Source: Cyanobium sp. T1B-Tous (GTDB taxonomy: Bacteria > Cyanobacteriota > Cyanobacteriia > PCC-6307 > Cyanobiaceae). From it: a stretch of DNA of 64,000 nt. The notes beneath the pieces were generated by a model. It saw nothing but the letters and a program-made list of their open reading frames with translations, did not search any database and was not told where the DNA came from. The number at the start of each line of letters is the position of its first letter. Positions within the stretch are counted from its first letter, which is position 1. The DNA is taken from contig NZ_JAGQBE010000005.1 of the NCBI RefSeq assembly GCF_024345475.1, positions 1 through 64,000 on the forward strand. Reading direction: 5' to 3'. Of this stretch, positions 1 through 64,000 are shown one piece after another. A program made the translations under genes and the position numbers.

Positions 1-120
1 TTCAGCCCCGGCCTTGATCAATTCGCTACACACGGCGGAGCCAAATCGCCCCACTCCGATTACAGCGAAGCCACCTTTGATGGCGCCTTCAGACGGATTC
101 CAATGCCACCAGTTCGTCAT
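1..120 (-). CDS. ktrA: KtrA K+ uptake regulatory subunit (5' part only)
   Basis: The first 40 codons of a gene that runs off the left edge of the window. After a short leader, the protein enters a Rossmann fold with the motif FAVIGVGRFGSAV at about residues 18-30, the nucleotide-binding signature of TrkA-N/RCK proteins. KtrA is the cytoplasmic ring that gates the KtrB potassium/sodium-coupled channel through bound nucleotide. The ATG lies 22 bases downstream of the ktrB stop on the same strand, so the two are probably one transcript. The name rests on the motif plus the ktrB neighbour; the rest of the protein is not visible. Confidence 0.85.
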   Translation of the reverse strand, partial: MTNWWHWNPSEGAIKGGFAVIGVGRFGSAVCSELIKAGAE

Positions 121-142
121 GGAGTGAGCCTGTTTAGGGAAT

Positions 143-1507
143 TCAGATGTAGATCTCTTCGCGGGGGTAGCCCACGCGGGGTTGGGGCCGGTTGCCGTAG
201 ATCGCTGAGAGCAGTAGCAGGATGCCCAGTCTGCCGACAAACATTCCCACCATGAGCACAAGCTGGCCCCAGCGGTTGAGTTGGGCGGTCACGCCCAGAT
301 CCAGGCCCACGGTGCCGAAGGCAGACATGCAGGTGAACAGCTTTTCGAGGAAGTTGAAGCTGGTGCGGGTCGGCTCCCCGGAGGTGGTGGGGCCAATCCC
401 CAGCAGCAAGGCCATCAGAATCACGAAGATTGCTGATGCCAGGGCCACCCCCACGGCTCGCAGCACAACAGTGTCGGGAATCTGACGCCGGTGAATCACC
501 ACCTCTTCCCTCCCCTGCAGGGTGGAGCGAGTAGCTCCCATCAAGGTGGCGAAGGTGGTGGTTTTGATGCCGCCGCCGGTGCCGCCTGGGCTGGCACCAA
601 TGAACATCAGCACGACCAGCAGCAGCAGGCCCGCATCCGAGAAGGTCTGAATCGAGAGCGGCACGGTGTTGAACCCGGCCGTGCGCGCCGAGATTGACTG
701 GAACAGAGTGACTTGAATATCCTGCCACCACTGCAGATTATCGATTACGCCACCGGCGGCGAATTGTTCGGTGAAAAGCAGGCCCAGGGCTCCGAACACG
801 ATTAACAAGGCCGTGCTGCGCAGCACCAGCCGGGTATGCAGGCTGAGCCGGCGTAGCCGTTGCAGTCGGGAGCGGTTGCTCCACAGGTCGTTGATCACCC
901 GCCAGCCGATGCCGCCCACCACGATCATCGAGGCGATCACGCCATTCACCACCGGGGTATCCCGGTAGCGCACCAGGTTGTCGCTCCAGAGGCCGAAGCC
1001 GGCGTTGTTGTATGCGCTAATGCAGTGAAACAGCGAGGCCCAGAAGCGCTCAAGCGGGTTGGCGATGTCGGTGAAGCCGAAGCCGTAAAGCACCACCGTG
1101 CCGATTCCCATCACACAGAAGCCCGTGATCAGGATGCTGTTGAAGGTGGGGCCGATGCCGCCTACCCCGAATTCATCCAGGGCGCGGCCCCTATCAAGCC
1201 TGTGGCGCAGACCCGAATGTCCCTGCACGAAGCCCTGCAAAAAGGTGGTGATCGCCATCAGCCCCAGGCCGCCGGTGACGATCAGCCCAGCCAACGTCAC
1301 CTGGCCGAAGGCAGTCAGATCGCGGCTCACATCGATGATCGAAAGGCCAGTCACCGTGATTGCCGAGGTCACGGTGAACAGGGCTTGCCATAGCCCCACG
1401 TCATCGGTGGAGCAAAGCGGGCTGGCCAGCACCAATGTGCCGATGGCGATCACCAGGGCGCCGGTGACCAGCGTGAATTGGGGCACCGTGAGGCGCTGGC
1501 GCCACAA
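143..1507 (-). CDS. ktrB: KtrB/TrkH-type Na+-dependent K+ transporter
   Basis: A 454-aa inner-membrane protein with the four pore loops of the Trk/Ktr/HKT superfamily. The signatures visible in order are SAITVTGLS, HCISAYNNAGFG, QSISARTAGFNT and TCMSAFGTVGLD, each with the filter glycine. A further glycine-rich GASPGGTGGGIKTTT loop, typical of KtrB/TrkH, lies around residues 305-320. It takes up K+ and is important in cyanobacterial osmotic response. The ktrA gene follows on the same strand. The chosen start is a TTG at 1507 with no good Shine-Dalgarno, so the true start could be the in-frame GTG a few codons later. Confidence 0.9.
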   Translation of the reverse strand: MWRQRLTVPQFTLVTGALVIAIGTLVLASPLCSTDDVGLWQALFTVTSAITVTGLSIIDVSRDLTAFGQVTLAGLIVTGGLGLMAITTFLQGFVQGHSGLRHRLDRGRALDEFGVGGIGPTFNSILITGFCVMGIGTVVLYGFGFTDIANPLERFWASLFHCISAYNNAGFGLWSDNLVRYRDTPVVNGVIASMIVVGGIGWRVINDLWSNRSRLQRLRRLSLHTRLVLRSTALLIVFGALGLLFTEQFAAGGVIDNLQWWQDIQVTLFQSISARTAGFNTVPLSIQTFSDAGLLLLVVLMFIGASPGGTGGGIKTTTFATLMGATRSTLQGREEVVIHRRQIPDTVVLRAVGVALASAIFVILMALLLGIGPTTSGEPTRTSFNFLEKLFTCMSAFGTVGLDLGVTAQLNRWGQLVLMVGMFVGRLGILLLLSAIYGNRPQPRVGYPREEIYI

Positions 1508-1595
1508 CTTAAGAGCGGTCCAGGGTGGGCTGGTCAGGCTGATGTTGCGTTTGTGATGCCTACCCTAATCACAGTTCTGTGCCTGGATTTTCCCT

Positions 1596-2264
1596 TTGAT
1601 TCAGCAGTTGATCGACGGGCTGCCAGACCTGATCAGCGCCGCTGTGGAGACCAACCCCCTGCTCGGTTATGGAGCGGTTGCTTTTGTGATGCTGCTTGAA
1701 AATCTCATCCCGCCCATTCCCTCAGAAGTTTTGATGCCTTACGCGGGCTATCTGGTGCATGCGGGCCGGCTGCAATTTCTCCCCACGGTGGTTGCCGGAC
1801 TGGTGGGCACCGTGCTGGGGGCCTGGTTTTGGTATGGCATCGGCCGCTGGATAAATGAGGAGCGGATCGCTGGCTGGCTGGCTAGCCGGGGCCGCTGGCT
1901 GGGCATCCAGCCAGATGACCTAGCCAATAGCCGCCGCTGGTTCAACCGCCATGGCTCGGCGGTGGTGTTCTGGGGACGACTGATCCCAGGGGTGCGGACC
2001 CTGGTGTCCGTGCCGGCTGGCATTGAATTGATGCCCCAGGCGAAGTTTCTTGCCTGGACCACTGCGGGCAGCCTGATCTGGACCGCTTTGCTCACCCTGG
2101 CGGGGAGGGAGATGGGCCAGGCCTACGGCCAGTTCGAGGCTCTGCTGGCCCCCTGGGCCGAAGGGATCAAGCTGGTTTTGGAGATTGCCCTCATCTGCGG
2201 AGTGCTTGCGCTGCTGAGGCTGTGGCAGCTACGCAGCCGGGCCGCTGGCAGTGATGGCCAATAA
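1596..2264 (+). CDS. DedA family (SNARE-associated/VTT) membrane protein
   Basis: A 222-aa multi-pass membrane protein of the DedA family. Visible family marks are an acidic and proline-rich segment ENLIPPIPSEVLMPYAG (residues 35-51) and the arginine-bearing FWGRLIPGVRTLVSVPAG (residues 125-142). The re-entrant helices that carry them are essential in E. coli YqjA/YghB. DedA proteins support membrane lipid flipping, envelope integrity and proton-motive-force-dependent tolerance. The gene is divergent from ktrB across an 88-base gap. The start is a TTG; no better ATG precedes the first helix. The exact substrate cannot be read from the sequence. Confidence 0.85.
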   Translation: MIQQLIDGLPDLISAAVETNPLLGYGAVAFVMLLENLIPPIPSEVLMPYAGYLVHAGRLQFLPTVVAGLVGTVLGAWFWYGIGRWINEERIAGWLASRGRWLGIQPDDLANSRRWFNRHGSAVVFWGRLIPGVRTLVSVPAGIELMPQAKFLAWTTAGSLIWTALLTLAGREMGQAYGQFEALLAPWAEGIKLVLEIALICGVLALLRLWQLRSRAAGSDGQ

Positions 2265-2759
2265 CCCGGTTGACCCGGCTAGTTGATCTTTTCTATTTGA
2301 GATTTCCTATCTAATGGTGTGGACATGGAGCTGACTATGTCTGAAACCAGGGTGTGAAACACAGCCCCTCTAGCCACCATCAACACAAACATCAATGTGG
2401 ATAGCTGGCTCCACTGGAAGGCCAGTTGATCAAAGGAAAGGTCGCGTGGGTGGCTGCAACCGCTGCAGATCAGCATCTGCTTAGAGCGCCCCCCTTGGTG
2501 AGTAGGCGGCAGCTGCATTTTGGGCAGGCCATGGTTTTTACACATTCGAGAAGTTTTTACAGAGTGGAGAAGTATGGAGCTGAGAGGGAATCCAATCGGT
2601 CTCGACGCTTGATAAGCACTTCTACTGACGCCGATTGGCTTTGCCCTACTTTTGCCGCCCCAAGCCGTTTCAGCTGTTTCTATCGTCACCAACCCGAAGG
2701 CATTTCCACGGTTTTTCCAATGTATGAAATGTTGAGATTTTTGTTGCCTGGTTGACACA
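2265..2759. other. 495-base intergenic region upstream of the CO2-uptake operon
   Basis: No convincing gene is seen in this long gap. It is less GC-rich than its flanks and probably holds the promoter and LysR-type (NdhR/CcmR or CmpR) operators of the ndhF3 operon, which start immediately after it. An 8-base palindrome TTGATCAA lies at 2426-2433. I could not match the known NdhR consensus with confidence. A minus-strand reading frame, 2279-2518 (79 codons), contains a CSGC pair and a hydrophobic tail, but has no clear ribosome-binding site and is not called as a gene. Confidence 0.6.
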
Positions 2760-4667
2760 ATGACCGTCTTTCTGCTTCAGGCGGCCTGGCTGATTCCTGC
2801 CTACCCCCTGCTGGCGGCCGTGGCCTCGCTGGCCTGGTCCCCGGGGTTGATCTCCCGCACCGGCCCTCGGCCCTGCGGTTACCTGAATCTCTTGATGGTG
2901 GCTGTGGCCTTCGGCCACAGCCTGGTGGCGCTTACCGCTCTGCACACCAACGCCCGTGCCGGAGCCGAGGCCCTCTATCGGCCGATCAGCTTCGGCTGGA
3001 CCTGGCTTGACACCGCCGGCCTGCGGGTGGGTTTTGACGGGTTGGTGACCGAGCCGGCCCTGATCGCCATGGCGGTGATCACGGGCCTGCACCTGCTGGT
3101 GCAGATCTATGCGATCGGCTACCTGGAAATGGACTGGGGCTGGCCCCGCTTCTTCGGCTCCCTGAGCTTCTTCGAGGCTGGCCTCTGCGCCCTGGTACTC
3201 ACCGATTCGGTGTTCTTCAGCTACGTGATCCTTGAGTTACTCACCCTGGGCACCTACCTGATTGTGGGCACCTGGTACAACCAGCCCCTGGTGGTGAAGG
3301 GGGCCCGCGATGCCTTTCTCACTAAGCGGATTGGCGACCTGATCCTCCTGGCCGGGGTGATCGCCCTGTTGCCGATGACCGGCACCTGGAATTTCCATGG
3401 TCTGCAGGGTTGGGCCGCCGACCTCACCAACAACGGCACGCCCTTGCCCATGGGCTTCCAGCTGATCCTGCTGGCCCTGATTGCTGGCCCCATGGGCAAG
3501 TGCGCCCAGATCCCCCTGCATCTCTGGCTCGATGAGGCGATGGAGAGCCCCCTGCCTTCCACCGTGCTGCGCAATTCGGTGGTGGTGGTGGGCGGCGCTT
3601 GGGTGCTGCTGCGGTTGGAGCCCCTGCTGGAGCTCAGTCCCTTTGTGCAGGCGGTGCTCGTGGTGGTGGGTGGCTCCACCGCCGTGGTGGCCTCGCTGAT
3701 CGCCCTGGCCCAGGTGGATGTGAAGCGGGCCCTTTCCTTTCTGGTGAGCAGCTGGCTGGGGCTGCTGATCGTGGCCGTGGGCCTGGGCGGCACCGCCGTG
3801 GCCGACCACCTGCTGCTGGTGTATCCGCTGCCGATGGCCCTGCTGCTGATGGCGATCGGCACGATCGTGATCAGCAATGTGACCCAGGACCTCACCCAAT
3901 TGGGGGGGCTCTGGAGCAAGCGGCCCCTGATCGGCATCGCCTTCCTCGCCGGCGCGGCCGGCCTGATGGGCTTGCCGCCATTCGCCAGCTTTGCGGCCCT
4001 GCGCGAATTGCTGGCCCTCACGGCGGCGAGTGGCCATCCCCTGCTGCTGGGGGGCGTGGTGCTGGTCACCAACGCCCTGATCAGCGCCGGCCTGATCCGG
4101 GTGTTCGGCCAGATCTGGGGAGGCCGACCCACCCCCTTCACCACCCGTTCTCCGGAGGTGCTCTGGCTGATGGTGCTGCCCACCATGGTGCTGGCGGGCC
4201 TGGTGCTGCATCTCCCCATGCTCCTGGTGGCCAATGGGGTCTATTCCCTCACCCCCCTTGCCGGTTGGGGACCTCTGGCCTGGCCCCTGATCGCCTCCAC
4301 CCTGGTGGGCGGAAGCCTCTCGGCCGCCTTTTACCTGCGTCCCCACGGCCTGGCCCAGCTGCCGGCCTTCCTCGGAGGCCTGCAGGATTGGCTCGCCCAC
4401 GACATGCAGACCGAGCGCTTCTACCACCGCACCGTGGTGGCCCTGGTGCTGGCCCTGGCCCGCTTCGGAGCCTGGAGTGACAGTCGCCTGGTGGATGGCT
4501 TCAGCGGCGGCACCGGTGCCGTGGCCCTGGAGGGAGCCCGGCGCCTCAGCCTCACGACCTCCGGTCGGTCCCAGGCCTACGCCCTCACCCTGGTGCTCGG
4601 GGTGTTGCTGATGGCGGCCTGGCTGATTGCCGTGGATCTACCGCCCGTGTCCATCGCTCTGCCCTGA
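2760..4667 (+). CDS. ndhF3: NDH-1 subunit NdhF3 (NdhF3/F4 type, CO2 uptake)
   Basis: A 635-aa NuoL/NdhF-like antiporter subunit of the specialised NDH-1MS complex that drives light-dependent CO2 hydration. It has the conserved proton-channel elements, including EL in VILELLTLGTYL and the KCAQIPLHLWLDEAMESP loop. Where ordinary NuoL/NdhF1 proteins have an ALIHAATM segment, this one has STVLRNSVVVVGG, which is characteristic of the CO2-uptake NdhF3/NdhF4 branch. It heads a same-strand cluster with ndhD and a CO2-hydration protein. F3 is preferred over F4 because a FAS1-domain CupS-like gene closes the cluster; sequence alone leaves NdhF4 possible. Confidence 0.85.
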   Translation: MTVFLLQAAWLIPAYPLLAAVASLAWSPGLISRTGPRPCGYLNLLMVAVAFGHSLVALTALHTNARAGAEALYRPISFGWTWLDTAGLRVGFDGLVTEPALIAMAVITGLHLLVQIYAIGYLEMDWGWPRFFGSLSFFEAGLCALVLTDSVFFSYVILELLTLGTYLIVGTWYNQPLVVKGARDAFLTKRIGDLILLAGVIALLPMTGTWNFHGLQGWAADLTNNGTPLPMGFQLILLALIAGPMGKCAQIPLHLWLDEAMESPLPSTVLRNSVVVVGGAWVLLRLEPLLELSPFVQAVLVVVGGSTAVVASLIALAQVDVKRALSFLVSSWLGLLIVAVGLGGTAVADHLLLVYPLPMALLLMAIGTIVISNVTQDLTQLGGLWSKRPLIGIAFLAGAAGLMGLPPFASFAALRELLALTAASGHPLLLGGVVLVTNALISAGLIRVFGQIWGGRPTPFTTRSPEVLWLMVLPTMVLAGLVLHLPMLLVANGVYSLTPLAGWGPLAWPLIASTLVGGSLSAAFYLRPHGLAQLPAFLGGLQDWLAHDMQTERFYHRTVVALVLALARFGAWSDSRLVDGFSGGTGAVALEGARRLSLTTSGRSQAYALTLVLGVLLMAAWLIAVDLPPVSIALP

Positions 4668-4677
4668 GGCCGCCGCC

Positions 4678-6198
4678 ATGACCCTGCTGCTGTTGCTCCT
4701 GCTTCCCCTGCTGGTGGGCCTGCTGCTCCCCCTGCTGCCGCCTGGCCGCCCCGGGCTGGTGCGCGGGCTGGCCGCCGCCGCCGCCCTGGCCCAGCTGGTG
4801 GTGGGCCTGCTGGCCTGGCGCCAGCCGCCCGCTCCTTTGACCCTCGAATGGCTGCCCCGCCTGGGTTTGGGCCTGGATCTGGGCCTCGATGGGCTGTCGC
4901 TGCCGCTGGTGCTGCTCACGGGCCTGATCACCGCCATGGCGGTGCTGGCCTCCCCCGCAGACCAGGGCCGCCCTCGCCTCTATTTCGCCCTGATGCTGGC
5001 CACCAACCTGGGGGTGGTGGGGGCGTTCCTGGCCCGCAACGCCCTGCTGTTCGTGCTCGCCTTTGAGCTGGTGCTGATCCCCACCACCCTGCTGGTGGCG
5101 ATCTGGGGTGGCGAGCGCCGGGCCGGGGCCGCCGTGCGCTTCCTGCTCTATGGGGCGGTGTCTGGACTGAGCCTGCTGGGTGGTGTGCTGGCCTTCGGCT
5201 GGTTTGGCCAGGGCGCTGCTGGCGCCGATACCGCCGTGAGCTTCAGCTTCGAGGCCCTGGCTGCCACGCCCCTGCCCGCCTCGGCCCAGCGCTGGGTGCT
5301 GGCCCTGCTGGTGCTCGGTTTCGGCATCAAGCTGCCGGTGGTGCCCCTGCATGGCTGGCAGCCGATCAGCTACGCCGAAGCGCCGCCGCCGGTGGTGATG
5401 CTGCTGGGGGGTGTGGTGTCGAAGCTGGGGGCCTACGGCCTGCTGCGCTTCGGGGTGGGCCTGCTGCCCGATGCCTGGAGTGCCTTTTCGCCCTGGATTG
5501 CCGCCGCCGGTGCCGTGAGCGCGGTGTACGGCGCCCTCAATGCCGTGGCCGCCACCGACATCCGCCGCCTGATGGCCTACAGCTCCCTGGGCCACATGGG
5601 CCTGCTGGTGCTGGCCCTGGCGGCCGCCACACCGATGAGCCTGCAGGGCGCCATGGCCCAGGTGCTGGCCCACGGCCTGATCGTGGCCCTGCTGTTCGAC
5701 TGCGTGGGGCTGATCCAGCGCAAGACCGGCACCACCGTGATCGCCGAGCTCTCTGGCTTGATGAATCCGATCCGGGGCCTGCCCTTCACCATGGGCCTGA
5801 TGCTGCTCGCCCTGATGGCCGCCGCCGGCATTCCCGGCCTGGCTGGCTTCCCGGCCGAACTGCTGGTGTTCGAGGGCAGCTGGACCGTGTTCCCCCGGGC
5901 CACCCTGATCTGCCTGGTGGCCTCGGGCTTCACCGCCGTCTACGCGGTGCGGCTGTTCAACCGGGTGGGCTTCGGCCGGCTCGATAACAGCCGCGCCGAC
6001 TGGCAGAGCACCCGACTGGCCGAACGGCTGCCGGCCGTGGTGCTCACCACCCTGGTGGTGCTCGCCGGCATCTGGCCAGTGGGGCTCACCGCCTGGAGCG
6101 AGGCCAGCACGGCCGCTATCGCCCTGCGACACAGCGACCCGGTGGTGCAAACCCTGGCCCTGGCGCCCCGTTCCCCGTCGTCGACCCTGCCCGCATGA
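4678..6198 (+). CDS. ndhD3: NDH-1 subunit NdhD3 (NdhD3/D4 type, CO2 uptake)
   Basis: A 506-aa NuoM/NdhD-family subunit, almost wholly hydrophobic, that pairs with NdhF3 in the membrane arm of the CO2-uptake NDH-1 complex. Family marks include the glutamate in LAFELVLIPTTLL (about residues 122-134), a lysine in GFGIKLPVVPLHGWQP, the AEAPPPVVMLLGGVVSKLGAYG segment (given here only as a landmark) and MAYSSLGHMG. The ATG at 4678 was chosen because it starts the first hydrophobic helix; an upstream in-frame start would add a non-membrane leader and overlap ndhF3. Its stop overlaps the cupA start by four bases (ATGA), so the two are translationally coupled. Confidence 0.87.
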   Translation: MTLLLLLLLPLLVGLLLPLLPPGRPGLVRGLAAAAALAQLVVGLLAWRQPPAPLTLEWLPRLGLGLDLGLDGLSLPLVLLTGLITAMAVLASPADQGRPRLYFALMLATNLGVVGAFLARNALLFVLAFELVLIPTTLLVAIWGGERRAGAAVRFLLYGAVSGLSLLGGVLAFGWFGQGAAGADTAVSFSFEALAATPLPASAQRWVLALLVLGFGIKLPVVPLHGWQPISYAEAPPPVVMLLGGVVSKLGAYGLLRFGVGLLPDAWSAFSPWIAAAGAVSAVYGALNAVAATDIRRLMAYSSLGHMGLLVLALAAATPMSLQGAMAQVLAHGLIVALLFDCVGLIQRKTGTTVIAELSGLMNPIRGLPFTMGLMLLALMAAAGIPGLAGFPAELLVFEGSWTVFPRATLICLVASGFTAVYAVRLFNRVGFGRLDNSRADWQSTRLAERLPAVVLTTLVVLAGIWPVGLTAWSEASTAAIALRHSDPVVQTLALAPRSPSSTLPA

Positions 6199-7499
6199 CC
6201 TCATCCACTGCTGCAGCGGGCACCAAAACGCCCCTGATCCCCCCTTCCACCCACCGCTACGCCGAGGTGATCCATCGGCTCGAGGCGGGGGGCTCGATGC
6301 TGCCCGATACGCCGGAGAACCTCCAGCAGATCATCGGTATCTACAAGGCCTACGCCGTGCCGATGGATTTCTATTGGCGTGACCTGCTCTACATCGCTGA
6401 GCAGGTGTTTCTCAATCCGTTGCCGGCCTTCAAATACTTCATCTCCCAGGAGTATCTGGACCGGCCCAACAGCTACGCCGGCGACCATTCCCAGCTGCGC
6501 ATCTGGCGTGGCACCGAGAAGGTCCACCCGGAGCTGCTGGAGTTCATGGAGCGGGGTGAAACCCGCCGCATGCCCAAGCTCCTGCATCACCTCTGGCATG
6601 ACCGGGTGAACATGGAGTTCGCCGAGGCCTGCATGCAGGCCATGTATTGGCACCAGGGCATGGGTGGTCGCTTCAACGACTACCTCGACAGCGATGCCTA
6701 CAGGGCCAACGCCGACCGCGCCATCAAGGCCTACTTCCGCGGCAATCCGCTGATGCTGGGCCTCTACAAGTTGTTCCCGGACATGGTCCTGGAGCAGGTG
6801 AAGCAGCTCAGTTATTACAGCAACCTGGGCCTGTTCTGGGAGGTGATGGCGCCGGTGTTCTTCGAGATGAGCGACCTCTACGACGAGGGCAAGCTCACTT
6901 CGGTGCCCCAGGCGATGGACTTCCTGGTGAACGGCATCTTCGCGGTGGCGGGCCGGCCGATTTATCACCACGTGTTCATCCGCGGTGAATGCTTCGAGAT
7001 CATCCCCAAGAGCGAGGGTTTCACCTGGCTCTACGAGGCAGCCCTGCCCTATGTGGAGGCGGTGTTCTACCGCACCTCCCCCTTCCGTGGCACCAAGAGC
7101 TACAACGCCCAGGCCGGACAGGTGCCAGCCAACCAGGCGGATTTCCACTACGGCATCCTCTACGCCGATGTGTTTCCGGTGGGATCCGCCGGCATTCCGC
7201 CCACCCTGCTGATGCAGGACATGCTCCATTTCCTGCCGCCCTATCTGCAGGAGATGTACAAGACCCACAGGCGCGGCGAGGAGGACCAACTGATTCAGCT
7301 GGGCATCACCTTCCAGCGCTCGATGTACAACGTGACCTCGGCGGTGATCCAGGCCCTGCGCTGCGCCCTGCTCTATCCCCTCGATGACACCGATCCGGAG
7401 CATCTGGAGGCCAACCGCCGCTTCTTCGAGGCCCAGATGGACCGCTTCCTACGGCCGGAGGCCCGCCTGCCCGACATCCAGACCCAGGACTACCGCTAA
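6195..7499 (+). CDS. cupA: CO2 hydration protein CupA/ChpY (or CupB/ChpX)
   Basis: A 434-aa soluble protein of the cyanobacterial CO2-hydration family, which caps NdhF3/NdhD3 and converts CO2 to bicarbonate at the NDH-1 proton channel. It contains the conserved histidine- and tryptophan-rich stretch [19 protein letters not shown] (about residues 124-142), followed by MQAMYWHQG, and the [17 protein letters not shown] block near residues 250-270. Its length suits CupA better than the shorter CupB, and a FAS1 gene follows as in the cupA-cupS order of Synechocystis. The start overlaps the ndhD stop (ATGA) and its own stop overlaps the next start (TAATG). Confidence 0.85.
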
Positions 7500-7900
7500 T
7501 GGCCACGATTCTGGAAACCGCCCTCGCCGCCGGCTGCTTCAACACCCTGTTGGCTGCCGTGGATGCCGCCGGCCTGCGCGGCGCCCTGGAGGGGCCCGGC
7601 CCCTTCACCGTCTTCGCGCCGGTGGATGACGCCTTTGCCGCCCTGCCCCCCGGCACGGTGCAGACCCTGGTGGACAACCCACCGCAGCTGGCTCGGATCC
7701 TCAAGTACCACGTGCTCGCTGGTGCCCATGGCCGCAGCGCGCTGGTGGGTCAGCCGGAGTGGTCGAGCCTGGAGGGGGCTCCGATCCCGATTCGCCGCAG
7801 CGAGCCGTTCGAGGTGAAAAACGCCACAGTGGTGACTGCAGACATCGCCTGCGACAACGGCATTGTGCACGTGATTGATCGCGTGATCCTGCCGGGCTGA
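7499..7900 (+). CDS. cupS: Fasciclin (FAS1) domain protein, CupS-like
   Basis: A 133-aa protein made of a single FAS1 domain: [13 protein letters not shown], the H1-like [25 protein letters not shown], and the closing [14 protein letters not shown]. No signal peptide is visible, so it should be cytoplasmic. In NDH-1MS of Synechocystis the small subunit CupS has this fold and is encoded straight after cupA. Here the ATG shares a base with the cupA stop (TAATG), which supports the same role. A generic FAS1 protein unconnected with NDH-1 is the alternative; operon position makes CupS the better call. Confidence 0.75.
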
Positions 7901-7921
7901 TTCACCTTCGCCACCACCCGC

Positions 7922-9100
7922 TTGGGTTCCTCCCTGCTCACCACCCTGCTGCTGTTGTTGGTGGGGGCCCTGCTGGCTCGGTTGACGGCCACCCGGCTGG
8001 CCCGCTGGGCGGTGCCGGCCATCGTGCTGGAGCTGGGGGTGGGTTTTGTCCTGGGCAACACGGTGCTGCCCTTTGAGCAGATCCGCTCCCTCTCCGGCCT
8101 GCTGGAGCTGGGGGTGCTCACCCTGTTTTTCCAGGTGGGTCTGGAGGTGCGCGGCGGCTTGTTGGGGTCCCGTCCGGCGGCCGTGCTGCGCACGGTGTTG
8201 CTGTCGGCGCTGACGCCGCTGCTGGCCTGGTGGCCCCTGCAGCAGGCCTTTGGCCTCTCCACGGCCACCACGCTGTTGTGTGTGGCCGTGCTCAGCGCCA
8301 CCGGCACCGGGGTAACCCTGCGGGCCCTGGGTCAGCTCGGCGCCTTGAACACCCCCTCCGGCCGCCTGCTGGTGGGGGTGTCGGTGCTGGACGATCTGCC
8401 CGCCATCGCCCTGCTCACCGGCTCCCTGCTGTTGGCGGGCACCCGCCTCGGCGGTGGCGCGGCGTCGGCCGGTTCGGGTTGGCTGGTGCTGGTCGGGCCG
8501 GCCCTGGCCCTGCTGAGTGTGCCGTTGTCGCGCTGGTGGCTGCAACGCCGTGGGCCCTGGCAGCCGGGGCCCCTGGGGGTGTTGCTGCTGTTGATCGGCT
8601 GCAGCTGGATCGGGGAGGTCACCGGGGTGACCAGCCTGCTGGGGGCGCTCTGGGGTGGGGTGCTGTTCAATCGCCTGGCACCGATGGGGGAAGGCAGCAG
8701 CGAGGCCCGGGAGTTGCGGGGCCATCTGGCCCTGCTGTCGGAGGTGTTTTTGCCCCTCTATTTCCTTGGGGTGGGGATGCGCATCCAGGCGGCCACCCTG
8801 GTGCAGCCGTCGGCCTGGTGGCTGGCCCTGGTGCTGTTGCTGCTGGCGATCGGCTGCAAGCTGATCTGCGGGCTGGGGATCAGTGCCCGGGATCAGGAGG
8901 CCGGCGTGGATCGCTGGGTGGTGGTGTTCGGCCTGATCCCCCGGGGCCTGCCGGGGCTGGTGTTTGCCTCCACGGCCCTGGCCAGTGGGGTGATCAGCGC
9001 CGCCCAGTTCTCGGCCCTGGTGCTGATGGTGAGTGGCACCACCGTGCTGGGCCTGCTGTTGCTGGGCCGGCGGCTGGCGACCGTCCAGAACGGCGAGTGA
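7922..9100 (+). CDS. CPA2-family Na+(K+)/H+ antiporter
   Basis: A 392-aa integral membrane protein of the monovalent cation:proton antiporter-2 family. It carries the paired aspartates of the ion-binding site (GVSVLDDLPAIALL, D157-D158), the ELGVGFVLG and FFQVGLEV segments, and a PRGLPGLVFAS C-terminal motif, with no RCK domain. It starts with TTG 21 bases after the cupS stop, so it is likely part of the CO2-uptake operon. There it could recycle Na+ used by BicA or help handle protons released by CO2 hydration; that link is inference. It converges on bioA with only four bases between stops. Confidence 0.83.
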   Translation: MGSSLLTTLLLLLVGALLARLTATRLARWAVPAIVLELGVGFVLGNTVLPFEQIRSLSGLLELGVLTLFFQVGLEVRGGLLGSRPAAVLRTVLLSALTPLLAWWPLQQAFGLSTATTLLCVAVLSATGTGVTLRALGQLGALNTPSGRLLVGVSVLDDLPAIALLTGSLLLAGTRLGGGAASAGSGWLVLVGPALALLSVPLSRWWLQRRGPWQPGPLGVLLLLIGCSWIGEVTGVTSLLGALWGGVLFNRLAPMGEGSSEARELRGHLALLSEVFLPLYFLGVGMRIQAATLVQPSAWWLALVLLLLAIGCKLICGLGISARDQEAGVDRWVVVFGLIPRGLPGLVFASTALASGVISAAQFSALVLMVSGTTVLGLLLLGRRLATVQNGE

Positions 9101-9104
9101 GGGC

Positions 9105-10379
9105 TCAGCCCGGCACCAGCGTGTCCAGGGCCAGCCGCACTGCCGCGTAGCAGCGCTGCAGTTGGTCTTCGCTGATGCCCAGGGGCGGCAAGAGATACAC
9201 CACGTGGCCCAGGGGGCGCAGATACACGCCCTGCTGCAGGCAGTGGCGCTGGATCTGTTTGCCCACGGGATTGAGATAGCTGGCTTGGCCAGCCTCCACA
9301 TCAAAGGCCGCCATCGTGCCGACGCAGCGGGGGCGCCGCACGAGCGGGTGGGCGGCCAGCTCCTCCAGCAGGGGCGTGTGGCGCCCCTCAAACTGCTGGA
9401 AGCGCTCGGGGTTGGCCTGGAGCAGATCCAGGCTGGCCAGGGCTGCGGCACAGCCCAGGGGATTGGCGGTGAAGCTGTGGCCGTGGAAGAAGGTGGCCTC
9501 GGGCCGCTCGCTGATGAACCCCTGGTAGAGGCGTTCGCTCGCCATCGTCACCCCCATCGGTAGGAAGCCTCCGGTGAGCCCTTTGGAGAGGGCCATCAGG
9601 TCGGGCTGGATGCCGGCGCGGCGGCAGGCGAACAGGTCGCCCGTGCGGCCAAAGCCCGTGAACACCTCATCGGCGATCAACAGGGCCCCTGCGGCCCGCA
9701 CCCGCTCGGCCACGGCCCGCAGGAAGCCCGGCCGCACCACCCGCATGCCGCTGGCCCCCTGAATCAGGGGTTCGAGGATCACGGCCGCGGTGGGCGTCTC
9801 CAGGGCCTGGTCGAGCTGGCGGAGCGCGTGTTGTTCCCGTTGTTCTACGGCCTCATCGCCCCAGTGGCTGTGGGGCCAGGCCACCCGGGCCACCTCAAAC
9901 AGCAAGGGCTCGTAGGGGTCGGTGAACAGGGATCGCTCCCCCAGTGCCATCGCCCCAAAGGTGTCGCCGTGGTACGCCCCCTCGAAGGCGATCACCTGGT
10001 GCCGTTCGCTGCCCTGGTTGCGCCACCACTGCCAGGCGATTTTCAGGGCCACTTCCACGGCGGTCGAGCCGTTGTCCGAAAAGAACAGCCGCTGCAGGCC
10101 CGTGAGCGCACTGAGGCGGGTGGCGAGCTGCTCGGCGGGTTCGTGGCTGAAGTTGGCGAATATCACCTGCTCCAGCTGCTGGGCCTGGCGGGCGATCGCC
10201 GCTGCGATGGCAGGCTCGGCGTGGCCGTGGAGGGTGACCCACCAGCTGCTGATCGCGTCAATCAGCCGCCGGCCATCGCTGAGTTCCACTTCACTGCCGC
10301 GGGCGGAACGCACCTGCAGCGGCTCGGGGCTGGTGGCCACCTGGGTGGTGGGGTGCCAGAGGTGGGGGTGCCAGGGCAT
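9105..10379 (-). CDS. bioA: Adenosylmethionine-8-amino-7-oxononanoate aminotransferase
   Basis: A 424-aa class III PLP aminotransferase that makes 7,8-diaminopelargonic acid in biotin synthesis, using S-adenosylmethionine as amino donor. Residues typical of BioA are visible: WW in SSWWVTLHGH (45-52), GSTAVEVALK, the aspartate in IADEVFTGFGRTG (D237) and the PLP lysine in LSKGLTGGFLP (K266). The ATG at 10379 gives the usual N-terminal end and lies only four bases after the stop of the upstream sigma-factor gene, so both are probably on one mRNA. Confidence 0.9.
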   Translation of the reverse strand: MPWHPHLWHPTTQVATSPEPLQVRSARGSEVELSDGRRLIDAISSWWVTLHGHAEPAIAAAIARQAQQLEQVIFANFSHEPAEQLATRLSALTGLQRLFFSDNGSTAVEVALKIAWQWWRNQGSERHQVIAFEGAYHGDTFGAMALGERSLFTDPYEPLLFEVARVAWPHSHWGDEAVEQREQHALRQLDQALETPTAAVILEPLIQGASGMRVVRPGFLRAVAERVRAAGALLIADEVFTGFGRTGDLFACRRAGIQPDLMALSKGLTGGFLPMGVTMASERLYQGFISERPEATFFHGHSFTANPLGCAAALASLDLLQANPERFQQFEGRHTPLLEELAAHPLVRRPRCVGTMAAFDVEAGQASYLNPVGKQIQRHCLQQGVYLRPLGHVVYLLPPLGISEDQLQRCYAAVRLALDTLVPG

Positions 10380-10383
10380 CGGC

Positions 10384-11355
10384 TCAGGCTTCGAGATGGT
10401 CCAGGTAACGCGTCGACAGTCGCCGGATCGAGGCATTGGCCCGCCGTTCCAGGCCCCGGGCCGTGTCCCGGGTGATGCCCATCTGCCGGGCCGTGGCGCT
10501 CAGGCTCAACGCTTCCCCCGCGGCGATTCCGTAGCGCAAGCGCAGTAGCTCAGCTTCCTGGGCGGGGAGTTCATCGAGCAGCTGATGGATGTCTTCCTGC
10601 ATCAGGGTGGCATCCACCTGCTCCTGGGGCTTGCTGGCCTCGCAGGCCAGGCTGTCAAGCAGGCTCGACTCGGATTGGGAGGCCTGGTATCCATCCAGCC
10701 TCAGGGGTTCCTGGGCCCGGAAGAGCGCCTCGCGGATGTCCAGGGGCTTGAGCCCTGTGGCAGCGGCCAACTCCTCCAGGCTGGGGTCGCGGCCTAGCTG
10801 GTGGCTGAGGCTCTGCTGGGCCTGGCGCAGCCTGTACAGCTGATCCACCATCGAGGCGGGCAAGCGGATGGTGCGGCCCTTGGCCACCAGGGCACTGGTG
10901 ATCCCGTCGCGGATCCACCAGGTGGCGTAGGTGGAAAACCGGTAGCCGCGGCTGGGGTCAAACCGTTCCACGGCTCGAATCAGGCCGATGGTGCCCTCCT
11001 GGATCAGGTCCTCCAGCTCCCCAGGGGTGTGCTGGTAGCGGCGAGCCATGCTCACCACCAGGCGGATGTTGGCAAGCACCATGCGGCTGCGGGCCTGGTT
11101 GGCCTCCCGCAGGCAGCGCTGCAGTTGGCGCACCTCCATGCCGGCTTCCTGGGCCCAGGCGGCCAGGCTGGGGGCCACGCCGCCGGCTCGCAAGGTCATC
11201 TCCTGGGCCACGTCGGTGGCTCGGCAGCCGCTTTGCACCAGCCTGGCCAGGCTGATTTCTTCCTCAGGGCTCAGCAGCGCAATGCGGCCGATGGCGCGCA
11301 TGTGCTGGCTGAGTGCGTCGCAGCCGCCCTGGGGGCGTTTCTGTGGCGCAGGCAT
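10384..11355 (-). CDS. Group 2 sigma-70-type RNA polymerase sigma factor
   Basis: A 323-aa RpoD-like sigma factor without region 1.1. Region 1.2 begins at about residue 28 (LLSPEEEISLARLV). Region 2 spans roughly 90-165 with NIRLVVSMARRYQ, LEDLIQEGTIGLIRAVERFD and STYATWWIRD, and region 4 is at about 255-323. The core-binding part is well kept. Residues that touch DNA differ from the housekeeping factor: the region 2.4 glutamine is Asp150 and the region 4.2 recognition helix reads TRDTARGLE instead of TRERIRQIE. It should direct a distinct promoter set, but the target regulon cannot be told from here. It lies immediately upstream of bioA on the same strand. Confidence 0.88.
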   Translation of the reverse strand: MPAPQKRPQGGCDALSQHMRAIGRIALLSPEEEISLARLVQSGCRATDVAQEMTLRAGGVAPSLAAWAQEAGMEVRQLQRCLREANQARSRMVLANIRLVVSMARRYQHTPGELEDLIQEGTIGLIRAVERFDPSRGYRFSTYATWWIRDGITSALVAKGRTIRLPASMVDQLYRLRQAQQSLSHQLGRDPSLEELAAATGLKPLDIREALFRAQEPLRLDGYQASQSESSLLDSLACEASKPQEQVDATLMQEDIHQLLDELPAQEAELLRLRYGIAAGEALSLSATARQMGITRDTARGLERRANASIRRLSTRYLDHLEA

Positions 11356-11454
11356 CGGACTGTCGTCTGCAGTGGGGTCGGCAAACGGTACTGACTGTTT
11401 TTTTGAGTTGGGTTATTTCTGGGCTACTGATCAACCAGGAGCTGCAATCTCTGC

Positions 11455-11471
11455 GATCAGAAACGCTGATC
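11455..11471. repeat. Inverted repeat GATCAG-N5-CTGATC upstream of the sigma gene
   Basis: A perfect 6-base inverted repeat with a 5-base spacer lies about 100 bases upstream of the sigma-factor start, in the 163-base gap after psiE. It could be an operator or simply chance; no T-run follows, so it is not a terminator. Confidence 0.3.
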
Positions 11472-11518
11472 AATGCCTCAAGATGCGTTGGGTATTTCAC
11501 GGTTCTGTTGACCCTGGA

Positions 11519-11959
11519 TCAGGCTGATTGCTGGTCATGTCTGGCCCGTTTGACGAGCCAATAGGCCGCGGCAAGGCCTACCACAATCACGCCAAAACCG
11601 GCCATGAGTTGGGGTTTGCTTTCGGTGCCTGGTGGAAGCACAATCACTTTCCTGGCCACGGCAGTCATGGCCGTGAGCAGCACCAACTCGATCTGCACCA
11701 CCTGGTCGCGCAGATAGGCGGTCACGTTTTGGAGCACTTCCAACGCGATGAAAATCAGCAGCAACCGGTCGAGCAGTTTGATCAGGCCTCCTTCAAACCA
11801 GTCGGCCTGAAACCTTGCAATGTTGATGCTGGATTCAACGACAAGCTCGATGACGGCAAAGCCAATCACGATGGCCAGGAGTAGGCCTAGAAGTTTGGCG
11901 AGCTGCCGTTCATAGCTGTGGATGATCGAGAGGAAGCGCTGGTCGCTGGACAGACTCAT
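11519..11959 (-). CDS. PsiE-like (phosphate-starvation-inducible E family) membrane protein
   Basis: A 146-aa protein with four predicted membrane helices: LLGLLLAIVIGFAVIELVV, LLDRLLLIFIALEVLQNV, VLLTAMTAVARKVIVLPP and the last around AGFGVIVVGLAAAYWLV. This layout and the LLIFIALEVLQNVTAYL segment match the PsiE family (PF06146). Its biochemical role is unknown; the E. coli member responds to phosphate starvation and cAMP-CRP. It lies just beyond the bicA terminator, so it should have its own promoter in the short gap. No Pho-box was recognised there. Confidence 0.75.
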   Translation of the reverse strand: MSLSSDQRFLSIIHSYERQLAKLLGLLLAIVIGFAVIELVVESSINIARFQADWFEGGLIKLLDRLLLIFIALEVLQNVTAYLRDQVVQIELVLLTAMTAVARKVIVLPPGTESKPQLMAGFGVIVVGLAAAYWLVKRARHDQQSA

Positions 11960-11980
11960 GGGAGATCACACAAGACAATG

Positions 11981-12007
11981 AAAAAGGGCCCGGGGTGGCC
12001 GAGCCCT
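11981..12007 (-). terminator. Rho-independent terminator of bicA
   Basis: Read on the minus strand, a nine-pair stem (AGGGCTCGG with CCGGGCCCT, one G-T pair) closes a five-base loop and is followed by a run of five T. It lies 22 bases past the bicA stop and 21 bases before the psiE ATG. Confidence 0.85.
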
Positions 12008-12029
12008 CTGCTGGGTTGGGTTGGTCGGT

Positions 12030-13721
12030 TCAGGCCAGGCTTCCCACGGCCTGCTGCAGCGCCTCGCGGCGGCTCAGGCGGGTGCGTTCAGCCGGAAGTT
12101 TGTTGAACAGGCCAAGGGTCTCGAGCCGGCGCTGGGTGGTGCCGCTGGCTCCCACCACAAACACCTCGCGCCCTTTCTCAATGGCTTCCTCCACGGCGTT
12201 CTCCACGGCCAGCGCAGCAGTCACACCCAGGTGCGATACCTCGGTGAGATCGAAGACCACGGCATTCACGTCGCCGATGGCGTTGTGTTCCCGTCCAATG
12301 GCCTTGGCCACGCCAAAAATCATGGCGCCGTTGAGCTGGAAGAGCAGCACCTTGCCCTTCCCTTGATCGAGCAGGGCCTTCTCGTCGTCGGGCAGCATCA
12401 GGTCACCGTCGCCGGTGCTGATCGACTTGACGCTCTTGCTCTGCAGGGAGCTCATCTTGTCGATGGTGAGGATGTTGGCGATGAACACGCCGATGCCCAC
12501 GGCCGCGATGAGATCGACCAGCACGGTGAGGGCGATCACCAGGTACATGATCAGAGCTCCGCTGATCGAGATGCGGTGGGCTCGCTTAAGGAAGCCCCAG
12601 TCGACGATGTCGACACCCACCTTGAGGGCGATACCGGCCAGCACGGCCTGGGGGATCTGGGCAGCGACGCCAGTGAAGGCCAGGATCACCACCATCAGGA
12701 TCACGGCCCGGCTGATGCCTGAGAGGGCACTGCGGCCGCCGGCCTGGATGTTCACAACCGTGCCCATGGTGGCGCCGGCACCGGCGATGCCACCGAACAG
12801 GCCAGAAGCGATGTTGCCTAAACCCTGGCCGATCAGTTCCTTGTTGGAATCGTGCTCGGTGCGGGTGATGCTGTCGGCCACCACGGCTGTCAGTAGGGCA
12901 TCAATGCAGCCGAGCATGCCCAGCACGGCGGCATCAATCAGCATTTTGCTCGCCTGCCCCAGCTCGAAATAGGGCATGCGCAGCTGGGGGAAGCCAGAGG
13001 CGATTTCGCCGATGCGGCGAATGTCCTCGCCACCAGCACCACCGCTGAGCAGGGTGAGAGAGAGCACCGTGCCGGCGATCAGGGCAATCAGCTGGGGTGG
13101 GGCAATTTTCTTGATCGCCGCCGGGGTGAACCAGAGGATGGCCAGGGTGATCACCGCCAAAACCACTTCCGGCTGGCGGGCGTTCTGAATCAGCTGTGGC
13201 AGGGCGCTGAGGGTGCCCATCACGCCGCCCTTGGGGATGGCCTGGCCGAGGAAGGGGCCCAGCTGCAGGATGATCAAGATGAGCCCGATGCCGCTCATGA
13301 ACCCTGAGATCACCGTGTAGGGCATCTGGGTGACGTAACGCCCCAGCTTCAGGAAGCCGAAGACGATCTGGAACACGCCGGCGAGCATCACCACGGTGAA
13401 GGCCATGGCCAGGCCGTTTTCCGGATCAGCAGCGGTCAAGCTGGCGATCACGGCGGTCATCACCACCGTCATCGGCCCGGTGGGCTCGGAAATCAAGGAA
13501 GGGGTGCCGCCGAACAGGGCGGCAAACAGGCCCACCAGCACGGCCCCCCAGAGGCCGGCAGCTGCACCTGCACCGGAGGCCACACCAAAGGCAAGGGCCA
13601 TCGGCAGGGCGATCACAGCTGCGGTCACACCGCCGAAGAGATCGCCTTTGATGTTGTTGGTGCTGATGTGATTCAGCAGCCGCAGACCCGGGCGCCCGGG
13701 GGGCGCCGATGCGGTTGTCAT
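12030..13721 (-). CDS. bicA: BicA sodium-dependent bicarbonate transporter (SulP family)
   Basis: A 563-aa SulP transporter almost collinear with BicA of Synechococcus PCC 7002. The N-terminal block GDLFGGVTAAVIALPMALAF, the TLISEPTGPMT-like SLISEPTGPMTVVM loop, LGMLGCIDALLTAVVADS, TEHDSNKELIGQGLGN and GIGVFIANILTIDKMSS are all present. A cytoplasmic STAS domain occupies about residues 440-550. BicA is a high-flux, low-affinity Na+/HCO3- symporter of the plasma membrane. The ATG at 13721 gives the same length as characterised BicA. It follows a second SulP gene on the same strand after 91 bases and ends in a strong hairpin terminator. Confidence 0.93.
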   Translation of the reverse strand: MTTASAPPGRPGLRLLNHISTNNIKGDLFGGVTAAVIALPMALAFGVASGAGAAAGLWGAVLVGLFAALFGGTPSLISEPTGPMTVVMTAVIASLTAADPENGLAMAFTVVMLAGVFQIVFGFLKLGRYVTQMPYTVISGFMSGIGLILIILQLGPFLGQAIPKGGVMGTLSALPQLIQNARQPEVVLAVITLAILWFTPAAIKKIAPPQLIALIAGTVLSLTLLSGGAGGEDIRRIGEIASGFPQLRMPYFELGQASKMLIDAAVLGMLGCIDALLTAVVADSITRTEHDSNKELIGQGLGNIASGLFGGIAGAGATMGTVVNIQAGGRSALSGISRAVILMVVILAFTGVAAQIPQAVLAGIALKVGVDIVDWGFLKRAHRISISGALIMYLVIALTVLVDLIAAVGIGVFIANILTIDKMSSLQSKSVKSISTGDGDLMLPDDEKALLDQGKGKVLLFQLNGAMIFGVAKAIGREHNAIGDVNAVVFDLTEVSHLGVTAALAVENAVEEAIEKGREVFVVGASGTTQRRLETLGLFNKLPAERTRLSRREALQQAVGSLA

Positions 13722-13812
13722 CGCTACAGATGATGGTTGGCGCGGAACACTAGGCAGGATCCCGGGGCGTTGGGTCTGGCTCCGGCAACTCCCCAAAAGC
13801 TGGCCGCGTTGA

Positions 13813-15363
13813 TCATCCCGCTGGCACAGGGGGCCCGTCGCCACCGCGTCCGCCGGCTTCTTTTGCCACGCCAATGCGGGCGAAGAGATTGGTGCTGGCG
13901 GGGTTGAGATTCAGGACCTCCACGCTGCTGCCGCCGAGCTTGAGGCGGCGGATCACCTGATCCAGGGCCGTCACACCGCTTTGGTCCCAGATGTGGGCGC
14001 CGGCCATGTCGATCGTGATTTGTTCGGGGTGGGGCTGCTCGTGCAGCTCAAACCCTTGGCGGAAATAAATGCTGCTCACAAAAAACAGCTGGCCCTCCAC
14101 CCTGTAGAGCCGGTGGCTGGGGCTGATCAGCTCGCTGCTCACTTCAATCACCTGGGCCACCTTGCGGCTGAACAGAATCGCCGCCAGGGCTACCCCCGAG
14201 ACCAGGCCCACCGCCAGGTTGTGGCTGAGCACGGTGACCACCACCGTGAGCAGCATCACGGCCGTGTCGCTCTTGGGGATGCGGCGGATGCCGCGGATGG
14301 AGCTCCAGTTGGCGGTGTTGATGGCGATCATTCCCATCACGCCCACCAGGGTGGCCATGGGGATCTGGTTCACCCAGCGGCCGGCAAGCAGGATCATCGC
14401 CAGCAAGGCCACCCCGGAGCTGAGGGTAGAAAGGCGGGTGCGTCCTCCATACCCCACGTTCATCACCGACTGGCCTACGAGGGCACAGCCAGCCATCCCC
14501 CCGAATAGCGAGCTGACGATGTTGCCGATGCCCTGGCCGCGGGCTTCGGCGTTCTTGCAGCTGGAGCTGTCGGTGAGGTCGTCGAGGATGTCCTGGGTGA
14601 GAAAGGTTTCCATCAGCCCCACCAGCGAGATCGCCAGGGCCGTGGGCAGGATCAGGCCCAGGGTGTTGAGGTTGAACGACACCTGGGGCAGGGCGAACTG
14701 GGGCAGGCCGCTCGGAAGGGTGCCCAGGCTGGCCACGGTGGGCACATCCAGCCCCAGGCGGATCGAGAGGCCGGTGGAGATCAGGATTGCCACCAGCGCC
14801 GAGGGCACTGCCGTGGTCAGCCGCGGCATCACGTAGATGATCAGCAGGGTGAGGGCCATCAGGCCCCACACCGCCGGCAGCTGGGAGGACGTGACAGCCA
14901 CCTTCTCGGGCTGGAACCAATCAAGGCCGAGCTGGGGCAACTGGGCCAGCACGATCAGGATGGCCAGGGCGTTGACGAACCCGGCCATCACCGGCTGCGG
15001 CACAAAGCGCATCTGCTGGGCCAGTCGCAGGTAGCCCCAGGCGATCTGAAGCAAGCCCGTGAGGATCCCCGCCGCCAGCAGATACTCCAGGCCCCGACCC
15101 TCGCCCAGGGCATTGCCCTGCTGCACCAAGCCCGTCATCAGCAGGGCGGTGGAGCCGGTGGCGGAGGTGATCATCGCGGTGCGGCCGCCCACGATCGCCA
15201 GCGTCACCGAGAGCAGGAAGGCCCCGAACAGGCCCACGCGGGGATCCACGCCCGCGATGCCAGAGAAGGCGATCGCCTCCGGGATCATCGCGAAGGCCAC
15301 GACCAGTCCCGAGAGGAGGTCGCGATGGGGACGGCCCCACCACTCCATGGGGGAGAAAGGCAT
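13813..15363 (-). CDS. SulP family anion transporter (second SulP gene, substrate unknown)
   Basis: A 516-aa SulP protein distinct from its neighbour BicA. The membrane part starts with HRDLLSGLVVAFAMIPEAIA and AGVDPRVGLFGAF, and includes AMITSATGSTALLMTGL and the GMAGCALVGQSVMNVGYGG loop typical of a different SulP branch. A STAS domain forms the C-terminus (ITIDMAGAHIWDQSGVTALD, about residues 440-516). It may carry bicarbonate, sulfate or another oxyanion. Adjacency to bicA suggests, but does not prove, a role in carbon uptake. The ATG at 15363 was chosen because upstream codons add a non-conserved leader overlapping the divergent antiporter gene. Confidence 0.82.
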   Translation of the reverse strand: MPFSPMEWWGRPHRDLLSGLVVAFAMIPEAIAFSGIAGVDPRVGLFGAFLLSVTLAIVGGRTAMITSATGSTALLMTGLVQQGNALGEGRGLEYLLAAGILTGLLQIAWGYLRLAQQMRFVPQPVMAGFVNALAILIVLAQLPQLGLDWFQPEKVAVTSSQLPAVWGLMALTLLIIYVMPRLTTAVPSALVAILISTGLSIRLGLDVPTVASLGTLPSGLPQFALPQVSFNLNTLGLILPTALAISLVGLMETFLTQDILDDLTDSSSCKNAEARGQGIGNIVSSLFGGMAGCALVGQSVMNVGYGGRTRLSTLSSGVALLAMILLAGRWVNQIPMATLVGVMGMIAINTANWSSIRGIRRIPKSDTAVMLLTVVVTVLSHNLAVGLVSGVALAAILFSRKVAQVIEVSSELISPSHRLYRVEGQLFFVSSIYFRQGFELHEQPHPEQITIDMAGAHIWDQSGVTALDQVIRRLKLGGSSVEVLNLNPASTNLFARIGVAKEAGGRGGDGPPVPAG

Positions 15364-15486
15364 GAGTCGGTACAGATCAGTCGGTAAGGGTCCGTCGGGG
15401 CGCCTGCCCCAAGCACGATGCCGTGAGACGACCCATGTCATGCAGGGTTGGTTGGGCCAGGGTGGGAGCAGCGTTTTCACTCTGCC

Positions 15487-16587
15487 GTGCTGTTTCCCCA
15501 GGCGCTGTTGACGTCGCTTGCGGGATTGCTGCTGCTCTTCTGCGGGGGAGAGGCCTTTGTTTCAGGTGCCAGTCAGATGGCTCGCCGGCTTGGCATCCCG
15601 GCGGTGGTGATCGGCCTCACCGTGGTCTCCCTGGGCACCAGTGCCCCGGAATTGGCTGTGGCCCTGATGGGAATCGAGCGGCAAGACACAGCGCTGGTCT
15701 TGGGAAACGTCGTGGGCAGCAACCTCTTCAACCTGCTGGTGGTGTTGGGCTCCTGTGCCCTTGTGGTCCCCTTGCGGGTGAGTCGGCGGTTGGTGCGCCG
15801 GGATCTGCCGGTGCTGTTGATCGCCACCCTGGCGGTATGGGGTATGGCGGCAGCGGGTCGCTTGCTCTGGCCCGCTGGTTTGGCGTTGCTGGTGGGCTTG
15901 ACCATCAACCTGGTTTGGGAGCTGGTGAGTGCCATCGAGCAACGCCAGCTGGAGCCGCGCAGTGACAGCGATTCGGATCCGAAACCCGGTGGAGGCCTTG
16001 GGCCGGCCTTGGCGTTGCAGGGCCTTGGGATTGGGCTGCTGGTGCTGGGCTCAGACCTCTTGCTCAGAGGGGCGCTCAGTGCCGCTCGCCTGTTGGAGGT
16101 GGATCAGGCTGTGATCGGACTGACCCTGGTGGCGGCCGGCACCTCGCTGCCGGAACTGGTGACCTCGTTGGTGGCGGCCTATCGGGGGCGGGCGGATCTG
16201 GCGATTGGCAATGCGGTGGGCAGCAGCCTGTTCAATCTGCTGCTGATCCTGGGCATGGGAATTCTGTTCAGCGGCAGCTCCGGCATCGCGGTGCCAGCCG
16301 TGCTTCTGCAGCGCGATTTGCCCGTGCTGGTGGTGGTGACCCTGATCTGCCTGCCGCTGCTCTGGAGCTACGCCACGATCACGGCAACGGATGGGGCGTT
16401 GCTGTTGCTGATCTATGGGTTCTATCTGGTGGAGCTGGTGGTGCTGGCCAAGCTGCCCACGGCGATCGGGACGTTCCGTTTGGCCATGCTGGTTGCGACT
16501 GGGCCTGTGCTGGCTTTTTTGGGTTGGAGTGTGGTGAGCTGGTGGCGGGTTCGAGGAAGCGGGGATCCCCCACCACCAGCTCTCTGA
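15487..16587 (+). CDS. CaCA-family Ca2+/cation antiporter (YrbG-like)
   Basis: A 366-aa protein with two inverted halves, each bearing an alpha repeat: GLTVVSLGTSAPELAVALMG with VLGNVVGSNLFNLLVV, and GLTLVAAGTSLPELVTSLVA with AIGNAVGSSLFNLLLI. These GTSxPE / GNxxGSxxFN pairs bind Ca2+ and Na+ or H+ in the K+-independent Na+/Ca2+ exchanger family. An acidic, serine-rich linker (RSDSDSDPKP) joins the halves. A GTG at 15487 places the start directly at the first helix, as in relatives; a TTG at 15448 would add 13 residues. Transcribed away from the SulP gene. Confidence 0.88.
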   Translation: MLFPQALLTSLAGLLLLFCGGEAFVSGASQMARRLGIPAVVIGLTVVSLGTSAPELAVALMGIERQDTALVLGNVVGSNLFNLLVVLGSCALVVPLRVSRRLVRRDLPVLLIATLAVWGMAAAGRLLWPAGLALLVGLTINLVWELVSAIEQRQLEPRSDSDSDPKPGGGLGPALALQGLGIGLLVLGSDLLLRGALSAARLLEVDQAVIGLTLVAAGTSLPELVTSLVAAYRGRADLAIGNAVGSSLFNLLLILGMGILFSGSSGIAVPAVLLQRDLPVLVVVTLICLPLLWSYATITATDGALLLLIYGFYLVELVVLAKLPTAIGTFRLAMLVATGPVLAFLGWSVVSWWRVRGSGDPPPPAL

Positions 16588-16677
16588 CCCGTTTGAACGC
16601 CTGCTGGCCAACGGCACTGCCATGCCCCAGCCAGGTGGCCCGGCTGCCTATACACCTGCCACCCGTTCTGAGGCTGC

Positions 16678-18033
16678 ATGCTTCTTCCCGCTCCGGTGTT
16701 CCTGGAGATCAGCCCACACCAACTCGAAGTGGCCGAAACCCTGATTCAGGTGGGCCGTTTTGTGGTGATCTTCTTCGCCGCCCGGGCCATCGCCGAAGTG
16801 ATGGTGCGCCTGCAGCTGCCCACGATCCTGGGAGAGCTGGTGGCCGGTGTGCTGATTGGCGTTTCAGGCCTGCACCTGATCGTGCCTCCTGCCGTGCAGG
16901 CCCAGCTCAGCGCCGGGGTGACGGGGCTGGTGGGTTCCCTGGCCCAGATCAGTCCCGATGCGGTGCAGGAGGTTTACAACGAAACCTTCCCCAGCCTGCA
17001 GTCCGTGTCCCAGCTCGGCCTGTTTGCCCTGCTGTTTCTCACCGGTCTGGAGAGCGAGCTCGATGAGCTGGTGGCCGTGGGGGTGCAGGCGAGCACGGTG
17101 GCGGTGGCTGGTGTGGTGCTGCCCTTTGCCCTGGGCACCGCCGGCCTCTATTTCCTGTTCCATGTCCCGCTGATTCCAGCCGTGTTTGCCGGCGCGGCGA
17201 TGACGGCCACATCGATCGGCATCACCGCCAGCGTGTTTGGCGAGCTCAAGTGGCTCAAGCGCAAGGAGGGCCAGATCGTGATTGGTGCCGCCGTGCTCGA
17301 CGACATCATCGGCATCGTGATCCTGGCCGTGGTGGTGGCCATCGTGGGTGGCGGCGCCTTCAGCCTCGGCCCCGTGCTGAAGCTGTGTTTGGCGGCGGTG
17401 GCCTTTGTGGCCGTGGCCCTGGTGCTGAGCCGCACGGCGGCCCCCGCCTTCGATTGGGTGGTGGACCGGCTCAAGGCCCCCGGGGATGTGGCCGTGGCCA
17501 GTTTTCTGGTGCTCACCGTGAGCTGTTTCGCCGCCCAGGCCATTGGCCTGGAGGCGGCCCTGGGCGCCTTCGCCGCGGGGCTGATCCTCAGTGCTTCGAA
17601 GCACACCCATGACATCGATGCGGCGGTGAAGCCCCTGGTGGCCCTGTTTGCCACCGTGTTTTTCGTGTTGATCGGCACGGGCCTGGATCTCTCCGTGCTC
17701 AACCCGCTCGATCCGGCCAACCGGGAGGGATTGGTGGTGGCCGCTTTCCTGCTGGCGGTGGCGATCGCTGGCAAGGTGGCCGCCGGCTGGAGTTACCTCA
17801 GCCAGGAACCCACCAACCGCCTGGTGGTGGGGCTGGGAATGATGCCGCGCGGCGAGGTGGGTCTGATCTTCCTGGGGCTGGGCAGCCAGGCCGGCATCCT
17901 CACGCCCGCCCTCGAGGCCGCCATCCTGCTGATGGTGATTGGCACCACCTTCCTGGCCCCGATCCTGCTGCGGCTGGTGATTCCGCGCGAACCCGGCGAG
18001 GGCCCAACGCTGGCCTCCGAACAGCCCGCCTGA
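16678..18033 (+). CDS. NhaS3-like Na+/H+ antiporter (CPA2)
   Basis: A 451-aa CPA2 antiporter with about twelve helices. Signatures are LPTILGELVAGVLIG (48-62), LFLTGLESELDEL, the ion-binding aspartate pair in GAAVLDDIIGIVIL (D208-D209), and GLGMMPRGEVGLIFLGLG near the C-terminus. It resembles thylakoid NhaS3 of Synechocystis, which exports Na+ and buffers lumen and cytosol pH. A Na+ exporter beside the Na+-coupled BicA is functionally sensible. A 45-base piece of its 3' region (17821-17865) recurs as a relic at 18916-18960. Confidence 0.88.
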   Translation: MLLPAPVFLEISPHQLEVAETLIQVGRFVVIFFAARAIAEVMVRLQLPTILGELVAGVLIGVSGLHLIVPPAVQAQLSAGVTGLVGSLAQISPDAVQEVYNETFPSLQSVSQLGLFALLFLTGLESELDELVAVGVQASTVAVAGVVLPFALGTAGLYFLFHVPLIPAVFAGAAMTATSIGITASVFGELKWLKRKEGQIVIGAAVLDDIIGIVILAVVVAIVGGGAFSLGPVLKLCLAAVAFVAVALVLSRTAAPAFDWVVDRLKAPGDVAVASFLVLTVSCFAAQAIGLEAALGAFAAGLILSASKHTHDIDAAVKPLVALFATVFFVLIGTGLDLSVLNPLDPANREGLVVAAFLLAVAIAGKVAAGWSYLSQEPTNRLVVGLGMMPRGEVGLIFLGLGSQAGILTPALEAAILLMVIGTTFLAPILLRLVIPREPGEGPTLASEQPA

Positions 18034-18037
18034 TTCG

Positions 18038-18892
18038 GTGCCGTTGGCTTCGCCCTATGCGGGGCAGCGGCTCTGCCTCGCCACCCACCACGGCAAGCAG
18101 CGGGCCCTGGCCCGCCCGTTTGCCCTGGGTTTGGGGGCCACGCTTGAAGTGTGCGACTGCGACACCGACAGCCTGGGCACCTTCAGTGGTGAGGTGCAGC
18201 GCCTCGACGATGCCCTCAGCACCTGCCGCAGCAAGGCGCGGATGGGCCTCGAGCGCAGCGGCCTGCGGTTCGGTTTGGCGAGCGAGGCCAGCTTTGGCCC
18301 CCATCCCGCGGTGCCGCTGCTGGCCGTGGGGCAGGAACTGCTGGTGTTCGTCGATCTCGATCGCCCGCTCACCCTGCTGGAGCAACGCCTCGATTGGCGC
18401 ACCAACTACTCCCAGACGCGGCTCGGGCCGGAGCAAGACCCGTCAGCCTGGCTGAAGCAGGTGGGCTTTCCCTCCCATGGCGTGATCGCCCGTCCGTTGA
18501 ATCAGCCCGAAGGGCCGTATTTCAAAGATCTCACCCACCCTGGGGCTCTTCAGGACGCCCTGGATGCCTGCCGCGGGCTCGATTCCCGCAGGGAGGTGTG
18601 GCTGGAGACCGACATGCGTGCCCACTGCAATCCCACCCGGATGCGCTCGATTCGCCGCTTGGGTGTGGCGCTCGTGCGGCGCCTGGGGTCCCCCTGCCCC
18701 GGCTGCGGGGCCCCGGGGTGGGGGGTGGTCGATCGGCAAGCCGGGCTCCCCTGCCGTTGCTGCGGGACCGCCACCGATCTCCTGGCGGTGGAGGTGTGGG
18801 GCTGCCCTTGTTGCCACCTCCAGCTCCCGCGTGCCCGCCGGGATGGCGTGGAGGCCGCCGATCCGCAGCACTGTCCGTGGTGCAACCCCTGA
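18038..18892 (+). CDS. DUF6671-like zinc-ribbon protein
   Basis: A 284-aa protein of unknown function. The N-terminal YAGQRLCLATHHGKQRALAR block and a middle domain resemble the DUF6671 family. The C-terminal 75 residues form a double zinc ribbon with four CxxC-type pairs: CPGC, CRCC, CPCC and CPWC. The C-terminus could bind nucleic acid or a protein partner. It starts with GTG four bases after the antiporter stop, so it is probably cotranscribed with it. An antiporter relic follows 23 bases downstream. Confidence 0.6.
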   Translation: MPLASPYAGQRLCLATHHGKQRALARPFALGLGATLEVCDCDTDSLGTFSGEVQRLDDALSTCRSKARMGLERSGLRFGLASEASFGPHPAVPLLAVGQELLVFVDLDRPLTLLEQRLDWRTNYSQTRLGPEQDPSAWLKQVGFPSHGVIARPLNQPEGPYFKDLTHPGALQDALDACRGLDSRREVWLETDMRAHCNPTRMRSIRRLGVALVRRLGSPCPGCGAPGWGVVDRQAGLPCRCCGTATDLLAVEVWGCPCCHLQLPRARRDGVEAADPQHCPWCNP

Positions 18893-18915
18893 TGCAGGGG
18901 TGATTGGCACCGGGA

Positions 18916-18960
18916 TTGGTGGTGGGGCTGGGGATGATGCTTCGCGGTAAGGAGGGCGTC
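18916..18960 (+). pseudogene. Relic of a second NhaS3-like antiporter gene (C-terminal motif fragment)
   Basis: Translated in frame from 18916, this stretch reads LVVGLGMMLRGKEGV, close to LVVGLGMMPRGEVGL encoded at 17821-17865 in the intact antiporter. About three quarters of the 45 aligned bases agree. A stop follows eight codons later. It is too short to be functional and looks like the remnant of a duplicated or recombined antiporter gene, now separated from the parent by the DUF6671 gene. The lower-GC region starts immediately after it. Confidence 0.6.
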
Positions 18961-19049
18961 GCACGGTTTCCGGATAACAGGTAACCTCATAAAAGAATTG
19001 GTCCGTTGAAACGATCCGGTTTATCTCCATCTGCCGGAAGCACGAGGCC

Positions 19050-19508
19050 TTGCTGCCACTCAACAGTCGCCTGATCTTCGGAGTTCTAGGGGCGATGGCT
19101 GCTGCCCCCTTCTTGGCTGCCTGCTCAGCCAACATCCCTGCCGAGGATTCAGGATCATTGATGATTGATTGTGTTTTTGAAACCAACCGTCATGTTCACA
19201 TGCATGTCTCCGAAAAGCGTGGTGCTGTGACCCTCGTCTCAAGATATACCCCAGGTTCCACTAAAAGCCACTCTGAAGACTTGCGTAGGGGACTTGAGAG
19301 CGAAGGTCGCATTATCTCTTCTCGTGATCATCGCCTCAAATCAGAATTGTTCTTGCTCAATGATCATTTTGGCGAAAAGCCAGGCGAGGTGGTTTTTGTT
19401 GAGGTCAGGGATGACGGTATCTCCCGGATGGAAGCCAAGGCGGTGAGTGGAGCCATCCGCCAGATTGATTCCGGCACCTGCTCGTTGCGACACGCTGCCC
19501 AGCGCTGA
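19050..19508 (+). CDS. Putative lipoprotein, unknown function
   Basis: A 152-aa protein with a bacterial lipoprotein signal: a hydrophobic segment LIFGVLGAMAAAPFLAACS ending in the lipobox LAAC (Cys25). The mature part is polar with no recognised domain; it has three further cysteines that could form a disulfide. The start is a TTG preceded by GAGG at a workable distance. It lies at the head of the lower-GC segment and reads towards the c-di-GMP operon, 90 bases upstream of it, but a shared role is not shown. Confidence 0.6.
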   Translation: MLPLNSRLIFGVLGAMAAAPFLAACSANIPAEDSGSLMIDCVFETNRHVHMHVSEKRGAVTLVSRYTPGSTKSHSEDLRRGLESEGRIISSRDHRLKSELFLLNDHFGEKPGEVVFVEVRDDGISRMEAKAVSGAIRQIDSGTCSLRHAAQR

Positions 19509-19598
19509 GAATCGCCTGAGAGTTTCGTCAACCATCCTCGATGGTGGACCCCGAAGCGCTACGTTGACTGCAGCAGGGTTGATGCCGCCCGGTGGTTC

Positions 19599-21044
19599 AT
19601 GAAACGTGCCCTCTCCTTTCAGCGTGTTTCCTTGGCCTCGTTGGGCAGAAGGCTCGCAGGGTTAAGGCGTTGGATCTGGCGACCCGATACGGTCCTCTTG
19701 GTTTTGCTGGCCAGTCTGCTCCTTTTGCCTCTAGTCACCGTCGTGGCGACCTCCAGGGCCACGGTGGCCCAAATGAAGCTTCAGGCGGATGAAATTTCCA
19801 CCTTGGCTACTGGAATGCGTGCCTATTACGCCGATAACGTCATCGCTCGGCTCCAGGCTGCTGATGGCAAGGCGGTTTTCTCTGAGAATTATCGAGATGT
19901 TCATGGAGGCATTCCCATACCGGCCACCCTTTCGATTGAGCTGGGTGCGCTGTTTGATAATGCTCACAGTGATGGGCGAATCACCTATGAATTCCTTTCA
20001 GACTATCCCTTTGCCAAGCGTACGACCCAGCCACTTGACCTCTTTGAAAAAGAAGCCATCTCAGCGTTTCGTTCCAACCCAGACCTAACAGTTTTTGATC
20101 GTCTCGATGGTTTTGGCTTGGGGCGATCCACCTACCGTCTTGCCACTCCTGTGCGGATGCGTGCAGCCTGTGTGACCTGCCACAATGCCCACCCTGACTC
20201 ACCAAAGCGGGATTGGAAATTGAATGATGTTCGTGGAATTCAAGAGGTAAGTGTCCGCGGACTTCAAGCTGAAGGATTTGGAAATATCTCTTGGGTTTTT
20301 GGTTACGCGGGTGTTGTTGGTGTCATTTCAGTCGTCACAACGAGTGTTTTCAAAAAGCAGAGCAGCGCCTTTTCAAAGCTCAATCGTCAATTGGTTGATT
20401 CCACCCAGCGTGAAATCGATCTGGCTGGCCGCCTTGCCGATCAGTTGCAAGAGTTGTCCATTTTTGGGAGTGTCGTTGATGACTCAATTGTAGGCATCTC
20501 CATTGCTGACATGAATAAGCCGGATGAACAGCTAATTTATGTGAATAATGCTTTTGTGGAGATTACAGGCTATCCGAAGGAATTGGCCATTGGTTACAAC
20601 TGTCGATTTTTGCAAGGTCCGGATACGGACCCACAGGAGCTGGCGCGCTTACGCCAGTGCATTCGTGACGGTCAGTCTTTCGCCGGTGAGCTGATCAACT
20701 ATCGAATGGATGGCACCCGCTTCCTCAATCGGTTAACGCTCTATCCGATTCGAATCGGAGATAATAAAAAACCTGACTATTACGTTGCCAATCAGGTTAA
20801 TGTCCCATTTGAAAAATTGCCACCCCTGGATCTGCCTCAAGATTTTAATTCTCTAGAGCAACAGCTCATTCAAGCTCGATCTGCCATGCTTGAAATCGAG
20901 CGCTTGATTGGCGGCTTGAATGAGAAGCCATCTGACGACGGCAACCTGTCGCCGGACTTAAATGCGTCTTTGGAATCCTCTCGCCAAGCGCAGAATCAAA
21001 TACAAGCTGCCTTGGATTTTTTCGAAAATCTGTTGAAGCGTTAG
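19599..21044 (+). CDS. Membrane sensor: DUF3365 c-type heme domain plus LOV (PAS) domain
   Basis: A 481-aa sensor without its own output domain. A membrane helix at about 31-51 is followed by a periplasmic DUF3365 (Tll0287-like) domain with the covalent heme motif CVTCH (191-195), then a second helix at about 232-250. On the cytoplasmic side, residues 285-403 form a LOV domain: IGYNCRFLQG has the photoactive Cys335, and the flavin-contacting Asn367, Asn377 and Gln399 are all in place. A polar helical tail ends the protein. It should sense redox state or a haem ligand outside and blue light inside. The stop is 13 bases before a GGDEF gene, so signalling through that cyclase is likely but inferred. 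Confidence 0.85.
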   Translation: MKRALSFQRVSLASLGRRLAGLRRWIWRPDTVLLVLLASLLLLPLVTVVATSRATVAQMKLQADEISTLATGMRAYYADNVIARLQAADGKAVFSENYRDVHGGIPIPATLSIELGALFDNAHSDGRITYEFLSDYPFAKRTTQPLDLFEKEAISAFRSNPDLTVFDRLDGFGLGRSTYRLATPVRMRAACVTCHNAHPDSPKRDWKLNDVRGIQEVSVRGLQAEGFGNISWVFGYAGVVGVISVVTTSVFKKQSSAFSKLNRQLVDSTQREIDLAGRLADQLQELSIFGSVVDDSIVGISIADMNKPDEQLIYVNNAFVEITGYPKELAIGYNCRFLQGPDTDPQELARLRQCIRDGQSFAGELINYRMDGTRFLNRLTLYPIRIGDNKKPDYYVANQVNVPFEKLPPLDLPQDFNSLEQQLIQARSAMLEIERLIGGLNEKPSDDGNLSPDLNASLESSRQAQNQIQAALDFFENLLKR

Positions 21045-21057
21045 GAGTGCCCTATTA

Positions 21058-22263
21058 ATGACTAGCCTTACTAAATCTGTTGTCAAGTCGGCAGGGCGCT
21101 TAAGGGGGCTGGTTCTTGCCTATTGGTTTTTTTCATCATTTATACTGGCTGCTTTTCTGGGCTTAGTTGATATTGTTGAGCGTCAGCGTGAAGTGCTTAA
21201 TGATGCTGAGCACTCTCGCGATTTTGTGGAGGCAACCTTTGCCGCTCCCATAGGGCTGGCGAGCAGGCAGGCCTTGATTTCCGCCTATGCACGCAGTCCC
21301 AGGGTCGACGAGATTGACGGTTTGAATATGCTGCTTATTGTAGATAATGTTGGTAAAATTATCTATTCTTCGCTCCCTGCCGCTCGTGGGTTGGCCATAA
21401 CGGATCCACAGCTTGAGAGAACAGAAACAAATGACCCAGATTTCAAAGCGGTTGTTCGTTGTTTTCAGCAGAACGGCAAAAATTGTGTTGATATTAATTC
21501 TGCCAATCTGTTTCTGAATGCAGGTAGTTTTACGGTTACGCGTCCTTTGGAGCTTCCATCTCGGGACATAGGCCTTGCCTCCGATCGGCTTCTGGTCATG
21601 TTTAACTATGACCCTGGAGTAGTATTTGTTGACTACATCCAGGATTTGGTTGTTATATCAATGTTGAGCTTGTTGTCTTCAGGCCTTCTGTCCCTTGCAC
21701 TTTGGACTGTCCTCTCCAGGCGGCTGCTGCCTCAGCTTTGTGAAGATGTCAACACGGATGGACTTACCCAGCTCTATAATCGTACATTGTTTATGGAAAA
21801 AGCTCAGGACCTGTTAGCCGAAGCGGAAGAAATGAGTCGAGATTTTGTTTTTGCTGTTATTGATGTCGACCACTTTAAGCGTATTAACGATACCTACGGG
21901 CATGCCTCTGGGGACGAAGCCTTGTCCCATGTCGCGGATGTCTTCCGGGCCGTCATTAGACCCGAAGATTTGGTGTGCCGATTTGGGGGCGAGGAGTTTG
22001 CTTTGTTGCTGGGCACGAATCGCGAGAATGGTGGACGGGCGTTGGAGCGGTTGCGGCTTCAGTTGGAGATGACGAGGCTTAAAATAGGTGGGCAAAAGCT
22101 AAAAATTACAGCCAGCATCGGCGCTGCATACACCGGTGAGTGTGGCTACAACATCGATTATCTCTATAACGTTGCTGACAAGGCGCTCTACGTTGCCAAG
22201 CAGGCTGGTCGCAACCGCTTGGAGTGGACCGATGGACGAGTTGCCTCTAGGTTGGCTCGTTAG
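21058..22263 (+). CDS. Membrane-bound diguanylate cyclase (GGDEF)
   Basis: A 401-aa protein with two membrane helices (about 18-38 and 195-218) flanking a periplasmic sensor region of about 155 residues that I cannot assign to a family. It has two cysteines (135 and 143). A C-terminal GGDEF domain (about 231-395) makes c-di-GMP from two GTP. The active-site loop is GGEEF (310-314), and the inhibitory-site RxxD is RPED at 301-304, five residues before it, so product feedback should operate. FAVIDVDHFKRINDTYGHASGDEAL is a standard GGDEF block (landmark, residues 265-289). It sits between the LOV sensor and the EAL gene in one operon and shares their lower GC. Confidence 0.92.
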   Translation: MTSLTKSVVKSAGRLRGLVLAYWFFSSFILAAFLGLVDIVERQREVLNDAEHSRDFVEATFAAPIGLASRQALISAYARSPRVDEIDGLNMLLIVDNVGKIIYSSLPAARGLAITDPQLERTETNDPDFKAVVRCFQQNGKNCVDINSANLFLNAGSFTVTRPLELPSRDIGLASDRLLVMFNYDPGVVFVDYIQDLVVISMLSLLSSGLLSLALWTVLSRRLLPQLCEDVNTDGLTQLYNRTLFMEKAQDLLAEAEEMSRDFVFAVIDVDHFKRINDTYGHASGDEALSHVADVFRAVIRPEDLVCRFGGEEFALLLGTNRENGGRALERLRLQLEMTRLKIGGQKLKITASIGAAYTGECGYNIDYLYNVADKALYVAKQAGRNRLEWTDGRVASRLAR

Positions 22264-22268
22264 GGATC

Positions 22269-24236
22269 ATGCAGTTTCCTGAAATCCCTGAATCGGATCC
22301 AGCTCGCGTAATGGAGCTGCATAGTTTCGATGTTCTCGACACACCTGCAGATCCCCGCTTCGACGACATCAGTGAGTTGGCCCGCCGGGTTGCTGGTACG
22401 GATATTGCCATCATCAGCCTCGTTGATGAAGATCGTCAGTGGTTTAAAAGTTGTGTGGGGGCGCCATTGGGTCAGCAGGATACGCCCCGTACGATTTCGT
22501 TTTGTGGTCACACTATCCTGTGTCGTGATCCGTTTATCGTCCCGGACACGCTTGAGGATGACCGTTTTGCAGATAATCCTTTGGTCATAGGAGAGTTAGG
22601 CGTGCGCTTTTATGCGGGCTTCCCCCTGATCAGTCCGAATGGTTTTGCGCTGGGGAGCCTCTGTGCCATCAGTCGGCAGCCCCATCAGCTCATGGAGCAT
22701 CAGATCGACAGTCTGCAGCGGCTGGCTTCCATCACGGTTCAGCTGCTGGATGGCCTTAGGCAGGCTTCGGTTCTCAGCCGCACGGAGGAAGGCCTGAAGG
22801 CTGAACGCTTGCGGCAACGATTGCCCAGCGATGAACTCAGTTCTTTGCAGCTACTCGCCAGTCGTGATCAATTGCTCCAGATGTTGGAGTTGAATTTATC
22901 GATGAACGGAGGGCTCCCATTTGCGCTGCTCCGCTGTCGTTTTCGTGATTACGACCGTGTCAACGCGACCCTCGGGGGCGTTGTTGCTGAGGAATTCATG
23001 AATGAGGGGGCGCGTCGGGCCTTGGCAGCCGTTCCTAAGGGGTCCTCTATCGCTCGCTTCACAGATGCTGAGCTCTTGGTTTTGCTCCCGTTTGCCGTCC
23101 AGCACTCGGATGTGCAGCGAATCGCTGAACGACTGATTGGTTTCTGCAATCAGATCTACCGCAGTGGTTCCCAAACCCTACCCTTGGGAATGTCGATCGG
23201 AATTGCAATTCACAGCGGTAATTACGCCAGCGTCGAGGCACTTTTGGCGGATACCAGCATGGCTCTGCGTATGGCGTTGCGCTCGTCGAGTAATACCTTT
23301 CGGTTCATTGATGCCGAGGCGCGCTCTGTTGCGCGTGAGAGCTATCGCCTTGAATCTGATCTGAGGGAGGCTCTTAACTCGCGTGCACTGGAAACCTATC
23401 TCCAGCCGATTGTTGATCTTGCCGATGGGAGTCCTATTGGCTTCGAAGCACTAGCCCGTTGGCCCCGTGGGTCGCAAATTGTGTCGCCCGGTACCTTCAT
23501 GCCGATGCTGAATGACAGCGGCATCACCGGCGAGCTGGATCTGCTGATTATCGAGCAGGCTTTGGCTGCAGTGCCACTGTTGGCCCAGCCCATTCCTCAA
23601 CGCCAGATGACGATGAGTGTGAATCTCTCCGGCATTCTGCTGGAAGACGATGAGCTGCGCTCCAGGCTCCTTCAATTGATTGACAGCAATGTCTTGCCTT
23701 CTGGTTGGACCCTGCAGGTGGAGCTGCTCGAGGATGCTTTTCAGGATTCTACGGATGCCTTCGAGCATTTTTTGATGGATCTGGTTGAGCGAGGCGTTGC
23801 TATCGCGATTGATGACTTTGGTACTGGCTATTCCTCTCTGGCGCGTCTGATTTCTTTGCCTCTCCAGGGTGTGAAGGTTGACCGCGCCTTTGTGATGCGT
23901 CTTGAGGAGCAGGACGACTCCCCGCGTACCCTGTTGCGCACGATGTTGACAATGTTGAATGATCTTGGTCTGGCAATCACCGCTGAAGGTGTCGAAACAG
24001 AAGCCCAAAAGCAGTGGCTGGCAGCCAATGGTGTGCGTCGGGCACAGGGCTATTTATTTCACCGCCCAATTCAGGTCAGTGAAGCAATCCATCTGCTCCA
24101 GGAGCTCGATTATCGTCCCTCCGCTATTCCGGTAAGTTCCAGGCGCCTGAGTGCTGTTCGCCGCAGGCAGAGGCGTTTTCTCTGGCCCTGGCCCCTGGGC
24201 GATCGCCGCCGCTCCAAAGGCCGACCAGACCAATGA
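22269..24236 (+). CDS. GAF / degenerate GGDEF / EAL c-di-GMP phosphodiesterase
   Basis: A 655-aa cytoplasmic protein in three parts. An N-terminal GAF domain (about 18-160) contains SFCGHTI. A GGDEF-like domain (about 190-350) has its catalytic loop replaced by FTDAELL, so it should not cyclise and may bind GTP as a regulator. An EAL domain (about 365-620) keeps the residues needed for hydrolysis: GFEALARW, SVNLSG, the glutamate in QVELLED, AIDDFGTGYSSL, the lysine in GVKVDRAF, TAEGVET and AQGYLFHRP. It should degrade c-di-GMP made by the cyclase five bases upstream, making an opposed pair in one operon. Confidence 0.92.
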   Translation: MQFPEIPESDPARVMELHSFDVLDTPADPRFDDISELARRVAGTDIAIISLVDEDRQWFKSCVGAPLGQQDTPRTISFCGHTILCRDPFIVPDTLEDDRFADNPLVIGELGVRFYAGFPLISPNGFALGSLCAISRQPHQLMEHQIDSLQRLASITVQLLDGLRQASVLSRTEEGLKAERLRQRLPSDELSSLQLLASRDQLLQMLELNLSMNGGLPFALLRCRFRDYDRVNATLGGVVAEEFMNEGARRALAAVPKGSSIARFTDAELLVLLPFAVQHSDVQRIAERLIGFCNQIYRSGSQTLPLGMSIGIAIHSGNYASVEALLADTSMALRMALRSSSNTFRFIDAEARSVARESYRLESDLREALNSRALETYLQPIVDLADGSPIGFEALARWPRGSQIVSPGTFMPMLNDSGITGELDLLIIEQALAAVPLLAQPIPQRQMTMSVNLSGILLEDDELRSRLLQLIDSNVLPSGWTLQVELLEDAFQDSTDAFEHFLMDLVERGVAIAIDDFGTGYSSLARLISLPLQGVKVDRAFVMRLEEQDDSPRTLLRTMLTMLNDLGLAITAEGVETEAQKQWLAANGVRRAQGYLFHRPIQVSEAIHLLQELDYRPSAIPVSSRRLSAVRRRQRRFLWPWPLGDRRRSKGRPDQ

Positions 24237-24319
24237 CTCGTGCGTACTGGTGCTTTGAGCGGTGCAGCGCAGAGCAACGCGTGTTGGGCTGCCGCCCATC
24301 GCCCCGGTTGGGTTGGTGC

Positions 24320-24478
24320 TCAGTTGGAGGAGGTGTGCTCGGGCGCCCATTGGTTGATCAGCTGTTCAAGTCGAACCAGCTGGTAACGGGTCTGCTCGTT
24401 GGGCTGTTGGGAGTAGGCGCTGCGCAGACTGCACAGCTCCGCATCAAGGGACAGCAACACGGGATGGTTTTCGTTCAA
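24320..24478 (-). CDS. Small hypothetical protein (52 aa)
   Basis: A short reading frame opening with TTG after a CCAGGGG stretch and encoding a hydrophilic helical protein (NENHPVLLSLDAELCSLRSA followed by a QQPNEQTRYQLVRLEQLINQ stretch). Codon use is like the surrounding high-GC genes and there is no competing gene on either strand. It points towards the EAL gene, with which it converges. No family recognised. Confidence is moderate because of its size and non-ATG start. Confidence 0.45.
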   Translation of the reverse strand: MNENHPVLLSLDAELCSLRSAYSQQPNEQTRYQLVRLEQLINQWAPEHTSSN

Positions 24479-24550
24479 GGCAACCCCTGGACCAGATCCC
24501 GCAATCTTAAGCCTTTCTAAAGTTGTTGGGCTTGATTGGGGTGGGGTTGG

Positions 24551-24919
24551 TCAGCTCGTGGCTGCTGGCAGCGGGCCATCCCGGTCGGAGCGGAAGCTCA
24601 GAACCATGGTGTGCACATGCATTTCGATCAGCTCCAGCAGCTGCTCAAAGGTCCGGCGGGTATGGGGTGCGGTGGATCCCATCGCCTCGCGGCTGAGCAC
24701 CACCAGCTCCAGCACCCGGCCACTGGACTTCGACTGCACATCGGCAAACAGCTGCATCCGCTGGCTCTCGCCGCCGCCGCGAATCATGGCGCTGAGGTGG
24801 GCCGGGGTGCGGTGCTCGATTTCGGCGTTCAGGCCCTGCAACACCGGCTGAAGGGCCTCGAGCATGGCCCCCGCCTCCATGGGCCCACTGGGTCTGAGCA
24901 CCACCAGAAAACGGGCCAT
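24551..24919 (-). CDS. Conserved-looking hypothetical protein (122 aa)
   Basis: A 122-aa soluble protein beginning ARFLVVLRPSGPMEAGAMLE. It has an alpha/beta pattern with a C-terminal histidine-containing helix (LLELIEMHVHTMVLSF). No catalytic motif or known domain is recognised. The ATG at 24919 starts the typical beta strand; the longer frame upstream overlaps the DCC-family gene and has shadow-like composition. It follows the DCC-family gene by 23 bases on the same strand and may be cotranscribed with it. Confidence 0.55.
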   Translation of the reverse strand: MARFLVVLRPSGPMEAGAMLEALQPVLQGLNAEIEHRTPAHLSAMIRGGGESQRMQLFADVQSKSSGRVLELVVLSREAMGSTAPHTRRTFEQLLELIEMHVHTMVLSFRSDRDGPLPAATS

Positions 24920-24942
24920 GGTTGCGTCCTTTGCAGGCAACG

Positions 24943-25362
24943 CTACCTGTTGCGGAATGCGCCTCTTGGCTGGTCGGGGTCCAGCGGTAACCCCCGCAGG
25001 CCCAGGGCCAGGCGCCGTGCCAGCAACAGCAGGGGGTAGGTGCGCCGCGCCCGTTCCCGCGTGGCCAGCAGGGGCCCCAGCAGCTGGAGCAGGGGGGCAC
25101 TGGGGGCCATCCGGCTGCAGATCCACTGGATGGCATCGGCCCCATGCAGCACCTGGTCACCCGTCAGCACCACGGCCCCCTCGCTCAGGTTCCAACCCTG
25201 GGCGCGCAACTGCCGCCGCAGCCCATGGTCGCTGCGGCCATCGCGAATGGTCAGGCCCGGAATGCCGCTGCGCAGTTCCGCCAGCTCGGCGAAGTGCCGG
25301 CAGAACGGGCAGCCGCCGTCAAACACCAGCACCGGTGCCTCAGATGCCGGGCGCCCAACCAT
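24943..25362 (-). CDS. DCC-family thiol-disulfide oxidoreductase (DUF393)
   Basis: A 139-aa thioredoxin-like protein. The defining motif DGGCPFC, the DxxCxxC of DUF393, lies near residues 15-21, followed by helix and strand elements and a C-terminal RRLALGLRGLPLD region. DCC proteins are predicted thiol-disulfide oxidoreductases with few known substrates. It is divergent, with 59 bases between starts, from a renalase-like flavoprotein, and such redox proteins often occur together. The ATG at 25362 is preferred to a TTG three codons upstream. Confidence 0.8.
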   Translation of the reverse strand: MVGRPASEAPVLVFDGGCPFCRHFAELAELRSGIPGLTIRDGRSDHGLRRQLRAQGWNLSEGAVVLTGDQVLHGADAIQWICSRMAPSAPLLQLLGPLLATRERARRTYPLLLLARRLALGLRGLPLDPDQPRGAFRNR

Positions 25363-25421
25363 CGGCTGCAACCTGGAAGATCGCTGTCATCCTGAAGGCA
25401 ACACCGGCTCCGTTGTTGGCG

Positions 25422-26624
25422 ATGCCCCTGTCGGGCCCTGGATCCATTGCCGTCATCGGTGCCGGGGTCTCGGGCTGCGCCTTGGTGGCCCAGCTGCGGC
25501 GCCTGGGCTTTGGGGGCGCGATCAGTCTTTGGGAAACGGGCCGGGGCCCGGGCGGACGGGCCAGCACCCGCCGCTCCCGCCACGATGCTGAGCTGCGCAT
25601 CGACCACGGTGCGCCCCTGCTCAACATCACCGGCGAAACGGCGCCGCGGCTGCTCCAGCCGCTGCTGGAGGGGGGCTGGATCGAGCCCTGGCAGGGGGCC
25701 ATTGCCCAGCTGCAGGGGGAGTCAACCCTGCGGCCCGGCCAGGCGGATGCGCTGGGGCTGGGCCAGCTCTACCGGGGCCAGGGGGGGATGGATCACCTCT
25801 GCCGGGGTCTGTTGAGCCTGGCCGGGAATGGCTGCGACACCCACTACGGCACCCTGGTGCGCCACCTCGACCGGGAGGGCGGCCCCTGGTGCTTGCTGGG
25901 GCGCAACCGGGAGCTGCTGGGGCAGGCCGACTGGCTGGTGCTGAGCAGCACCCTGCTGGCCCATCCCCGCAGCCGGGCCATCTTTGGCTGGGAGGACGTG
26001 CCCCTGCAGGTGGCGGCCGCTCCCCTGGGGGACCTCCAGCTCGAGCACGCCCTCACCGTGATCGCCGGGATCCGCAGCGAGGCCCGCAGCAATCTGCTGG
26101 TGGTGCTGGATCCCACGGCCGCCGGGCCCTGGCGGAACCTGCCCTTCAGCCTGCTTCATTTCGATGCGGCAGCCCAGCAGCGCTGGGGGCTGCAGCGGAT
26201 CACGATCCAGCCCCAGCTGGACGGTCGCTGTGCCGTGGTGGCCCATTCCACCCAGGCCTTCGCCGCCGACCACCTCGATGTGTATGGCACCCATTCCGCC
26301 GTGGCCCGGATGCTCCAGCTGCCCCCGGATGAGGGCCGGGAGGACACGGTGATCGCGGCCCTCACCACGGCGCTCGAACAGGTGATGGCCACCTGGCTGC
26401 CCGGGCTGGATCTCGGCACGGCCGACCGCCAGCTGATGCGCTGGGGCGCAGCCTTCCCCCTGGCCCCCGGCTTGCCTTCCGAGTTGATGTTCTGTCCCCG
26501 CAGTCGGGTGGGCTTTTGCGGCGACTTCATTGCCGGGGTGGGCTTTGGCCGTATCGAAGGGGCCCTGCGCAGCGGCGAGCAGCTGGCCCTCGAGCTCTGT
26601 GCCGCGGCGGATCGTTGCGTTTGA
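25422..26624 (+). CDS. NAD(P)/FAD-dependent oxidoreductase, renalase-like
   Basis: A 400-aa flavoprotein. The FAD-binding Rossmann motif SIAVIGAGVSGCALVAQL is at residues 8-25, followed by the arginine-rich GRGPGGRASTRR block characteristic of renalase-type amine oxidase-like proteins, and a C-terminal FCGDFIAGVGFGRIEGALRSG FAD-closing segment (landmark). Renalase relatives oxidise isomeric dihydronicotinamides; the cyanobacterial substrate is not known. The ATG at 25422 places the dinucleotide motif at the expected distance from the start. The long upstream extension of the frame is antisense to the DCC gene and is not coding. Confidence 0.82.
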   Translation: MPLSGPGSIAVIGAGVSGCALVAQLRRLGFGGAISLWETGRGPGGRASTRRSRHDAELRIDHGAPLLNITGETAPRLLQPLLEGGWIEPWQGAIAQLQGESTLRPGQADALGLGQLYRGQGGMDHLCRGLLSLAGNGCDTHYGTLVRHLDREGGPWCLLGRNRELLGQADWLVLSSTLLAHPRSRAIFGWEDVPLQVAAAPLGDLQLEHALTVIAGIRSEARSNLLVVLDPTAAGPWRNLPFSLLHFDAAAQQRWGLQRITIQPQLDGRCAVVAHSTQAFAADHLDVYGTHSAVARMLQLPPDEGREDTVIAALTTALEQVMATWLPGLDLGTADRQLMRWGAAFPLAPGLPSELMFCPRSRVGFCGDFIAGVGFGRIEGALRSGEQLALELCAAADRCV

Positions 26625-26746
26625 TGCAGCGTTGCAACAGATCGCCCGGTCGGTAGCGAATGCGATTGCATCGCCCGGCCCGCAGGGTTATTTCTTGGTT
26701 GAGAAGGCGTTCCTCACGTCCGCCGTCCCGCCTGTCTGGGAGTGCG

Positions 26747-27271
26747 ATGCGTCTTGTTCCCCCACCCCTGCCCCCACCACTGGATGCGGCGCTGGATGCC
26801 GGCCTCGATGCGGCGCCGATCAGGGGCGGTACGGATCGGCATGGCCCGCCCAGGCGGCGCCGGCGGATGGCGGCGGCCCGCCCCATCCTTCCGGTTGCTC
26901 CCACCCAGCAGCTGGAGGTGGTGAACCGGGCCGGCCGCTACTTCGCCCGCCACTTCGCCGAGGACATCCAACTCGAGGTGCTGGCCACCTCCATTGGGGT
27001 GAGCGCGGAATGGCTCGACCTCTGTTTTGACCATTGTCGCGGCAAGACGCCCTTTCAGGCCCTGCAGCACTTTCGCCTCAGCCGTTTGTTCGAGGGCATC
27101 GCCGAGCAACCCCAAACCACCCTGCAACAGCAGGTGCACCGCTGTGGTCTGGCCTCGGTGATGGCGGCCAATCGCCTTTTTGAGGAGCTGTTTGGCATCG
27201 GGCTGGCTCCGTTCCGCCGGGTCTGCCGCCAGGCGGCGGCCGATCGCCTGCTGCACCGTCACCGGCGCTGA
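26747..27271 (+). CDS. AraC-type helix-turn-helix protein
   Basis: A 174-aa protein whose C-terminal 100 residues look like an AraC/XylS DNA-binding domain: FAEDIQLEVLATSIGVSAEW as the first helix-turn-helix, PFQALQHFRLSRLFEGI as the link, and the second half ending in FGIGLAPFRRVCRQ. The N-terminus is proline-rich (PPPLPPPLDAALDAG) and has no ligand-binding domain, so a signal-binding role is not apparent. It may be a small stand-alone regulator. It lies just upstream of a glycosyltransferase gene on the same strand. Confidence 0.7.
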   Translation: MRLVPPPLPPPLDAALDAGLDAAPIRGGTDRHGPPRRRRRMAAARPILPVAPTQQLEVVNRAGRYFARHFAEDIQLEVLATSIGVSAEWLDLCFDHCRGKTPFQALQHFRLSRLFEGIAEQPQTTLQQQVHRCGLASVMAANRLFEELFGIGLAPFRRVCRQAAADRLLHRHRR

Positions 27272-27334
27272 TTCCTGGACCTCCCCGTCCCCGGGCTGAT
27301 TGCCCTGGCCAGTGGCCTGGGGGGGATCTCCGGC

Positions 27335-28477
27335 GTGGGTCTGGCGGTGATGCTGGCCCTGTTGGAACGCACCTTCGCGGCGGCGCCATCCCTGCAGGCC
27401 CCGCCAGCGGGTGTCTGCCAGGCGGACACCTCCTGCACCGTGGTGGTGCCCGCGTACAACGAAGCCGACAACATCGCCGACTGCGTGCGCGCCCTGCTCG
27501 CCAGTGAGTCCCCCTGCCAGCGCTGGACCCTGGTGGTGGTCGATGACGACTCCGGCGATGCCACGGCCGACTTGGCCCAGGCCGCGGCGGCGGGGGACCC
27601 TCACTTTGTCCTGCTCCAGGCCGGGCCCCGTCCGCCCGGTGAGCGCTGGGTGGGCAAGAACTGGGCCTGTCACCGGGCCTGCCAGGGGCTGGACAGCGAT
27701 TGGGTGGCCTTCATCGATGCGGACGTGCGGGTGGAGCCCGGGGCTTTGCGGGCTGCCCTGGCCGATGCGATCGCCGAGGGCTCGGATCTGCTCACCCTGG
27801 CGCCCCGGTTGCGGAGCGGCTGCCTGGCGGAGTGGCTGGTGCAGCCGATCATCGCCAGCTTGCTGGGCCTGGGTTTCCCGATCCAGCGGGCCAATGACCC
27901 GGCCGACCCCCTGGCCTTCGCGGCGGGTCCGTTTCTGCTGTTCCGCAGCCAGGCCTACCGGGCCATCGGCGGCCATGCTGCCGTTGCCGGTGAGGTGGTG
28001 GAAGACCTCGCCCTGGCCCGGGCGATCAAGGGACAGGGGTTGCGGCTGCGCTATCTGCTCGGCCTCGACTGGCTGACCCTGCGGATGTATCGGGATTTCG
28101 CCGCCCTCTGGGAGGGCTGGACCAAGAACTGGCTGCTGGGTCTCGACCGCAACGTGCCCAAGGCCCTGGCCGCCGGTGCCCTGGTGCTCCAGCTCTACGC
28201 CGTGCCCTGGCTGCTGCTGCCGCTGGCCCTGGGGCTGGCCGTGCTGGACCCGGCTCCCCTGGCGTACCTGCCGCTGCTGTTGGCGCTGCTGGCGATCGGC
28301 TTGCAGTTGGCCATTCGGTTTTGGAGCCGCCGTCGCTTTGGCACCCCGCTCCACTGGTGGTGGCTGGCGGGGATCGGGGGGCTGGTGATCGGTGCGATCG
28401 CACCGGTGTCGGTGTGGAAGACCCTCAGTGGCCGCGGCTGGACCTGGCGGGGGCGCTCCTTGCAGAGCCCGGGCTAG
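27335..28477 (+). CDS. Family 2 glycosyltransferase, membrane-anchored (HpnB-like)
   Basis: A 380-aa GT-A glycosyltransferase: VVVPAYNEADNIADCV (about 36-51), the VVVDDDSGDAT nucleotide-sugar motif, the FIDADVRVEPGA DxD-like metal site, and VEDLALARAIKGQG. C-terminal hydrophobic helices anchor it. It resembles hopanoid- or carotenoid-linked glycosyltransferases. The best start is a GTG at 27335, but in-frame hydrophobic codons continue upstream to 27272 without a standard start codon, so the first membrane helix may begin at a non-canonical CTG. It follows the AraC-type gene. Confidence 0.8.
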   Translation: MGLAVMLALLERTFAAAPSLQAPPAGVCQADTSCTVVVPAYNEADNIADCVRALLASESPCQRWTLVVVDDDSGDATADLAQAAAAGDPHFVLLQAGPRPPGERWVGKNWACHRACQGLDSDWVAFIDADVRVEPGALRAALADAIAEGSDLLTLAPRLRSGCLAEWLVQPIIASLLGLGFPIQRANDPADPLAFAAGPFLLFRSQAYRAIGGHAAVAGEVVEDLALARAIKGQGLRLRYLLGLDWLTLRMYRDFAALWEGWTKNWLLGLDRNVPKALAAGALVLQLYAVPWLLLPLALGLAVLDPAPLAYLPLLLALLAIGLQLAIRFWSRRRFGTPLHWWWLAGIGGLVIGAIAPVSVWKTLSGRGWTWRGRSLQSPG

Positions 28478-28520
28478 CGCCATACGTTGAGGGCGCCACG
28501 CCATCCGGGTTGCCCCAGGC

Positions 28521-28799
28521 ATGCAGAGCCCATTCGGCGATTGGTTGCCCGAGGTGGTGGTGTTCCATCCCACCCGCTTTGAGGAGGCCGAGTGGATCGT
28601 GCACCACGTGCGCGAGCGCAAGACCGTGGTGGTGCATGCCGGGGCGATGGAGCCCGGTGAGGCCCAGCGCCTGATCGATTTTGTGGCTGGCGGTGTCAGC
28701 GCCATCGACGGCCAGGCGGAATGCCTCGATCCGCTCACCTTTGTCTTCGTGCCGGAGATCGTGGCCCTGCGGCGCGATCCAGGGGGCCCCCCCTCCTAG
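28521..28799 (+). CDS. Short SepF-domain protein (cell division)
   Basis: A 92-aa protein formed by a SepF (DUF552) core: EVVVFHPTRFEEAEWIVHHV, RKTVVVHAGAMEPGEAQRL, IDFVAGGVSAIDGQAE and a final LTFVFVPEIV strand. SepF (YlmF) tethers FtsZ to the membrane, but canonical cyanobacterial SepF has an N-terminal amphipathic membrane helix and a linker that are missing here. It may be a paralogue that modulates the full-length SepF or another function of the fold. It lies 19 bases before a desaturase gene on the same strand. Confidence 0.75.
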   Translation: MQSPFGDWLPEVVVFHPTRFEEAEWIVHHVRERKTVVVHAGAMEPGEAQRLIDFVAGGVSAIDGQAECLDPLTFVFVPEIVALRRDPGGPPS

Positions 28800-28818
28800 G
28801 CTTCGCGATCCCCTGGGA

Positions 28819-29676
28819 GTGGGCTTGGTTCCCCGTCTGCGTCGCGTCCTGTACTCCTTCGGGCCCGTTCTGATCGTTGCCAGTCACCTCGGCTGCCTGC
28901 TGCTCTTCTGGACCGGGCTGGGGATCGGGGCCGCCCTGTGGGCCCTGGCCCTCTATCTGGTGCGGATGCTGGCCACCACGGCCATCTACCACCGCCTGAT
29001 CACCCACACCAGCTATCGGGCGCCCCGCCCCGTGGCCTGGATTGGGGCCGCCGTGGCCGCCTCGGCCGGCCAGATGGGCCCCAGCTGGTGGAAGGCCCAT
29101 CACCTGGCCCACCACCGCCATGTCGACACCGCCGCCGATCCCCACACCCCCCTGGCTCCCTCGGCGGGCTGGCGTGGGCTGTGGCGTTCCCAGGCGGGCT
29201 GGTTGCTCAGTTCCAATTTCTTTCCTGCCACCCTGCCGGCCGATGTGGAGGCCGATCCGGTGCTGCGCCTGATCGACCGGCTGCACTTCGTTCCGATGCT
29301 GGGGCTGGCCGGCCTGTCCTGGCAGCTGGGCGGTCTGCCGTGGTTGGCGGCCTTTTGCCTGAGCAGCACCCTGTTGTTCCACGGTGTGGCCAGCGTCAAT
29401 TCCCTGGCCCACTTGCTGGGGGATCAGCCCTTCGCCACCGGGGACGCCAGCCGTAACAACCTGTTTGTGGCGCTGATCACGCTTGGGGAGGGCTGGCACA
29501 ACCTCCACCACGCCTTCCAGGCCTCCGTGCGCCAGGGCATCACCCTTGACGACGGCCGCCCGCGGCTGCTGCTCGATCCCACCTACCGATTCATTCGACT
29601 GCTCGAACGCTTGGGCTGGGCCTGGGATTTGCGGATTCCCAGCGATCGCGCCCTGCAGGCCCGGGCCGCCGATTGA
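28819..29676 (+). CDS. Fatty-acid (acyl-lipid / acyl-CoA type) desaturase
   Basis: A 285-aa membrane di-iron desaturase with all three histidine boxes: HRLITH (HxxxxH), HHLAHHRH (HxxHH type) and HNLHHAF. Helices flank each box. These enzymes place a double bond, usually delta-9, in acyl chains and help adapt membrane fluidity. The start is a GTG with GGGAG close upstream; the longer frame overlaps the SepF-like gene. WWKAHHLAHHRHVDTAADPH is the active-site region. Confidence 0.87.
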   Translation: MGLVPRLRRVLYSFGPVLIVASHLGCLLLFWTGLGIGAALWALALYLVRMLATTAIYHRLITHTSYRAPRPVAWIGAAVAASAGQMGPSWWKAHHLAHHRHVDTAADPHTPLAPSAGWRGLWRSQAGWLLSSNFFPATLPADVEADPVLRLIDRLHFVPMLGLAGLSWQLGGLPWLAAFCLSSTLLFHGVASVNSLAHLLGDQPFATGDASRNNLFVALITLGEGWHNLHHAFQASVRQGITLDDGRPRLLLDPTYRFIRLLERLGWAWDLRIPSDRALQARAAD

Positions 29677-29709
29677 GCGGGGCTGGCCCGCCCAGGGAGG
29701 GGTTGGAAC

Positions 29710-29925
29710 CTAGATCGCCCCAGCCACCAGGCTGAGCTGCAGCCAGCATCCCCCCGGCGCCAGTTTTTCCACGACCACGGCTTGGAGCCGGTCGTGGGCC
29801 ACCAGATGGGCAAAGGTTTCGGCGTCATCCCGGGTGCTGAACCGGGCCGCTTGCACCTGCAAGGGCACGCTCTGCTCCCGTTCGACGGCAGCGCGGACCC
29901 GATAACGACCAGAGGGATCAGCCAT
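29710..29925 (-). CDS. Hypothetical protein (71 aa)
   Basis: A 71-aa protein, ADPSGRYRVRAAVEREQSVP at the start and WLQLSLVAGAI at the end, with a central FSTRDDAETFAHLVAHDRLQ segment. The spaced beta strands with a helix resemble one SPOR-like repeat, but I cannot establish that. Start ATG at 29925. It converges on the desaturase gene. Its upstream neighbour on the same strand is a glycosyltransferase, 74 bases away. Confidence 0.5.
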   Translation of the reverse strand: MADPSGRYRVRAAVEREQSVPLQVQAARFSTRDDAETFAHLVAHDRLQAVVVEKLAPGGCWLQLSLVAGAI

Positions 29926-29999
29926 GGCTGAATTCTGCAGCCAATTTCCGCGAATCGCGACGGGCTTCAGGGTTTCAGAGAATTTGTTGGGGGGCGGCT

Positions 30000-31091
30000 T
30001 CAGCGGGTGGGCACCTGCCGCCCCTTCCAGGTGATGGACCCCCGTTCCAGGTTGAGGATGGCCAGCACAAACACCCCCAGGAAAAACAGCACCGGCACTG
30101 GAAAGATCAGATTGATCCAGCCGAAGCTGCCCACCCGGCGCGTGATCACGAGCAGTTGCAGGGCATAGCCCCCATACAACACCAGGTTGGGCACAAGGGC
30201 GGGGCTGCCCACCATGGGCCAGTGCAGCAAGGCGGCAGGCAGGCACCAGGCCGCCCAGAACAGGCCAGAGAGCCACAGCAACACCCCGAGCATTCGGGGC
30301 CAGCGCACCTCTCCGGCGGCGGTGGCGAAGTTCTTGTCGAAACCCACCACCATGTCGCCCAGGCCCCCTGGGTACATCCGGTAGGCCAGGCTGCCGTCGC
30401 CGATGAAGGCACTCACCGGCAAGCCGGCAGCCTCATAGCGGTGGGCCAGAAACCAGTCCTCCACCACCTTGTCGGCCACGGAGGCGTGGCCGCCGATCCG
30501 CTCGTAATCGCGGCGGCTGGTCGCCATCGCCGGACCGAAGGCCACCCCCACTCCGGCCCCCAGGGGCACCGCCATCAGTCCCACCAGGTTGAACAGCACC
30601 GAGAGCTGCTCGTAGGGCTGTTCGGTGCGGTGGAAGGGCTGCACCGACACCAGGCCCCCATGGCGCTGCTGGTTGGCCACCAGCTGGGCCAGGAACGGGG
30701 GCCCGGGTTCCGTATCGGCATCGAGGAAAACCAGCACGTCGCCCTGGCTGTGGTCGACTCCCTGCTGCAGCGCCCAGGTTTTGCCGCACCAGCCCACCGG
30801 CAGCGGGGCCGCGGGCAGCACGGTGACGCCGGCGGCCTGGGCCAGGGTGGCGGTGGCATCGCTGGAGTGGTCGTCGATCACGATCACCTCCAGGGGGTGG
30901 AGGCTCTGGTGGGCCAGGGCCTCCAGCAGCTGGGGCAGGGTGAGGGCCTCATTGCGGGCGGGGATGAGCACGGACACCCGCGGTTGCCCCTGGGGCGTGA
31001 GCTCGGGGAGGGCCGGCATGCGCAGGCACAGCAACCAGCCCAGCAGCCAGCGCACCAGCAGGGAAACGGCCAGGAGATCGAGGGGGGGCAT
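30000..31091 (-). CDS. Family 2 glycosyltransferase, membrane-anchored
   Basis: A 363-aa GT2 enzyme with an N-terminal membrane helix (LLAVSLLVRWLLGWLLCL), the catalytic core VSVLIPARNEALTLPQLLEA, VIVIDDHSSDAT, the metal-binding FLDADTEPGPPF, GGHASVADKVVEDWFLAHRY, and three or four C-terminal membrane helices. The architecture matches carotenoid (CrtQ/CruC-type) glycosyltransferases, so xanthophyll glycosylation or lipid glycosylation is plausible. It shares fold and size with the glycosyltransferase at 27335 but is clearly different in sequence. Confidence 0.8.
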   Translation of the reverse strand: MPPLDLLAVSLLVRWLLGWLLCLRMPALPELTPQGQPRVSVLIPARNEALTLPQLLEALAHQSLHPLEVIVIDDHSSDATATLAQAAGVTVLPAAPLPVGWCGKTWALQQGVDHSQGDVLVFLDADTEPGPPFLAQLVANQQRHGGLVSVQPFHRTEQPYEQLSVLFNLVGLMAVPLGAGVGVAFGPAMATSRRDYERIGGHASVADKVVEDWFLAHRYEAAGLPVSAFIGDGSLAYRMYPGGLGDMVVGFDKNFATAAGEVRWPRMLGVLLWLSGLFWAAWCLPAALLHWPMVGSPALVPNLVLYGGYALQLLVITRRVGSFGWINLIFPVPVLFFLGVFVLAILNLERGSITWKGRQVPTR

Positions 31092-31110
31092 GGCGCTCAG
31101 GCTGGCTGGC

Positions 31111-31707
31111 TCACGGGCGCAGCAGCTCGCCCACGAGGACCTCGAGGGCGGCCGGATCGCGCATCAGTTGCTGGTGGGTGAGCACGGGCACGGACTGGCA
31201 GGGGCCCACGGGCAGCACGGCACGCCAGCCCGGCCACACCATCAGGTCGGCGGTGCAGAAGAAGCTGGAGCAGTCCACACCCCGCAGGGCGTCGAGGTTT
31301 CCATTGAGCTGGCGCAGCAGGGGGCTGCCCAGTTTCATGTCGGCGATACCGGCCAGCAGCCAGCGGGGCCAGGGTTGGGCGGTGAGGGTGCCCTGCTGGG
31401 GACTGCCCACGCTGATGAACCGGCGGGTGCGGCGATGCCCCCCCGCCAGTTGGATCCAGGTGCGCCCGATCAGTCCCCCCATCGAGAAGCCCAGCAGGTC
31501 GATGGGGGTGTCGGGGCCGAAGGCCGCCTCAATCTCTTGGCCGAGCTGGTCGGCCAGAGCCCTGATGGAGGTGGTACCCAGGCCGTGGGGCAGGTGGGGG
31601 ATCAGCAGCGGAGCGCGGCGCTCGCCCAGGTTTTGCTGGAGGCGACGAAACAATCGCGGCGTATCCCACAGCCCGTGCACCAGCACCAGAGGAGGAGGGC
31701 TTGCCAT
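31111..31707 (-). CDS. Alpha/beta hydrolase, triacylglycerol-lipase-like
   Basis: A 198-aa alpha/beta hydrolase. LVLVHGLWDTP forms the oxyanion strand, GFSMGG carries the nucleophile Ser at about residue 95, and a late TADLMVWPG aspartate and VLTHQQL histidine can complete the triad. Its fold resembles the short lipases found next to lipid genes in cyanobacteria. The substrate is unknown. It lies 19 bases upstream of the glycosyltransferase on the same strand, so the two may be cotranscribed, and is separated from the RRM gene by a terminator. Confidence 0.75.
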   Translation of the reverse strand: MASPPPLVLVHGLWDTPRLFRRLQQNLGERRAPLLIPHLPHGLGTTSIRALADQLGQEIEAAFGPDTPIDLLGFSMGGLIGRTWIQLAGGHRRTRRFISVGSPQQGTLTAQPWPRWLLAGIADMKLGSPLLRQLNGNLDALRGVDCSSFFCTADLMVWPGWRAVLPVGPCQSVPVLTHQQLMRDPAALEVLVGELLRP

Positions 31708-31740
31708 GGCTCCAGGCTAGGCAGCCCAGCGGTATCCATG

Positions 31741-31766
31741 AAAAAACCGCCCCCGAGGGGGCGGTT
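31741..31766 (-). terminator. Rho-independent terminator of the RRM gene
   Basis: On the minus strand the stem AACCGCCCCC / GGGGGCGGTT with a two-base loop leads into a T-run. It lies 25 bases past the stop of the glycine-rich RNA-binding protein gene and isolates it from the hydrolase downstream. Confidence 0.88.
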
Positions 31767-31790
31767 GGGGAAGGCCAAGGGGCCTAGGCC

Positions 31791-32144
31791 TCAGTAGCGG
31801 TTGCCGCCGCCGCCGCCGTAGCCGCCGCCACCACCGCCACCGCCGTAGCCGCCGCCGCCACCGCCGAAATCGCGACGGCCACCGCCACCACCGCCGCCGC
31901 TGCCGCGGGGCTCAGCTTTGTTGACGCGGATGGCACGACCCATCCACTCGACGTCCTGAAGGTCTTCGATGGCCTTGGCCTCTTCGGCCTCGCTGGCCAT
32001 CTCGACAAAGGCGAAACCGCGCTTGCGTCCGGTGTCGCGGTCGAGGGGGAGGCTGCACTTGCTCACCTGCCCGTATTGGCTGAACAGGTGCTGGACATCT
32101 TCCGCTTCTGCATCGAAGGAAAGATTGCCGACGTAAATGGTCAT
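31791..32144 (-). CDS. Glycine-rich RRM RNA-binding protein (Rbp)
   Basis: A 117-aa protein with one RNA-recognition motif over residues 1-80: RNP2 is IYVGNL at the very N-terminus and RNP1 is KRGFAFVEM at about 42-50. A C-terminal tail of glycine runs broken by tyrosine and RRDF follows. This is the Rbp type common in cyanobacteria, where several are cold-induced and some localise photosystem mRNAs to thylakoids. The tail DNA is a low-complexity GCC/CCG tract (31800-31905). Its own promoter and terminator make it monocistronic. Confidence 0.93.
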   Translation of the reverse strand: MTIYVGNLSFDAEAEDVQHLFSQYGQVSKCSLPLDRDTGRKRGFAFVEMASEAEEAKAIEDLQDVEWMGRAIRVNKAEPRGSGGGGGGGRRDFGGGGGGYGGGGGGGGYGGGGGNRY

Positions 32145-32303
32145 GAACTCAGAAACTATGAATTGATCCTTCGACGGCCCAAGAGAAAGTGGTCAGCTCG
32201 CTAGAGAGAAATCTTTGAATCACCCATCACCCTACAGGTTGGTCGGCGCGGCCTGATCGGCAAACCCTGGCTAGGCATGGGGTGTTCCACGCACCACCAC
32301 GCC

Positions 32304-32468
32304 ATGTCGAAATCTCAGCTCAACGCCTTCATGGTCAAAGTGGATGGCGATGCCGCCCTCAAGGCCCGGGTGGATGCGGCAACCAGTGTGGACGCGGTCG
32401 TGGCCATTGCCCTGGAGCAGGGCCATGTCTTCTCCCCAGCGTCCTGGACCCGCTCCCAGAGGGTCTGA
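32304..32468 (+). CDS. Nif11-domain small peptide (54 aa)
   Basis: A 54-aa protein matching the Nif11-like leader domain: SKSQLNAFMVKVDGDAALKA and ATSVDAVVAIALEQGHVFS. Nif11 domains act as leader sequences of ribosomal peptide precursors (prochlorosins and others), but here no GG-type cleavage site or core peptide is seen and the C-terminus ends in SPASWTRSQRV. No lanthipeptide synthetase or peptidase-transporter is in the window. It may be a stand-alone Nif11 protein or a decayed precursor. The ATG at 32304 is typical for the family start. Confidence 0.75.
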   Translation: MSKSQLNAFMVKVDGDAALKARVDAATSVDAVVAIALEQGHVFSPASWTRSQRV

Positions 32469-32475
32469 GGCCCGA

Positions 32476-32877
32476 TCAGCTCCAGGCGCTGAAGGTCACC
32501 GGCTCGTATTTGGCGATGCTGATGCGCCAACCCCGCAGGGCCAGCTGCCGCAGTTCGGCCTGCAGGCTGGCCGTTTCCGCCCCGCCGATCCAGTTGGCCT
32601 TGAGCAGCGGTAGCCGCTCGCTGATCAGCTCCAGAGGCATCTCCAGCAGCAACAGGCTGTCGTCGCCGGCGGCCCGCTGGATGGGCCCCTCATCGCTGCG
32701 TTGCCACAGCCGCAGCAGCAGCTCCAGGGCCAGGGCCCGGCCCTCCTCACCCGGGTCAGGGGATGGGTCGGCATCGGTGGTTTCAAGGGGCTTGCGGGAC
32801 TTGCCATTGAGGGGCAAAAGCCGCTTGCCGTTGAGGTCAACCAGTGCGAGGGCCACCAGATAGGGAGCATCGGCCAT
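32476..32877 (-). CDS. Hypothetical protein (133 aa)
   Basis: A 133-aa soluble protein beginning ADAPYLVALALVDLNGKRLL and ending in a conserved-looking RGWRISIAKYEPVTF segment. No recognised motif. The frame has the codon pattern of neighbouring genes and no competing frame. Start ATG 32877; an in-frame non-ATG start at 32901 would add eight residues. It converges with the Nif11 gene, seven bases away. Function unknown. Confidence 0.55.
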   Translation of the reverse strand: MADAPYLVALALVDLNGKRLLPLNGKSRKPLETTDADPSPDPGEEGRALALELLLRLWQRSDEGPIQRAAGDDSLLLLEMPLELISERLPLLKANWIGGAETASLQAELRQLALRGWRISIAKYEPVTFSAWS

Positions 32878-33079
32878 TGGAACCTCGGCGAATTTCAACA
32901 CCCTGGCGAAAGGTGCGACTCCGGTGTGGGAATTGACACGGAACGATTGCAGCGTTCGGATTCATCACGGCTGCTTATCTTTTTTGGTCTTGGCTTGGCC
33001 CGCCAGCCCCCATGGTTTCGACTTTCGGAGCTAGGTTCCCCGTTGTTCGCGGTCCACTCCTTTAGGGAGTTCCATTGCC

Positions 33080-33298
33080 ATGTCGAGTATCGCTGCCCAG
33101 TTGGAGACCTACCGCTCGGCCTTGGCGGAAGCCACGGCACGCGGCGACCAGGCCGTGTCCCGGAAGATCGAGCAGCAGATCAAGGATCTGGAGGAGTTTC
33201 AGGTTCGTCACCCCGAAGAAACCGAGGCTCCATCACCCTTTGAGGTGTTCTGCGACCTCAATCCCTCCGATGTCAATTGCCTCGTGTATGACGACTGA
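33080..33298 (+). CDS. CP12-like small protein, C-terminal cysteine pair only
   Basis: A 72-aa protein. Its last third has the CP12 end, PSPFEVFCDLNPSDVNCLVYD (landmark, residues 51-71), with the redox cysteine pair C58 and C67 spaced eight residues apart. In CP12 this end binds NAD-bound GAPDH, and the N-terminal pair controls phosphoribulokinase binding. Here the N-terminal part is a charged helix (YRSALAEATARGDQAVSRKI) without cysteines. It could regulate GAPDH alone or be a divergent CP12 variant. ATG at 33080 follows a short leader containing GGGAG. Confidence 0.7.
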   Translation: MSSIAAQLETYRSALAEATARGDQAVSRKIEQQIKDLEEFQVRHPEETEAPSPFEVFCDLNPSDVNCLVYDD

Positions 33299-33302
33299 TT
33301 GA

Positions 33303-33352
33303 GGCCAATTGTCCCCATTCGGGGGTAGACGAGGGGGCGGCCTTAATTGGCC
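33303..33352. repeat. Inverted repeat between convergent CP12-like and K+ channel genes
   Basis: GGCCAATT at 33303-33310 is mirrored by AATTGGCC at 33345-33352, which overlaps the channel gene's stop codon. Inside lies a smaller CCCC-ATTC-GGGG hairpin. The arrangement could act as a bidirectional terminator. The outer loop is 34 bases, so the strength is uncertain. Confidence 0.4.
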
Positions 33353-34476
33353 ATGACATCCACGCTTTTGATGGCAGGTCCCAGCAAGTCGGTGAATGTT
33401 TCCAGCTGCTGTTGGCTTCCCATCACCACCAGCATCTGGCCAGGGGCCAGTCGGGTGTCGCCCCCTGGATTGGCGATCAGCGTGGGGCCTGCAGGATTGG
33501 AGCGGGTCCCGCGATAAAGCCGCGGCTCGCCACCATCGCTGGACGTCGGCGGCACAATCGCCAGCACCAGGGCTCCGGAGCGGGCGCCGAGCTGGAGTTC
33601 CGCCAGGGAGGCCCCATTGAGGGATCCGAGGTCGGCGGGCTCGCTGCTGAGCAGAAATTCCTCCACCTCGCAGTCCGAGCCCACCAGCAGATCCATGAAG
33701 GTCACGGCCAACGGGCGCAGGGCGGTGGCGGCCATGGCCCGGCCCCCGCTCACATAGGGGCTCACCACCTGGTCGGCCCCCGCCAGACGGAGCTTGCGCT
33801 CGGCCTCTTCGCTGTCGGAGCGGGCGATCAGGCGGCAGTTGGGGGCCATCCCCCGGGCGCTCAGCACCACGTAGAGGTTGGAGGCATTGTTGGGCAGGGC
33901 CGCCACCAGCGCCCGGCAGCGATGGATGCCGGCTTCCACGAGGGTTTCATCGAGGGTGGCATCGGCCATCAGCACCGCGAGTCCCCGCTCCTCGGCGGCT
34001 TCCCGCCGCTCCACATCCATCTCCACCACGAGCAAGGGCACGTTCTCTCGGGTGAGTTGTTCGGCGATTTCACGGCCGATGCGGCCGTAGCCGCAGAGGA
34101 TCACATGGTTGTGCATGGTGAAGAGCCAGCGGCGGAAGCGGCGCTCGCGCAGGCGCCGGAAGTATCCGGATTCGGAGAGACCCAGCACCCCCTGGATGCT
34201 GATCTGCACCACCACCAGGCCGCCCAGGATCAACAGGGTGGTGACCAGGCGTCCACCGGCGCTCAGGGTCTGGGTGTCCCCATCACTGAACCCCAGGGTG
34301 CTGAGGGTGATCATCACCATCCAGTAGCAATCGCCCCAGTCCCAGCCTTCGCTGAGCCGGTAGCCGATCGCGCTCGCATTCACCAGGAGGGCGAGGGACA
34401 GGGGAGCCCGCCAGGGCTTGCGGTTGCGCGTGGAGGGGGGTCGTCGGGGCCTGAAGCCCCAGGAACGCTTGGCCAT
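33343..34476 (-). CDS. RCK-domain potassium channel with atypical filter
   Basis: A 377-aa two-helix ion channel followed by an RCK/TrkA-N domain. The pore loop around residues 55-70 reads TLSTLGFSDGDTQ, so the selectivity filter is TLGFSD (60-65) instead of TVGYGD or TxGFGD. The second filter glycine is Ser64. The Rossmann motif GYGRIG is at 129-134, with TrkA-C-like sequence at the end. It should gate K+ or mixed cation flow by ligand. ATG at 34476 avoids a non-conserved leader. It is divergent from chlN. Confidence 0.8.
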   Translation of the reverse strand: MAKRSWGFRPRRPPSTRNRKPWRAPLSLALLVNASAIGYRLSEGWDWGDCYWMVMITLSTLGFSDGDTQTLSAGGRLVTTLLILGGLVVVQISIQGVLGLSESGYFRRLRERRFRRWLFTMHNHVILCGYGRIGREIAEQLTRENVPLLVVEMDVERREAAEERGLAVLMADATLDETLVEAGIHRCRALVAALPNNASNLYVVLSARGMAPNCRLIARSDSEEAERKLRLAGADQVVSPYVSGGRAMAATALRPLAVTFMDLLVGSDCEVEEFLLSSEPADLGSLNGASLAELQLGARSGALVLAIVPPTSSDGGEPRLYRGTRSNPAGPTLIANPGGDTRLAPGQMLVVMGSQQQLETFTDLLGPAIKSVDVMAN

Positions 34477-34568
34477 GGATCTGGATCCGGTGCTCCAGAT
34501 CACTGGGTTCAGGTTACGGGCTGTGGGTTGATCCCGAACATTTGTGGGCGTTGTCAGCCGATCGCTAG

Positions 34569-35879
<1,311 letters not shown>

Positions 35880-35936
35880 ACCGCGTTGCGCCTGAGCGCT
35901 TCGCTTCTCACCCGATACCCCGCTGGCTCTGCCCCG

Positions 35937-37550
35937 ATGGAACTCACCCTCTGGACCTACGAAGGCCCGCCCCACGTGGGCGCCATGCGCATCGCCACGT
36001 CGATGGAGGGGGTGCACTACGTGCTGCATGCCCCCCAGGGCGACACCTACGCCGATCTGCTGTTCACGATGATCGAGCGGCGTGACCGGCGCCCGCCCGT
36101 CACCTACACCACCTTTCAGGCCCGCGACCTGGGCGGCGACACCGCCGAGCTGGTGAAGCGCTCGATCAGCGAAGCGGTGGCCCGCTTCCAGCCGGAGGCC
36201 CTGCTGGTGGGCGAGAGCTGCACCGCCGAACTGATCCAAGACCAACCAGGCGCCCTGGCCGGAGGCATGGACCTGGGTGGCATTCCGGTGGTGAGCCTGG
36301 AGCTGCCGGCCTACTCCAAGAAGGAAAACTGGGGTGCGGCCGAAACCCTCTACCAACTGGTGCGGGGCCTGCTCAAGGCCCAACTGCCCTCGCCCGGTTT
36401 TGAGAAGCCCTCGCCCCAGCGCTGGCAGCAGGAGGGCCGGCGGCCCCGGGTGAATCTGTTGGGGCCCAGCCTGCTGGGCTTCCGCTGCCGCGACGATGTG
36501 CGCGAGGTCACCCGCCTGCTGGATGAGCACGGCATCGATGTGGCCGTGGTGGCACCCCTGGGAGCCAGGCCGGCCGACCTGATGCGCATCCCCAGCGCGG
36601 ATGCCAACGTCTGTCTCTATCCGGAGGTGGCTGGGCCGCTGTGCAGCTGGCTGGAGCGCAGCTTCGGCATGGCCACCGTGCGCACGGTGCCGATTGGCAT
36701 CGGTGCCACCACCGCCTTCCTGGAGGAGATCTGCGGCCTTCTGGGCCTTGAGCCCCCGGCCGCCGGCGAGGCCGACCGCCGCTCGCGCCTGCCCTGGTAT
36801 TCCCGCTCGGTGGACTCCACTTACCTCACCGGCAAGCGGGTGTTCATCTTTGGCGATGCCACCCACGCCATCGCCGCCGCCCGGATCGCCAGCCAGGAGC
36901 TGGGCTTCCAGGTGGTGGGCCTGGGCACCTACAGCCGTGAGCTGGCCCGGGAGGTGCGGGCCGTGGCCCAGGAGCTGGGCCTGGAAGCCCTGATCAGCGA
37001 CGACTACCTCGCCGTCGAAGCGGCCATGGCGGAGGCGGCACCGGAGCTGGTGCTCGGCACCCAGATGGAGCGCCACAGCGCCAAGCGCCTCGGCATTCCC
37101 TGTGCCGTGATCAGCACGCCCCTGCACGTGCAGGATGTGCCGGCCCGCACCTCGCCCCAGATGGGTTGGGAGGGAGCCAACGTGATCTTCGACACCTGGG
37201 TGCACCCCTTGATGATGGGGTTGGAGGAACACCTGATTGGCATGTTCCGGCACGATTTCGAATTCGTTGACGGTCACCTCAGCCACCTGGAGGGGGCCAG
37301 TGCCCCCTCCAGGCCCGCGGAGGCTGAACAACAGCCCGGTGGCCAACCGGCAGCGGCGCCGATGGCCACCGCGCTCCCCGGCAATGGCGCCCTGGTGTGG
37401 AGCCCGGATGGGGAGGCCGAACTCGCCAAGATTCCCTTCTTTGTGCGGGGCAAGGTGCGCAAGAACACCGAGGCCTATGCCCGGGAGCGGGGGCTGGCCC
37501 TGATCGATAGCGAAGCCCTGTACGAGGCGAAGGCCCACTTCAGTTCCTAA
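35937..37550 (+). CDS. chlB: Light-independent protochlorophyllide reductase subunit B
   Basis: A 537-aa subunit that binds protochlorophyllide and shares the [4Fe-4S] cluster with ChlN. The unusual aspartate ligand is present: [10 protein letters not shown] has Asp36 counting from the ATG at 35937, exactly as in characterised BchB/ChlB, which supports this start. The start block [20 protein letters not shown] and the C-terminal light-independent-reductase tail ([20 protein letters not shown]) are intact. An in-frame linker rich in A, P and Q (about residues 455-485) precedes the tail. The second gene of the chlN-chlB-chlL cluster. Confidence 0.96.
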
Positions 37551-37659
37551 ATCATTTCCAATCGCCGCAATCTCAGCCGTGATCTCTGCCTGGGGAGCGG
37601 CTTTGGCTTGTCTCGGTTTAGGTACTTTCACTCATGCCTATGTGTGTGGATCCGCATGA

Positions 37660-38673
<1,014 letters not shown>

Positions 38674-38691
38674 CCGACCTCGGAGGTGGCG

Positions 38692-39381
38692 ATGCGATAC
38701 AGCTATACCCAGCTGCTGAGCGTCTGCCTGCTGTTGCTGGTCAGCTTCACCCTGCCCCAACCCTGGAACCGTCTCTCCTCGCTGGGCTATCTGCTGATGG
38801 CCTTGGTGATGATTCGGGGGCTGGGCAATCCCACCGGCAGCCTGCAGTTCGGCACGGTGCCGCGCCGGCTGTTCAAGGGGCTCGGGGTGGCCGCCATTGG
38901 GGTGGGGGTGCTCTGGTACCTCACCCCGCTGGATCTGCGCAGCACCGGCATCCCCGTGATTGCCCTCTGGGCCCTGTTCAGCGGCTGGAGCGCCATTCGC
39001 CTGATCCGCAGCCTGGCCCAGGAGCGGCGGGTGTCGGATGCGGTGTTGCAGGGTGCCCTGGCGGGTTACCTGATGCTCGGGCTGGCATCCGGCTTGCTCT
39101 GTTGTGCCCTGGAGACGATCGATCCGAACAGCTTCAGCAACGTGAGCCTGATGGCGAAGGATCTGGGCCAGAGCAGCCCGGTGTGGGGCCTCAATTTCGT
39201 GCGGCTGAATTACTTCGCCTTCGTGAGCCTCACCACCATGGGCTACGGCGACGTGACCCCCCAGACCCCCCAGGCCCAGATGGTGAGCGTGGCGATCGCC
39301 ACCGCTGGCACCTTTTACGTGGCTGCGGTGATGGGCGTGTTGATCAGCCGCCTCACGGTGCAGGAATCGCAGCAGCCCTAG
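38692..39381 (+). CDS. Two-pore-helix ion channel protein (potassium channel family)
   Basis: A 229-aa membrane protein ending in an Ion_trans_2 pore: YFAFVSLTTMGYGDVTPQTP with the canonical TMGYGD filter, followed by the last helix AGTFYVAAVMGVLISRL. Four or five helices precede it. No regulatory domain is attached. ATG at 38692 has GGAGG at 38682-38686, an ideal spacing. It follows chlL by 18 bases and is probably cotranscribed. Its 3' end overlaps the convergent RND pump gene by 29 bases. Confidence 0.87.
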   Translation: MRYSYTQLLSVCLLLLVSFTLPQPWNRLSSLGYLLMALVMIRGLGNPTGSLQFGTVPRRLFKGLGVAAIGVGVLWYLTPLDLRSTGIPVIALWALFSGWSAIRLIRSLAQERRVSDAVLQGALAGYLMLGLASGLLCCALETIDPNSFSNVSLMAKDLGQSSPVWGLNFVRLNYFAFVSLTTMGYGDVTPQTPQAQMVSVAIATAGTFYVAAVMGVLISRLTVQESQQP

Positions 39382-42300
39382 GCCGTCGCCCTTCCCAGCC
39401 CTTCACCAACCGGTAGATCACCGGCACCACGAACAGGCTCAGCACCGTGGCCACCAGCAGCCCGGAGAACACCACGGTGCCGATGCTCACCCGACTGCCG
39501 GAGCCGAATCCCCTGGCGAGCAGCAGGGGCAGGAAACCCGCCAGGGAGGAGATGGCCGTGAGCAGGATCGGCCGCAGGCGGGCGATCGCCGCGCCCCGGA
39601 TGGCCGTGTCCAGCTCGAGGCCCTCGGCCATGCGCTGGTTGGCGAATTCCACGATCAGGATGCCGTTCTTGGCCGCCAGGCTCACCAGCACCAGCAGGCC
39701 CATCTGGCCGTAGACGTCCAGGGGCAAACCGCGCAGCATCAGCCCGCCGATGGCCCCCAGCATGGCCAGGGGCACGGTGACCAGAATGATGAAGGGGTCG
39801 GCGAAGTTGCCGTAGAGGGCCGCCAGCACGAGCACCATCACCAGGATGGCCAGCGCGAACACGCGCAGGTTGTTCCCCCCGGCCCTGGCTTCCTCCCGGG
39901 CCAGTCCGGCCCATTCGAGGTCTGTGCTGCCACCGCGTTCCCGTTGCACCTGCTCCAGGATCGCCATGGCCTGCCCGCTGCTCACCCCGGGGCGCGGAAT
40001 CGCCCGAATGCTGATCGAGCGCACCAGGCGGGTGTGGTTGATCGAGGTGGGGCCGCTGCCCTGGTCGATCCGCACCACCTGGGCCAGGGGGATCAGCTGC
40101 CCCTCGCGATTCTTGACCTGCAGGGCCAGCACGTCGTCGGCGTTGCGCCGTCCCGGCCCATCGAGCTGCACGATCACCTTGCGCACCTGATCGCTTTCGA
40201 AGCTGTCGTTGACGTAGTCGCTGCCGAAGCTGGCGCCGAGGGTGTCCACCACCGTGCTGAGATCCACGCCGAGGGAGGCCATCTGCAGGCGATCCGGCAC
40301 CAGTTGCACCAGGGGGGCTCCGGCGCTGAAGCGGGTGGACACCCGCTCGAAGCGGTCCGTGGCCCGGGCGGCGCGGATGAAGGCCTGGGCCTGCTGCTCG
40401 AAGTCGGAGAGGCTGAGTTGGCCGTTGCTGCTGTCGAGCAGTTCGAGCTCGAGCCCCCCTTCGGCGCTGAAGCCCCGCACGGAGGGAGCCTCGCTCAGTT
40501 GCACCACGGCGCCGCTGATGCGCCGTCGCAGCTGGGCGTCCAGGCGCTGGCCCACGGCCCGGGTGGAGGCTTCGGTGCCCTGGCGCTGCTCGATGGGGGT
40601 GAGGCGCAGGTAGAAGATGCCCTTGTTCGGGCTGCTGTCGCCGAAGGAACGCCCCGCGTAGAAGTTGGCCCGCGCGATCAGGGGTTCGGCGGCCACCACC
40701 TGCCGCACCTGCTCGAGCACGTCCTGGGTCTGCTGCAGCCCCAGACCGTCGGCCAGGATCACCACCCCCCGCAGCTGGCCGTTGTCTTCCTGGGGAATGA
40801 AGGCCTTGGGCAGGCTCTGCAGGGCACTGCCGGTGACCAGCAGGCCGGCCAGCAGCAGACCCACCACCAGGCGCCGCCGCGCCATCGCCCAGTCCAGCCA
40901 CCAGCCGTAGGGCTTGTCCAGTCCTTCCAGCCAGCGCCGTGGTGGGTCGATCCAGCGCAGCAGCCAGGCCGGTTCACGCTGTTGGGGACCCAGCAGCCGG
41001 CTGCCGGCCACCGGGGTGAAGCTCAGGGCGTTGAGGGTGGAGAAGGCGATGGCGCCGCTGATCGTGATGGCGATCGGGGCATAGAGGCGGCCCAGGCTGC
41101 CGCCCAGGCCGAGCACCGGGATGAACACCACCACCAGGGCCAGCGAGGTGGCCACTACGGCTCCCCCCAGTTCGGCCATGGCCTCCCGGGCCGCCTGCAG
41201 GGGCGGCTTGCCGGCCTCCAGGCGTCGGCCGATGTCCTCGCTCACCACAATCGCGTCGTCCACCACCAGGCCGCTGGCCAGCACCAGGCCGAACAGGGTG
41301 AGGGTGTTGAGCGATTGGCCCGCCAGTTTCAGCACGCTCAGCGAGCCGATCAGGGCCACGGGCACGGCCGCGGCGGTGATCAGGGCCAGCCGGCTGTTGC
41401 CCAGACCCAGCAGCAGCACCACGAACACCAGCAGCACCGCATCGCGCAGGCTGTCGAGGGTGCCCTGGATGCTGCCGCGCACGAAGTCGGCCTCATCCAC
41501 GATCAGCTGTTGCTCGATCCCGGGGGGAAACTGGGGAGCGAGCTCCGCGAGGGCGCCATTCACCGCCTCGCTCACGGCGATGGCATTGCTGCCGTCGCGT
41601 TGGTAGATCACCACGGCCACCGCGGGCCGCCCCTGGAGGTTGGTGGCGATGGTGTCGTAGGTCTCGCTGCCCAGGGCCACCCGGCCCACATCCCGCAGCA
41701 GGGTGACGCCGCCATTGGCGCTGCGGGCCACCACCAGCTGTTCGAATTCCGCCGGCGTGCGCAGGCGCCCTTCCATCCGCAGGGGCAGGGTGATCTCCTG
41801 GCCGGCGGGGCTGGGGGCCTCCCCGGTCTGGCCCAGGGCAGCCAGCACGTTTTGCTGCTGCAGGGCCGAACGCACGTCGCTGATCGTCAGCCCCCGCTCC
41901 TCCAGGCGCACCGGATCGAGCCAGAGGCGAAAGGCCAGGCTGCTGCCCCCGGAGAGGGTGACGTTGCCCACCCCAGGCACGCGCTGCAGGCGCTCCTTCA
42001 CCACCTGATCGAGCCAGCCGCTCAGGAAGGTGTCGCTGTAGAGGCTGGGGTCGGCATTGAAGCTCAGCACCATCAGCAGGTCGTCGGAGCTGCGCCGCAC
42101 CTGCACCCCGAAGCGCGCCACCGGGGCAGGCAGTTGCCGGGTCACCACCGCCGCCTCGTTCTGGGTGTTGATCTGGTTGAGTTCCGGGTCGCCGCCCTCG
42201 AAGCCCAGGGTGATCGCGCTGCCGTTGGCCGAGCTGGTAGAGCGGATGCTGTCGAGCCGTTCGAGGCCGTTGAATTGCTGCTCCAGCAGGGCGGTGACCC

Positions 42301-42487
42301 CCTGTTCCACCACCTCGGGGCCCGCGCCCGGGTAGGTCGCCCGCACCGTCACCCGTCCCGGGGCGATCGGCGGCAGATTCTCCACCTGCAGCACCGGCAG
42401 ACTCACCAGCCCGGCCAGCAGCACCAGCAGGCTCACCACCAAGGTGAGCACGGGCCGGCGCAGAAAGGGATCCGAGATCGATTTCAT
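39353..42487 (-). CDS. RND family multidrug/hydrophobe efflux pump (AcrB/MexB type)
   Basis: A 1044-aa inner-membrane RND transporter with twelve helices and two large periplasmic loops. Visible marks are the first helix LTLVVSLLVLLAGLVSLPVL, the paired aspartates in GLVVDDAIVVSEDIGR that carry protons, and the tail GILIVEFANQRMAEG. It exports drugs or lipophilic molecules using the proton gradient. No membrane-fusion protein or TolC gene lies adjacent, so it must pair with partners elsewhere. The start is an ATG following KSISDPFLRRPVLTL. Confidence 0.92.
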   Translation of the reverse strand: MKSISDPFLRRPVLTLVVSLLVLLAGLVSLPVLQVENLPPIAPGRVTVRATYPGAGPEVVEQGVTALLEQQFNGLERLDSIRSTSSANGSAITLGFEGGDPELNQINTQNEAAVVTRQLPAPVARFGVQVRRSSDDLLMVLSFNADPSLYSDTFLSGWLDQVVKERLQRVPGVGNVTLSGGSSLAFRLWLDPVRLEERGLTISDVRSALQQQNVLAALGQTGEAPSPAGQEITLPLRMEGRLRTPAEFEQLVVARSANGGVTLLRDVGRVALGSETYDTIATNLQGRPAVAVVIYQRDGSNAIAVSEAVNGALAELAPQFPPGIEQQLIVDEADFVRGSIQGTLDSLRDAVLLVFVVLLLGLGNSRLALITAAAVPVALIGSLSVLKLAGQSLNTLTLFGLVLASGLVVDDAIVVSEDIGRRLEAGKPPLQAAREAMAELGGAVVATSLALVVVFIPVLGLGGSLGRLYAPIAITISGAIAFSTLNALSFTPVAGSRLLGPQQREPAWLLRWIDPPRRWLEGLDKPYGWWLDWAMARRRLVVGLLLAGLLVTGSALQSLPKAFIPQEDNGQLRGVVILADGLGLQQTQDVLEQVRQVVAAEPLIARANFYAGRSFGDSSPNKGIFYLRLTPIEQRQGTEASTRAVGQRLDAQLRRRISGAVVQLSEAPSVRGFSAEGGLELELLDSSNGQLSLSDFEQQAQAFIRAARATDRFERVSTRFSAGAPLVQLVPDRLQMASLGVDLSTVVDTLGASFGSDYVNDSFESDQVRKVIVQLDGPGRRNADDVLALQVKNREGQLIPLAQVVRIDQGSGPTSINHTRLVRSISIRAIPRPGVSSGQAMAILEQVQRERGGSTDLEWAGLAREEARAGGNNLRVFALAILVMVLVLAALYGNFADPFIILVTVPLAMLGAIGGLMLRGLPLDVYGQMGLLVLVSLAAKNGILIVEFANQRMAEGLELDTAIRGAAIARLRPILLTAISSLAGFLPLLLARGFGSGSRVSIGTVVFSGLLVATVLSLFVVPVIYRLVKGWEGRRPRAAAIPAP

Positions 42488-42525
42488 CAGCGCCGCTCAG
42501 TCGGGCTTCGGCGGGGTTGGAGGTT

Positions 42526-42741
42526 TCAGCCCAGGTCCCGCTTCAGCACCACGCAGAGGTAGTCGGGGGCTTTGTAGCGACTGGGCAGGCAGATGTGCAG
42601 CTGCTCCAGTCGGCTCCAGCACACCGTGCGCTGGATGGCGGCCACGGTCTTGCCTTCCTTGAGCAGAAGGCGCAGCGCTTTGCAGTACAGCGAATAGTTG
42701 GCTTCGAGTTCCCCGATGGTGAGTCCCTGGCTGCTGCTCAT
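42526..42741 (-). CDS. DUF3136 small protein (copy 1)
   Basis: A 71-aa protein of DUF3136, a family seen mainly in picocyanobacteria. Shared core with the copy at 52933: TIGELEANYSLYCKALRLLL, AAIQRTVCWSRLEQLHICLP and SRYKAPDYLCVVLKR. Predicted helical; function unknown. ATG at 42741 was chosen because the longer frame upstream is not conserved in copy 2. It lies 12 bases after the stop of the antiporter reading into the RND pump. Confidence 0.8.
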   Translation of the reverse strand: MSSSQGLTIGELEANYSLYCKALRLLLKEGKTVAAIQRTVCWSRLEQLHICLPSRYKAPDYLCVVLKRDLG

Positions 42742-42798
42742 CGCGCGGAGTGGCGTCCAGGAGTTGCGAAGACGCTGTTCAACCATACGGCGCGGTGT

Positions 42799-44136
42799 TC
42801 AGTCCCCTGCCGGGGCCACCAGTCCAAGCCGCACGCACAGCCGGGGCAGGGTGAGGCCCTGCACCAGCAGGTTCACCAGCACCACGATGAACACGATGCT
42901 CTGGGCGTTCTGGGCCAGGGCACCCACCGCATCCGCGGAAACCCCGCGCAGGTGGCTGATCTGATTGACGGCGTTGTACGAGAGAGCCAGGGGCACCGCC
43001 CCCCGCAGCCCGCACCAGGACACGAACAGGCTCTCCTTGCGGTTGAACGGAGAGAGTGGCTGGAAGACCAGCACGCTGAAGGGCCGTACCACCAGCATCA
43101 GCACCGCTGCCGTGGCGAGTCCCACCGGCAGGGCGGGCACCAGGCTGGCGGGGGTAACCAGCAGACCAAAGATCAGGAACAGGCAGATCTCGGCCATGGT
43201 GTTGAAGGGGAGCAGGGCTTCCTGGATGGATTCGTGGTTGAGCTCGGTCTGCCGGTAGCGCATGTTCGCCATCAACAGGCCGGTGGTGTACACCGCGATC
43301 AGCCCGGCACCGCCCAGCAGCTGGCAGCTGCCGTAGTCGACAAAGGCAATCGACATGGCCACGATCAAGAGCTGGGATCGGTCCTGGGCCAGCTGATCGA
43401 TCACGAACCGGGCCACGTAGCCAAACAGGGCACCGATCACCAGCCCACTGCCCACCTGCTGCACAAAGCTGCGGAGCGCATCCACGACCACCCCGGCCGC
43501 ACCCATGGCGGCCCCATCGGCCTGGCCCGTGGTGAACAGGCCCGCCACCAGGCCGAACAGCAGCAGGGCGGTGGGATCGTTGACGGAGGATTCGAATTCC
43601 AGCAGGTGTTGCAGCCGCTCCGGCACGAGCTGCCGCACTGAGGCCAGCACGCTGATGGTGGCCCCGGCATCGGTGGAACCCAGGCAGGCCGCGATCAGCA
43701 GGGCCGCTCCCAGGGGCATCGCATCCAGGCTCCCCGGGGCGATGGCATCCCCCCCTGCCGAGGACAGCAGCCAGATCAGACCGCCGAGCAGCAGGGTGGC
43801 CAGCGCCACGCCCCCCACGGCCAGGGCCAGGCCGTAGTGGAGAAAGCCCCGGATGGCCTGGATGTCTGTTTTCAGGCCGGCATAGAAAAGCAGCAGGGCA
43901 AGGGCGAAGACATGCAGGTTCTCCGCCTGCTGGTGGGTGATGTCGAGGTAGTTGATGTTGATCGCCAGCCCCAGCACCAGCACCCCGAGGATCGCCGGCA
44001 CCCCCACCTGGATCGAGAAACGGCTGATCGCCAGGGTGCCCAGAAACAGCAGCCCGATGAACAGCACCTGCCCTTCCACCGGAATGGTGCCGATGTCGAC
44101 GCCCTCGGTGGTTTGGGCCAGAAGGGCGGGGCCCAT
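42799..44136 (-). CDS. CPA1-type K+(Na+)/H+ antiporter (NhaP2/CvrA-like)
   Basis: A 445-aa antiporter with LFYAGLKTD, the acidic ESSVNDPTALLLFG ion site and FVSWCGLRGAVPLALSYNA signature of CPA1 K+/H+ antiporters. Unlike the E. coli NhaP2, it lacks C-terminal TrkA-C domains. The ATG shares one base with the pyrF-pyrE stop (TGATG), so the two are translationally coupled, an odd pairing of pyrimidine synthesis and ion exchange. A GTG directly upstream is an alternative start. Confidence 0.87.
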   Translation of the reverse strand: MGPALLAQTTEGVDIGTIPVEGQVLFIGLLFLGTLAISRFSIQVGVPAILGVLVLGLAININYLDITHQQAENLHVFALALLLFYAGLKTDIQAIRGFLHYGLALAVGGVALATLLLGGLIWLLSSAGGDAIAPGSLDAMPLGAALLIAACLGSTDAGATISVLASVRQLVPERLQHLLEFESSVNDPTALLLFGLVAGLFTTGQADGAAMGAAGVVVDALRSFVQQVGSGLVIGALFGYVARFVIDQLAQDRSQLLIVAMSIAFVDYGSCQLLGGAGLIAVYTTGLLMANMRYRQTELNHESIQEALLPFNTMAEICLFLIFGLLVTPASLVPALPVGLATAAVLMLVVRPFSVLVFQPLSPFNRKESLFVSWCGLRGAVPLALSYNAVNQISHLRGVSADAVGALAQNAQSIVFIVVLVNLLVQGLTLPRLCVRLGLVAPAGD

Positions 44137-45626
44137 CACGCTGGGTCCGAACCGTCAGCGGCCCCCAGGGTGGCGGCTTGGGCATCGCTCAGCCGGCCCG
44201 CGCCGTGGAGCACCCGGGTGATCCGCGCGATGTCGAGCACCGCATGGCAGCGATACCCGGCTGCCGCCAGTCGCTCCCGGGCCCGGCGGTCATGGTCGCC
44301 GCCGTGGTCGATGAACACCACCACGTCCTGCACCACCAGCCCCGAGCTCTCGAGCTTGGCAATGCCCTCGAGCACGCTGCCCCCGGTGATCAGGATGTCG
44401 TCCACCACCACCACCCGGTCGCCCTCGTCGAAATCCCCCTCGATCAGGCGCCGGGCCCCGTGGGCCTTCACCTCCTTGCGCGGGTAGATCAGCGGCTTGT
44501 GCAGCTGCAGCGAGAGGCCCGTGGCCGTGGGCAGGGAGCCATAGGGGATGCCGGCGATGCGGTCGAAGTCGAGCCCCTCCAGCTGGTCCGCGTAGGCGTG
44601 CAGCACCCGGTGGAAGAGGTTGGGGTCGGAGATGATCTGGCGCAGGTCGACGTAGTAGTTGAAAACGGCTCCAGAGGCCTGCACGTAGTCGCCGAAGAGC
44701 AGGCAGCCGATGTCGAACAGGTCGACGATCAGGCTTTCCAGGGGGTCGGCGGCCCGTTCGCTGCCCGGCAGCCACAGCACACAGGCGTTGGCATCGCGCT
44801 GCTCAGCGTTGGCCAGCCACTGCTCCCGCTTGTGGGTGATCGCGTGCTTGAGGGCCTCGGCCCGGGTGGCCATGTCGTCTTCCACCAGCAGGTTCTGGGG
44901 CAGGGGCAGCAACAGCCCGTCGGCGGCCGCACTCAGGCCCGCCTGCAGCATCGCCTCCAGCTTCTCCTCTTCCCCCCAGAGGCTGCGCAGGATCAAGAAG
45001 CGCTCCGGCGCCTCCGCCCGCACCCGGGCCAGCACCTCCGGATCGCTGGTGCCCACCTCCAGCAGCAGCTGGTCGGGTGTGGCCCACAGCTGGGTTTCGC
45101 GCACGATCCGCACATAGAGCGGGTCGCTCTCATCGGGGTGGTGCTGAATCACCCGGGCCGCCTGGTTGGAGCTGTGGCAGGTCATCACCACCGCCTTGCC
45201 CGGGTAGAGCAGGAAGGGGGCGGCGATGTCCTGGCCGGCCAGGGGCGAGAGGGTCACCGCATCGGCCCCCAGCTCCTTGAACAGGTAGTGGGCCAGGGCC
45301 GAGGAGGAGTTGAGGTCGCCGTGCTTGGCGTCGACGATCAGGGGCAGGTCGGGGGGCACCAGGTCGCGCACCTCCAGCAGCAGCTCCAGGCCCACCGGGC
45401 CCAGGGCCTGGTAGAACCCCAGGCTGGGTTTGTAGGCGCACACGTGGGGGGCGGTGGCTTCGATCACCGCCTTGATCCAGTGGCGGGCCTGGCTGAGGAA
45501 GGAGCGCCCGGCCAGGCCGCGGCGGGCCGCCCAGTTCTGCAGCATCTCCGGGTTGGGGTCGAGCCCGGTCACCAGCAGCGACTGCCGGTCGGCAATGGCA
45601 TCGGTGAGTTGAACGAAGAAGCCCAT
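44136..45626 (-). CDS. pyrFE: Bifunctional OMP decarboxylase / orotate phosphoribosyltransferase (PyrF-PyrE)
   Basis: A 496-aa fusion that catalyses the last two steps of UMP synthesis. The N-terminal half (about 1-270) is a type 2 OMP decarboxylase with LLVTGLDPNPEML and IVDAKHGDLNSSSALAHYL. The C-terminal half is orotate phosphoribosyltransferase with the PRPP motif VVVVDDILITGGSVLEG (about 410-426). The order decarboxylase-transferase is the reverse of animal UMP synthase and is known from cyanobacteria and trypanosomatids. pyrC, another gene of the pathway, lies 6 kb away. Confidence 0.93.
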   Translation of the reverse strand: MGFFVQLTDAIADRQSLLVTGLDPNPEMLQNWAARRGLAGRSFLSQARHWIKAVIEATAPHVCAYKPSLGFYQALGPVGLELLLEVRDLVPPDLPLIVDAKHGDLNSSSALAHYLFKELGADAVTLSPLAGQDIAAPFLLYPGKAVVMTCHSSNQAARVIQHHPDESDPLYVRIVRETQLWATPDQLLLEVGTSDPEVLARVRAEAPERFLILRSLWGEEEKLEAMLQAGLSAAADGLLLPLPQNLLVEDDMATRAEALKHAITHKREQWLANAEQRDANACVLWLPGSERAADPLESLIVDLFDIGCLLFGDYVQASGAVFNYYVDLRQIISDPNLFHRVLHAYADQLEGLDFDRIAGIPYGSLPTATGLSLQLHKPLIYPRKEVKAHGARRLIEGDFDEGDRVVVVDDILITGGSVLEGIAKLESSGLVVQDVVVFIDHGGDHDRRARERLAAAGYRCHAVLDIARITRVLHGAGRLSDAQAATLGAADGSDPA

Positions 45627-45721
45627 GGCCTGCTTCAGGCTTGGAGATGGTGTTAATCGAGCCCCGCGGATGGGCGCGGCCCAGCGAAAGATGTCTTAGT
45701 CATCAACGTCAGGATGGCTCG

Positions 45722-47839
45722 TCAGGTCAAGGCACCCCCATCCAGGCGCCGGATGGCCACAACCCCTGGTCGGGGTGGGCGGCCCGGCACTCCGGAGGGC
45801 CAGTTTGAGCCGAGCGACACCTGCCGCTGCTGCTCAAAGGGTTGGCCCTCCCTGTCCATCAGCTGATGGGTTTGCCATGCACTGGCATGGCCCTGGCGGG
45901 GTCCCTGGGTTTCGCCCGGATGCTGCACCGCCAGAAAGAGGGTCTGGCCCGCTGCATCGAAGCAGGGGCCGCAGAGTTCACAGTCCATCGGGCCGATGGC
46001 AAAGCAAAGTGCCGCCCCGGCCTGGGCCCCTGATCGGGGGAGCAGCCAACAGCTGTTGTTGCCAAACACCTCGAGATCGCCGCTGCTGGAGCGATCGGTG
46101 ACCATCCAGAGATTCCCAGCAGGATCGAAGGCCAGGTTGTCGGGGTTGCTGAAGCCCAGGCCACCTTGCCAGGGGGTGCCACCGGTGCCCACCATCCGCC
46201 AGTGAAACCTGGAGCCTCGAGTCCAACCGCCGTCGCTGATCCGCATCAGCCAGCCATGGGGCCAGTGCACTTCGCCGGCCGGGCCCCGGAAGATCGCCGG
46301 ATCGCTGCTGCCGCTGCTGTTGCGGCCAGCGGCTGTGAAGGCGATCAGGAGGTCGCCATTGCGCGGATCGATGTCAGTGTCTTCGGGGCGGGCGGCCGGC
46401 GTGGCCCCGGCGGCATTGGCGGCGAGGTGGGCGTCGATCAGGATCGCTCCCTGGCTCGTGTAGAGATCGCCGAGGCTGGCGAAGCGCTCGCGGTAGGCCG
46501 CTACGGCTGCGTCGTTGGTCAGGGCCTCGGCGCCGCTGCGCTGGCGATCGCTGTGGGGCACCAGCGTGGATTGTTCAAAGCCGAAGCTGCTGAAGTGGCT
46601 GGGCGTCAGGGGGGCAACGGGCGTGCCGGGATCCAGGGGGATCCAGTGGCCGGTGCCATCGGCGTCGAAGTGGGCCGCCTCCAGGCGGCCTTGCTCCAGC
46701 AGGCGGGAGTTGGCGCGATCGCGGGGATCTGCCACCACGTCGTTGCTCACAAAGCGGTAGAGGTGACCGCCATGGCGGTCGCAGCCGGAGTACACCACCA
46801 GTGGCTCACCCGGGCGGGCCCGTACGGCCACCGCCTCATGCCGGAAGCGGCCTAGCCAGCTGTGCTTCACCGCCGGTTGATCAGGGTGGCGGGGATCAAA
46901 TTCCACCATCCAGCCGTATTTGTGGCCGGCCAGGCCGAAGGGATTCCCCAGACCCTCCACCCGCTTGCCATCCCAGCGGAAGGGGCGCTCACTCGGGGAT
47001 GCCGGTGAGCCGTCGGCAAACACCGCTTCACTCACTTGGTCCTGAAAGTTTTCCTCGGCGCTGAGCACCGTGCCCCAGGGGGTGGTGCCGCCGGCGCAGT
47101 TGGCGAACGTGCCCACGATCCGATCTCCCAGGCCATCGCTATAGCCCTGGGGGGTTGGCTGGCGGAACACCCCGGCCGCTGGTCCACTGCAGCGCAGGGC
47201 CTGGGCCGGCTGCCGCCAGCCGCTGAGGCCGGTGATGCGCCGCTCAAAGCGGCTGCCCTGGTGGCGGCGCCAGCCGTTGCCGGTGCGTTCCAGTTCCAGC
47301 ACGCCGATGCCCAGATCCGCCATGGCCGCCTCGGCGACCTCCAACACCAGGGGGCGCAGGGGATCGCCGCTGGCCAGTTCGGCCAGGTTCACCTGGCCGC
47401 CGCGTGCAGCCAGGCCCTCGCGGAGTTGGGCCAGGGGCAGGGATCGGTTGCTGATTTCTTGGAAGCCGGCGGCCCAGGGGATCGGGCTGATGTACTCGAA
47501 ATTGACGCTCAGCAGGGCCCGATTGCCCAGCTCCAGCAGGGCCAGATAGTCGTTATTGAAGCCGAAGCGACCATCGGCCAGCGGATCGCCCCACACGGCC
47601 AGCAGCTCGGCTCGGTAGCCCTCCGGCACCACCAGTCGATCCTCCACCACGGCACGGGCGTAGTGCTGGCGCTGTTTCGTGGCGCTGAGCTTGTCGTCCG
47701 GCAGCGGCAATGGTGGCTGCAGGGGGACGAAACCCCGCTGCGCGGCGGACTGGCCTGCCAGGGCGGACCCACCGGCTGCCACAGCCCCGATGCCGAGCAG
47801 TTCCAGGAGCTGGCGGCGGCGCAGACGCTGAACACTCAT
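45722..47839 (-). CDS. phoX: PhoX-family alkaline phosphatase (TAT-exported)
   Basis: A 705-aa protein with a twin-arginine signal (RRRQLLELLGIGAVAAGGSA) and an AQ-type cleavage region. The rest matches the PhoX (DUF839) family of Ca2+/Fe-dependent phosphomonoesterases, with FNNDYLALLELGNRALLSVN, GTFANCAGGTTPWGTVLSAE, the E in SAEENFQD, and NPDNLAFDPAGNLWMVTDRS. It releases phosphate from organic esters outside the cell. Its ATG overlaps the upstream gene's stop by four bases. It is the last gene of a four-gene operon with a Pho-box-like site at the head. Confidence 0.9.
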   Translation of the reverse strand: MSVQRLRRRQLLELLGIGAVAAGGSALAGQSAAQRGFVPLQPPLPLPDDKLSATKQRQHYARAVVEDRLVVPEGYRAELLAVWGDPLADGRFGFNNDYLALLELGNRALLSVNFEYISPIPWAAGFQEISNRSLPLAQLREGLAARGGQVNLAELASGDPLRPLVLEVAEAAMADLGIGVLELERTGNGWRRHQGSRFERRITGLSGWRQPAQALRCSGPAAGVFRQPTPQGYSDGLGDRIVGTFANCAGGTTPWGTVLSAEENFQDQVSEAVFADGSPASPSERPFRWDGKRVEGLGNPFGLAGHKYGWMVEFDPRHPDQPAVKHSWLGRFRHEAVAVRARPGEPLVVYSGCDRHGGHLYRFVSNDVVADPRDRANSRLLEQGRLEAAHFDADGTGHWIPLDPGTPVAPLTPSHFSSFGFEQSTLVPHSDRQRSGAEALTNDAAVAAYRERFASLGDLYTSQGAILIDAHLAANAAGATPAARPEDTDIDPRNGDLLIAFTAAGRNSSGSSDPAIFRGPAGEVHWPHGWLMRISDGGWTRGSRFHWRMVGTGGTPWQGGLGFSNPDNLAFDPAGNLWMVTDRSSSGDLEVFGNNSCWLLPRSGAQAGAALCFAIGPMDCELCGPCFDAAGQTLFLAVQHPGETQGPRQGHASAWQTHQLMDREGQPFEQQRQVSLGSNWPSGVPGRPPRPGVVAIRRLDGGALT

Positions 47840-48831
47840 GGTGGGTGGGGGCTTGCGGGGTGGATCTGCTGGCAGGCGGCCGTGCGCCGAGGGGCCAGGC
47901 GGGCCAAGTGGTTCGCCTGCAGGGGATTGAAATTGTCGTCGCTTCCCAGGACCAGGGTTGGCCGACCATCGCTGAGCGGCGGCCCTTCCAGCAGGACTTC
48001 CCAGTTGTCGTCCGGTAGCCCCAGCTGACCCAAGTCCCACTGTTGCCGCGGGGGCAGGGGGTTGGCCTGGGAGCGCTCAGCGGGCCAGGGATAGAACACC
48101 AGGCGCGCCTGCCAGGTGCCTGGGGGCTCAAAGCGGCGCCAGATCCCCAGTAGGGCCTGGCCCTGCTGGGTTGACCTGACCCCCAGCAGGTCGGTGAGCC
48201 CCCAGCTGCCCGGCGGGATGGCCAGGGGCTGCAGCTCCCGCGGCGCCAAGTTGCCGTGCCAGGGCTCCTGCCACTGGAGCAGCCTCACCCGATCGGGTGG
48301 ATCCTGTTGTAGGGGCCTTTCAGCGGCCATCAGCAGAGGGCCCCCGGGCTTCACGGCAGTGAGCGATTCGGGGCCGGCGTTGCTGCCCAGCCCATGACCC
48401 GCACCAACCCGCCAATTCAGAGGCAGGGGCACTTCCTGGCGCAAGACCCCCGTCTTCAGGTCGAACCGCAGCAGTGCCGCTGGGCGCCCCTTGGCGTCTG
48501 GCCCGTCCAGGCGTCCTTCGCTGGCGATCCAGAGGGTGGGCTCCAGCGCCGAATCCCCCATCACCAGGCCCTCGCCATCAAGGGCGGTGGGGCTCGAGAG
48601 GGGCAAGGGGGGTAGGAGGGTGAGCCCGGACAGACCGCCATCTTTCAGACCTCGCCAGCGGCTGATGCTCCCGGATGGACTATCGCTCAACAACCAAAGC
48701 TCGTCGGGACCGCTGCGGTAGACCCCCGCCGAGAATCCACCACCCGCCGCGGGTGGCAGCCGCACCTGCTCCACCACGTCCCACCCCGCGCTCAGGGGAC
48801 AGGGCAGCAGCTCGGCAGGGGGCAGGATCAC
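47836..48831 (-). CDS. Esterase-like activity of phytase family protein
   Basis: A 331-aa beta-propeller protein of the phytase-like esterase family (PF13449). Marks include LWLLSDSPSGSISRW, LDGEGLVMGD, TLWIASEGRLDGPDAKGRPA, NAGPESLTAV and LVLGSDDNFNPLQANHL. It probably binds metal and cleaves phosphate or phosphodiester substrates; exact activity unknown. No signal peptide is evident with the GTG start at 48831, and the beginning of the frame (ILPPAELLPCPLSAGWD) may be the remnant of a lipobox-like region. Its last codon overlaps phoX. Confidence 0.78.
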   Translation of the reverse strand: MILPPAELLPCPLSAGWDVVEQVRLPPAAGGGFSAGVYRSGPDELWLLSDSPSGSISRWRGLKDGGLSGLTLLPPLPLSSPTALDGEGLVMGDSALEPTLWIASEGRLDGPDAKGRPAALLRFDLKTGVLRQEVPLPLNWRVGAGHGLGSNAGPESLTAVKPGGPLLMAAERPLQQDPPDRVRLLQWQEPWHGNLAPRELQPLAIPPGSWGLTDLLGVRSTQQGQALLGIWRRFEPPGTWQARLVFYPWPAERSQANPLPPRQQWDLGQLGLPDDNWEVLLEGPPLSDGRPTLVLGSDDNFNPLQANHLARLAPRRTAACQQIHPASPHPP

Positions 48832-48843
48832 GGAACGCGGGGA

Positions 48844-49020
48844 TCAGGGAGCGTCGCCCAGGCCATCGCGGTACAGCACGTCGCACACCTTCAGAATCTG
48901 GCTGGACCGGCCATAGGGCTCCATCTCTCGATAGGTGCTGCGGGTCAGCAGCTGGTTGCAGCCCACGGCGGCCAGGGGAATGGCGGCAATGGCCTCAGGG
49001 ATCGTCAGGGTGGACGTCAT
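48844..49020 (-). CDS. Small protein (58 aa) of the phoX operon
   Basis: A 58-aa protein beginning TSTLTIPEAIAAIPLAAVGC and ending KVCDVLYRDGLGDAP. It has two cysteines and a weakly hydrophobic N-terminal half. No known domain. It lies 17 bases after the cNMP-binding gene and 12 bases before the phytase-like gene on the same strand, so it belongs to the putative four-gene operon. The coding pattern matches its neighbours and no other gene occupies the space. Confidence 0.55.
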   Translation of the reverse strand: MTSTLTIPEAIAAIPLAAVGCNQLLTRSTYREMEPYGRSSQILKVCDVLYRDGLGDAP

Positions 49021-49037
49021 GGACGGCAGGGCGGGGC

Positions 49038-49433
49038 TCACTGGGCCTGCGCTTGACGCAGATCCTTGAGGCGTCGCTCCAGCGAGGCGATCAGCTCCAG
49101 GCTGAACATCGGGAGGGCTTCCATCGCAAACAGGAAGGCCTCGCGGTTCATCACCAGCAGCCGGGTGGGCTGAAGGGCGGTGGCGGTGCCGTGACGGGTG
49201 TGGCCGCTCTGCACCAGCGCGCCCTCCCCGAAGCAGCGGCCCGCGCCCAGCAGCTCTTGACCCTTTCCCGACCAGTTGAGGCTCACCTGGCCCTCCAGCA
49301 CCCCAAACAGGCACTCGCCGTGCTCGCCCGCCTGGAAGATCACCTCTCCCGGTTCCACCATGCGAATGGGGGCTTCGGGTTCGAGCAGCTGCATGCTGCG
49401 CAGGATCTGTTCGTCGACAGAGGGCGTGGCCAT
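49038..49433 (-). CDS. Cyclic-nucleotide-binding domain protein without DNA-binding domain
   Basis: A 131-aa protein composed of one cNMP-binding (CRP-like) beta-roll: MVEPGEVIFQAGEHGECLFG, GVLEGQVSLNWSG, the phosphate-cassette-like FGEGALVQSGHTRHGTATA and a helix FSLELIASLERRLKDL. There is no helix-turn-helix, so it cannot act as a classical CRP regulator. It may bind cAMP or another ligand and signal to partners. It heads the phoX operon, with a Pho-box-like repeat about 50 bases upstream of the ATG at 49433 (a TTG at 49469 is possible). Confidence 0.82.
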   Translation of the reverse strand: MATPSVDEQILRSMQLLEPEAPIRMVEPGEVIFQAGEHGECLFGVLEGQVSLNWSGKGQELLGAGRCFGEGALVQSGHTRHGTATALQPTRLLVMNREAFLFAMEALPMFSLELIASLERRLKDLRQAQAQ

Positions 49434-49482
49434 GGCGAACCGCGGAAGCGTCTTCTCAGCCTGATCCAATCAGCGCGTGTTC

Positions 49483-49501
49483 TCGTTAAGGACAGGTCAA
49501 G
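49483..49501 (-). promoter_or_regulatory. Pho-box-like tandem octamers upstream of the phoX operon
   Basis: On the minus strand, CTTGACCT and CTTAACGA lie 11 bases apart (three-base spacer). This matches the tandem PyTTAAPyPy(T/A)-type octamers bound by the cyanobacterial PhoB/SphR response regulator. It lies 50 bases upstream of the ATG of the cNMP-binding gene. Inferred from pattern only. Confidence 0.6.
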
Positions 49502-49593
49502 CTTGGGCTCCCAGGCATGGGCCCAGCCGGTGCAGCTGGCTTTCACCCCAGCGAGATAGCCCTACATTGAAATCGTTGTTGCCTGAACCCTTG

Positions 49594-50070
49594 ATGGTCC
49601 AGACCCTCTCCTCGCTCCACCCCAACCCTGGATGGGATGCATCGTCCGACTCTCTTGCTTCCCCGATTCAGCCGACCCTCGGCAAACACTGCATTCTTGA
49701 GCTCTACGGCTGCAGCAGCGTCAAGCTCAACGACGAACCCTTTCTCAGGGCCACCATCACCGCCGCAGCCAAGCGGGCGGGTGCCACCCTGCTCAACCTG
49801 ATCACCCATCGGTTTGATCCCCAGGGGGTCACAGGATTGGCCTTGTTGGCCGAATCCCATATCTCCATTCACACCTGGCCGGAGTTTGGCTATGCGGCTG
49901 TGGATGTGTTCACCTGTGGGGATCACACCATGCCCGAGCGGGCCTGCGCCGTGCTGGCCCAGCAGTTGGAGGCCGCCCAGCAGACACTCACCAGCCTGGA
50001 ACGCCAAACCCCGCTACCCAGCGCGCCGGGCGAGCGCATGCCCAGTCCGCCCTTTCGCGCACCGTTCTGA
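49594..50070 (+). CDS. speD: S-adenosylmethionine decarboxylase proenzyme
   Basis: A 158-aa prokaryotic AdoMetDC, the source of aminopropyl groups for spermidine. The self-cleavage site is [12 protein letters not shown]: Ser88 becomes the pyruvoyl cofactor after cleavage between Glu87 and Ser88. The [10 protein letters not shown] motif supplies the catalytic Cys108. The ATG at 49594 adds about 25 residues before the conserved [11 protein letters not shown] block, longer than usual; the start is not certain but no better one exists. It is divergent from the phoX operon. Confidence 0.93.
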
Positions 50071-50094
50071 GTCCAGTTCGGAAGAGGCGCTCCG

Positions 50095-51699
50095 ATGACG
50101 GGTTCTATGGGTGGCCTACTCAGCGCCACCGGTGGCCTCGGCCTGTTCCTATTGGGAATGGGCCTGATGACCGAGGCCCTGCGCAGCCTGGGGGGCCATC
50201 AACTCCGCCAGGCGCTGCTGGGCTTCACCCGCTCCCCCTGGAGCGGGGCGGCGGCGGGGGCGATTGGCACAGCCTTGGCGCAGTCGTCCACCGCCACGAC
50301 CGTGGCCACGGTGGGTTTCGTGAGTGCTGGGCTGCTGAGTTTCCAGGCCTCCCTTGGCATCATTTTGGGCGCCAATGTGGGCAGCACCGGCCTTGGCTGG
50401 CTGGTGGCACTGCTGGGCATCAAGCTCGACCTGGCCCGGCTGATGCTGCCTCTGGTGCTGGTGGGTGCTGCCCTGCGGCTGCTGGGGCGCGGTCGCCAGG
50501 CGCTGGTGGGGCAGGCCCTGGCCGGTTTTGCCTTGCTGTTTGTGGGCATCGGTGCTCTCCAGCAGGCGATGGCGGGCCATGGAGTGCTGCTCGATTCAGG
50601 CCGCTTCGATGCGGCCAGCGGCGGCGGGCGGCTGCAGCTCTTGCTGCTGGGCCTGCTCAGCACCGTGATCACCCACTCGTCGGGGGCGGGGGTGGCCACC
50701 ACGTTGGCGGCCATGGCCGCCGGGGCCATTGGCCTGCCCCAGGCCTGCGCCCTGGTGATTGGCATGGACCTCGGCACCACGGTGACCGCCCTGATGGCCT
50801 CCCTTGGCGCCAGCCTCAGTGCCCGACGCACCGCGGCGGCCCATGTGATCTTCAACCTGTTCACGGCGGTGGTGGCCTTCCTGCTGCTACCGGCCTACCT
50901 GGCCCTCCTGCAGGGTCTGTGGCCAGCACTGGCGGTGCGGGATCCGGAATTCGCCCTGACTGCCTTCCACACCGGTTTCAACCTGCTGGGGGTGCTGGTG
51001 GTGCTGCCGATCACGGGCCCCTTTGCAGCCCTGATCCGGGCCCTGGTGCGGCCGGATCGGGGCCGCCTCATCGACGAGTTGGCCGACACGCCGCCGGCCG
51101 ATCCCCTCGCGGCACTGGGCCAGGCCCGGGCTGCCCTAGTGACCTGGCTGCAGGAGTTGCTCCAGGTGCTGCGCGATGGATTGGCCAATGGTCATGGCGG
51201 CAGCCCCCGACGCAGCGAGCGGCAGCTGGCGCTGCTGCAGGCCGACCTCGACCGGCTGGAGCTCTTTCTGGATCAGATCCATCTCACGCCAAGCCAACTG
51301 CCGGCCCATGGGGCCCTTTTGCATCTTCTCCATGGTCTCGACCATCTTCAGCGGCTCCACGAGCGCTGCGAAGAGGAGCAGGATCGGCTGCGCACCGCCG
51401 CCACCAGCACCAGCCTGGCCCATGAGCGCCAGCAGCTGAGCGCCACCCTGGAGGAGTTGCCAGGGCTGGTGCAGCAAGGCCAATGGCTCCAGGCCTGTTC
51501 TCTGGTCAGTGCCTGCGCCCAGGCGATGCATCGCCGGGTGGGCACCTACCGCCAGGAGGTGTTGGCGGCGGTGGCCCGTGGCGAGTTGGATGTGGATGGG
51601 GGCACGGTGCGGCTCGAGGCGATCCGCTGGCTGCGGCGGGTGAGCCTGCATCTGGAGCGCGCCTGTCACCATCTCGGGGCGATTGCGGCTCAAGATTGA
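50095..51699 (+). CDS. Na/Pi-cotransporter family protein with PhoU-like tail
   Basis: A 534-aa membrane protein with the duplicated Na_Pi_cotrans repeat: GTALAQSSTATTVATVGFVS and TVITHSSGAGVATTLAAMA, both with the QSS/HSS signature that binds Na+ and phosphate. About 190 C-terminal residues are helical and PhoU-like (LLHLLHGLDHLQRLHERCEE). It might mediate phosphate uptake or, as in some bacteria, efflux. GGAAGAGG lies upstream of the ATG. No Pho-box was found in the 24-base gap to speD, with which it may be cotranscribed. Confidence 0.87.
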   Translation: MTGSMGGLLSATGGLGLFLLGMGLMTEALRSLGGHQLRQALLGFTRSPWSGAAAGAIGTALAQSSTATTVATVGFVSAGLLSFQASLGIILGANVGSTGLGWLVALLGIKLDLARLMLPLVLVGAALRLLGRGRQALVGQALAGFALLFVGIGALQQAMAGHGVLLDSGRFDAASGGGRLQLLLLGLLSTVITHSSGAGVATTLAAMAAGAIGLPQACALVIGMDLGTTVTALMASLGASLSARRTAAAHVIFNLFTAVVAFLLLPAYLALLQGLWPALAVRDPEFALTAFHTGFNLLGVLVVLPITGPFAALIRALVRPDRGRLIDELADTPPADPLAALGQARAALVTWLQELLQVLRDGLANGHGGSPRRSERQLALLQADLDRLELFLDQIHLTPSQLPAHGALLHLLHGLDHLQRLHERCEEEQDRLRTAATSTSLAHERQQLSATLEELPGLVQQGQWLQACSLVSACAQAMHRRVGTYRQEVLAAVARGELDVDGGTVRLEAIRWLRRVSLHLERACHHLGAIAAQD

Positions 51700-51750
51700 G
51701 CACCTGGCAAGCCCCACCCATCAGCGAGCTGACGACACAGCTCGTTGTCA

Positions 51751-52803
51751 TCAGGCCAGCCGCCAGGGCAGGGTTTCCCCGGCGTGGAAGGGCACCAGCT
51801 CCACGGCGGTGCCGGCCGCATCGTTGAGGTGCAGCCGGTCGGGTACCTCCAGCGGCTGCCGCTCCAGGGTGATGGTGCCTGCGTTGAGCGGCAGGCCGTA
51901 GAAGCGGGGGCCGAATTTCGAGGCGAAGGCTTCCAGCTTGTCGAGGGCGTTCTCCCGGTCAAACACCGCCGCGTAGCTCTCGATGGCAAAGGGGGCGTTG
52001 AAGATGCCGGCGCAACCACAGGCGGCCTCCTTGGCGCTGCGGGCGTGGGGCGCGGAATCGGTGCCCAGGAAAAATTTCGGGTTGCCGGAGGTGGCGGCCC
52101 CCCGCAGGGCGATGCGGTGCAGTTCCCGCTTCGCCACCGGCAGGCAGTAGAAGTCGGGCCGCAGGCCGCCGGCAAACATCGCGTTGCGGTTGATGTGCAG
52201 GTGGTGGGGCGTGATCGTGGCGGCCAGGGTGGCCGGGCCGCTGCGCACGAAATCGGCCGCATCACTGGTGGTGATGTGCTCGAGCACCACCTTCAGCCCC
52301 GGGTGGCGCGCCAGCAGGGGGGCCAGGTGCCGCTCGATGAACACCGCCTCGCGATCGAAGATGTCGATGTCGGCGCTGGTGACCTCGCCGTGGATGAGCA
52401 ACGGCATGCCGATGCGCTCCAGGGTGGTGATCACGGGGGTGATCGCCTCAATGGACGTCACCCCGGCGGCGGAATTGGTGGTGGCATGGGCGGGATAGAG
52501 CTTGCAGGCCACCCAGGCCCCCTGGCGGAAGCCCCGTTCGATCTCAGCGGGGTCGATGGCGTCGGTGAGATAGGCCGTGAGCAGGGGCTCGAAACGGCTG
52601 CCATCGGGCAGCGCTTCCCGGATGCGCTGGCGGTACTGCAGGGCCGTCTCCACGGTGGTGATCGGCGGGCTGAGGTTGGGCATCACGATCGCCCGGGCGA
52701 ATTGCCGTGCCGTGGCCCCCGCCACGGCCTGCAGCATGGCCCCATCGCGCAGGTGCACATGCCAGTCGTCGGGCTGGCGCAGGGTGAGCTGCTGGGTTGG
52801 CAT
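51751..52803 (-). CDS. pyrC: Dihydroorotase (class II)
   Basis: A 350-aa amidohydrolase that closes carbamoyl aspartate into dihydroorotate in pyrimidine synthesis. Metal ligands are visible in order: HVH in DDWHVHLRDG (about 14-18), the carboxylated lysine in ACKLYPAH, LIHGEV, LEHITTSDA and GTDSAPH. The QPDDWHVHLRDGAML N-terminus is characteristic of the E. coli-type enzyme. ATG at 52803 agrees with the usual length. It converges on the Na/Pi gene. Confidence 0.96.
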   Translation of the reverse strand: MPTQQLTLRQPDDWHVHLRDGAMLQAVAGATARQFARAIVMPNLSPPITTVETALQYRQRIREALPDGSRFEPLLTAYLTDAIDPAEIERGFRQGAWVACKLYPAHATTNSAAGVTSIEAITPVITTLERIGMPLLIHGEVTSADIDIFDREAVFIERHLAPLLARHPGLKVVLEHITTSDAADFVRSGPATLAATITPHHLHINRNAMFAGGLRPDFYCLPVAKRELHRIALRGAATSGNPKFFLGTDSAPHARSAKEAACGCAGIFNAPFAIESYAAVFDRENALDKLEAFASKFGPRFYGLPLNAGTITLERQPLEVPDRLHLNDAAGTAVELVPFHAGETLPWRLA

Positions 52804-52932
52804 GGGGGTTGGCTCGGGGCTGGGGGAACGGGTAAGGATTCGTGTCGAGATGGCTGTGTCGCCGCGGGCACAGAGCCCCTCTTTTAGCGTCGCCTGGCAG
52901 CTGATCCCAGCCGCCCCCCTCGTGTTCCCACC

Positions 52933-53157
52933 ATGCCCGTTGCCCCCAAGCCCACGATCGGCGAACTGGAAGCTGGCTATTCCGGCTGCTGCAAGGCGCT
53001 GCGTCTGCTGATTCGGGAGGGCCGCAGCATCGAGGCGATTCAGCGCACGGTGGCCTGGGAGCGCCTCACCTTGCTCCACAAGTGCCTGCCCACCCGCTAC
53101 AAGGCCCCCGACTACCTCTACGCCCTGCTCAAACGGGAAGCGTCCCAGGCGGCCTGA
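52933..53157 (+). CDS. DUF3136 small protein (copy 2)
   Basis: A 74-aa homologue of the protein at 42526-42741. Shared cores are TIGELEAGYSGCCKALRLL, IEAIQRTVAWERLTLLHKCL and TRYKAPDYLYALLKREA. A single-domain helical protein of unknown function. It is divergent from pyrC. Having two members within 10 kb suggests an old duplication with different regulation. Confidence 0.85.
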   Translation: MPVAPKPTIGELEAGYSGCCKALRLLIREGRSIEAIQRTVAWERLTLLHKCLPTRYKAPDYLYALLKREASQAA

Positions 53158-53264
53158 GGCTTTCCCTGGGTGGAAGTTTCCCTGCAAACCGCTGGCCTCG
53201 GCCCTCCGGCGGGGCTAGAGCGGTGGGATGGCATCCAGCCGCTGCCTGACCGGCGGCCTTTTTC

Positions 53265-54497
53265 ATGGCCCATCACCAGATCTTGATCGTTGGCGGCGGG
53301 GCCGCCGGCATCACCGCTGCCGCCCAGCTGAGGCGGGCCCGTCCCTCCCTGGATGTGGCGATCCTCGAGCCCTCCGGGGAGCACTACTACCAACCGGGGT
53401 GGACCCTGGTGGGTGGCGGCGTGTTCAGCCTCGAGGAAACCCGGCGGGCGGAGGGCGATCTGATTCCTTCGGGTGTCACCTGGATCCGGGAGGCGGTGGC
53501 GGGCTTTGATCCGGAGCACAACACCGTCACCACCGCCAGCGGCCAGGCCTTCACCTACGACGTGCTGATCGTGGCCACCGGCCTGAAGCTCTGCTGGGAC
53601 CGCATCGAAGGCCTGGCGGAGGCCCTGGGCCAAGGGGGCGTGTGCAGCAACTACAGCAAGGATTTCGCCCCCTACACCTGGGAGGCGATTCAGGCCTTCA
53701 AGGGTGGGAATGCGGTGTTTACCTGCGCGCCGATGCCGATCAAGTGCCCAGGAGCACCCCAGAAGATCGCCTATCTGGCCGACGACGTGTTCAAGAAGAA
53801 GCGCTTGAACGCCAAGGTGATCTATGCCACCGCCACCCCCGGCATCTTCGGCATCCCCACCTATGCGGCGCCCCTGCGGGAGGTGGCGCAACGCAAGGGC
53901 ATTGATGCCCGCTACAACCACGTGCTCACCGCCGTGCGGGCCGCCCAAAAGGAAGCGGTGTTCCAGGTGACCGAAGGGGAGGCCAGCCGGGAGGAGGTGA
54001 TCCCCTACGACCTTCTGCACGTGACGCCGCCGATGGCGGCTCCGGATGCGGTGGCCACCAGCCCGCTGGCCAATGGGGCCGGCTTTGTGGAGGTGGATCA
54101 GTTTTCGCTCCAGCACGTGCGCTACCCGAACGTGTTCTCCCTGGGGGATGTGAGCGGCATGCCCAATTCCAAAACCGCCGCCGCCGTGCGTGGTCAGGCC
54201 CCCGTGTTGGTGACCAACCTGCTGGCCCATCTCGATGGCCAGGTTGGGGCGGCGGCCTACGACGGCTACAGCTGCTGCCCGCTGATCACCGGCTACGGCA
54301 AGGCGATCATGGCCGAGTTCAACTACAAGGCTGAGCCCGTTCCCTCCTTCCCGCTCGACCCCACCAAGGAGCGCTGGAGCATGTGGTGGATCAAGCGCAA
54401 GGTGCTCCCGTCCCTCTACTGGAACCGCATGCTCACCGGCGGCCAGCATGAACGGCGTTTCATCCCTGGGGTGAAGGGGCCTGGGGTGAAGGCTTAA
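53265..54497 (+). CDS. sqr: Sulfide:quinone oxidoreductase-like flavoprotein
   Basis: A 410-aa FAD flavoprotein. The N-terminus has the FAD motif ILIVGGGAAGITAAAQL (6-22) and HYYQPGWTLVGGG. Cysteines at 154 and 161 (FTCAPMPIKCPGAPQKIAY) and a later CC pair (337-338, YSCCPLITG) match the redox cysteines of type II SQR, which oxidise sulfide to polysulfide or glutathione-bound sulfane. VFSLGDVSGMPNSKTAAAV is the FAD-ribityl site. It ends overlapping the convergent ackA stop. SQR in an oxygenic cyanobacterium is mainly for sulfide detoxification; another disulfide reductase role is possible. Confidence 0.85.
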   Translation: MAHHQILIVGGGAAGITAAAQLRRARPSLDVAILEPSGEHYYQPGWTLVGGGVFSLEETRRAEGDLIPSGVTWIREAVAGFDPEHNTVTTASGQAFTYDVLIVATGLKLCWDRIEGLAEALGQGGVCSNYSKDFAPYTWEAIQAFKGGNAVFTCAPMPIKCPGAPQKIAYLADDVFKKKRLNAKVIYATATPGIFGIPTYAAPLREVAQRKGIDARYNHVLTAVRAAQKEAVFQVTEGEASREEVIPYDLLHVTPPMAAPDAVATSPLANGAGFVEVDQFSLQHVRYPNVFSLGDVSGMPNSKTAAAVRGQAPVLVTNLLAHLDGQVGAAAYDGYSCCPLITGYGKAIMAEFNYKAEPVPSFPLDPTKERWSMWWIKRKVLPSLYWNRMLTGGQHERRFIPGVKGPGVKA

Positions 54498-55570
54498 CGG
54501 CCCGATTCGGCCGCCAGACACTCCCGGGCCATCTGGCCCTCCTCGTCGGCGGCCACCTGCACCAGCTCGAACGGGGGCAGCCAGGCCAGCGCCTGGCGCA
54601 GCTCCTCCAGCAGGGCCCCGTCGTGTTCGCCGATGCCGCCGCTGAGGGCGATGGCATCCACCCCCCCCAGGCTGGCGGCCATGGCCCCGATGCCCTGCAG
54701 CAGCTGGTGGCGGAACACGGTAATTGCCAGCTCGGCGCCCGGATGGCCCGCCGCCGCCGCCTCCCGCAGCTGGCGCATGTCGCCGCTGAGGCCGGAGAGG
54801 CCCAGCAGGCCGCTCTGGTGGTTGAGGGCCTGGTCGAGTTGGTCGGCGCTGAGGCCGGCCCGCAACTGGTGCAGGAGCAGCCCGGGGTCGAGGGAGCCAC
54901 TGCGGGTGGCCATCACCAGGCCCTCCAGGGGCGTAAAGCCCATGGTGGTGGCGATGCTGCGGCCGTCGCGAATGGCGCAGAGGGAGCAGCCCGCGCCCAG
55001 GTGGCAGCTGATCAGCCGCGCCACCGGCACCATGCCGGCCACGTGCTGGTGGTTGAGGCCGTGGAAGCCGAAGCGCTGCAGACCCGCCTCGCGCCAGGCC
55101 AGGGGGATGGCGTAGGTGCGCGCCTCCGCCGGCAGGGTGTGGTGGAAGGCCGTGTCGAAGCAGGCCCACTGGGGCGCTCGTGCTGGGGCCCCATCGAGCC
55201 AGGCCTGCATCCAGGCGATCAGCTGCAGGGCCGCTCCGTTGTGGAGCGGAGCAAGGGGAATCAGGCGGGTCAGATCCGCCACCACCGCGGGGCTCAGCCG
55301 GGTGGCCCCGCGGTAGGCCACGCCCCCATGCACCAGGCGATGCACCACCCGTTCGATCTGCGGCGTCCAGGGGTCGAGCTGGCGCCGCAGCCAGGCGTCG
55401 ATGGGCGGCGGCATCGGGCTGCCGGGGGCAGCGAGCCCTCCAGCCCAGCTGTGCTGGTCTTGCCAGAGGCGCTGCTGCTGCTGGTCCAGCACGGTCAGCT
55501 TGAGGCTGGAGCTGCCGGCATTGACGGCCAGCACCACCGGCGGGTTGGGGCCTGTCCAGCCCTCAGCCAT
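54494..55570 (-). CDS. ackA: Acetate/propionate kinase family protein (short form)
   Basis: A 358-aa member of the acetokinase family that interconverts acetyl phosphate and acetate. Typical blocks are VNAGSSSLKL (N-terminal phosphate loop), FHGLNHQHV, SCHLGAGCSLCAIRDGRS, TTMGFTPLEGLVMATRSGS and FRHQLLQGIGAMAASLGGVD. It is about 40 residues shorter than the E. coli enzyme, and the canonical RSGDLDP reads RSGSLDP. Its start overlaps the AraC gene's stop by eight bases, so the pair is an operon; the regulator may control it. In many cyanobacteria this short form acts with phosphoketolase, not found here. Confidence 0.85.
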   Translation of the reverse strand: MAEGWTGPNPPVVLAVNAGSSSLKLTVLDQQQQRLWQDQHSWAGGLAAPGSPMPPPIDAWLRRQLDPWTPQIERVVHRLVHGGVAYRGATRLSPAVVADLTRLIPLAPLHNGAALQLIAWMQAWLDGAPARAPQWACFDTAFHHTLPAEARTYAIPLAWREAGLQRFGFHGLNHQHVAGMVPVARLISCHLGAGCSLCAIRDGRSIATTMGFTPLEGLVMATRSGSLDPGLLLHQLRAGLSADQLDQALNHQSGLLGLSGLSGDMRQLREAAAAGHPGAELAITVFRHQLLQGIGAMAASLGGVDAIALSGGIGEHDGALLEELRQALAWLPPFELVQVAADEEGQMARECLAAESGR

Positions 55571-56645
55571 GCAGACGCCGTCCTTCGCGCAGCACGTCCG
55601 AGGGGCGGATGCCGTAGACGCTGTGGAAGTCACGGCTGAAGGCCGAGATGTTGCGGAAGCCGAGACGGGCGGAAATGCCGGCCACGCTGTCGCTGGCGCA
55701 GGGGTTGAGCAGATGTTGCCGGGCCAGATCCAGGCGCTGCCGGCGGATCCACTGAATCGGCCCGCAGCCAAACCGCTGACTGAAGGCCAGTTGCAGGTTG
55801 CGCCGGGAGTAGCCGCTGCGCTGTTCCAGCTGGGTCAGGTTGATGGGGGTGTGCAGGTTGGCCTGGATCCACTCCAGCAACTCTTCAAAAATCAGTTCCC
55901 GCGAGAGTCCGTCGGTGCGGTGCTGGCTGCGCTCGGCCTGGCGCTCCAACTGGGGGCAGAGGGCGAGCGCCAGGATGCGATAGATCAGATCATCGATCTG
56001 CAGGGCCAACAGCTCCCCGGCGGTTTCGAGTTCGTGGGCGTCCACCAGGGCGAAGGCCCGCCGCAGGGTGAGGAGCAGTTCGGCCTGTCGCCCCTCGGCC
56101 ATGGCCAGCACCTGGGGACGCTGCAGATCCGGGGCGAAGCGGCGGCTGGAGAGGCCCACGCCGCCGATGGCGGCGGCGGTGTCCTGGAGCCGCTGCAGAT
56201 CGACATGCAGCACCAACCCGTTGTAGTGATCGGTGGCGTAGCGGTATTCCTGGCCGGGATTGAAGTACAGGGGGGCTTCGGGATGGATATCGAAGCTGTG
56301 GCCGTCCACCGCGTAGGACGCAGCCCCGGAATAGCAGATGTTGATGGCGCCGACGCCGGGGTTATCGCCGATGCAGCCGATGATTGGCGAGGTGTACCCG
56401 CAGGTGAGGGTGAGCGCTCCTGCGCTGGCGGTGCTGGCCCGGTGCAGGAATGGACTCGATTCCTCGAACCGTGGGGCAAACTCCCGCACCGGGAAATGCT
56501 GGTTGAGTTTGTGGGCCAAGGCCTGGGGATCCCGGTCCACGACCGCCTGTTGGTCGTGGAAGACCAGGGGCAAGTGGGCGACGGAATTCAAGCCACTCTT
56601 CAAGCGGAGATCCCACTGTAAAAAGCACCGCAGCGGCGTCCACAA
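55563..56645 (-). CDS. AraC-family transcriptional regulator
   Basis: A 360-aa regulator with an N-terminal AraC-binding-like region (YTSPIIGCIGDNPGVGAINI and FDIHPEAPLYFNPG), and a C-terminal HTH pair: INLTQLEQRSGYSRRNLQLA, FGCGPIQWIRRQRLDLA and VAGISARLGFRNISAFSRDF. It probably responds to a small molecule. The first codon used is a TTG with weak support; the real start could be a few codons in. It overlaps ackA and should regulate that operon and itself. Confidence 0.83.
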   Translation of the reverse strand: MWTPLRCFLQWDLRLKSGLNSVAHLPLVFHDQQAVVDRDPQALAHKLNQHFPVREFAPRFEESSPFLHRASTASAGALTLTCGYTSPIIGCIGDNPGVGAINICYSGAASYAVDGHSFDIHPEAPLYFNPGQEYRYATDHYNGLVLHVDLQRLQDTAAAIGGVGLSSRRFAPDLQRPQVLAMAEGRQAELLLTLRRAFALVDAHELETAGELLALQIDDLIYRILALALCPQLERQAERSQHRTDGLSRELIFEELLEWIQANLHTPINLTQLEQRSGYSRRNLQLAFSQRFGCGPIQWIRRQRLDLARQHLLNPCASDSVAGISARLGFRNISAFSRDFHSVYGIRPSDVLREGRRLHG

Positions 56646-56687
56646 ACTGGGATCACTCTTGATGGCGCTTCCAAGGGGTGAATGGCC

Positions 56688-56906
56688 TCAACCCCCTTTG
56701 AGTGAGTTCAACAAGACGTCCTTGCTGTCCTTGAGGTCCTTCCAGATCCGGCGGATCTCGGCGTAGGCCTCTTCCTGACTCAGCTTGCCGTTGCTCTGCA
56801 GGCCCACCACCAGCCCCACCCGCTCGGCAAACGACTCCAGGTTCTGGTGAAACATGAGGCGCTGGGGGGTCCAGTCCGCTCCCCGATAGGAGGAGTGGGG
56901 CTCCAT
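56688..56906 (-). CDS. DUF7219-like small cyanobacterial protein
   Basis: A 72-aa protein: SSYRGADWTPQRLMFHQNLE, SFAERVGLVVGLQSNGKLSQ and EEAYAEIRRIWKDLKDSKD. This arrangement resembles the small DUF7219 proteins of cyanobacteria, whose function is unknown. A charged helical protein. The ATG at 56906 matches the conserved start; the longer frame upstream is not family-like. It shares a 205-base divergent gap with the corA leader ORF. Confidence 0.7.
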   Translation of the reverse strand: MEPHSSYRGADWTPQRLMFHQNLESFAERVGLVVGLQSNGKLSQEEAYAEIRRIWKDLKDSKDVLLNSLKGG

Positions 56907-57111
56907 CGGCGCCCGTACGCCCTCGCCCTCTGGTTGGGCTTCAGGTGGCGTGGGACGCGACCCCGCAGTGGTCACACGAATCAAGCCTAATGACCCAAAA
57001 ATTAGGGCCTTCTGTTTAAGGAGTGGTGAAGACTCGCTGGCGTGTGGCTTGCGGCACAGGTGGCTTGAGGAGACGGGCCGCACCATGCCTAGGAGGAGTT
57101 GGAGGTAGGGC

Positions 57112-57258
57112 ATGGATCACTCCCTGGCGAGCCGCTGGACCCAGGTGGTGCTATGCCTGCTGATTCAGGCCAGCATCGTGGGCGGTGGCGAGGTGCTGAA
57201 CCGCTGGCTGGCCCCAGCCCCCCTCTCGCCGTGCTGCGCCCCACCCCTGGTGCTCTGA
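57112..57258 (+). CDS. Small membrane-type ORF overlapping the corA start (48 aa)
   Basis: A 48-codon frame with an excellent Shine-Dalgarno (GGAGG at 57101-57105, six bases before the ATG). It encodes a single hydrophobic segment (WTQVVLCLLIQASIVGGGEV) and a C-terminus rich in proline and cysteine (LAPAPLSPCCAPPLVL). Its last 28 bases overlap the likely corA start (GTG 57231). A seven-codon frame, 57085-57108, reads MPRRSWR with tandem AGG codons just ahead. The arrangement suggests translational coupling or a leader-peptide control of corA. It could instead be a plain membrane micropeptide. Confidence 0.5.
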   Translation: MDHSLASRWTQVVLCLLIQASIVGGGEVLNRWLAPAPLSPCCAPPLVL

Positions 57259-58331
57259 ACTCCCGCCTCCTGGAGGAGCGCCCCGCCGACCTGCCGGCCC
57301 ATCTCTTTGTGTCGGGAGGGCGGCAGCAAACCTGTTTCAGTGCCGTGCTGTTTGAGCCGGAGGGGCCCCGGCTGTTGCCGCTCGAGTCGCCGGAACAACT
57401 GCACCAGCTGCACCGCCTCGGCTACCCCCTCTGGGTGCGGGTGATGGGCCTGGGCGATCGGCAGCGGGTGGAGGCCATGCTCGCGGTGCTGCAGGTGCCC
57501 TCGATGCTGCTGCCCCCCTTGCTCGAGGTGCCGCAGCGCTCGCGGGTGGATGGCCTCGGCGAGGCGTTGATCGTGGTGCTGCACCGGCTCAGCTTCGCCC
57601 GCGATCCCCTGCATCTGCTCAGCGCCCAGGTGGGTTTGCTGCTGTTGCCCAACCTGTTGGTCACCTTCGAGGAAGCGGCGGCCGGGGAGTCGTTTCCCGA
57701 GCTCACGGCGTGGCTGGAATCGCGGGTGGGGGCGGTGGAACACCGCGACCTCGACGACATCCTCCACTTCCTGGTGGATGAACTGCTCGATGCCCTGTTT
57801 CCGATGCTGGAGCAGATCGCCAACCGCCTCGATGACCTGGAGGAGGCTGCCCTGCGCGACCCCAAGCCCAAACTGCTAGCGCGGGCGTTTGTGCATCGCA
57901 GCAACCTGCGCACCATCCGCAACCAGGTGTGGCCGTTGCGTCACCAGATCCGGGTGTTGCTGCGCCAGCGCCAACAGCTGCTCGGGGCGGAGGCCCTGGT
58001 GGGTTTTCAGGAGATGGCCGATCTGGTGGAGCTGTTGTTTGAAAACTGCGAGCTGCTGCGCAATCAGTGTGATGCCATCACCCAGGCCTATGCGGCCAGC
58101 GTGGGCAATCGTATGAACCAGGTGATGAAAACGCTCACGATCCTCACCAGTATTTTTGCTCCACTCACCTTCATTGGTGGCATTTATGGCATGAACTTCG
58201 CCAACATGCCCGAGCTCAGCTGGCGCTATGGCTACCTCTACGCCCTGCTGCTGATGGCAACCGTGGCCCTGATTCAGTCCTACTGGCTGTGGCGGCGCGG
58301 CTGGTTTCAGGATTGGACGGCTCCCCGCTGA
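57231..58331 (+). CDS. corA: CorA-family Mg2+/Co2+ transporter
   Basis: A 366-aa CorA protein: a cytoplasmic alpha/beta funnel, long stalk helix around LRTIRNQVWPLRHQIRVLLR, and two C-terminal helices flanking the gate motif YGMNFANMPEL, the GMN filter that selects hydrated Mg2+. The GTG at 57231 is the best start; no ATG exists before the conserved region, and the longer frame reading upstream overlaps the leader ORF in another frame. Regulation may involve the overlapping small ORF. Its stop is two bases before a Pho-box-like element of the next gene. Confidence 0.9.
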   Translation: MLRPTPGALNSRLLEERPADLPAHLFVSGGRQQTCFSAVLFEPEGPRLLPLESPEQLHQLHRLGYPLWVRVMGLGDRQRVEAMLAVLQVPSMLLPPLLEVPQRSRVDGLGEALIVVLHRLSFARDPLHLLSAQVGLLLLPNLLVTFEEAAAGESFPELTAWLESRVGAVEHRDLDDILHFLVDELLDALFPMLEQIANRLDDLEEAALRDPKPKLLARAFVHRSNLRTIRNQVWPLRHQIRVLLRQRQQLLGAEALVGFQEMADLVELLFENCELLRNQCDAITQAYAASVGNRMNQVMKTLTILTSIFAPLTFIGGIYGMNFANMPELSWRYGYLYALLLMATVALIQSYWLWRRGWFQDWTAPR

Positions 58332-58333
58332 AG

Positions 58334-58352
58334 CACAACCTGGCCTTAACCG
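58334..58352 (+). promoter_or_regulatory. Pho-box-like tandem octamers upstream of sphX
   Basis: CACAACCT and CTTAACCG lie 11 bases apart immediately after the corA stop and 47 bases before the ATG of the phosphate-binding protein gene. The second half matches the PyTTAAPyPy cyanobacterial Pho-box well; the first is a weaker copy. Pattern evidence only. Confidence 0.55.
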
Positions 58353-58399
58353 CCCAGGTGCCTGGAAAGGCCCAGAGTTCTGTTGTCGTTGTGACCGTC

Positions 58400-59419
58400 A
58401 TGGGCCCTTTCCTGCGCCTTGCCTGGCTTGCCCCGATCCTGGTCGTGATGCCGGCGGGCGTCCTGGCAGCACCTGAGCCGATCCGCATCGGTGGCTCGAG
58501 CACGGTGTTCCCCGTGATGCAGGCGGCCATTGCGGCCTATCAGAAGGGCGGCGCCCATCGTCAGGTGCGCTTTGAGCTCAAGGAAACCGGCACCTCGGCG
58601 GGGTTCCGGCAGTTCTGCAGCGGACAGCTGCCCCTGGCCAACGCCTCGCGTCCGATCAATGCCAAGGAGCTCAAGGCCTGCGCGGCCAAGGGGGTGACCT
58701 TCCTGGAGCTGCCGATCGGTTTTGATGCGATCACAGTGGTGGTGAACCCCGCCAACACCTGGGCCTCGAGCATCACCACCCAAGAGCTCGCTCGGCTTTG
58801 GAAACAGGGGGCGGCTGGATCGGTGAAAAGCTGGAGCCAGGTCAACCTCGATTGGCCCAACCGGCCGATCCGGCTGTGTGGCCCAGGCAAGGACTCGGGC
58901 ACCTACGATTATTTCAACAAGGCCATCAATGGCGATGAAGATAATTCAAGGGCCGATTATTTTGCCAGCGAAAAAGACAATGAGCTGGTGGCCTGCGTCG
59001 CCAAGAATCCAGAAGCCCTGGGCTACTTCGGATTTGCCTATTACCAGGCGAATGCCAAGCGGCTGAAGCCCCTCAGCGTTGTGGGCAAGAGGGGGGCGGC
59101 CCTGCCTTCCGTGGCATCAGTTCAGAAAGAAAGTTATGTTCCCCTGTCCAGGCCCCTGTTTGTCTACGTCAACGACCGGGCCCTGCGGCAGCGGCCGGAG
59201 CTGCAGAAATTTGTGACGTATGTGATCCAAAACGGCCTCAGCTTGGTGAAGCGCGCTGGTTACATTCCCATGCCTTCCAGCACCTATATGTTGGTGGAAA
59301 GCAAGTTGTATCGGCACGTGGGCGGCACGGCCTTCGGTGGGGATCTCCCCGTGGGTCTCACCACCGGCCAGGCGTTGCAGCGCAGTCTCGAAAGCATCAA
59401 GAAACCCGCCTTCCGCTGA
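58400..59419 (+). CDS. sphX: Phosphate-binding protein, SphX/PstS family
   Basis: A 339-aa periplasmic binding protein with a signal peptide (FLRLAWLAPILVVMPAGVLA, cleavage near AAPEP) and the PstS-type start IRIGGSSTVFPVMQAAI. KETGTSAGFRQFCSG, ASRPINAKEL, LELPIGFDAITVVVN and LCGPGKDSGTYDYF line the phosphate site. The form resembles SphX, the high-affinity binding protein induced by phosphate starvation. A Pho-box-like site precedes it and a CHAD gene follows seven bases after the stop. GTG at 58391 is an alternative start. Confidence 0.87.
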   Translation: MGPFLRLAWLAPILVVMPAGVLAAPEPIRIGGSSTVFPVMQAAIAAYQKGGAHRQVRFELKETGTSAGFRQFCSGQLPLANASRPINAKELKACAAKGVTFLELPIGFDAITVVVNPANTWASSITTQELARLWKQGAAGSVKSWSQVNLDWPNRPIRLCGPGKDSGTYDYFNKAINGDEDNSRADYFASEKDNELVACVAKNPEALGYFGFAYYQANAKRLKPLSVVGKRGAALPSVASVQKESYVPLSRPLFVYVNDRALRQRPELQKFVTYVIQNGLSLVKRAGYIPMPSSTYMLVESKLYRHVGGTAFGGDLPVGLTTGQALQRSLESIKKPAFR

Positions 59420-59426
59420 GCTCGGC

Positions 59427-60395
59427 ATGGTGTTCCAGCCAGGTTCCCCACCCCTGAGCAACGGCCGGTTTGCCCGCGATCTGTTGCAGCGGCAGGTCGT
59501 CAAGTTGGTGCAGCTGCAGACACCGGTGTCCGAGGGCAAGGGAACCGAGCCCCTCCATCAGATGCGGGTCACCATGCGCCGGCTGCGCACCACGGTGGTG
59601 CAATTCGATTCGGCCCTGCAGCTGCCTCCGGCCATCAACGACCAGCGCCTGGCCAAATGGGTGCGCCGACTCGGGCTGGCGCGGGATCTCGACGTGCTGC
59701 GCGAGCGCCTTGAGGATGGCTTTTTGCCCCAGCTGCCCGAGGCCGAGGTGAGGGCCCTGCGGCCCGTGCTCAAGCAACTGCGCCGGGAGCGGCAGCTGGC
59801 CTACGGCCATGTGGTGGAGGTGCTGCAGAGCCGCTCCTATTTGGAGGGCCTGGCTCAGTTGCAGCGTTGGTTGAAACAGCCCGAATTCACCCGGTTGGGA
59901 GAGCAGCCGATCCGGGAGTGGGTGCTCGAATGGCAGGGGCCCTGCCTGGCCAGCCTGTTTCTCCATCCGGGCTGGCAGGTGAGCAGTGCGGAGGGCGAGG
60001 TGGAGGTGTTGCACGAGCTGCGCCGCCGGATCAAGCAGGCCCGCTATCGGCTCGAAAACCTGTCGGCCGTCGAGGGCGCTCAGACGGCCGGCTGGATCGG
60101 GCGCTTCAAGCAGGCGCAGGAGCTGCTCGGGGAATTCAACGACTTGCAGGTGCTGCAGCGCGCCATCCACGATCAGGTGCCCGGTCCGTTGGAGGAGGTT
60201 TTTCCCCAGTTGGAGTGGCTGCTGGTGCAGCATCAACGCCATTGCTGGGAGCAGTGGCGCGAGCTGGCCGGCGATCTGCTGCCGCCCAGCCAGCGGCAGC
60301 GTCTCTGGCGGGCCCTGCTGCCCAGGCCGTGGCTGGCCCGGTCCTGGTTCCTGGTGAAGAGCGGGTTAAGGCGCGCTGTGGCCCGCTTTGGCTAG
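59427..60395 (+). CDS. CHAD-domain protein (polyphosphate-associated)
   Basis: A 322-aa helical CHAD protein: HQMRVTMRRLRTTVVQF at residues 45-61 contains the HxxR(x3)RRLR basic patch, and a second copy is HELRRRIKQARYRLENL. CHAD domains bind polyphosphate and target granules; many occur near polyP genes. The gene is seven bases after the sphX stop, so the pair is probably one Pho-controlled transcript. It suggests linkage of phosphate import to polyP storage. Confidence 0.87.
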   Translation: MVFQPGSPPLSNGRFARDLLQRQVVKLVQLQTPVSEGKGTEPLHQMRVTMRRLRTTVVQFDSALQLPPAINDQRLAKWVRRLGLARDLDVLRERLEDGFLPQLPEAEVRALRPVLKQLRRERQLAYGHVVEVLQSRSYLEGLAQLQRWLKQPEFTRLGEQPIREWVLEWQGPCLASLFLHPGWQVSSAEGEVEVLHELRRRIKQARYRLENLSAVEGAQTAGWIGRFKQAQELLGEFNDLQVLQRAIHDQVPGPLEEVFPQLEWLLVQHQRHCWEQWRELAGDLLPPSQRQRLWRALLPRPWLARSWFLVKSGLRRAVARFG

Positions 60396-60426
60396 AGGTT
60401 GGATAGTTCTCTCCGTTGGTGAGGCC

Positions 60427-60609
60427 ATGCTGAGCCCCAACTGCTTTTGGATGTTGGACGAGGAGCGCCTGGCCGACCTGGGTGCCCTGCTGGTGTTCCG
60501 GCACTGGTTGCGTCAACAGCTGGCTGAACTGGCGGGCGAGGTAGATGCCACTGCCCTGAAGCCCCCGTCCGACGCTCCCGAAACGTCCTATGGCCGGCTG
60601 TTTTTTTGA
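60427..60609 (+). CDS. Hypothetical protein (60 aa)
   Basis: A 60-aa protein starting LSPNCFWMLDEERLADLGAL, with a polar helix and LKPPSDAPETSYGRLFF at the end. No domain recognised. Its ATG is 31 bases after the CHAD stop, so it may belong to the same transcript. The stop is embedded in a T-rich stretch. Confidence 0.5.
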   Translation: MLSPNCFWMLDEERLADLGALLVFRHWLRQQLAELAGEVDATALKPPSDAPETSYGRLFF

Positions 60610-60721
60610 TGCCGCGACATGTGTTCTGGAGCACCATCGGTGTGTAGCGCGCTTGCTCGTCGCTGCACATCACCCTCGATAGGTTGCGCGGGATTTCCTT
60701 TGTGAAATCACCCCTATCGGT

Positions 60722-60735
60722 GTGAGGACCCGATG
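60722..60735 (+). promoter_or_regulatory. Conserved 14-base leader/RBS of the first porin gene
   Basis: GTGAGGACCCGATG, containing the start codon, is identical to the sequence at 63682-63695 before the second porin. It includes a Shine-Dalgarno-like GAGGA. The identity of the leaders of two diverged paralogues suggests a retained translation signal. Confidence 0.6.
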
Positions 60736-62355
60736 ACCCTTTCCAAAAAGCTGCTGCTGGCCCTGGCCGGCGCCAGCCTGACGGCCCCCCTGGCCGCTTC
60801 TGCCCAAGATCTGGCTTCGTTGAACGGCTCTGCTGCCATCAACGACTACATGCAGCAGCAAGACGTGGATCGCTTCCGCGCCTGGGAATCCAAGAACCAG
60901 GTGACCAGCGTCAACCAGTTTTCCGATGTGCAGCCCACCGACTGGGCCTATCAAGCGCTGAGCAACCTGGTGGAGAAGTACGGCTGTGTGGCCGGTTATC
61001 CCAATGGCAAGTTCAAGGGCGGCAACGCCATGACCCGCTATGAAGCGGCGGCCCTGCTGAACGCTTGCCTCGATCGCATCTCCGAGGTCACCGACGAGCT
61101 CCAGAAGCTGCTCAACGAGTTTGACTCCGAGCTCACCGTGCTCACCTCCCGTGTGGATGGCCTCGAGTCGAAGGTGGGCCAGCTGCAGGCTCAGCAGTTC
61201 TCCACCACCACCAAGCTGAAGGGTGAGGTGAACATGATCCTGGGTGGGGTGCCTGATTATCCCCGTACCTCTAGCGGTACTCCTGACAAAACTGCCTTCA
61301 ACTACGACGTCCGCCTGAGCTTCGACACGAGCTGGACTGGTAAAGACCTGCTGCGTACCCGTCTGCGCAGTGGTAACTTCAGTTCTGCACCCTTCGGCTC
61401 CAGCAGCAACAACTTGTTCAAGCTGGATAAGGCTGAGACGGCCCGCGATGGTGCTCAGAGCAACGTTTGGATCGACCGTCTCTACTACACCTTCCCAGTG
61501 GGCAAGGAGATTAAGTTGACCGCAGGTACCCTGCTTCGGAACACCGAAGTGGTCGGTTTCTTGCCATCTGCGTACAAAGCCCAGATTCTTGATTTCTTTG
61601 GCCTAGCCGGTGCTCCGGGTGTCTATAACAAGGCTACCGGTGCTGGCTTTGCTGCTCAGTGGAAGCAAAGTGTGAAGAAGGGCAATCCCTACTTCACATT
61701 TGACACCAGCTACATCGCCGAGCGGGGTAACGACTCCACCACCGGCATGTTTAACAACGACGGTGCCCAGAATATCAATGCCCAGCTTGGCTTCAAGGGG
61801 CAAAATTATGGCGTGGCGCTCGGCTATCGCTATGGTTCCGAGGGCTCTCGCGTCCGAGTCGGGAATGGCTACGCAGGTAATGCCCTGGTGTCTGGTCAAA
61901 CCTCCAATAGCATGTCGGTGGGTGCCTTCTGGCAACCGCTGGAAACCGGTTGGATTCCCTCCATCAGTGTTGGCTATGGATTCAACGACATGAGCGGCAG
62001 CTACGCCACATCGGCAGATCCGCAACGCCGCTTCAGCTCCAGTCGCGCCGCCATGGATTCCCAGTCCTGGACCGTTGCACTGCAGTGGGATGACGCTTTC
62101 ATGAAGGGGAACTCCGCAGGCTTCGCCTTCGGCCAAGCCGCCAATCCCAACAACAATCCGACCACTGGATCTGCTTGTAACAGCACTTCAGTTTGCGCTT
62201 CCCCGAGCGATGGCTGGATGTATGAGATTTTCTATAAGTTCCAGGTGACCGACAACATTTCCATCACGCCTGCCCTTTTCTGGGTGCAGGATATGGTCAA
62301 GGACTCTGTTGGTGATGGATGGGGTGGTGTGATTCAGACTCAATTCCGTTTCTGA
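60733..62355 (+). CDS. SLH-domain porin (iron-uptake porin / SomA type)
   Basis: A 540-aa outer membrane protein. It has a signal peptide (KLLLALAGASLTAPLAASAQ), an SLH domain (VTSVNQFSDVQPTDWAYQAL through NAMTRYEAAALLNACLD) that anchors to peptidoglycan-linked polysaccharide, a short coiled coil (about 115-150), and an OprB-like beta barrel ending in VIQTQFRF, with a terminal aromatic. Such porins allow passage of small ions, including iron, in cyanobacteria. A paralogue begins at 63693. A strong terminator follows. The barrel region has lower GC than neighbouring genes. Confidence 0.9.
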   Translation: MTLSKKLLLALAGASLTAPLAASAQDLASLNGSAAINDYMQQQDVDRFRAWESKNQVTSVNQFSDVQPTDWAYQALSNLVEKYGCVAGYPNGKFKGGNAMTRYEAAALLNACLDRISEVTDELQKLLNEFDSELTVLTSRVDGLESKVGQLQAQQFSTTTKLKGEVNMILGGVPDYPRTSSGTPDKTAFNYDVRLSFDTSWTGKDLLRTRLRSGNFSSAPFGSSSNNLFKLDKAETARDGAQSNVWIDRLYYTFPVGKEIKLTAGTLLRNTEVVGFLPSAYKAQILDFFGLAGAPGVYNKATGAGFAAQWKQSVKKGNPYFTFDTSYIAERGNDSTTGMFNNDGAQNINAQLGFKGQNYGVALGYRYGSEGSRVRVGNGYAGNALVSGQTSNSMSVGAFWQPLETGWIPSISVGYGFNDMSGSYATSADPQRRFSSSRAAMDSQSWTVALQWDDAFMKGNSAGFAFGQAANPNNNPTTGSACNSTSVCASPSDGWMYEIFYKFQVTDNISITPALFWVQDMVKDSVGDGWGGVIQTQFRF

Positions 62356-62415
62356 TCCTTAGATCCCTTATCAGCTCCTCACGCAGTCCTCAACTGCCCC
62401 TCTCACACATCCAAG

Positions 62416-62441
62416 GCCTCCCCAGTCGGGGAGGCTTTTTT
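62416..62441 (+). terminator. Rho-independent terminator of the porin gene
   Basis: GCCTCCCC / GGGGAGGC stem with four-base loop AGTC followed by six T, 60 bases after the porin stop. Confidence 0.93.
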
Positions 62442-62493
62442 GTGATCGCCGCTTGCTTAGTAAGGACGATCTGCACCCATGGCTTTGCCACCT

Positions 62494-62512
62494 CTTAATG
62501 GCTCCATAACGT
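62494..62512 (+). promoter_or_regulatory. Weak Pho-box-like tandem octamers upstream of pstS
   Basis: CTTAATGG and CATAACGT lie 11 bases apart, 50 bases before the pstS ATG. Each departs from the PyTTAAPyPy consensus at one or two positions, so this is a weak candidate. Confidence 0.35.
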
Positions 62513-62562
62513 TCGCCAGGGAGTCGGGTTGCTTTAATTGATGAGGAACTGTCTCTTATCCA

Positions 62563-63537
62563 ATGACTTTCCTAAAGCGATCTTTTACAGCCCTGGTTTT
62601 TGCTGGTCTTGTTGGCGGAGCAGCTTCCCAGGCAGCTGTTCGTCTGGCCGGTGCGGGCGCCACATTCCCTGATGGTATCTACCAGCGTTGGTTTTCCATG
62701 CTGGCCAAATCCGGTGGCGTCAAAGTGAATTATCAGAGCATTGGCTCTGGTGGTGGCCGTAAGGCGTTCCTGAATGAAACGGTGGCCTTCGGTGCTTCCG
62801 ATGACCCGATCAGCGAAAAAGACATTAAGAAAGTGTCTCGTGGTGTGGTTCAGATCCCCACCGTGGGTGGCTCGATTGCTGTGGCCTACAACAAGTCTGG
62901 CTGCTCCCTGAAGCTCACCCAGAAGCAGGTGGTGTCGATCTTCATGGGATCGATCAACAACTGGAAGCAGCTCGGTTGTGGTGACGGCAAGATCACGGTG
63001 GTGCATCGCTCCGACGGTTCTGGCACCACCGCGGCCTTCACCGAATCGCTGCAGTCGTTCTCGAAAGAGTGGACGATTGGTAACGGCAAGTCGGTGAACT
63101 GGAAAGTGGGTGTGGGCGGCAAGGGCAATGAGGGTGTTTCCGGTACCATCAACACCACGGATGGCTCGATTGGTTATGTGAACCAGTCTTTCGTCAAGGG
63201 ACGTATCAAGGCCGCCGCCGTGCAGAACAAGGCCGGTGAATTCGTGCTTCCCACCGCTGCCTCCGGAGCCAAGGCTCTGGCCAGCATCAAGCTCGATAAG
63301 AACCTGGCTGGTACTAACCCCAACCCCTCCGCCGCGGGTGCTTACCCGATCGCCACGCTCACCTATCTCCTCTTCTACGCCAAGGGCAATGGAGACAAGG
63401 CAAAATCCTTGCGTGAGATGATCACGTTCATCCTGAGTGATAAAGCCCAGGCCCTGGCCGACGACCTCGGCTATGTGCCGCTGCGCGATTCGATCCAGGC
63501 TCAAGCCCAGAAAGCGGTGGCACGGATCAAGGAGTGA
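62563..63537 (+). CDS. pstS: PstS phosphate ABC transporter substrate-binding protein
   Basis: A 324-aa periplasmic binding protein. Signal peptide (FTALVFAGLVGGAASQAA), then LAGAGATFPDGIYQRWFSML, the SIGSGGGRKAFLNETVAFGA phosphate loop, VVHRSDGSGTTAAFTESLQ and GSIGYVNQSFVK, all characteristic of PstS. It delivers phosphate to PstCAB, whose genes are not in the window. ATG at 62563. A clear terminator follows. It differs from the SphX-like protein at 58400 in sequence, so the cell has two binding proteins. Confidence 0.94.
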   Translation: MTFLKRSFTALVFAGLVGGAASQAAVRLAGAGATFPDGIYQRWFSMLAKSGGVKVNYQSIGSGGGRKAFLNETVAFGASDDPISEKDIKKVSRGVVQIPTVGGSIAVAYNKSGCSLKLTQKQVVSIFMGSINNWKQLGCGDGKITVVHRSDGSGTTAAFTESLQSFSKEWTIGNGKSVNWKVGVGGKGNEGVSGTINTTDGSIGYVNQSFVKGRIKAAAVQNKAGEFVLPTAASGAKALASIKLDKNLAGTNPNPSAAGAYPIATLTYLLFYAKGNGDKAKSLREMITFILSDKAQALADDLGYVPLRDSIQAQAQKAVARIKE

Positions 63538-63566
63538 GTGTTCGGATCGTGTGATCCAGCTTTCAC

Positions 63567-63591
63567 GGGGGGCTCATCGAGCCCCCTTTTT
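63567..63591 (+). terminator. Rho-independent terminator of pstS
   Basis: GGGGGCTC / GAGCCCCC stem with three-base loop ATC followed by five T, about 30 bases after the pstS stop. Confidence 0.93.
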
Positions 63592-63681
63592 CATGGGCCG
63601 CGATTGCTGAGGTCACCTTCCAGGCTGCCTGCCTGGGCCGCGGCTCCGAGAAGGAAGCCCTATAGGGTGCCGCGGTTTCCC

Positions 63682-63695
63682 GTGAGGACCCGATG
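63682..63695 (+). promoter_or_regulatory. Conserved 14-base leader/RBS of the second porin gene
   Basis: GTGAGGACCCGATG including the ATG at 63693; identical to the leader of the first porin at 60722-60735. Confidence 0.6.
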
Positions 63696-64000
63696 TCCCG
63701 TCTTGCCCAGATCCTGCTGGCGTCAGCGAGCGTCAGCCTGCTCTCCCCATGCGCTGCGCTGGCCAATGGCATCGAGGGCCTCGATGGGGCAGCGGCCATC
63801 GACGGCTACATGCAGCAGCAGGAGATCGATGAACTCAAGGCCTGGCGATCTAAAAACCAGGTGACCAGCGTCAACCAGTTCTCTGACGTGCGCCCCAGCG
63901 ACTGGGCCTACCAGGCCCTCACCAACCTGGTGGAAAAGTACGGCTGCGTGGCTGGCTATCCCGAGGGCACCTACAAGGGCGGCCAGGCCATGAGCCGCTT
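63693..64000 (+). CDS. SLH-domain porin, second copy (5' part only)
   Basis: The first 102 codons of a paralogue of the porin at 60733. Signal peptide (LASASVSLLSPCAALANG), then the segment YMQQQEIDELKAWRSKNQVT and the SLH domain (SVNQFSDVRPSDWAYQALTN, VEKYGCVAGYPEGTYKGG). The N-terminal domain is nearly identical to the first copy. The barrel lies beyond the window edge. Tandem outer-membrane porins with pstS between them are common in picocyanobacteria. Confidence 0.88.
   Translation, partial: MSRLAQILLASASVSLLSPCAALANGIEGLDGAAAIDGYMQQQEIDELKAWRSKNQVTSVNQFSDVRPSDWAYQALTNLVEKYGCVAGYPEGTYKGGQAMSR

Follow-up and report, generated by a model that had tools for sequence, protein, structure and literature searches.

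How could light, together with a second signal carried by a heme, reach the enzymes of c-di-GMP turnover through a protein that lacks an output domain? This question is raised by three neighbouring genes in the window, the whole 64,000-nucleotide stretch of Cyanobium sp. T1B-Tous DNA analysed here. According to the original prediction, they form an operon for a membrane sensor, a diguanylate cyclase and a GAF-GGDEF*-EAL phosphodiesterase (the asterisk marks a degenerate domain), and this layout is present as claimed: three open reading frames are confirmed on the forward strand, with intergenic gaps of 13 and 5 bases (Table 1), a spacing that suggests cotranscription. The domain calls for all three genes are borne out by Pfam, and every residue that had been named is correct. 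A small gene for a predicted lipoprotein-like product precedes the unit, here and in three other genomes. We read the locus as a conserved c-di-GMP control unit, in which a stand-alone two-input sensor would act on the co-encoded enzymes by contact, and assign to this reading a probability of about 0.6.

Table 1. Coordinates of the features discussed, as positions in the window.
Feature	Position	Strand	Details
ndhF (CO2-uptake NdhF3/F4 family), ndhD, chpX (TIGR01964 CO2 hydration protein)	2760..7499	+	
Predicted lipoprotein-like gene, 152 aa	19050..19508	+	just upstream of sensor gene
Sensor gene, 481 aa	19599..21044	+	predicted TM1 - periplasmic sCache_heme - TM2 - helical linker - LOV - variable C-terminal tail
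sCache_heme (PF11845 Tll0287-like, formerly DUF3365), residues 56-219	19764..20255	+	Pfam match
CVTCH heme c attachment motif, residues 191-195	20169..20183	+	CxxCH in 18/18 sensors
LOV domain, residues 291-402	20469..20804	+	Cys335, Asn334, Arg336, Asn367, Asn377, Gln399 invariant in 18/18
LOV adduct cysteine Cys335	20601..20603	+	
C-terminal helical tail, residues 403-481	20805..21041	+	poorly conserved (28% mean identity)
Membrane diguanylate cyclase gene, 401 aa	21058..22263	+	two TM helices flanking a predicted periplasmic domain, followed by GGDEF
Periplasmic cysteine pair Cys135/Cys143	21460..21486	+	invariant in 17/17 cyclases
GGDEF catalytic domain	21751..22218	+	GGEEF active site; RxxD inhibitory site = RPED
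GAF - degenerate GGDEF - EAL phosphodiesterase gene, 655 aa	22269..24236	+	
GAF domain (PF01590), residues 30-154	22356..22730	+	Pfam match
Degenerate GGDEF domain	22854..23294	+	FTDAEL replaces GGDEF; weak Pfam match
EAL domain (PF00563) with catalytic residues	23358..24068	+	strong Pfam match

The sensor joins two candidate input domains in one chain. Its heme domain matches PF11845 at 71.7 bits against a gathering cut-off of 24.1 (E=1.1e-19), and it is separated from the LOV domain by another hydrophobic segment and a helical linker. From the families and the order of transmembrane segment, CxxCH domain, transmembrane segment and LOV, the heme domain is predicted to lie outside and the LOV domain inside; attachment of a c-type heme fits a location outside the membrane. 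The Pfam scan gave Tll0287-like and PAS matches only, and neither an output domain nor an HNOB domain was found in the protein. Among the 18 sensors of this kind that were collected, mean pairwise identity falls from 75% in the heme domain to 65% in LOV, 49% in the linker and 28% in the tail, and His198 is invariant along with CxxCH and the LOV residues listed in Table 1. The heme domain is the best-kept part of the sensor and therefore no relic, and its family makes heme binding probable. Structural comparison was more informative on the LOV side: the closest PDB structures to the sensor are LOV domains, and a fold search with an AlphaFold2 model (9 sequences), which at pLDDT 56 is poor and serves for secondary structure at most, returned LOV matches only. 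For the heme domain alone, phmmer found no relative in the PDB, and a profile search recovered Tll0287 at E=0.028 with a match that spans the CxxCH half only.

In the LOV domain, Pfam places a PAS_9 match at residues 306-396, and the best NCBIfam match of the sensor is the LOV photoreceptor YtvA, with 112 bits over residues 291-406, a score below the whole-protein cut-off, as expected when one domain is shared. All 18 sensors bear the signature of LOV photoreceptors, an NCRFL motif with the adduct cysteine and the flavin-contacting Asn, Asn and Gln, and membership in this family makes flavin binding likely. Arg352, a phosphate contact, is absent from the LOV domains of clade B, the smaller of two groups of units described below, so flavin binding could differ there. 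LOV domains are able to respond to the redox state of flavin, and the changed phosphate contact of clade B would suit a redox or flavin sensor in place of a light sensor in these proteins; since the adduct cysteine, needless for redox-only use, is invariant throughout, we consider such a role very improbable.

As for the heme, the original prediction spoke of redox or ligand sensing; this can be narrowed, as the axial cysteine is missing, to NO as the leading candidate with redox second. DUF3365 has been recast as a heme c-bearing Cache domain in a preprint by Deshpande et al. (February 2026, PMC12889525), in which a stand-alone sCache_heme member with an axial cysteine behaves as a redox protein, and a membrane member without it releases bound NO slowly and forms no stable O2 complex. 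In the 18 sensors, no cysteine besides those of CxxCH is conserved in the heme domain, and the equivalent of the axial cysteine of Tll0287 is Tyr77, a position placed by by-eye alignment. The sensor thus has both marks of the NO-sensing subtype, the lack of an axial cysteine of the Tll0287 kind (its exact position set by eye) and fusion to a signalling module, which, in the light of PMC12889525, points to the open, NO-binding type of heme. It has to be weighed whether the domain, located in the periplasm or the thylakoid lumen, instead reports the redox state of electron transport while LOV senses light. In its favour, the host lives by photosynthesis, NDH-1 genes are linked to the unit, a pair of periplasmic cysteines is invariant in the cyclase, and c-heme Cache domains serve redox roles too; however, the redox type in PMC12889525 stands alone and has the axial cysteine, whereas this sensor has no such cysteine and is joined to a signalling domain, and we regard a redox heme as possible but rather unlikely. 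Judging from domains read from sequence, the same heme domain is fused directly to GGDEF in other cyanobacteria (L087, L089, L090 and L094) and to a class III nucleotide cyclase-like domain in L082, fusions that support its wiring to nucleotide second messengers.

The two enzymes have the residues expected for synthesis and breakdown of c-di-GMP, activities that are predicted from their families. In the cyclase, Pfam matched GGDEF alone; the GGEEF motif is kept in 17/17 cyclases and RxxD in 14/17, the three exceptions making up the L032-L034 subgroup. Its model matches the GGDEF fold at Z 22-25 and covers the periplasmic domain at pLDDT 70-90, although the fold list, filled by GGDEF matches, offers nothing firm on the latter, in which Cys135 and Cys143 could form a disulfide. 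The reading frame of the cyclase is broken in L072. An apparent cyclase fusion of 1030 aa in L041 and L067 was rejected as an overlapping open frame. In the third gene product, the EAL domain retains EALARW, N452, E488, DDFGTGY, K536, AEGVET and Q593, and EALxRW or EVLxRW together with DDFGTGY is present in all complete same-strand EAL copies. The GAF domain is shortened or gone in clade B, which indicates that GAF is dispensable and the GGDEF*-EAL core is not.

When DUF3365-LOV proteins beside GGDEF/EAL genes were sought in public genomes, 18 heme-LOV units came to light in 15 genomes of one cyanobacterial family, one of which has three. A four-sequence alignment, scanned against 84,980 species genomes through short exact patterns that reach close relatives only, gave 8 loci; they include Cyanobium sp. 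FGCU52, Cyanobium sp. FACHB-13342, Synechococcus sp. GreenBA-s, Vulcanococcus limneticus and a number of metagenome bins from lakes. Among 400 genomes from that one family, 17 had a match, 15 of them a full heme-LOV sensor and two (L069, L070) the heme domain only; genus-wide searches of the three richest genera added no unit to those already known. Heme and LOV in one chain had been called unusual, and indeed no such protein was found outside the family among 390 genomes sampled across the class, phyla other than cyanobacteria being covered by the pattern scan alone. Two loci (L014, L095) picked up by a regular-expression search for CxxCH and NCRFL over the fetched loci were rejected, because they are long LOV-PAS kinases with CMxCH in an unrelated region and without the DUF3365 pattern. 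Within four main genera the units occur in 6/42, 4/25, 2/13 and 3/16 genomes, a patchy spread that suggests frequent loss or transfer.

Gene order, whose absence from all relatives would have counted against the original prediction, is kept in these genomes. The cyclase directly follows the sensor in all 17 units whose contig continues, and the EAL gene is third in 16 of 17 readable units (that of L074 is cut by the contig end); the exception, L068, has an unrelated convergent GGDEF-EAL gene instead. Adjacent genes mostly overlap by 4 bases (stop/start) or sit a few bases apart. A second full-length sensor in Cyanobium sp. T1B-Tous itself, absent from the original prediction, lies on contig 41 with 54% identity, and a cyclase (34%) and an EAL protein (44%) of its own come after it. 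Its recurrence, both in other genomes and as a second copy here, makes the three-gene order more than chance. Two groups recur in the trees of all three genes, A (12 units, with that of the window) and B (6 units, with the second copy), and patristic distances correlate among the trees at r 0.88-0.96. Cyanobium sp. FGCU52 carries a clade-A unit and Cyanobium sp. FACHB-13342 a clade-B one.

How, then, might the sensor deliver its message? Since it has no output domain, it may pass the message to the enzymes by contact, a likely route where the original prediction saw a necessary one. It would sit in the membrane, probably as a dimer, with the outer heme c Cache domain binding NO or reporting redox state and the inner LOV domain binding flavin and forming its cysteine adduct in blue light. 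Both signals may converge in the helical linker, from which the sensor could alter the activity of the co-encoded cyclase, the GAF-GGDEF*-EAL phosphodiesterase or both, so that light and NO or redox would determine c-di-GMP locally, with PilZ proteins as the probable readers. By analogy, our guess is that light and NO favour breakdown, and darkness without NO favours synthesis. A precedent for an NO sensor acting on cyclase and phosphodiesterase by contact exists in SwH-NOX/SwDGC of Shewanella woodyi and in other systems; in the former, NO-bound H-NOX lowers cyclase and raises phosphodiesterase activity (PMC8846402). Blue light raises the phosphodiesterase activity of the fused LOV-GGDEF-EAL protein SL2. 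The genome of the window has 22-25 GGDEF, 11-12 EAL and 5-6 PilZ matches, with about 22 GGDEF and 11 EAL proteins, indicating that c-di-GMP signalling is real here and that the unit is a local module among many. Contact, the direction of its effect and the physiological role are what we infer, and two features count against contact: the tail, where the output contact might be expected, is the least conserved part of the sensor, and co-inherited trees are expected of any operon. In L068, the sensor lacks the tail and the unit lacks the EAL gene, which suggests a division of labour, with the tail serving the phosphodiesterase and the LOV core serving the cyclase; this is a single case and proves nothing.

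It has also been considered that the three genes merely share a promoter and serve separate pathways, the LOV-heme protein acting on another partner, such as NDH-1 or a lipoprotein, and the cyclase and phosphodiesterase answering their own periplasmic and GAF inputs. A sensor without an output domain and enzymes carrying sensor regions of their own would both fit such an arrangement, as would a paralogue of the third gene that works elsewhere in the genome with another membrane cyclase and without this sensor, and the placement of some units within the ndhF-ndhD-chpX run. We nevertheless think it unlikely, because sensor and cyclase adjoin in every readable unit of both clades, also where no ndh genes are nearby, and because the heme domain occurs fused to GGDEF.

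A link to CO2-uptake genes, likewise absent from the original prediction, was seen around the unit. In the window, ndhF, ndhD and chpX lie on the same strand ~12 kb upstream of it, in a stretch that also contains two CPA2 antiporters, one Ca/Na antiporter and two SulP-like transporter genes, the last read from sequence and position. Of 11 clade-A units whose flanks are long enough, 8 have the three genes within ~13 kb. The window, G253 and G320 have them upstream, G232 and G183 directly downstream, and G099, G267 and G332 on either side; in these last three, the unit sits between ndhF and ndhD, is read in the same direction and is separated from them by ~36 to 290 bases. As ndhF and ndhD overlap in the window and L072, a unit placed between them interrupts an otherwise tight operon. 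G174 has other genes of the island in common (aat, sigma, SulP), and clade-B units are not near ndhF-ndhD-chpX. Such a neighbourhood of 13 kb would arise by chance in ~1% of 3 Mb genomes, although common descent links these units. A functional tie to CO2 uptake is possible, and a favoured insertion site equally so. That a coincidence sensor of blue light and NO or redox, split from its enzymes, tunes NDH-1 CO2 uptake or a carbon-matched surface life via c-di-GMP in freshwater picocyanobacteria is a tentative idea that we judge improbable as a whole. A route from c-di-GMP to carbon genes through ComFB, which is a further receptor for c-di-nucleotides, was dropped, because PF10719 has no match in this genome, with S. 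elongatus positive as control.

Although sCache_heme, LOV, GGDEF and EAL are each known, the two-input sensor split from its enzymes is a variation on them that we regard as new. Like the sCache_heme sensors of PMC12889525 (PF11845), it has a periplasmic CxxCH heme c Cache domain without axial cysteine, fused to a cytoplasmic signalling domain; unlike them, its cytoplasmic part is a photoactive-type LOV, a domain not mentioned in the text of that preprint, with no output domain. SL2, a blue-light phosphodiesterase of Synechococcus elongatus, likewise connects LOV to EAL in a cyanobacterium, but it is one soluble fused chain, whereas here LOV resides in a separate membrane protein with heme input; a fusion of LOV to GGDEF-EAL is found in no unit, the genes being separate in every one. 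The unit resembles SwH-NOX/SwDGC and other H-NOX-DGC operons in setting a separate sensor, here a putative one for NO that would control both activities by contact, beside c-di-GMP enzymes, but H-NOX, from another family, binds heme b in the cytosol and has neither light input nor membrane part; the sensor, lacking an HNOB domain, is no member of the H-NOX/DGC system, though it may work like one. The dgcO-pdeO (dosCP) operon of E. coli also puts a cyclase and a phosphodiesterase under heme sensing, but each enzyme has its own heme sensor, for O2, with no light input and no separate sensor. In the literature searched, which included few subscription journals, no paper was found that connects DUF3365 to LOV or reports LOV photoreceptors in Cyanobium.

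If the contact reading is right, light inside the cell and NO or redox outside would meet in one protein as a two-input switch, which would reveal how one protein hands a LOV signal to another, supply the first photoreceptor partner for NO-sensing heme Cache domains, and provide a membrane-bound, separable light input for c-di-GMP optogenetics. If the CO2-uptake reading were true as well, photoreception and gas sensing would be linked directly to the carbon-concentrating machinery. The carriers are some freshwater picocyanobacteria, in which the unit often stands beside or inside CO2-uptake genes, and this conserved link is a testable lead on the role of c-di-GMP in picocyanobacteria, where little is known of it.

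In most genomes of clade A, the group of 12 units that includes the window's own, the sensor unit is linked to the inorganic-carbon and ion island. The small gene preceding the sensor, which matched no family, likewise lies just 5' of the sensor in three other genomes.

Features of the window flanking or within the sensor unit
Feature	Window position	Description
Inorganic-carbon and ion island	2760-18033	ndhF, ndhD, chpX, two CPA2 antiporters, two SulP-like transporters, calcium/sodium antiporter
Small gene, 152 aa	19050-19508	Lipoprotein-like signal; immediately 5' of sensor
Two periplasmic cysteines of the cyclase	21460-21486	Invariant in 17/17 homologues

Contig 41 of the same genome carries the whole three-gene unit again as a divergent second copy (locus L032, 4746-9342), adjoined by a carotenoid-isomerase-like gene. 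Contig 30 (L135, 1259-4952) holds a further pair, which has no heme-LOV sensor: a multi-TM GGDEF cyclase and, after it, a paralogue of the third gene with the GAF-GGDEF*-EAL layout. On contig 88 (L035, 337-707), another sCache_heme protein persists as a decayed fragment with one stop, aligning to sensor residues 187-218, and the sequence 3' of it resembles the beginning of a nucleotide-cyclase domain.

Elsewhere, a variant unit (L068, 4051-8423) consists of a sensor lacking the C-terminal tail and then the cyclase, with the usual third gene replaced by an unrelated, convergent GGDEF-EAL gene. In the unit at L072 (4844-6063), the cyclase is split over two frames, through either a frameshift or an assembly error. 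One clade-B unit has a cryptochrome/photolyase-like gene (L034, 8904-10430) immediately 5' of it, in the same orientation.

The two cyclase cysteines are spaced 7 residues apart in the window and more widely in some homologues; this pair may act as a disulfide redox switch.

Follow-up and report, generated by a model that had tools for sequence, protein, structure and literature searches.

A Pho-type box and a stand-alone cyclic-nucleotide-binding protein at a phoX locus of Cyanobium sp. T1B-Tous

Understanding how a cyclic-nucleotide-binding protein without any DNA-binding part came to head a run of phosphatase genes, and what it might do there, is the question raised by this locus of Cyanobium sp. 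T1B-Tous. The window (the whole stretch of 64,000 nucleotides that was analysed) carries four same-strand ORFs, coding for a cyclic-nucleotide-binding (CNB) protein, a 58-aa product, a phytase-like esterase and PhoX, spaced by 17 and then 12 bases, with a 4-base overlap at the last junction, as an earlier note made from the letters alone had read them. The features are as follows.

45722-47839, minus strand: PhoX alkaline phosphatase with an RR-type N-terminus (PF05787, E 1.5e-94 on a longer ORF)
47836-48831, minus strand: phytase-like esterase, 331 aa (PF13449, E 5.9e-33)
48844-49020, minus strand: 58-aa ORF, derived by in-frame deletions from a TerB/DUF533-like protein of ~141 aa (alignment with the relative at L040)
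49038-49433, minus strand: stand-alone CNB protein, 131 aa from ATG 49433 (PF00027, predicted fold)
49483-49501, minus strand: Pho-type direct repeat CTTGACCT-GTC-CTTAACGA (13/16 consensus positions), 50 bases before the likely CNB start
49594-50070, plus strand: SpeD, S-adenosylmethionine decarboxylase, divergent neighbour (PF02675, synteny)
50095-51699, plus strand: Na/Pi cotransporter-like protein (PF02690)
58334-58352, plus strand: second Pho-type box (13/16), before the SphX/PstS-like gene
58400-59419, plus strand: SphX/PstS-like phosphate-binding protein (PF12849; inferred start)
62563-63537, plus strand: PstS-like phosphate-binding protein (PF12849), with an 11/16 box at 62494-62512

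Judged by this gene content, the window is a Pho island. Genes for a PtrA-like protein, a second response regulator, PhoB and PhoR lie further along the contig (C68:74066-77303), and the stretch holding the PtrA-PhoB-PhoR genes (L118) contains no box at three mismatches. With moderate confidence, we read the CNB protein as a Pho-induced sensor that would act by protein contact, and its promoter as an older one that would now also drive the phytase-like gene and phoX.

Gene order and phosphate neighbours among relatives

The earlier note had proposed that the four genes form a phosphate-scavenging control unit, and had named a gene order unique to this genome as an outcome that would count against it. 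The search that it had set, run over 201 genomes, found the four-gene order in the source genome alone, which rules out the order as a conserved unit. The phytase-like/phoX pair itself is conserved, its families, adjacency and order being common across relatives; the difference here is that the pair stands behind a CNB promoter unit. Local gene order is heavily rearranged among related loci. In six related genomes, speD diverges from ackA, which is followed by the CNB gene and, in 4/6 loci, by a terB-like gene; SpeD is, by synteny, the ancestral neighbour of the ackA-CNB unit. Because a box precedes the CNB orthologue after ackA in all six, and phoX is missing there, the box and the CNB gene predate the phoX linkage, the phytase-phoX pair having been placed behind them in the source lineage.

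Phosphate genes recur beside CNB relatives in other arrangements. An SphX-like gene, the CNB gene and phoX follow one another at L071, the CNB gene stands ahead of pstC-pstA at L078 and L079, and genes for a PPK1-like protein, PhoX and phytase adjoin it at L055. These loci fall in different clades of a CNB tree built from 51/62 CNB proteins (the 11 omitted are near-identical Tal-linked copies; the split CNB of G189 C150 also stands outside it). Longer contexts came from chosen loci, of which L051-L055 and L071 were picked since phoX or phytase showed nearby; the fair measure of proximity is therefore the count over all listed matches, in which phoX lies within 10 kb of 8/96 strong CNB matches (65 phoX genomes, among the matches listed) against 0.69 expected; related genomes are included and are not independent, so p-values for this count overstate its significance. 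The count drew on 124 strong CNB matches among those listed and on 80 phoX places, with short fragments left out.

These neighbourhoods might also reflect history, with the CNB protein serving carbon and energy metabolism, no role in phosphate scavenging, and a phytase-phoX pair that merely landed behind its promoter. We regard this as possible though doubtful. It draws on the genes for transaldolase (Tal), glycogen phosphorylase or acetate kinase (AckA) that directly precede the CNB gene in most loci, on the small share of phoX-linked cases among the matches listed, and on the much shuffled gene order around the locus. Roughly half the non-Tal copies (linked to ackA or to glycogen phosphorylase) lack a nearby phosphate gene, and none was found near the Tal-linked paralogue in 10 longer loci. 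Against such a history stand the several distinct phosphate-gene arrangements in separate CNB clades and a Pho-type box conserved before the CNB gene even where phoX is not near. The interpretation in the earlier note survives in part: its phosphate link for the CNB protein is strengthened by the Pho island, the relatives beside phoX, SphX-like and pstCA genes and the conserved box, but the four-gene bundle was found in the source genome alone and the box belongs with the CNB gene, not with phoX.

The Pho-type box before the CNB gene

The octamers at 49483-49501, already noticed from the letters, were confirmed: the site has three mismatches to the two-repeat cyanobacterial Pho box CTTAACCTNNNCTTAACCT, and the window holds three sites with ≤3 mismatches against 0.05 expected from shuffles. 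A matching box lies ahead of the CNB orthologue in 6/6 of the related genomes and is absent elsewhere in those genomes at the same stringency. Across non-Tal CNB promoters, the best box score was 10.7 against 8.3 in shuffles, and a box of at least 12/16 occurred in 9/28 upstream regions compared with 2/129 control regions, related genomes being counted and not independent, which inflates the significance here as well. Apart from L058, the other loci examined showed no box ahead of phytase/phoX, and across these promoters the box travels with the CNB gene rather than with phoX. Separately, the pattern CTTAACC-N9-CANNCT was rejected as a regulon marker, as it matched 7 sites in the source genome with one mismatch allowed, compared with 16 for the reversed control.

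The repeat resembles the SphR Pho box (Su et al. 2007, PMC1906773) in its CTTAACCT-type octamers, their 3-base spacing and their position before phosphate genes. It differs in having two visible octamers, a third not being seen, where SphR is described in that paper as requiring at least three, and in that the first gene codes for a CNB protein; the term "cyclic nucleotide" does not occur in that paper's main text. The conserved repeat could instead serve a different OmpR-type regulator, one that recognises repeats at 11-base spacing (of the RpaA/RpaB kind), which we consider unlikely. This would suit the presence of two repeats only, the box-like scores at Tal-linked copies too (at least 12/16 at 9/34), and the exact form CTTRANNTNNNCTTAAC, which occurs once per genome, solely before the CNB gene and never before pst genes, in 7/10 genomes searched. 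It sits poorly with similar boxes at the window's own SphX-like (13/16) and PstS-like (11/16) genes and with the PhoB-PhoR pair on the contig.

The products of the four genes

The domain identities given earlier all held, with PF00027 for the CNB protein, PF13449 for the phytase-like ORF and PF05787 for PhoX. PhoX is assigned to its family by profile and by similarity to the solved PhoX 3zwu (E 7.1e-57). Of the two extracytoplasmic phosphatases claimed in the earlier note, PhoX stands on its N-terminus (RRRQLLELLG); the phytase-like ORF, whose reading frame begins directly behind the stop codon of its 58-aa neighbour, falls short, no signal peptide being seen when its N-terminus was compared with relatives.

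The 58-aa ORF had been taken for an unknown micropeptide, a candidate now ruled out. It shares both ends with the L040 relative of 141 aa, from which it differs by in-frame gaps of 13 and 70 residues, with 36/58 residues identical. That relative gives weak DUF533/TerB matches, below Pfam cut-offs, and the short ORF, having lost the 70-residue core, gives no Pfam or NCBIfam match. Judged from this alignment, the ORF is a shrunken relic of the larger TerB/DUF533-like protein. That it is instead a functional, remodelled small protein seems improbable. Both deletions are in frame, no stop has arisen, and identity to L040 over the retained residues is 62%, as high as that of the intact CNB protein (62-63%), all of which would fit a working product; but the TerB/DUF533-like part has been lost, chance alone would keep two deletions in frame in 1 of 9 cases, and the short form occurs in no second species, with 2/201 genomes matching it at all.

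The CNB protein matches PF00027 with E 1.8e-17 (63.5 bits, cut-off 27.5). Its start is likely ATG 49433, in agreement with orthologues, which led us to drop TTG 49469. The predicted model (pLDDT 93.4) shows a complete CNB fold, with fold matches of CRP/PKG type, and a 23-residue C-helix at the chain end; PF00027 is the sole domain found over 131-143 aa, and no HTH was detected in the protein, in line with the claim that it lacks a DNA-binding part. It shares the full fold and the Arg (here also the Glu) of the phosphate-binding cassette with the single CNB domains of CRP, PKA/PKG, the MlotiK1 channel and the CNB part of 5h5o, but its chain includes no output domain. The cassette Glu and Arg hold the cyclic nucleotide in CNB domains. 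Here both Glu70 and Arg80 are present, and Arg80 occurs in 37/37 aligned CNB proteins; because Glu70 occurs in 3/37, with mostly Ala, Val or Gln instead, cAMP binding may not be a property of the family as a whole. The source genome has nine class III cyclase matches; such cyclases are found in 86/201 genomes, and their presence fails to distinguish CNB proteins with Glu from those with Gln. A scan of genome contigs with the CNB protein returned four remote loci of other bacteria and nothing else.

PtrA of marine Synechococcus is a CRP-family regulator of the phosphate-stress response. The CNB protein resembles it in CNB-type fold and phosphate-stress setting, with a PtrA-like gene beside the PhoB-PhoR genes of the contig; it differs in lacking the C-terminal HTH of CRP/FNR regulators. 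That it is an anti-activator pairing with the PtrA-like regulator through the C-helix is very unlikely: the complete CNB domain, the C-helix, the missing HTH and a PtrA-like gene ~25 kb away would allow it, but BLASTP gave no alignment between the two proteins and the CNB part of the PtrA-like protein itself matches PF00027 weakly. A literature search, with most subscription papers outside its reach, found no description of stand-alone CNB proteins of picocyanobacteria, and the passage of PMC7522525 that it brought up mentions adenylate cyclases close to CRP or to a channel regulated by cAMP, and does not mention this protein.

A candidate sensor in the Pho regulon

Returning to the Pho-induced sensor, we propose that a Pho-type box, a CNB gene and a TerB-like gene formed an older unit within the phosphate island of these picocyanobacteria. 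In the source lineage, the conserved phytase-like/phoX pair would have been placed directly behind this unit, and the TerB-like gene would have shrunk to its 58-codon in-frame relic. One box-bearing promoter probably now drives the CNB gene, the relic, the phytase-like gene and phoX under phosphate starvation via SphR/PhoB. The CNB protein is most likely a ligand-sensing subunit (for cAMP or a relative); with no DNA-binding part of its own, it is proposed to act by protein contact, and would tie phosphate acquisition to carbon and energy state.

More tentatively, picocyanobacteria not of the Prochlorococcus type may hold a CNB family without a DNA-binding part in their Pho regulon, through which a second messenger would act on the control of phosphate and of carbon reserves; the phoX operon described here would then be one case among several in which phosphate genes were captured independently by the CNB unit or beside it. 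The recurring neighbours name candidate partners, namely phoX, SphX-like, pstCA, glycogen phosphorylase, acetate kinase and transaldolase. If the family is Pho-induced and binds cyclic nucleotides, phosphate scavenging in these abundant picocyanobacteria would receive input from second-messenger signalling, bypassing a DNA-binding CRP such as PtrA.

The four-gene unit and its short reading frame

The four genes are arranged as follows:

49038-49433, minus strand, stand-alone cyclic-nucleotide-binding (CNB) protein, Pfam PF00027
48844-49020, minus strand, 58-aa ORF, no Pfam match
47836-48831, minus strand, phytase-like protein, Pfam PF13449
45722-47839, minus strand, PhoX, Pfam PF05787

The same-strand arrangement described in the earlier note is seen at 45722-49433, with successive spacings of 17 bases, 12 bases and a 4-base overlap, and the equivalent of the CNB start at ATG 49433 is the start in orthologues. 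The suggestion that these genes form a hitherto undescribed control unit of four parts is weakened. Across 201 genomes of the family and 16 of the genus, this order was found in the window genome alone. Nor does "unknown micropeptide" still describe the 58-aa ORF. It shares its first and last residues with a 141-aa TerB-like protein (L040, a locus from another genus, g31) and is identical to it at 36/58 residues, with two gaps of 13 and 70 residues (141 - 83 = 58). Because the ends are the same and the gaps in frame, the ORF is a deletion derivative without the core, hereafter the relic. Full-length relatives have ~134-153 residues (L039, L040, L042, L045), the DUF533/TerB likeness of the full-length relative lies below Pfam cut-offs, and the relic's weak match in the related genome G140 sits within a longer reading frame. 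Both deletions kept the frame, perhaps by chance or perhaps because this preserves translational coupling to the next gene.

Origin of the unit and its Pho-type box

CNB orthologues in six g31 genomes are 55-64% identical to the window protein, with which they group at 100/99 in the CNB tree. As far as contigs extend, the g31 order is speD< >ackA>CNB <NDH2-like <DUF3136 >pyrC >pyrFE, with a TerB-like gene after CNB in four of six loci (L039, L040, L042, L044); the window has another order, namely ackA, NDH2-like, DUF3136, pyrC, Na/Pi transporter, speD, CNB, relic, phytase-like, phoX and pyrFE. Since the same genes stand in g31 in a different order, the CNB unit is old, the phytase-phoX pair having moved in behind it. 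The phytase-like gene occurs in 76 and phoX in 87 of the 201 genomes, commonly as an adjacent pair. The window holds two copies of the 75-aa DUF3136 protein (42532-42741 and 52933-53154), one adjoining pyrC as in relatives, and an orotidine phosphate decarboxylase fused to a phosphoribosyltransferase, PyrF-PyrE type (44136-45626).

Pho-type boxes, direct repeats of two octamers, were scored by matches among 16 positions. Sites with three mismatches to CTTAACCTNNNCTTAACCT number three in the window, against 0.05 expected from shuffles:

49483-49501, minus strand, CTTGACCT-GTC-CTTAACGA
58334-58352, directly before the SphX/PstS-like gene
60352-60370, minus strand, 13/16, inside the final part of the CHAD gene, same-strand target not obvious

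Exact CTTRANNTNNNCTTAAC occurs once per genome in seven genomes (the window genome and six g31), each time preceding the CNB gene, and is absent from G189, G127 and G200; its reversed control is absent from all 10 genomes scanned. The box travels with the CNB gene. Among 120-base upstream stretches, whose rows are mutually related so that p-values for the comparison are overstated, scores of at least 12/16 were reached by 9/28 non-Tal and 9/34 Tal-linked CNB genes, 1/17 phytase-like genes, 0/9 phoX genes and 2/129 control genes. The window SphX-like and PstS-like genes score 13 and 11 of 16. The box at 49483-49501 is a probable SphR/PhoB site, although it has two octamers and SphR is reported to use at least three (PMC1906773). 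A further repeat (57013-57031, minus strand, 12/16) has no obvious same-strand target.

Phosphate neighbours of the CNB family

Elsewhere in the family, CNB lies between SphX-like and PhoX genes (L071, G127), directly ahead of PstC and PstA where a SphX-like gene is divergent (L078, G150; L079, G189), in the order CorA, CNB, TrkA-like, phytase-like, PhoX (L051-L054), or beside PPK1-like, PhoX and phytase-like genes (L055). In L045 and L070, a split CNB gene and a TerB-like gene have PhoX a few kilobases off. The CNB-pstC-pstA loci span 3630-7867 (L078) and 4085-7731 (L079), pstC bearing its own 11/16 box, and the G189 gene at L045 5933-6327, which has TerB-like and AckA genes beside it, is divided between two frames and likely a broken copy. 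Among the matches listed, 124 CNB matches were strong, 96 of them in 65 genomes with phoX; phoX lay within 10 kb of 8/96, against 0.69 expected by random placement, and these eight represent no more than four or five distinct arrangements. The phoX-divergent (98/94), pstCA (100/100) and ackA/window (100/99) clades are separate in the tree, whose deep branches are weak, and the SphX-PhoX case falls inside the glycogen-phosphorylase-linked clade.

No phosphate gene was found close to CNB in L046, L074, L076, L077, L080-L082 and L084-L086, or near CNB in ten Tal-linked loci with longer flanks. Carbon metabolism might be the sole role of CNB, its promoter having been lent to phytase-phoX by accident; this rival remains strong, if less likely than not.

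Possible role of the CNB protein

Structural modelling of the 131-aa protein (mean pLDDT 93.4) gives a complete CNB barrel with a C-helix spanning residues 108-130, and fold and profile searches lead to CNB domains of CRP, PKG, PKA and channels. Arg80 is invariant in 37/37 aligned proteins. At position 70, L008, L009 and the window protein carry Glu, and three further ackA-linked proteins carry Gln. Tal-linked proteins mostly have Ala there, and phosphorylase-linked ones mostly Val. The window genome also encodes a second stand-alone CNB protein, a distant one with 132 aa (L049 4580-4978).

This genome has nine class III cyclase and four HTH_Crp_2 matches, one of the latter in a PtrA-like gene. 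Behind this gene come two response regulators, of which the second is PhoB-like, and then a histidine kinase, the whole group lying at contig C68:74066-77303; the names PtrA, PhoB and PhoR are tentative assignments from domains and gene order. A phosphate island (57099-63998 and L118 12066-15303, the latter being C68:74066-77303) comprises CorA, SphX/PstS-like, CHAD, OprB-type porins and PstS-like genes, followed by the PtrA-like gene, both response regulators and the PhoR-like kinase. PtrA is reported to act in phosphate stress (PMC11098088).

In a phosphate-linked role for CNB, starvation would most likely switch on the box-bearing promoter, from which CNB, relic, phytase-like protein and PhoX would all be produced, two steps argued from sequence. 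PhoX would most likely be exported via its RR-type N-terminus and then release phosphate. CNB would most likely be kept inside and, because it has no DNA-binding part, report its ligand via protein contact, a step argued from exclusion and gene neighbours. The claim of a Pho-linked CNB family without a DNA-binding part is strengthened and testable.
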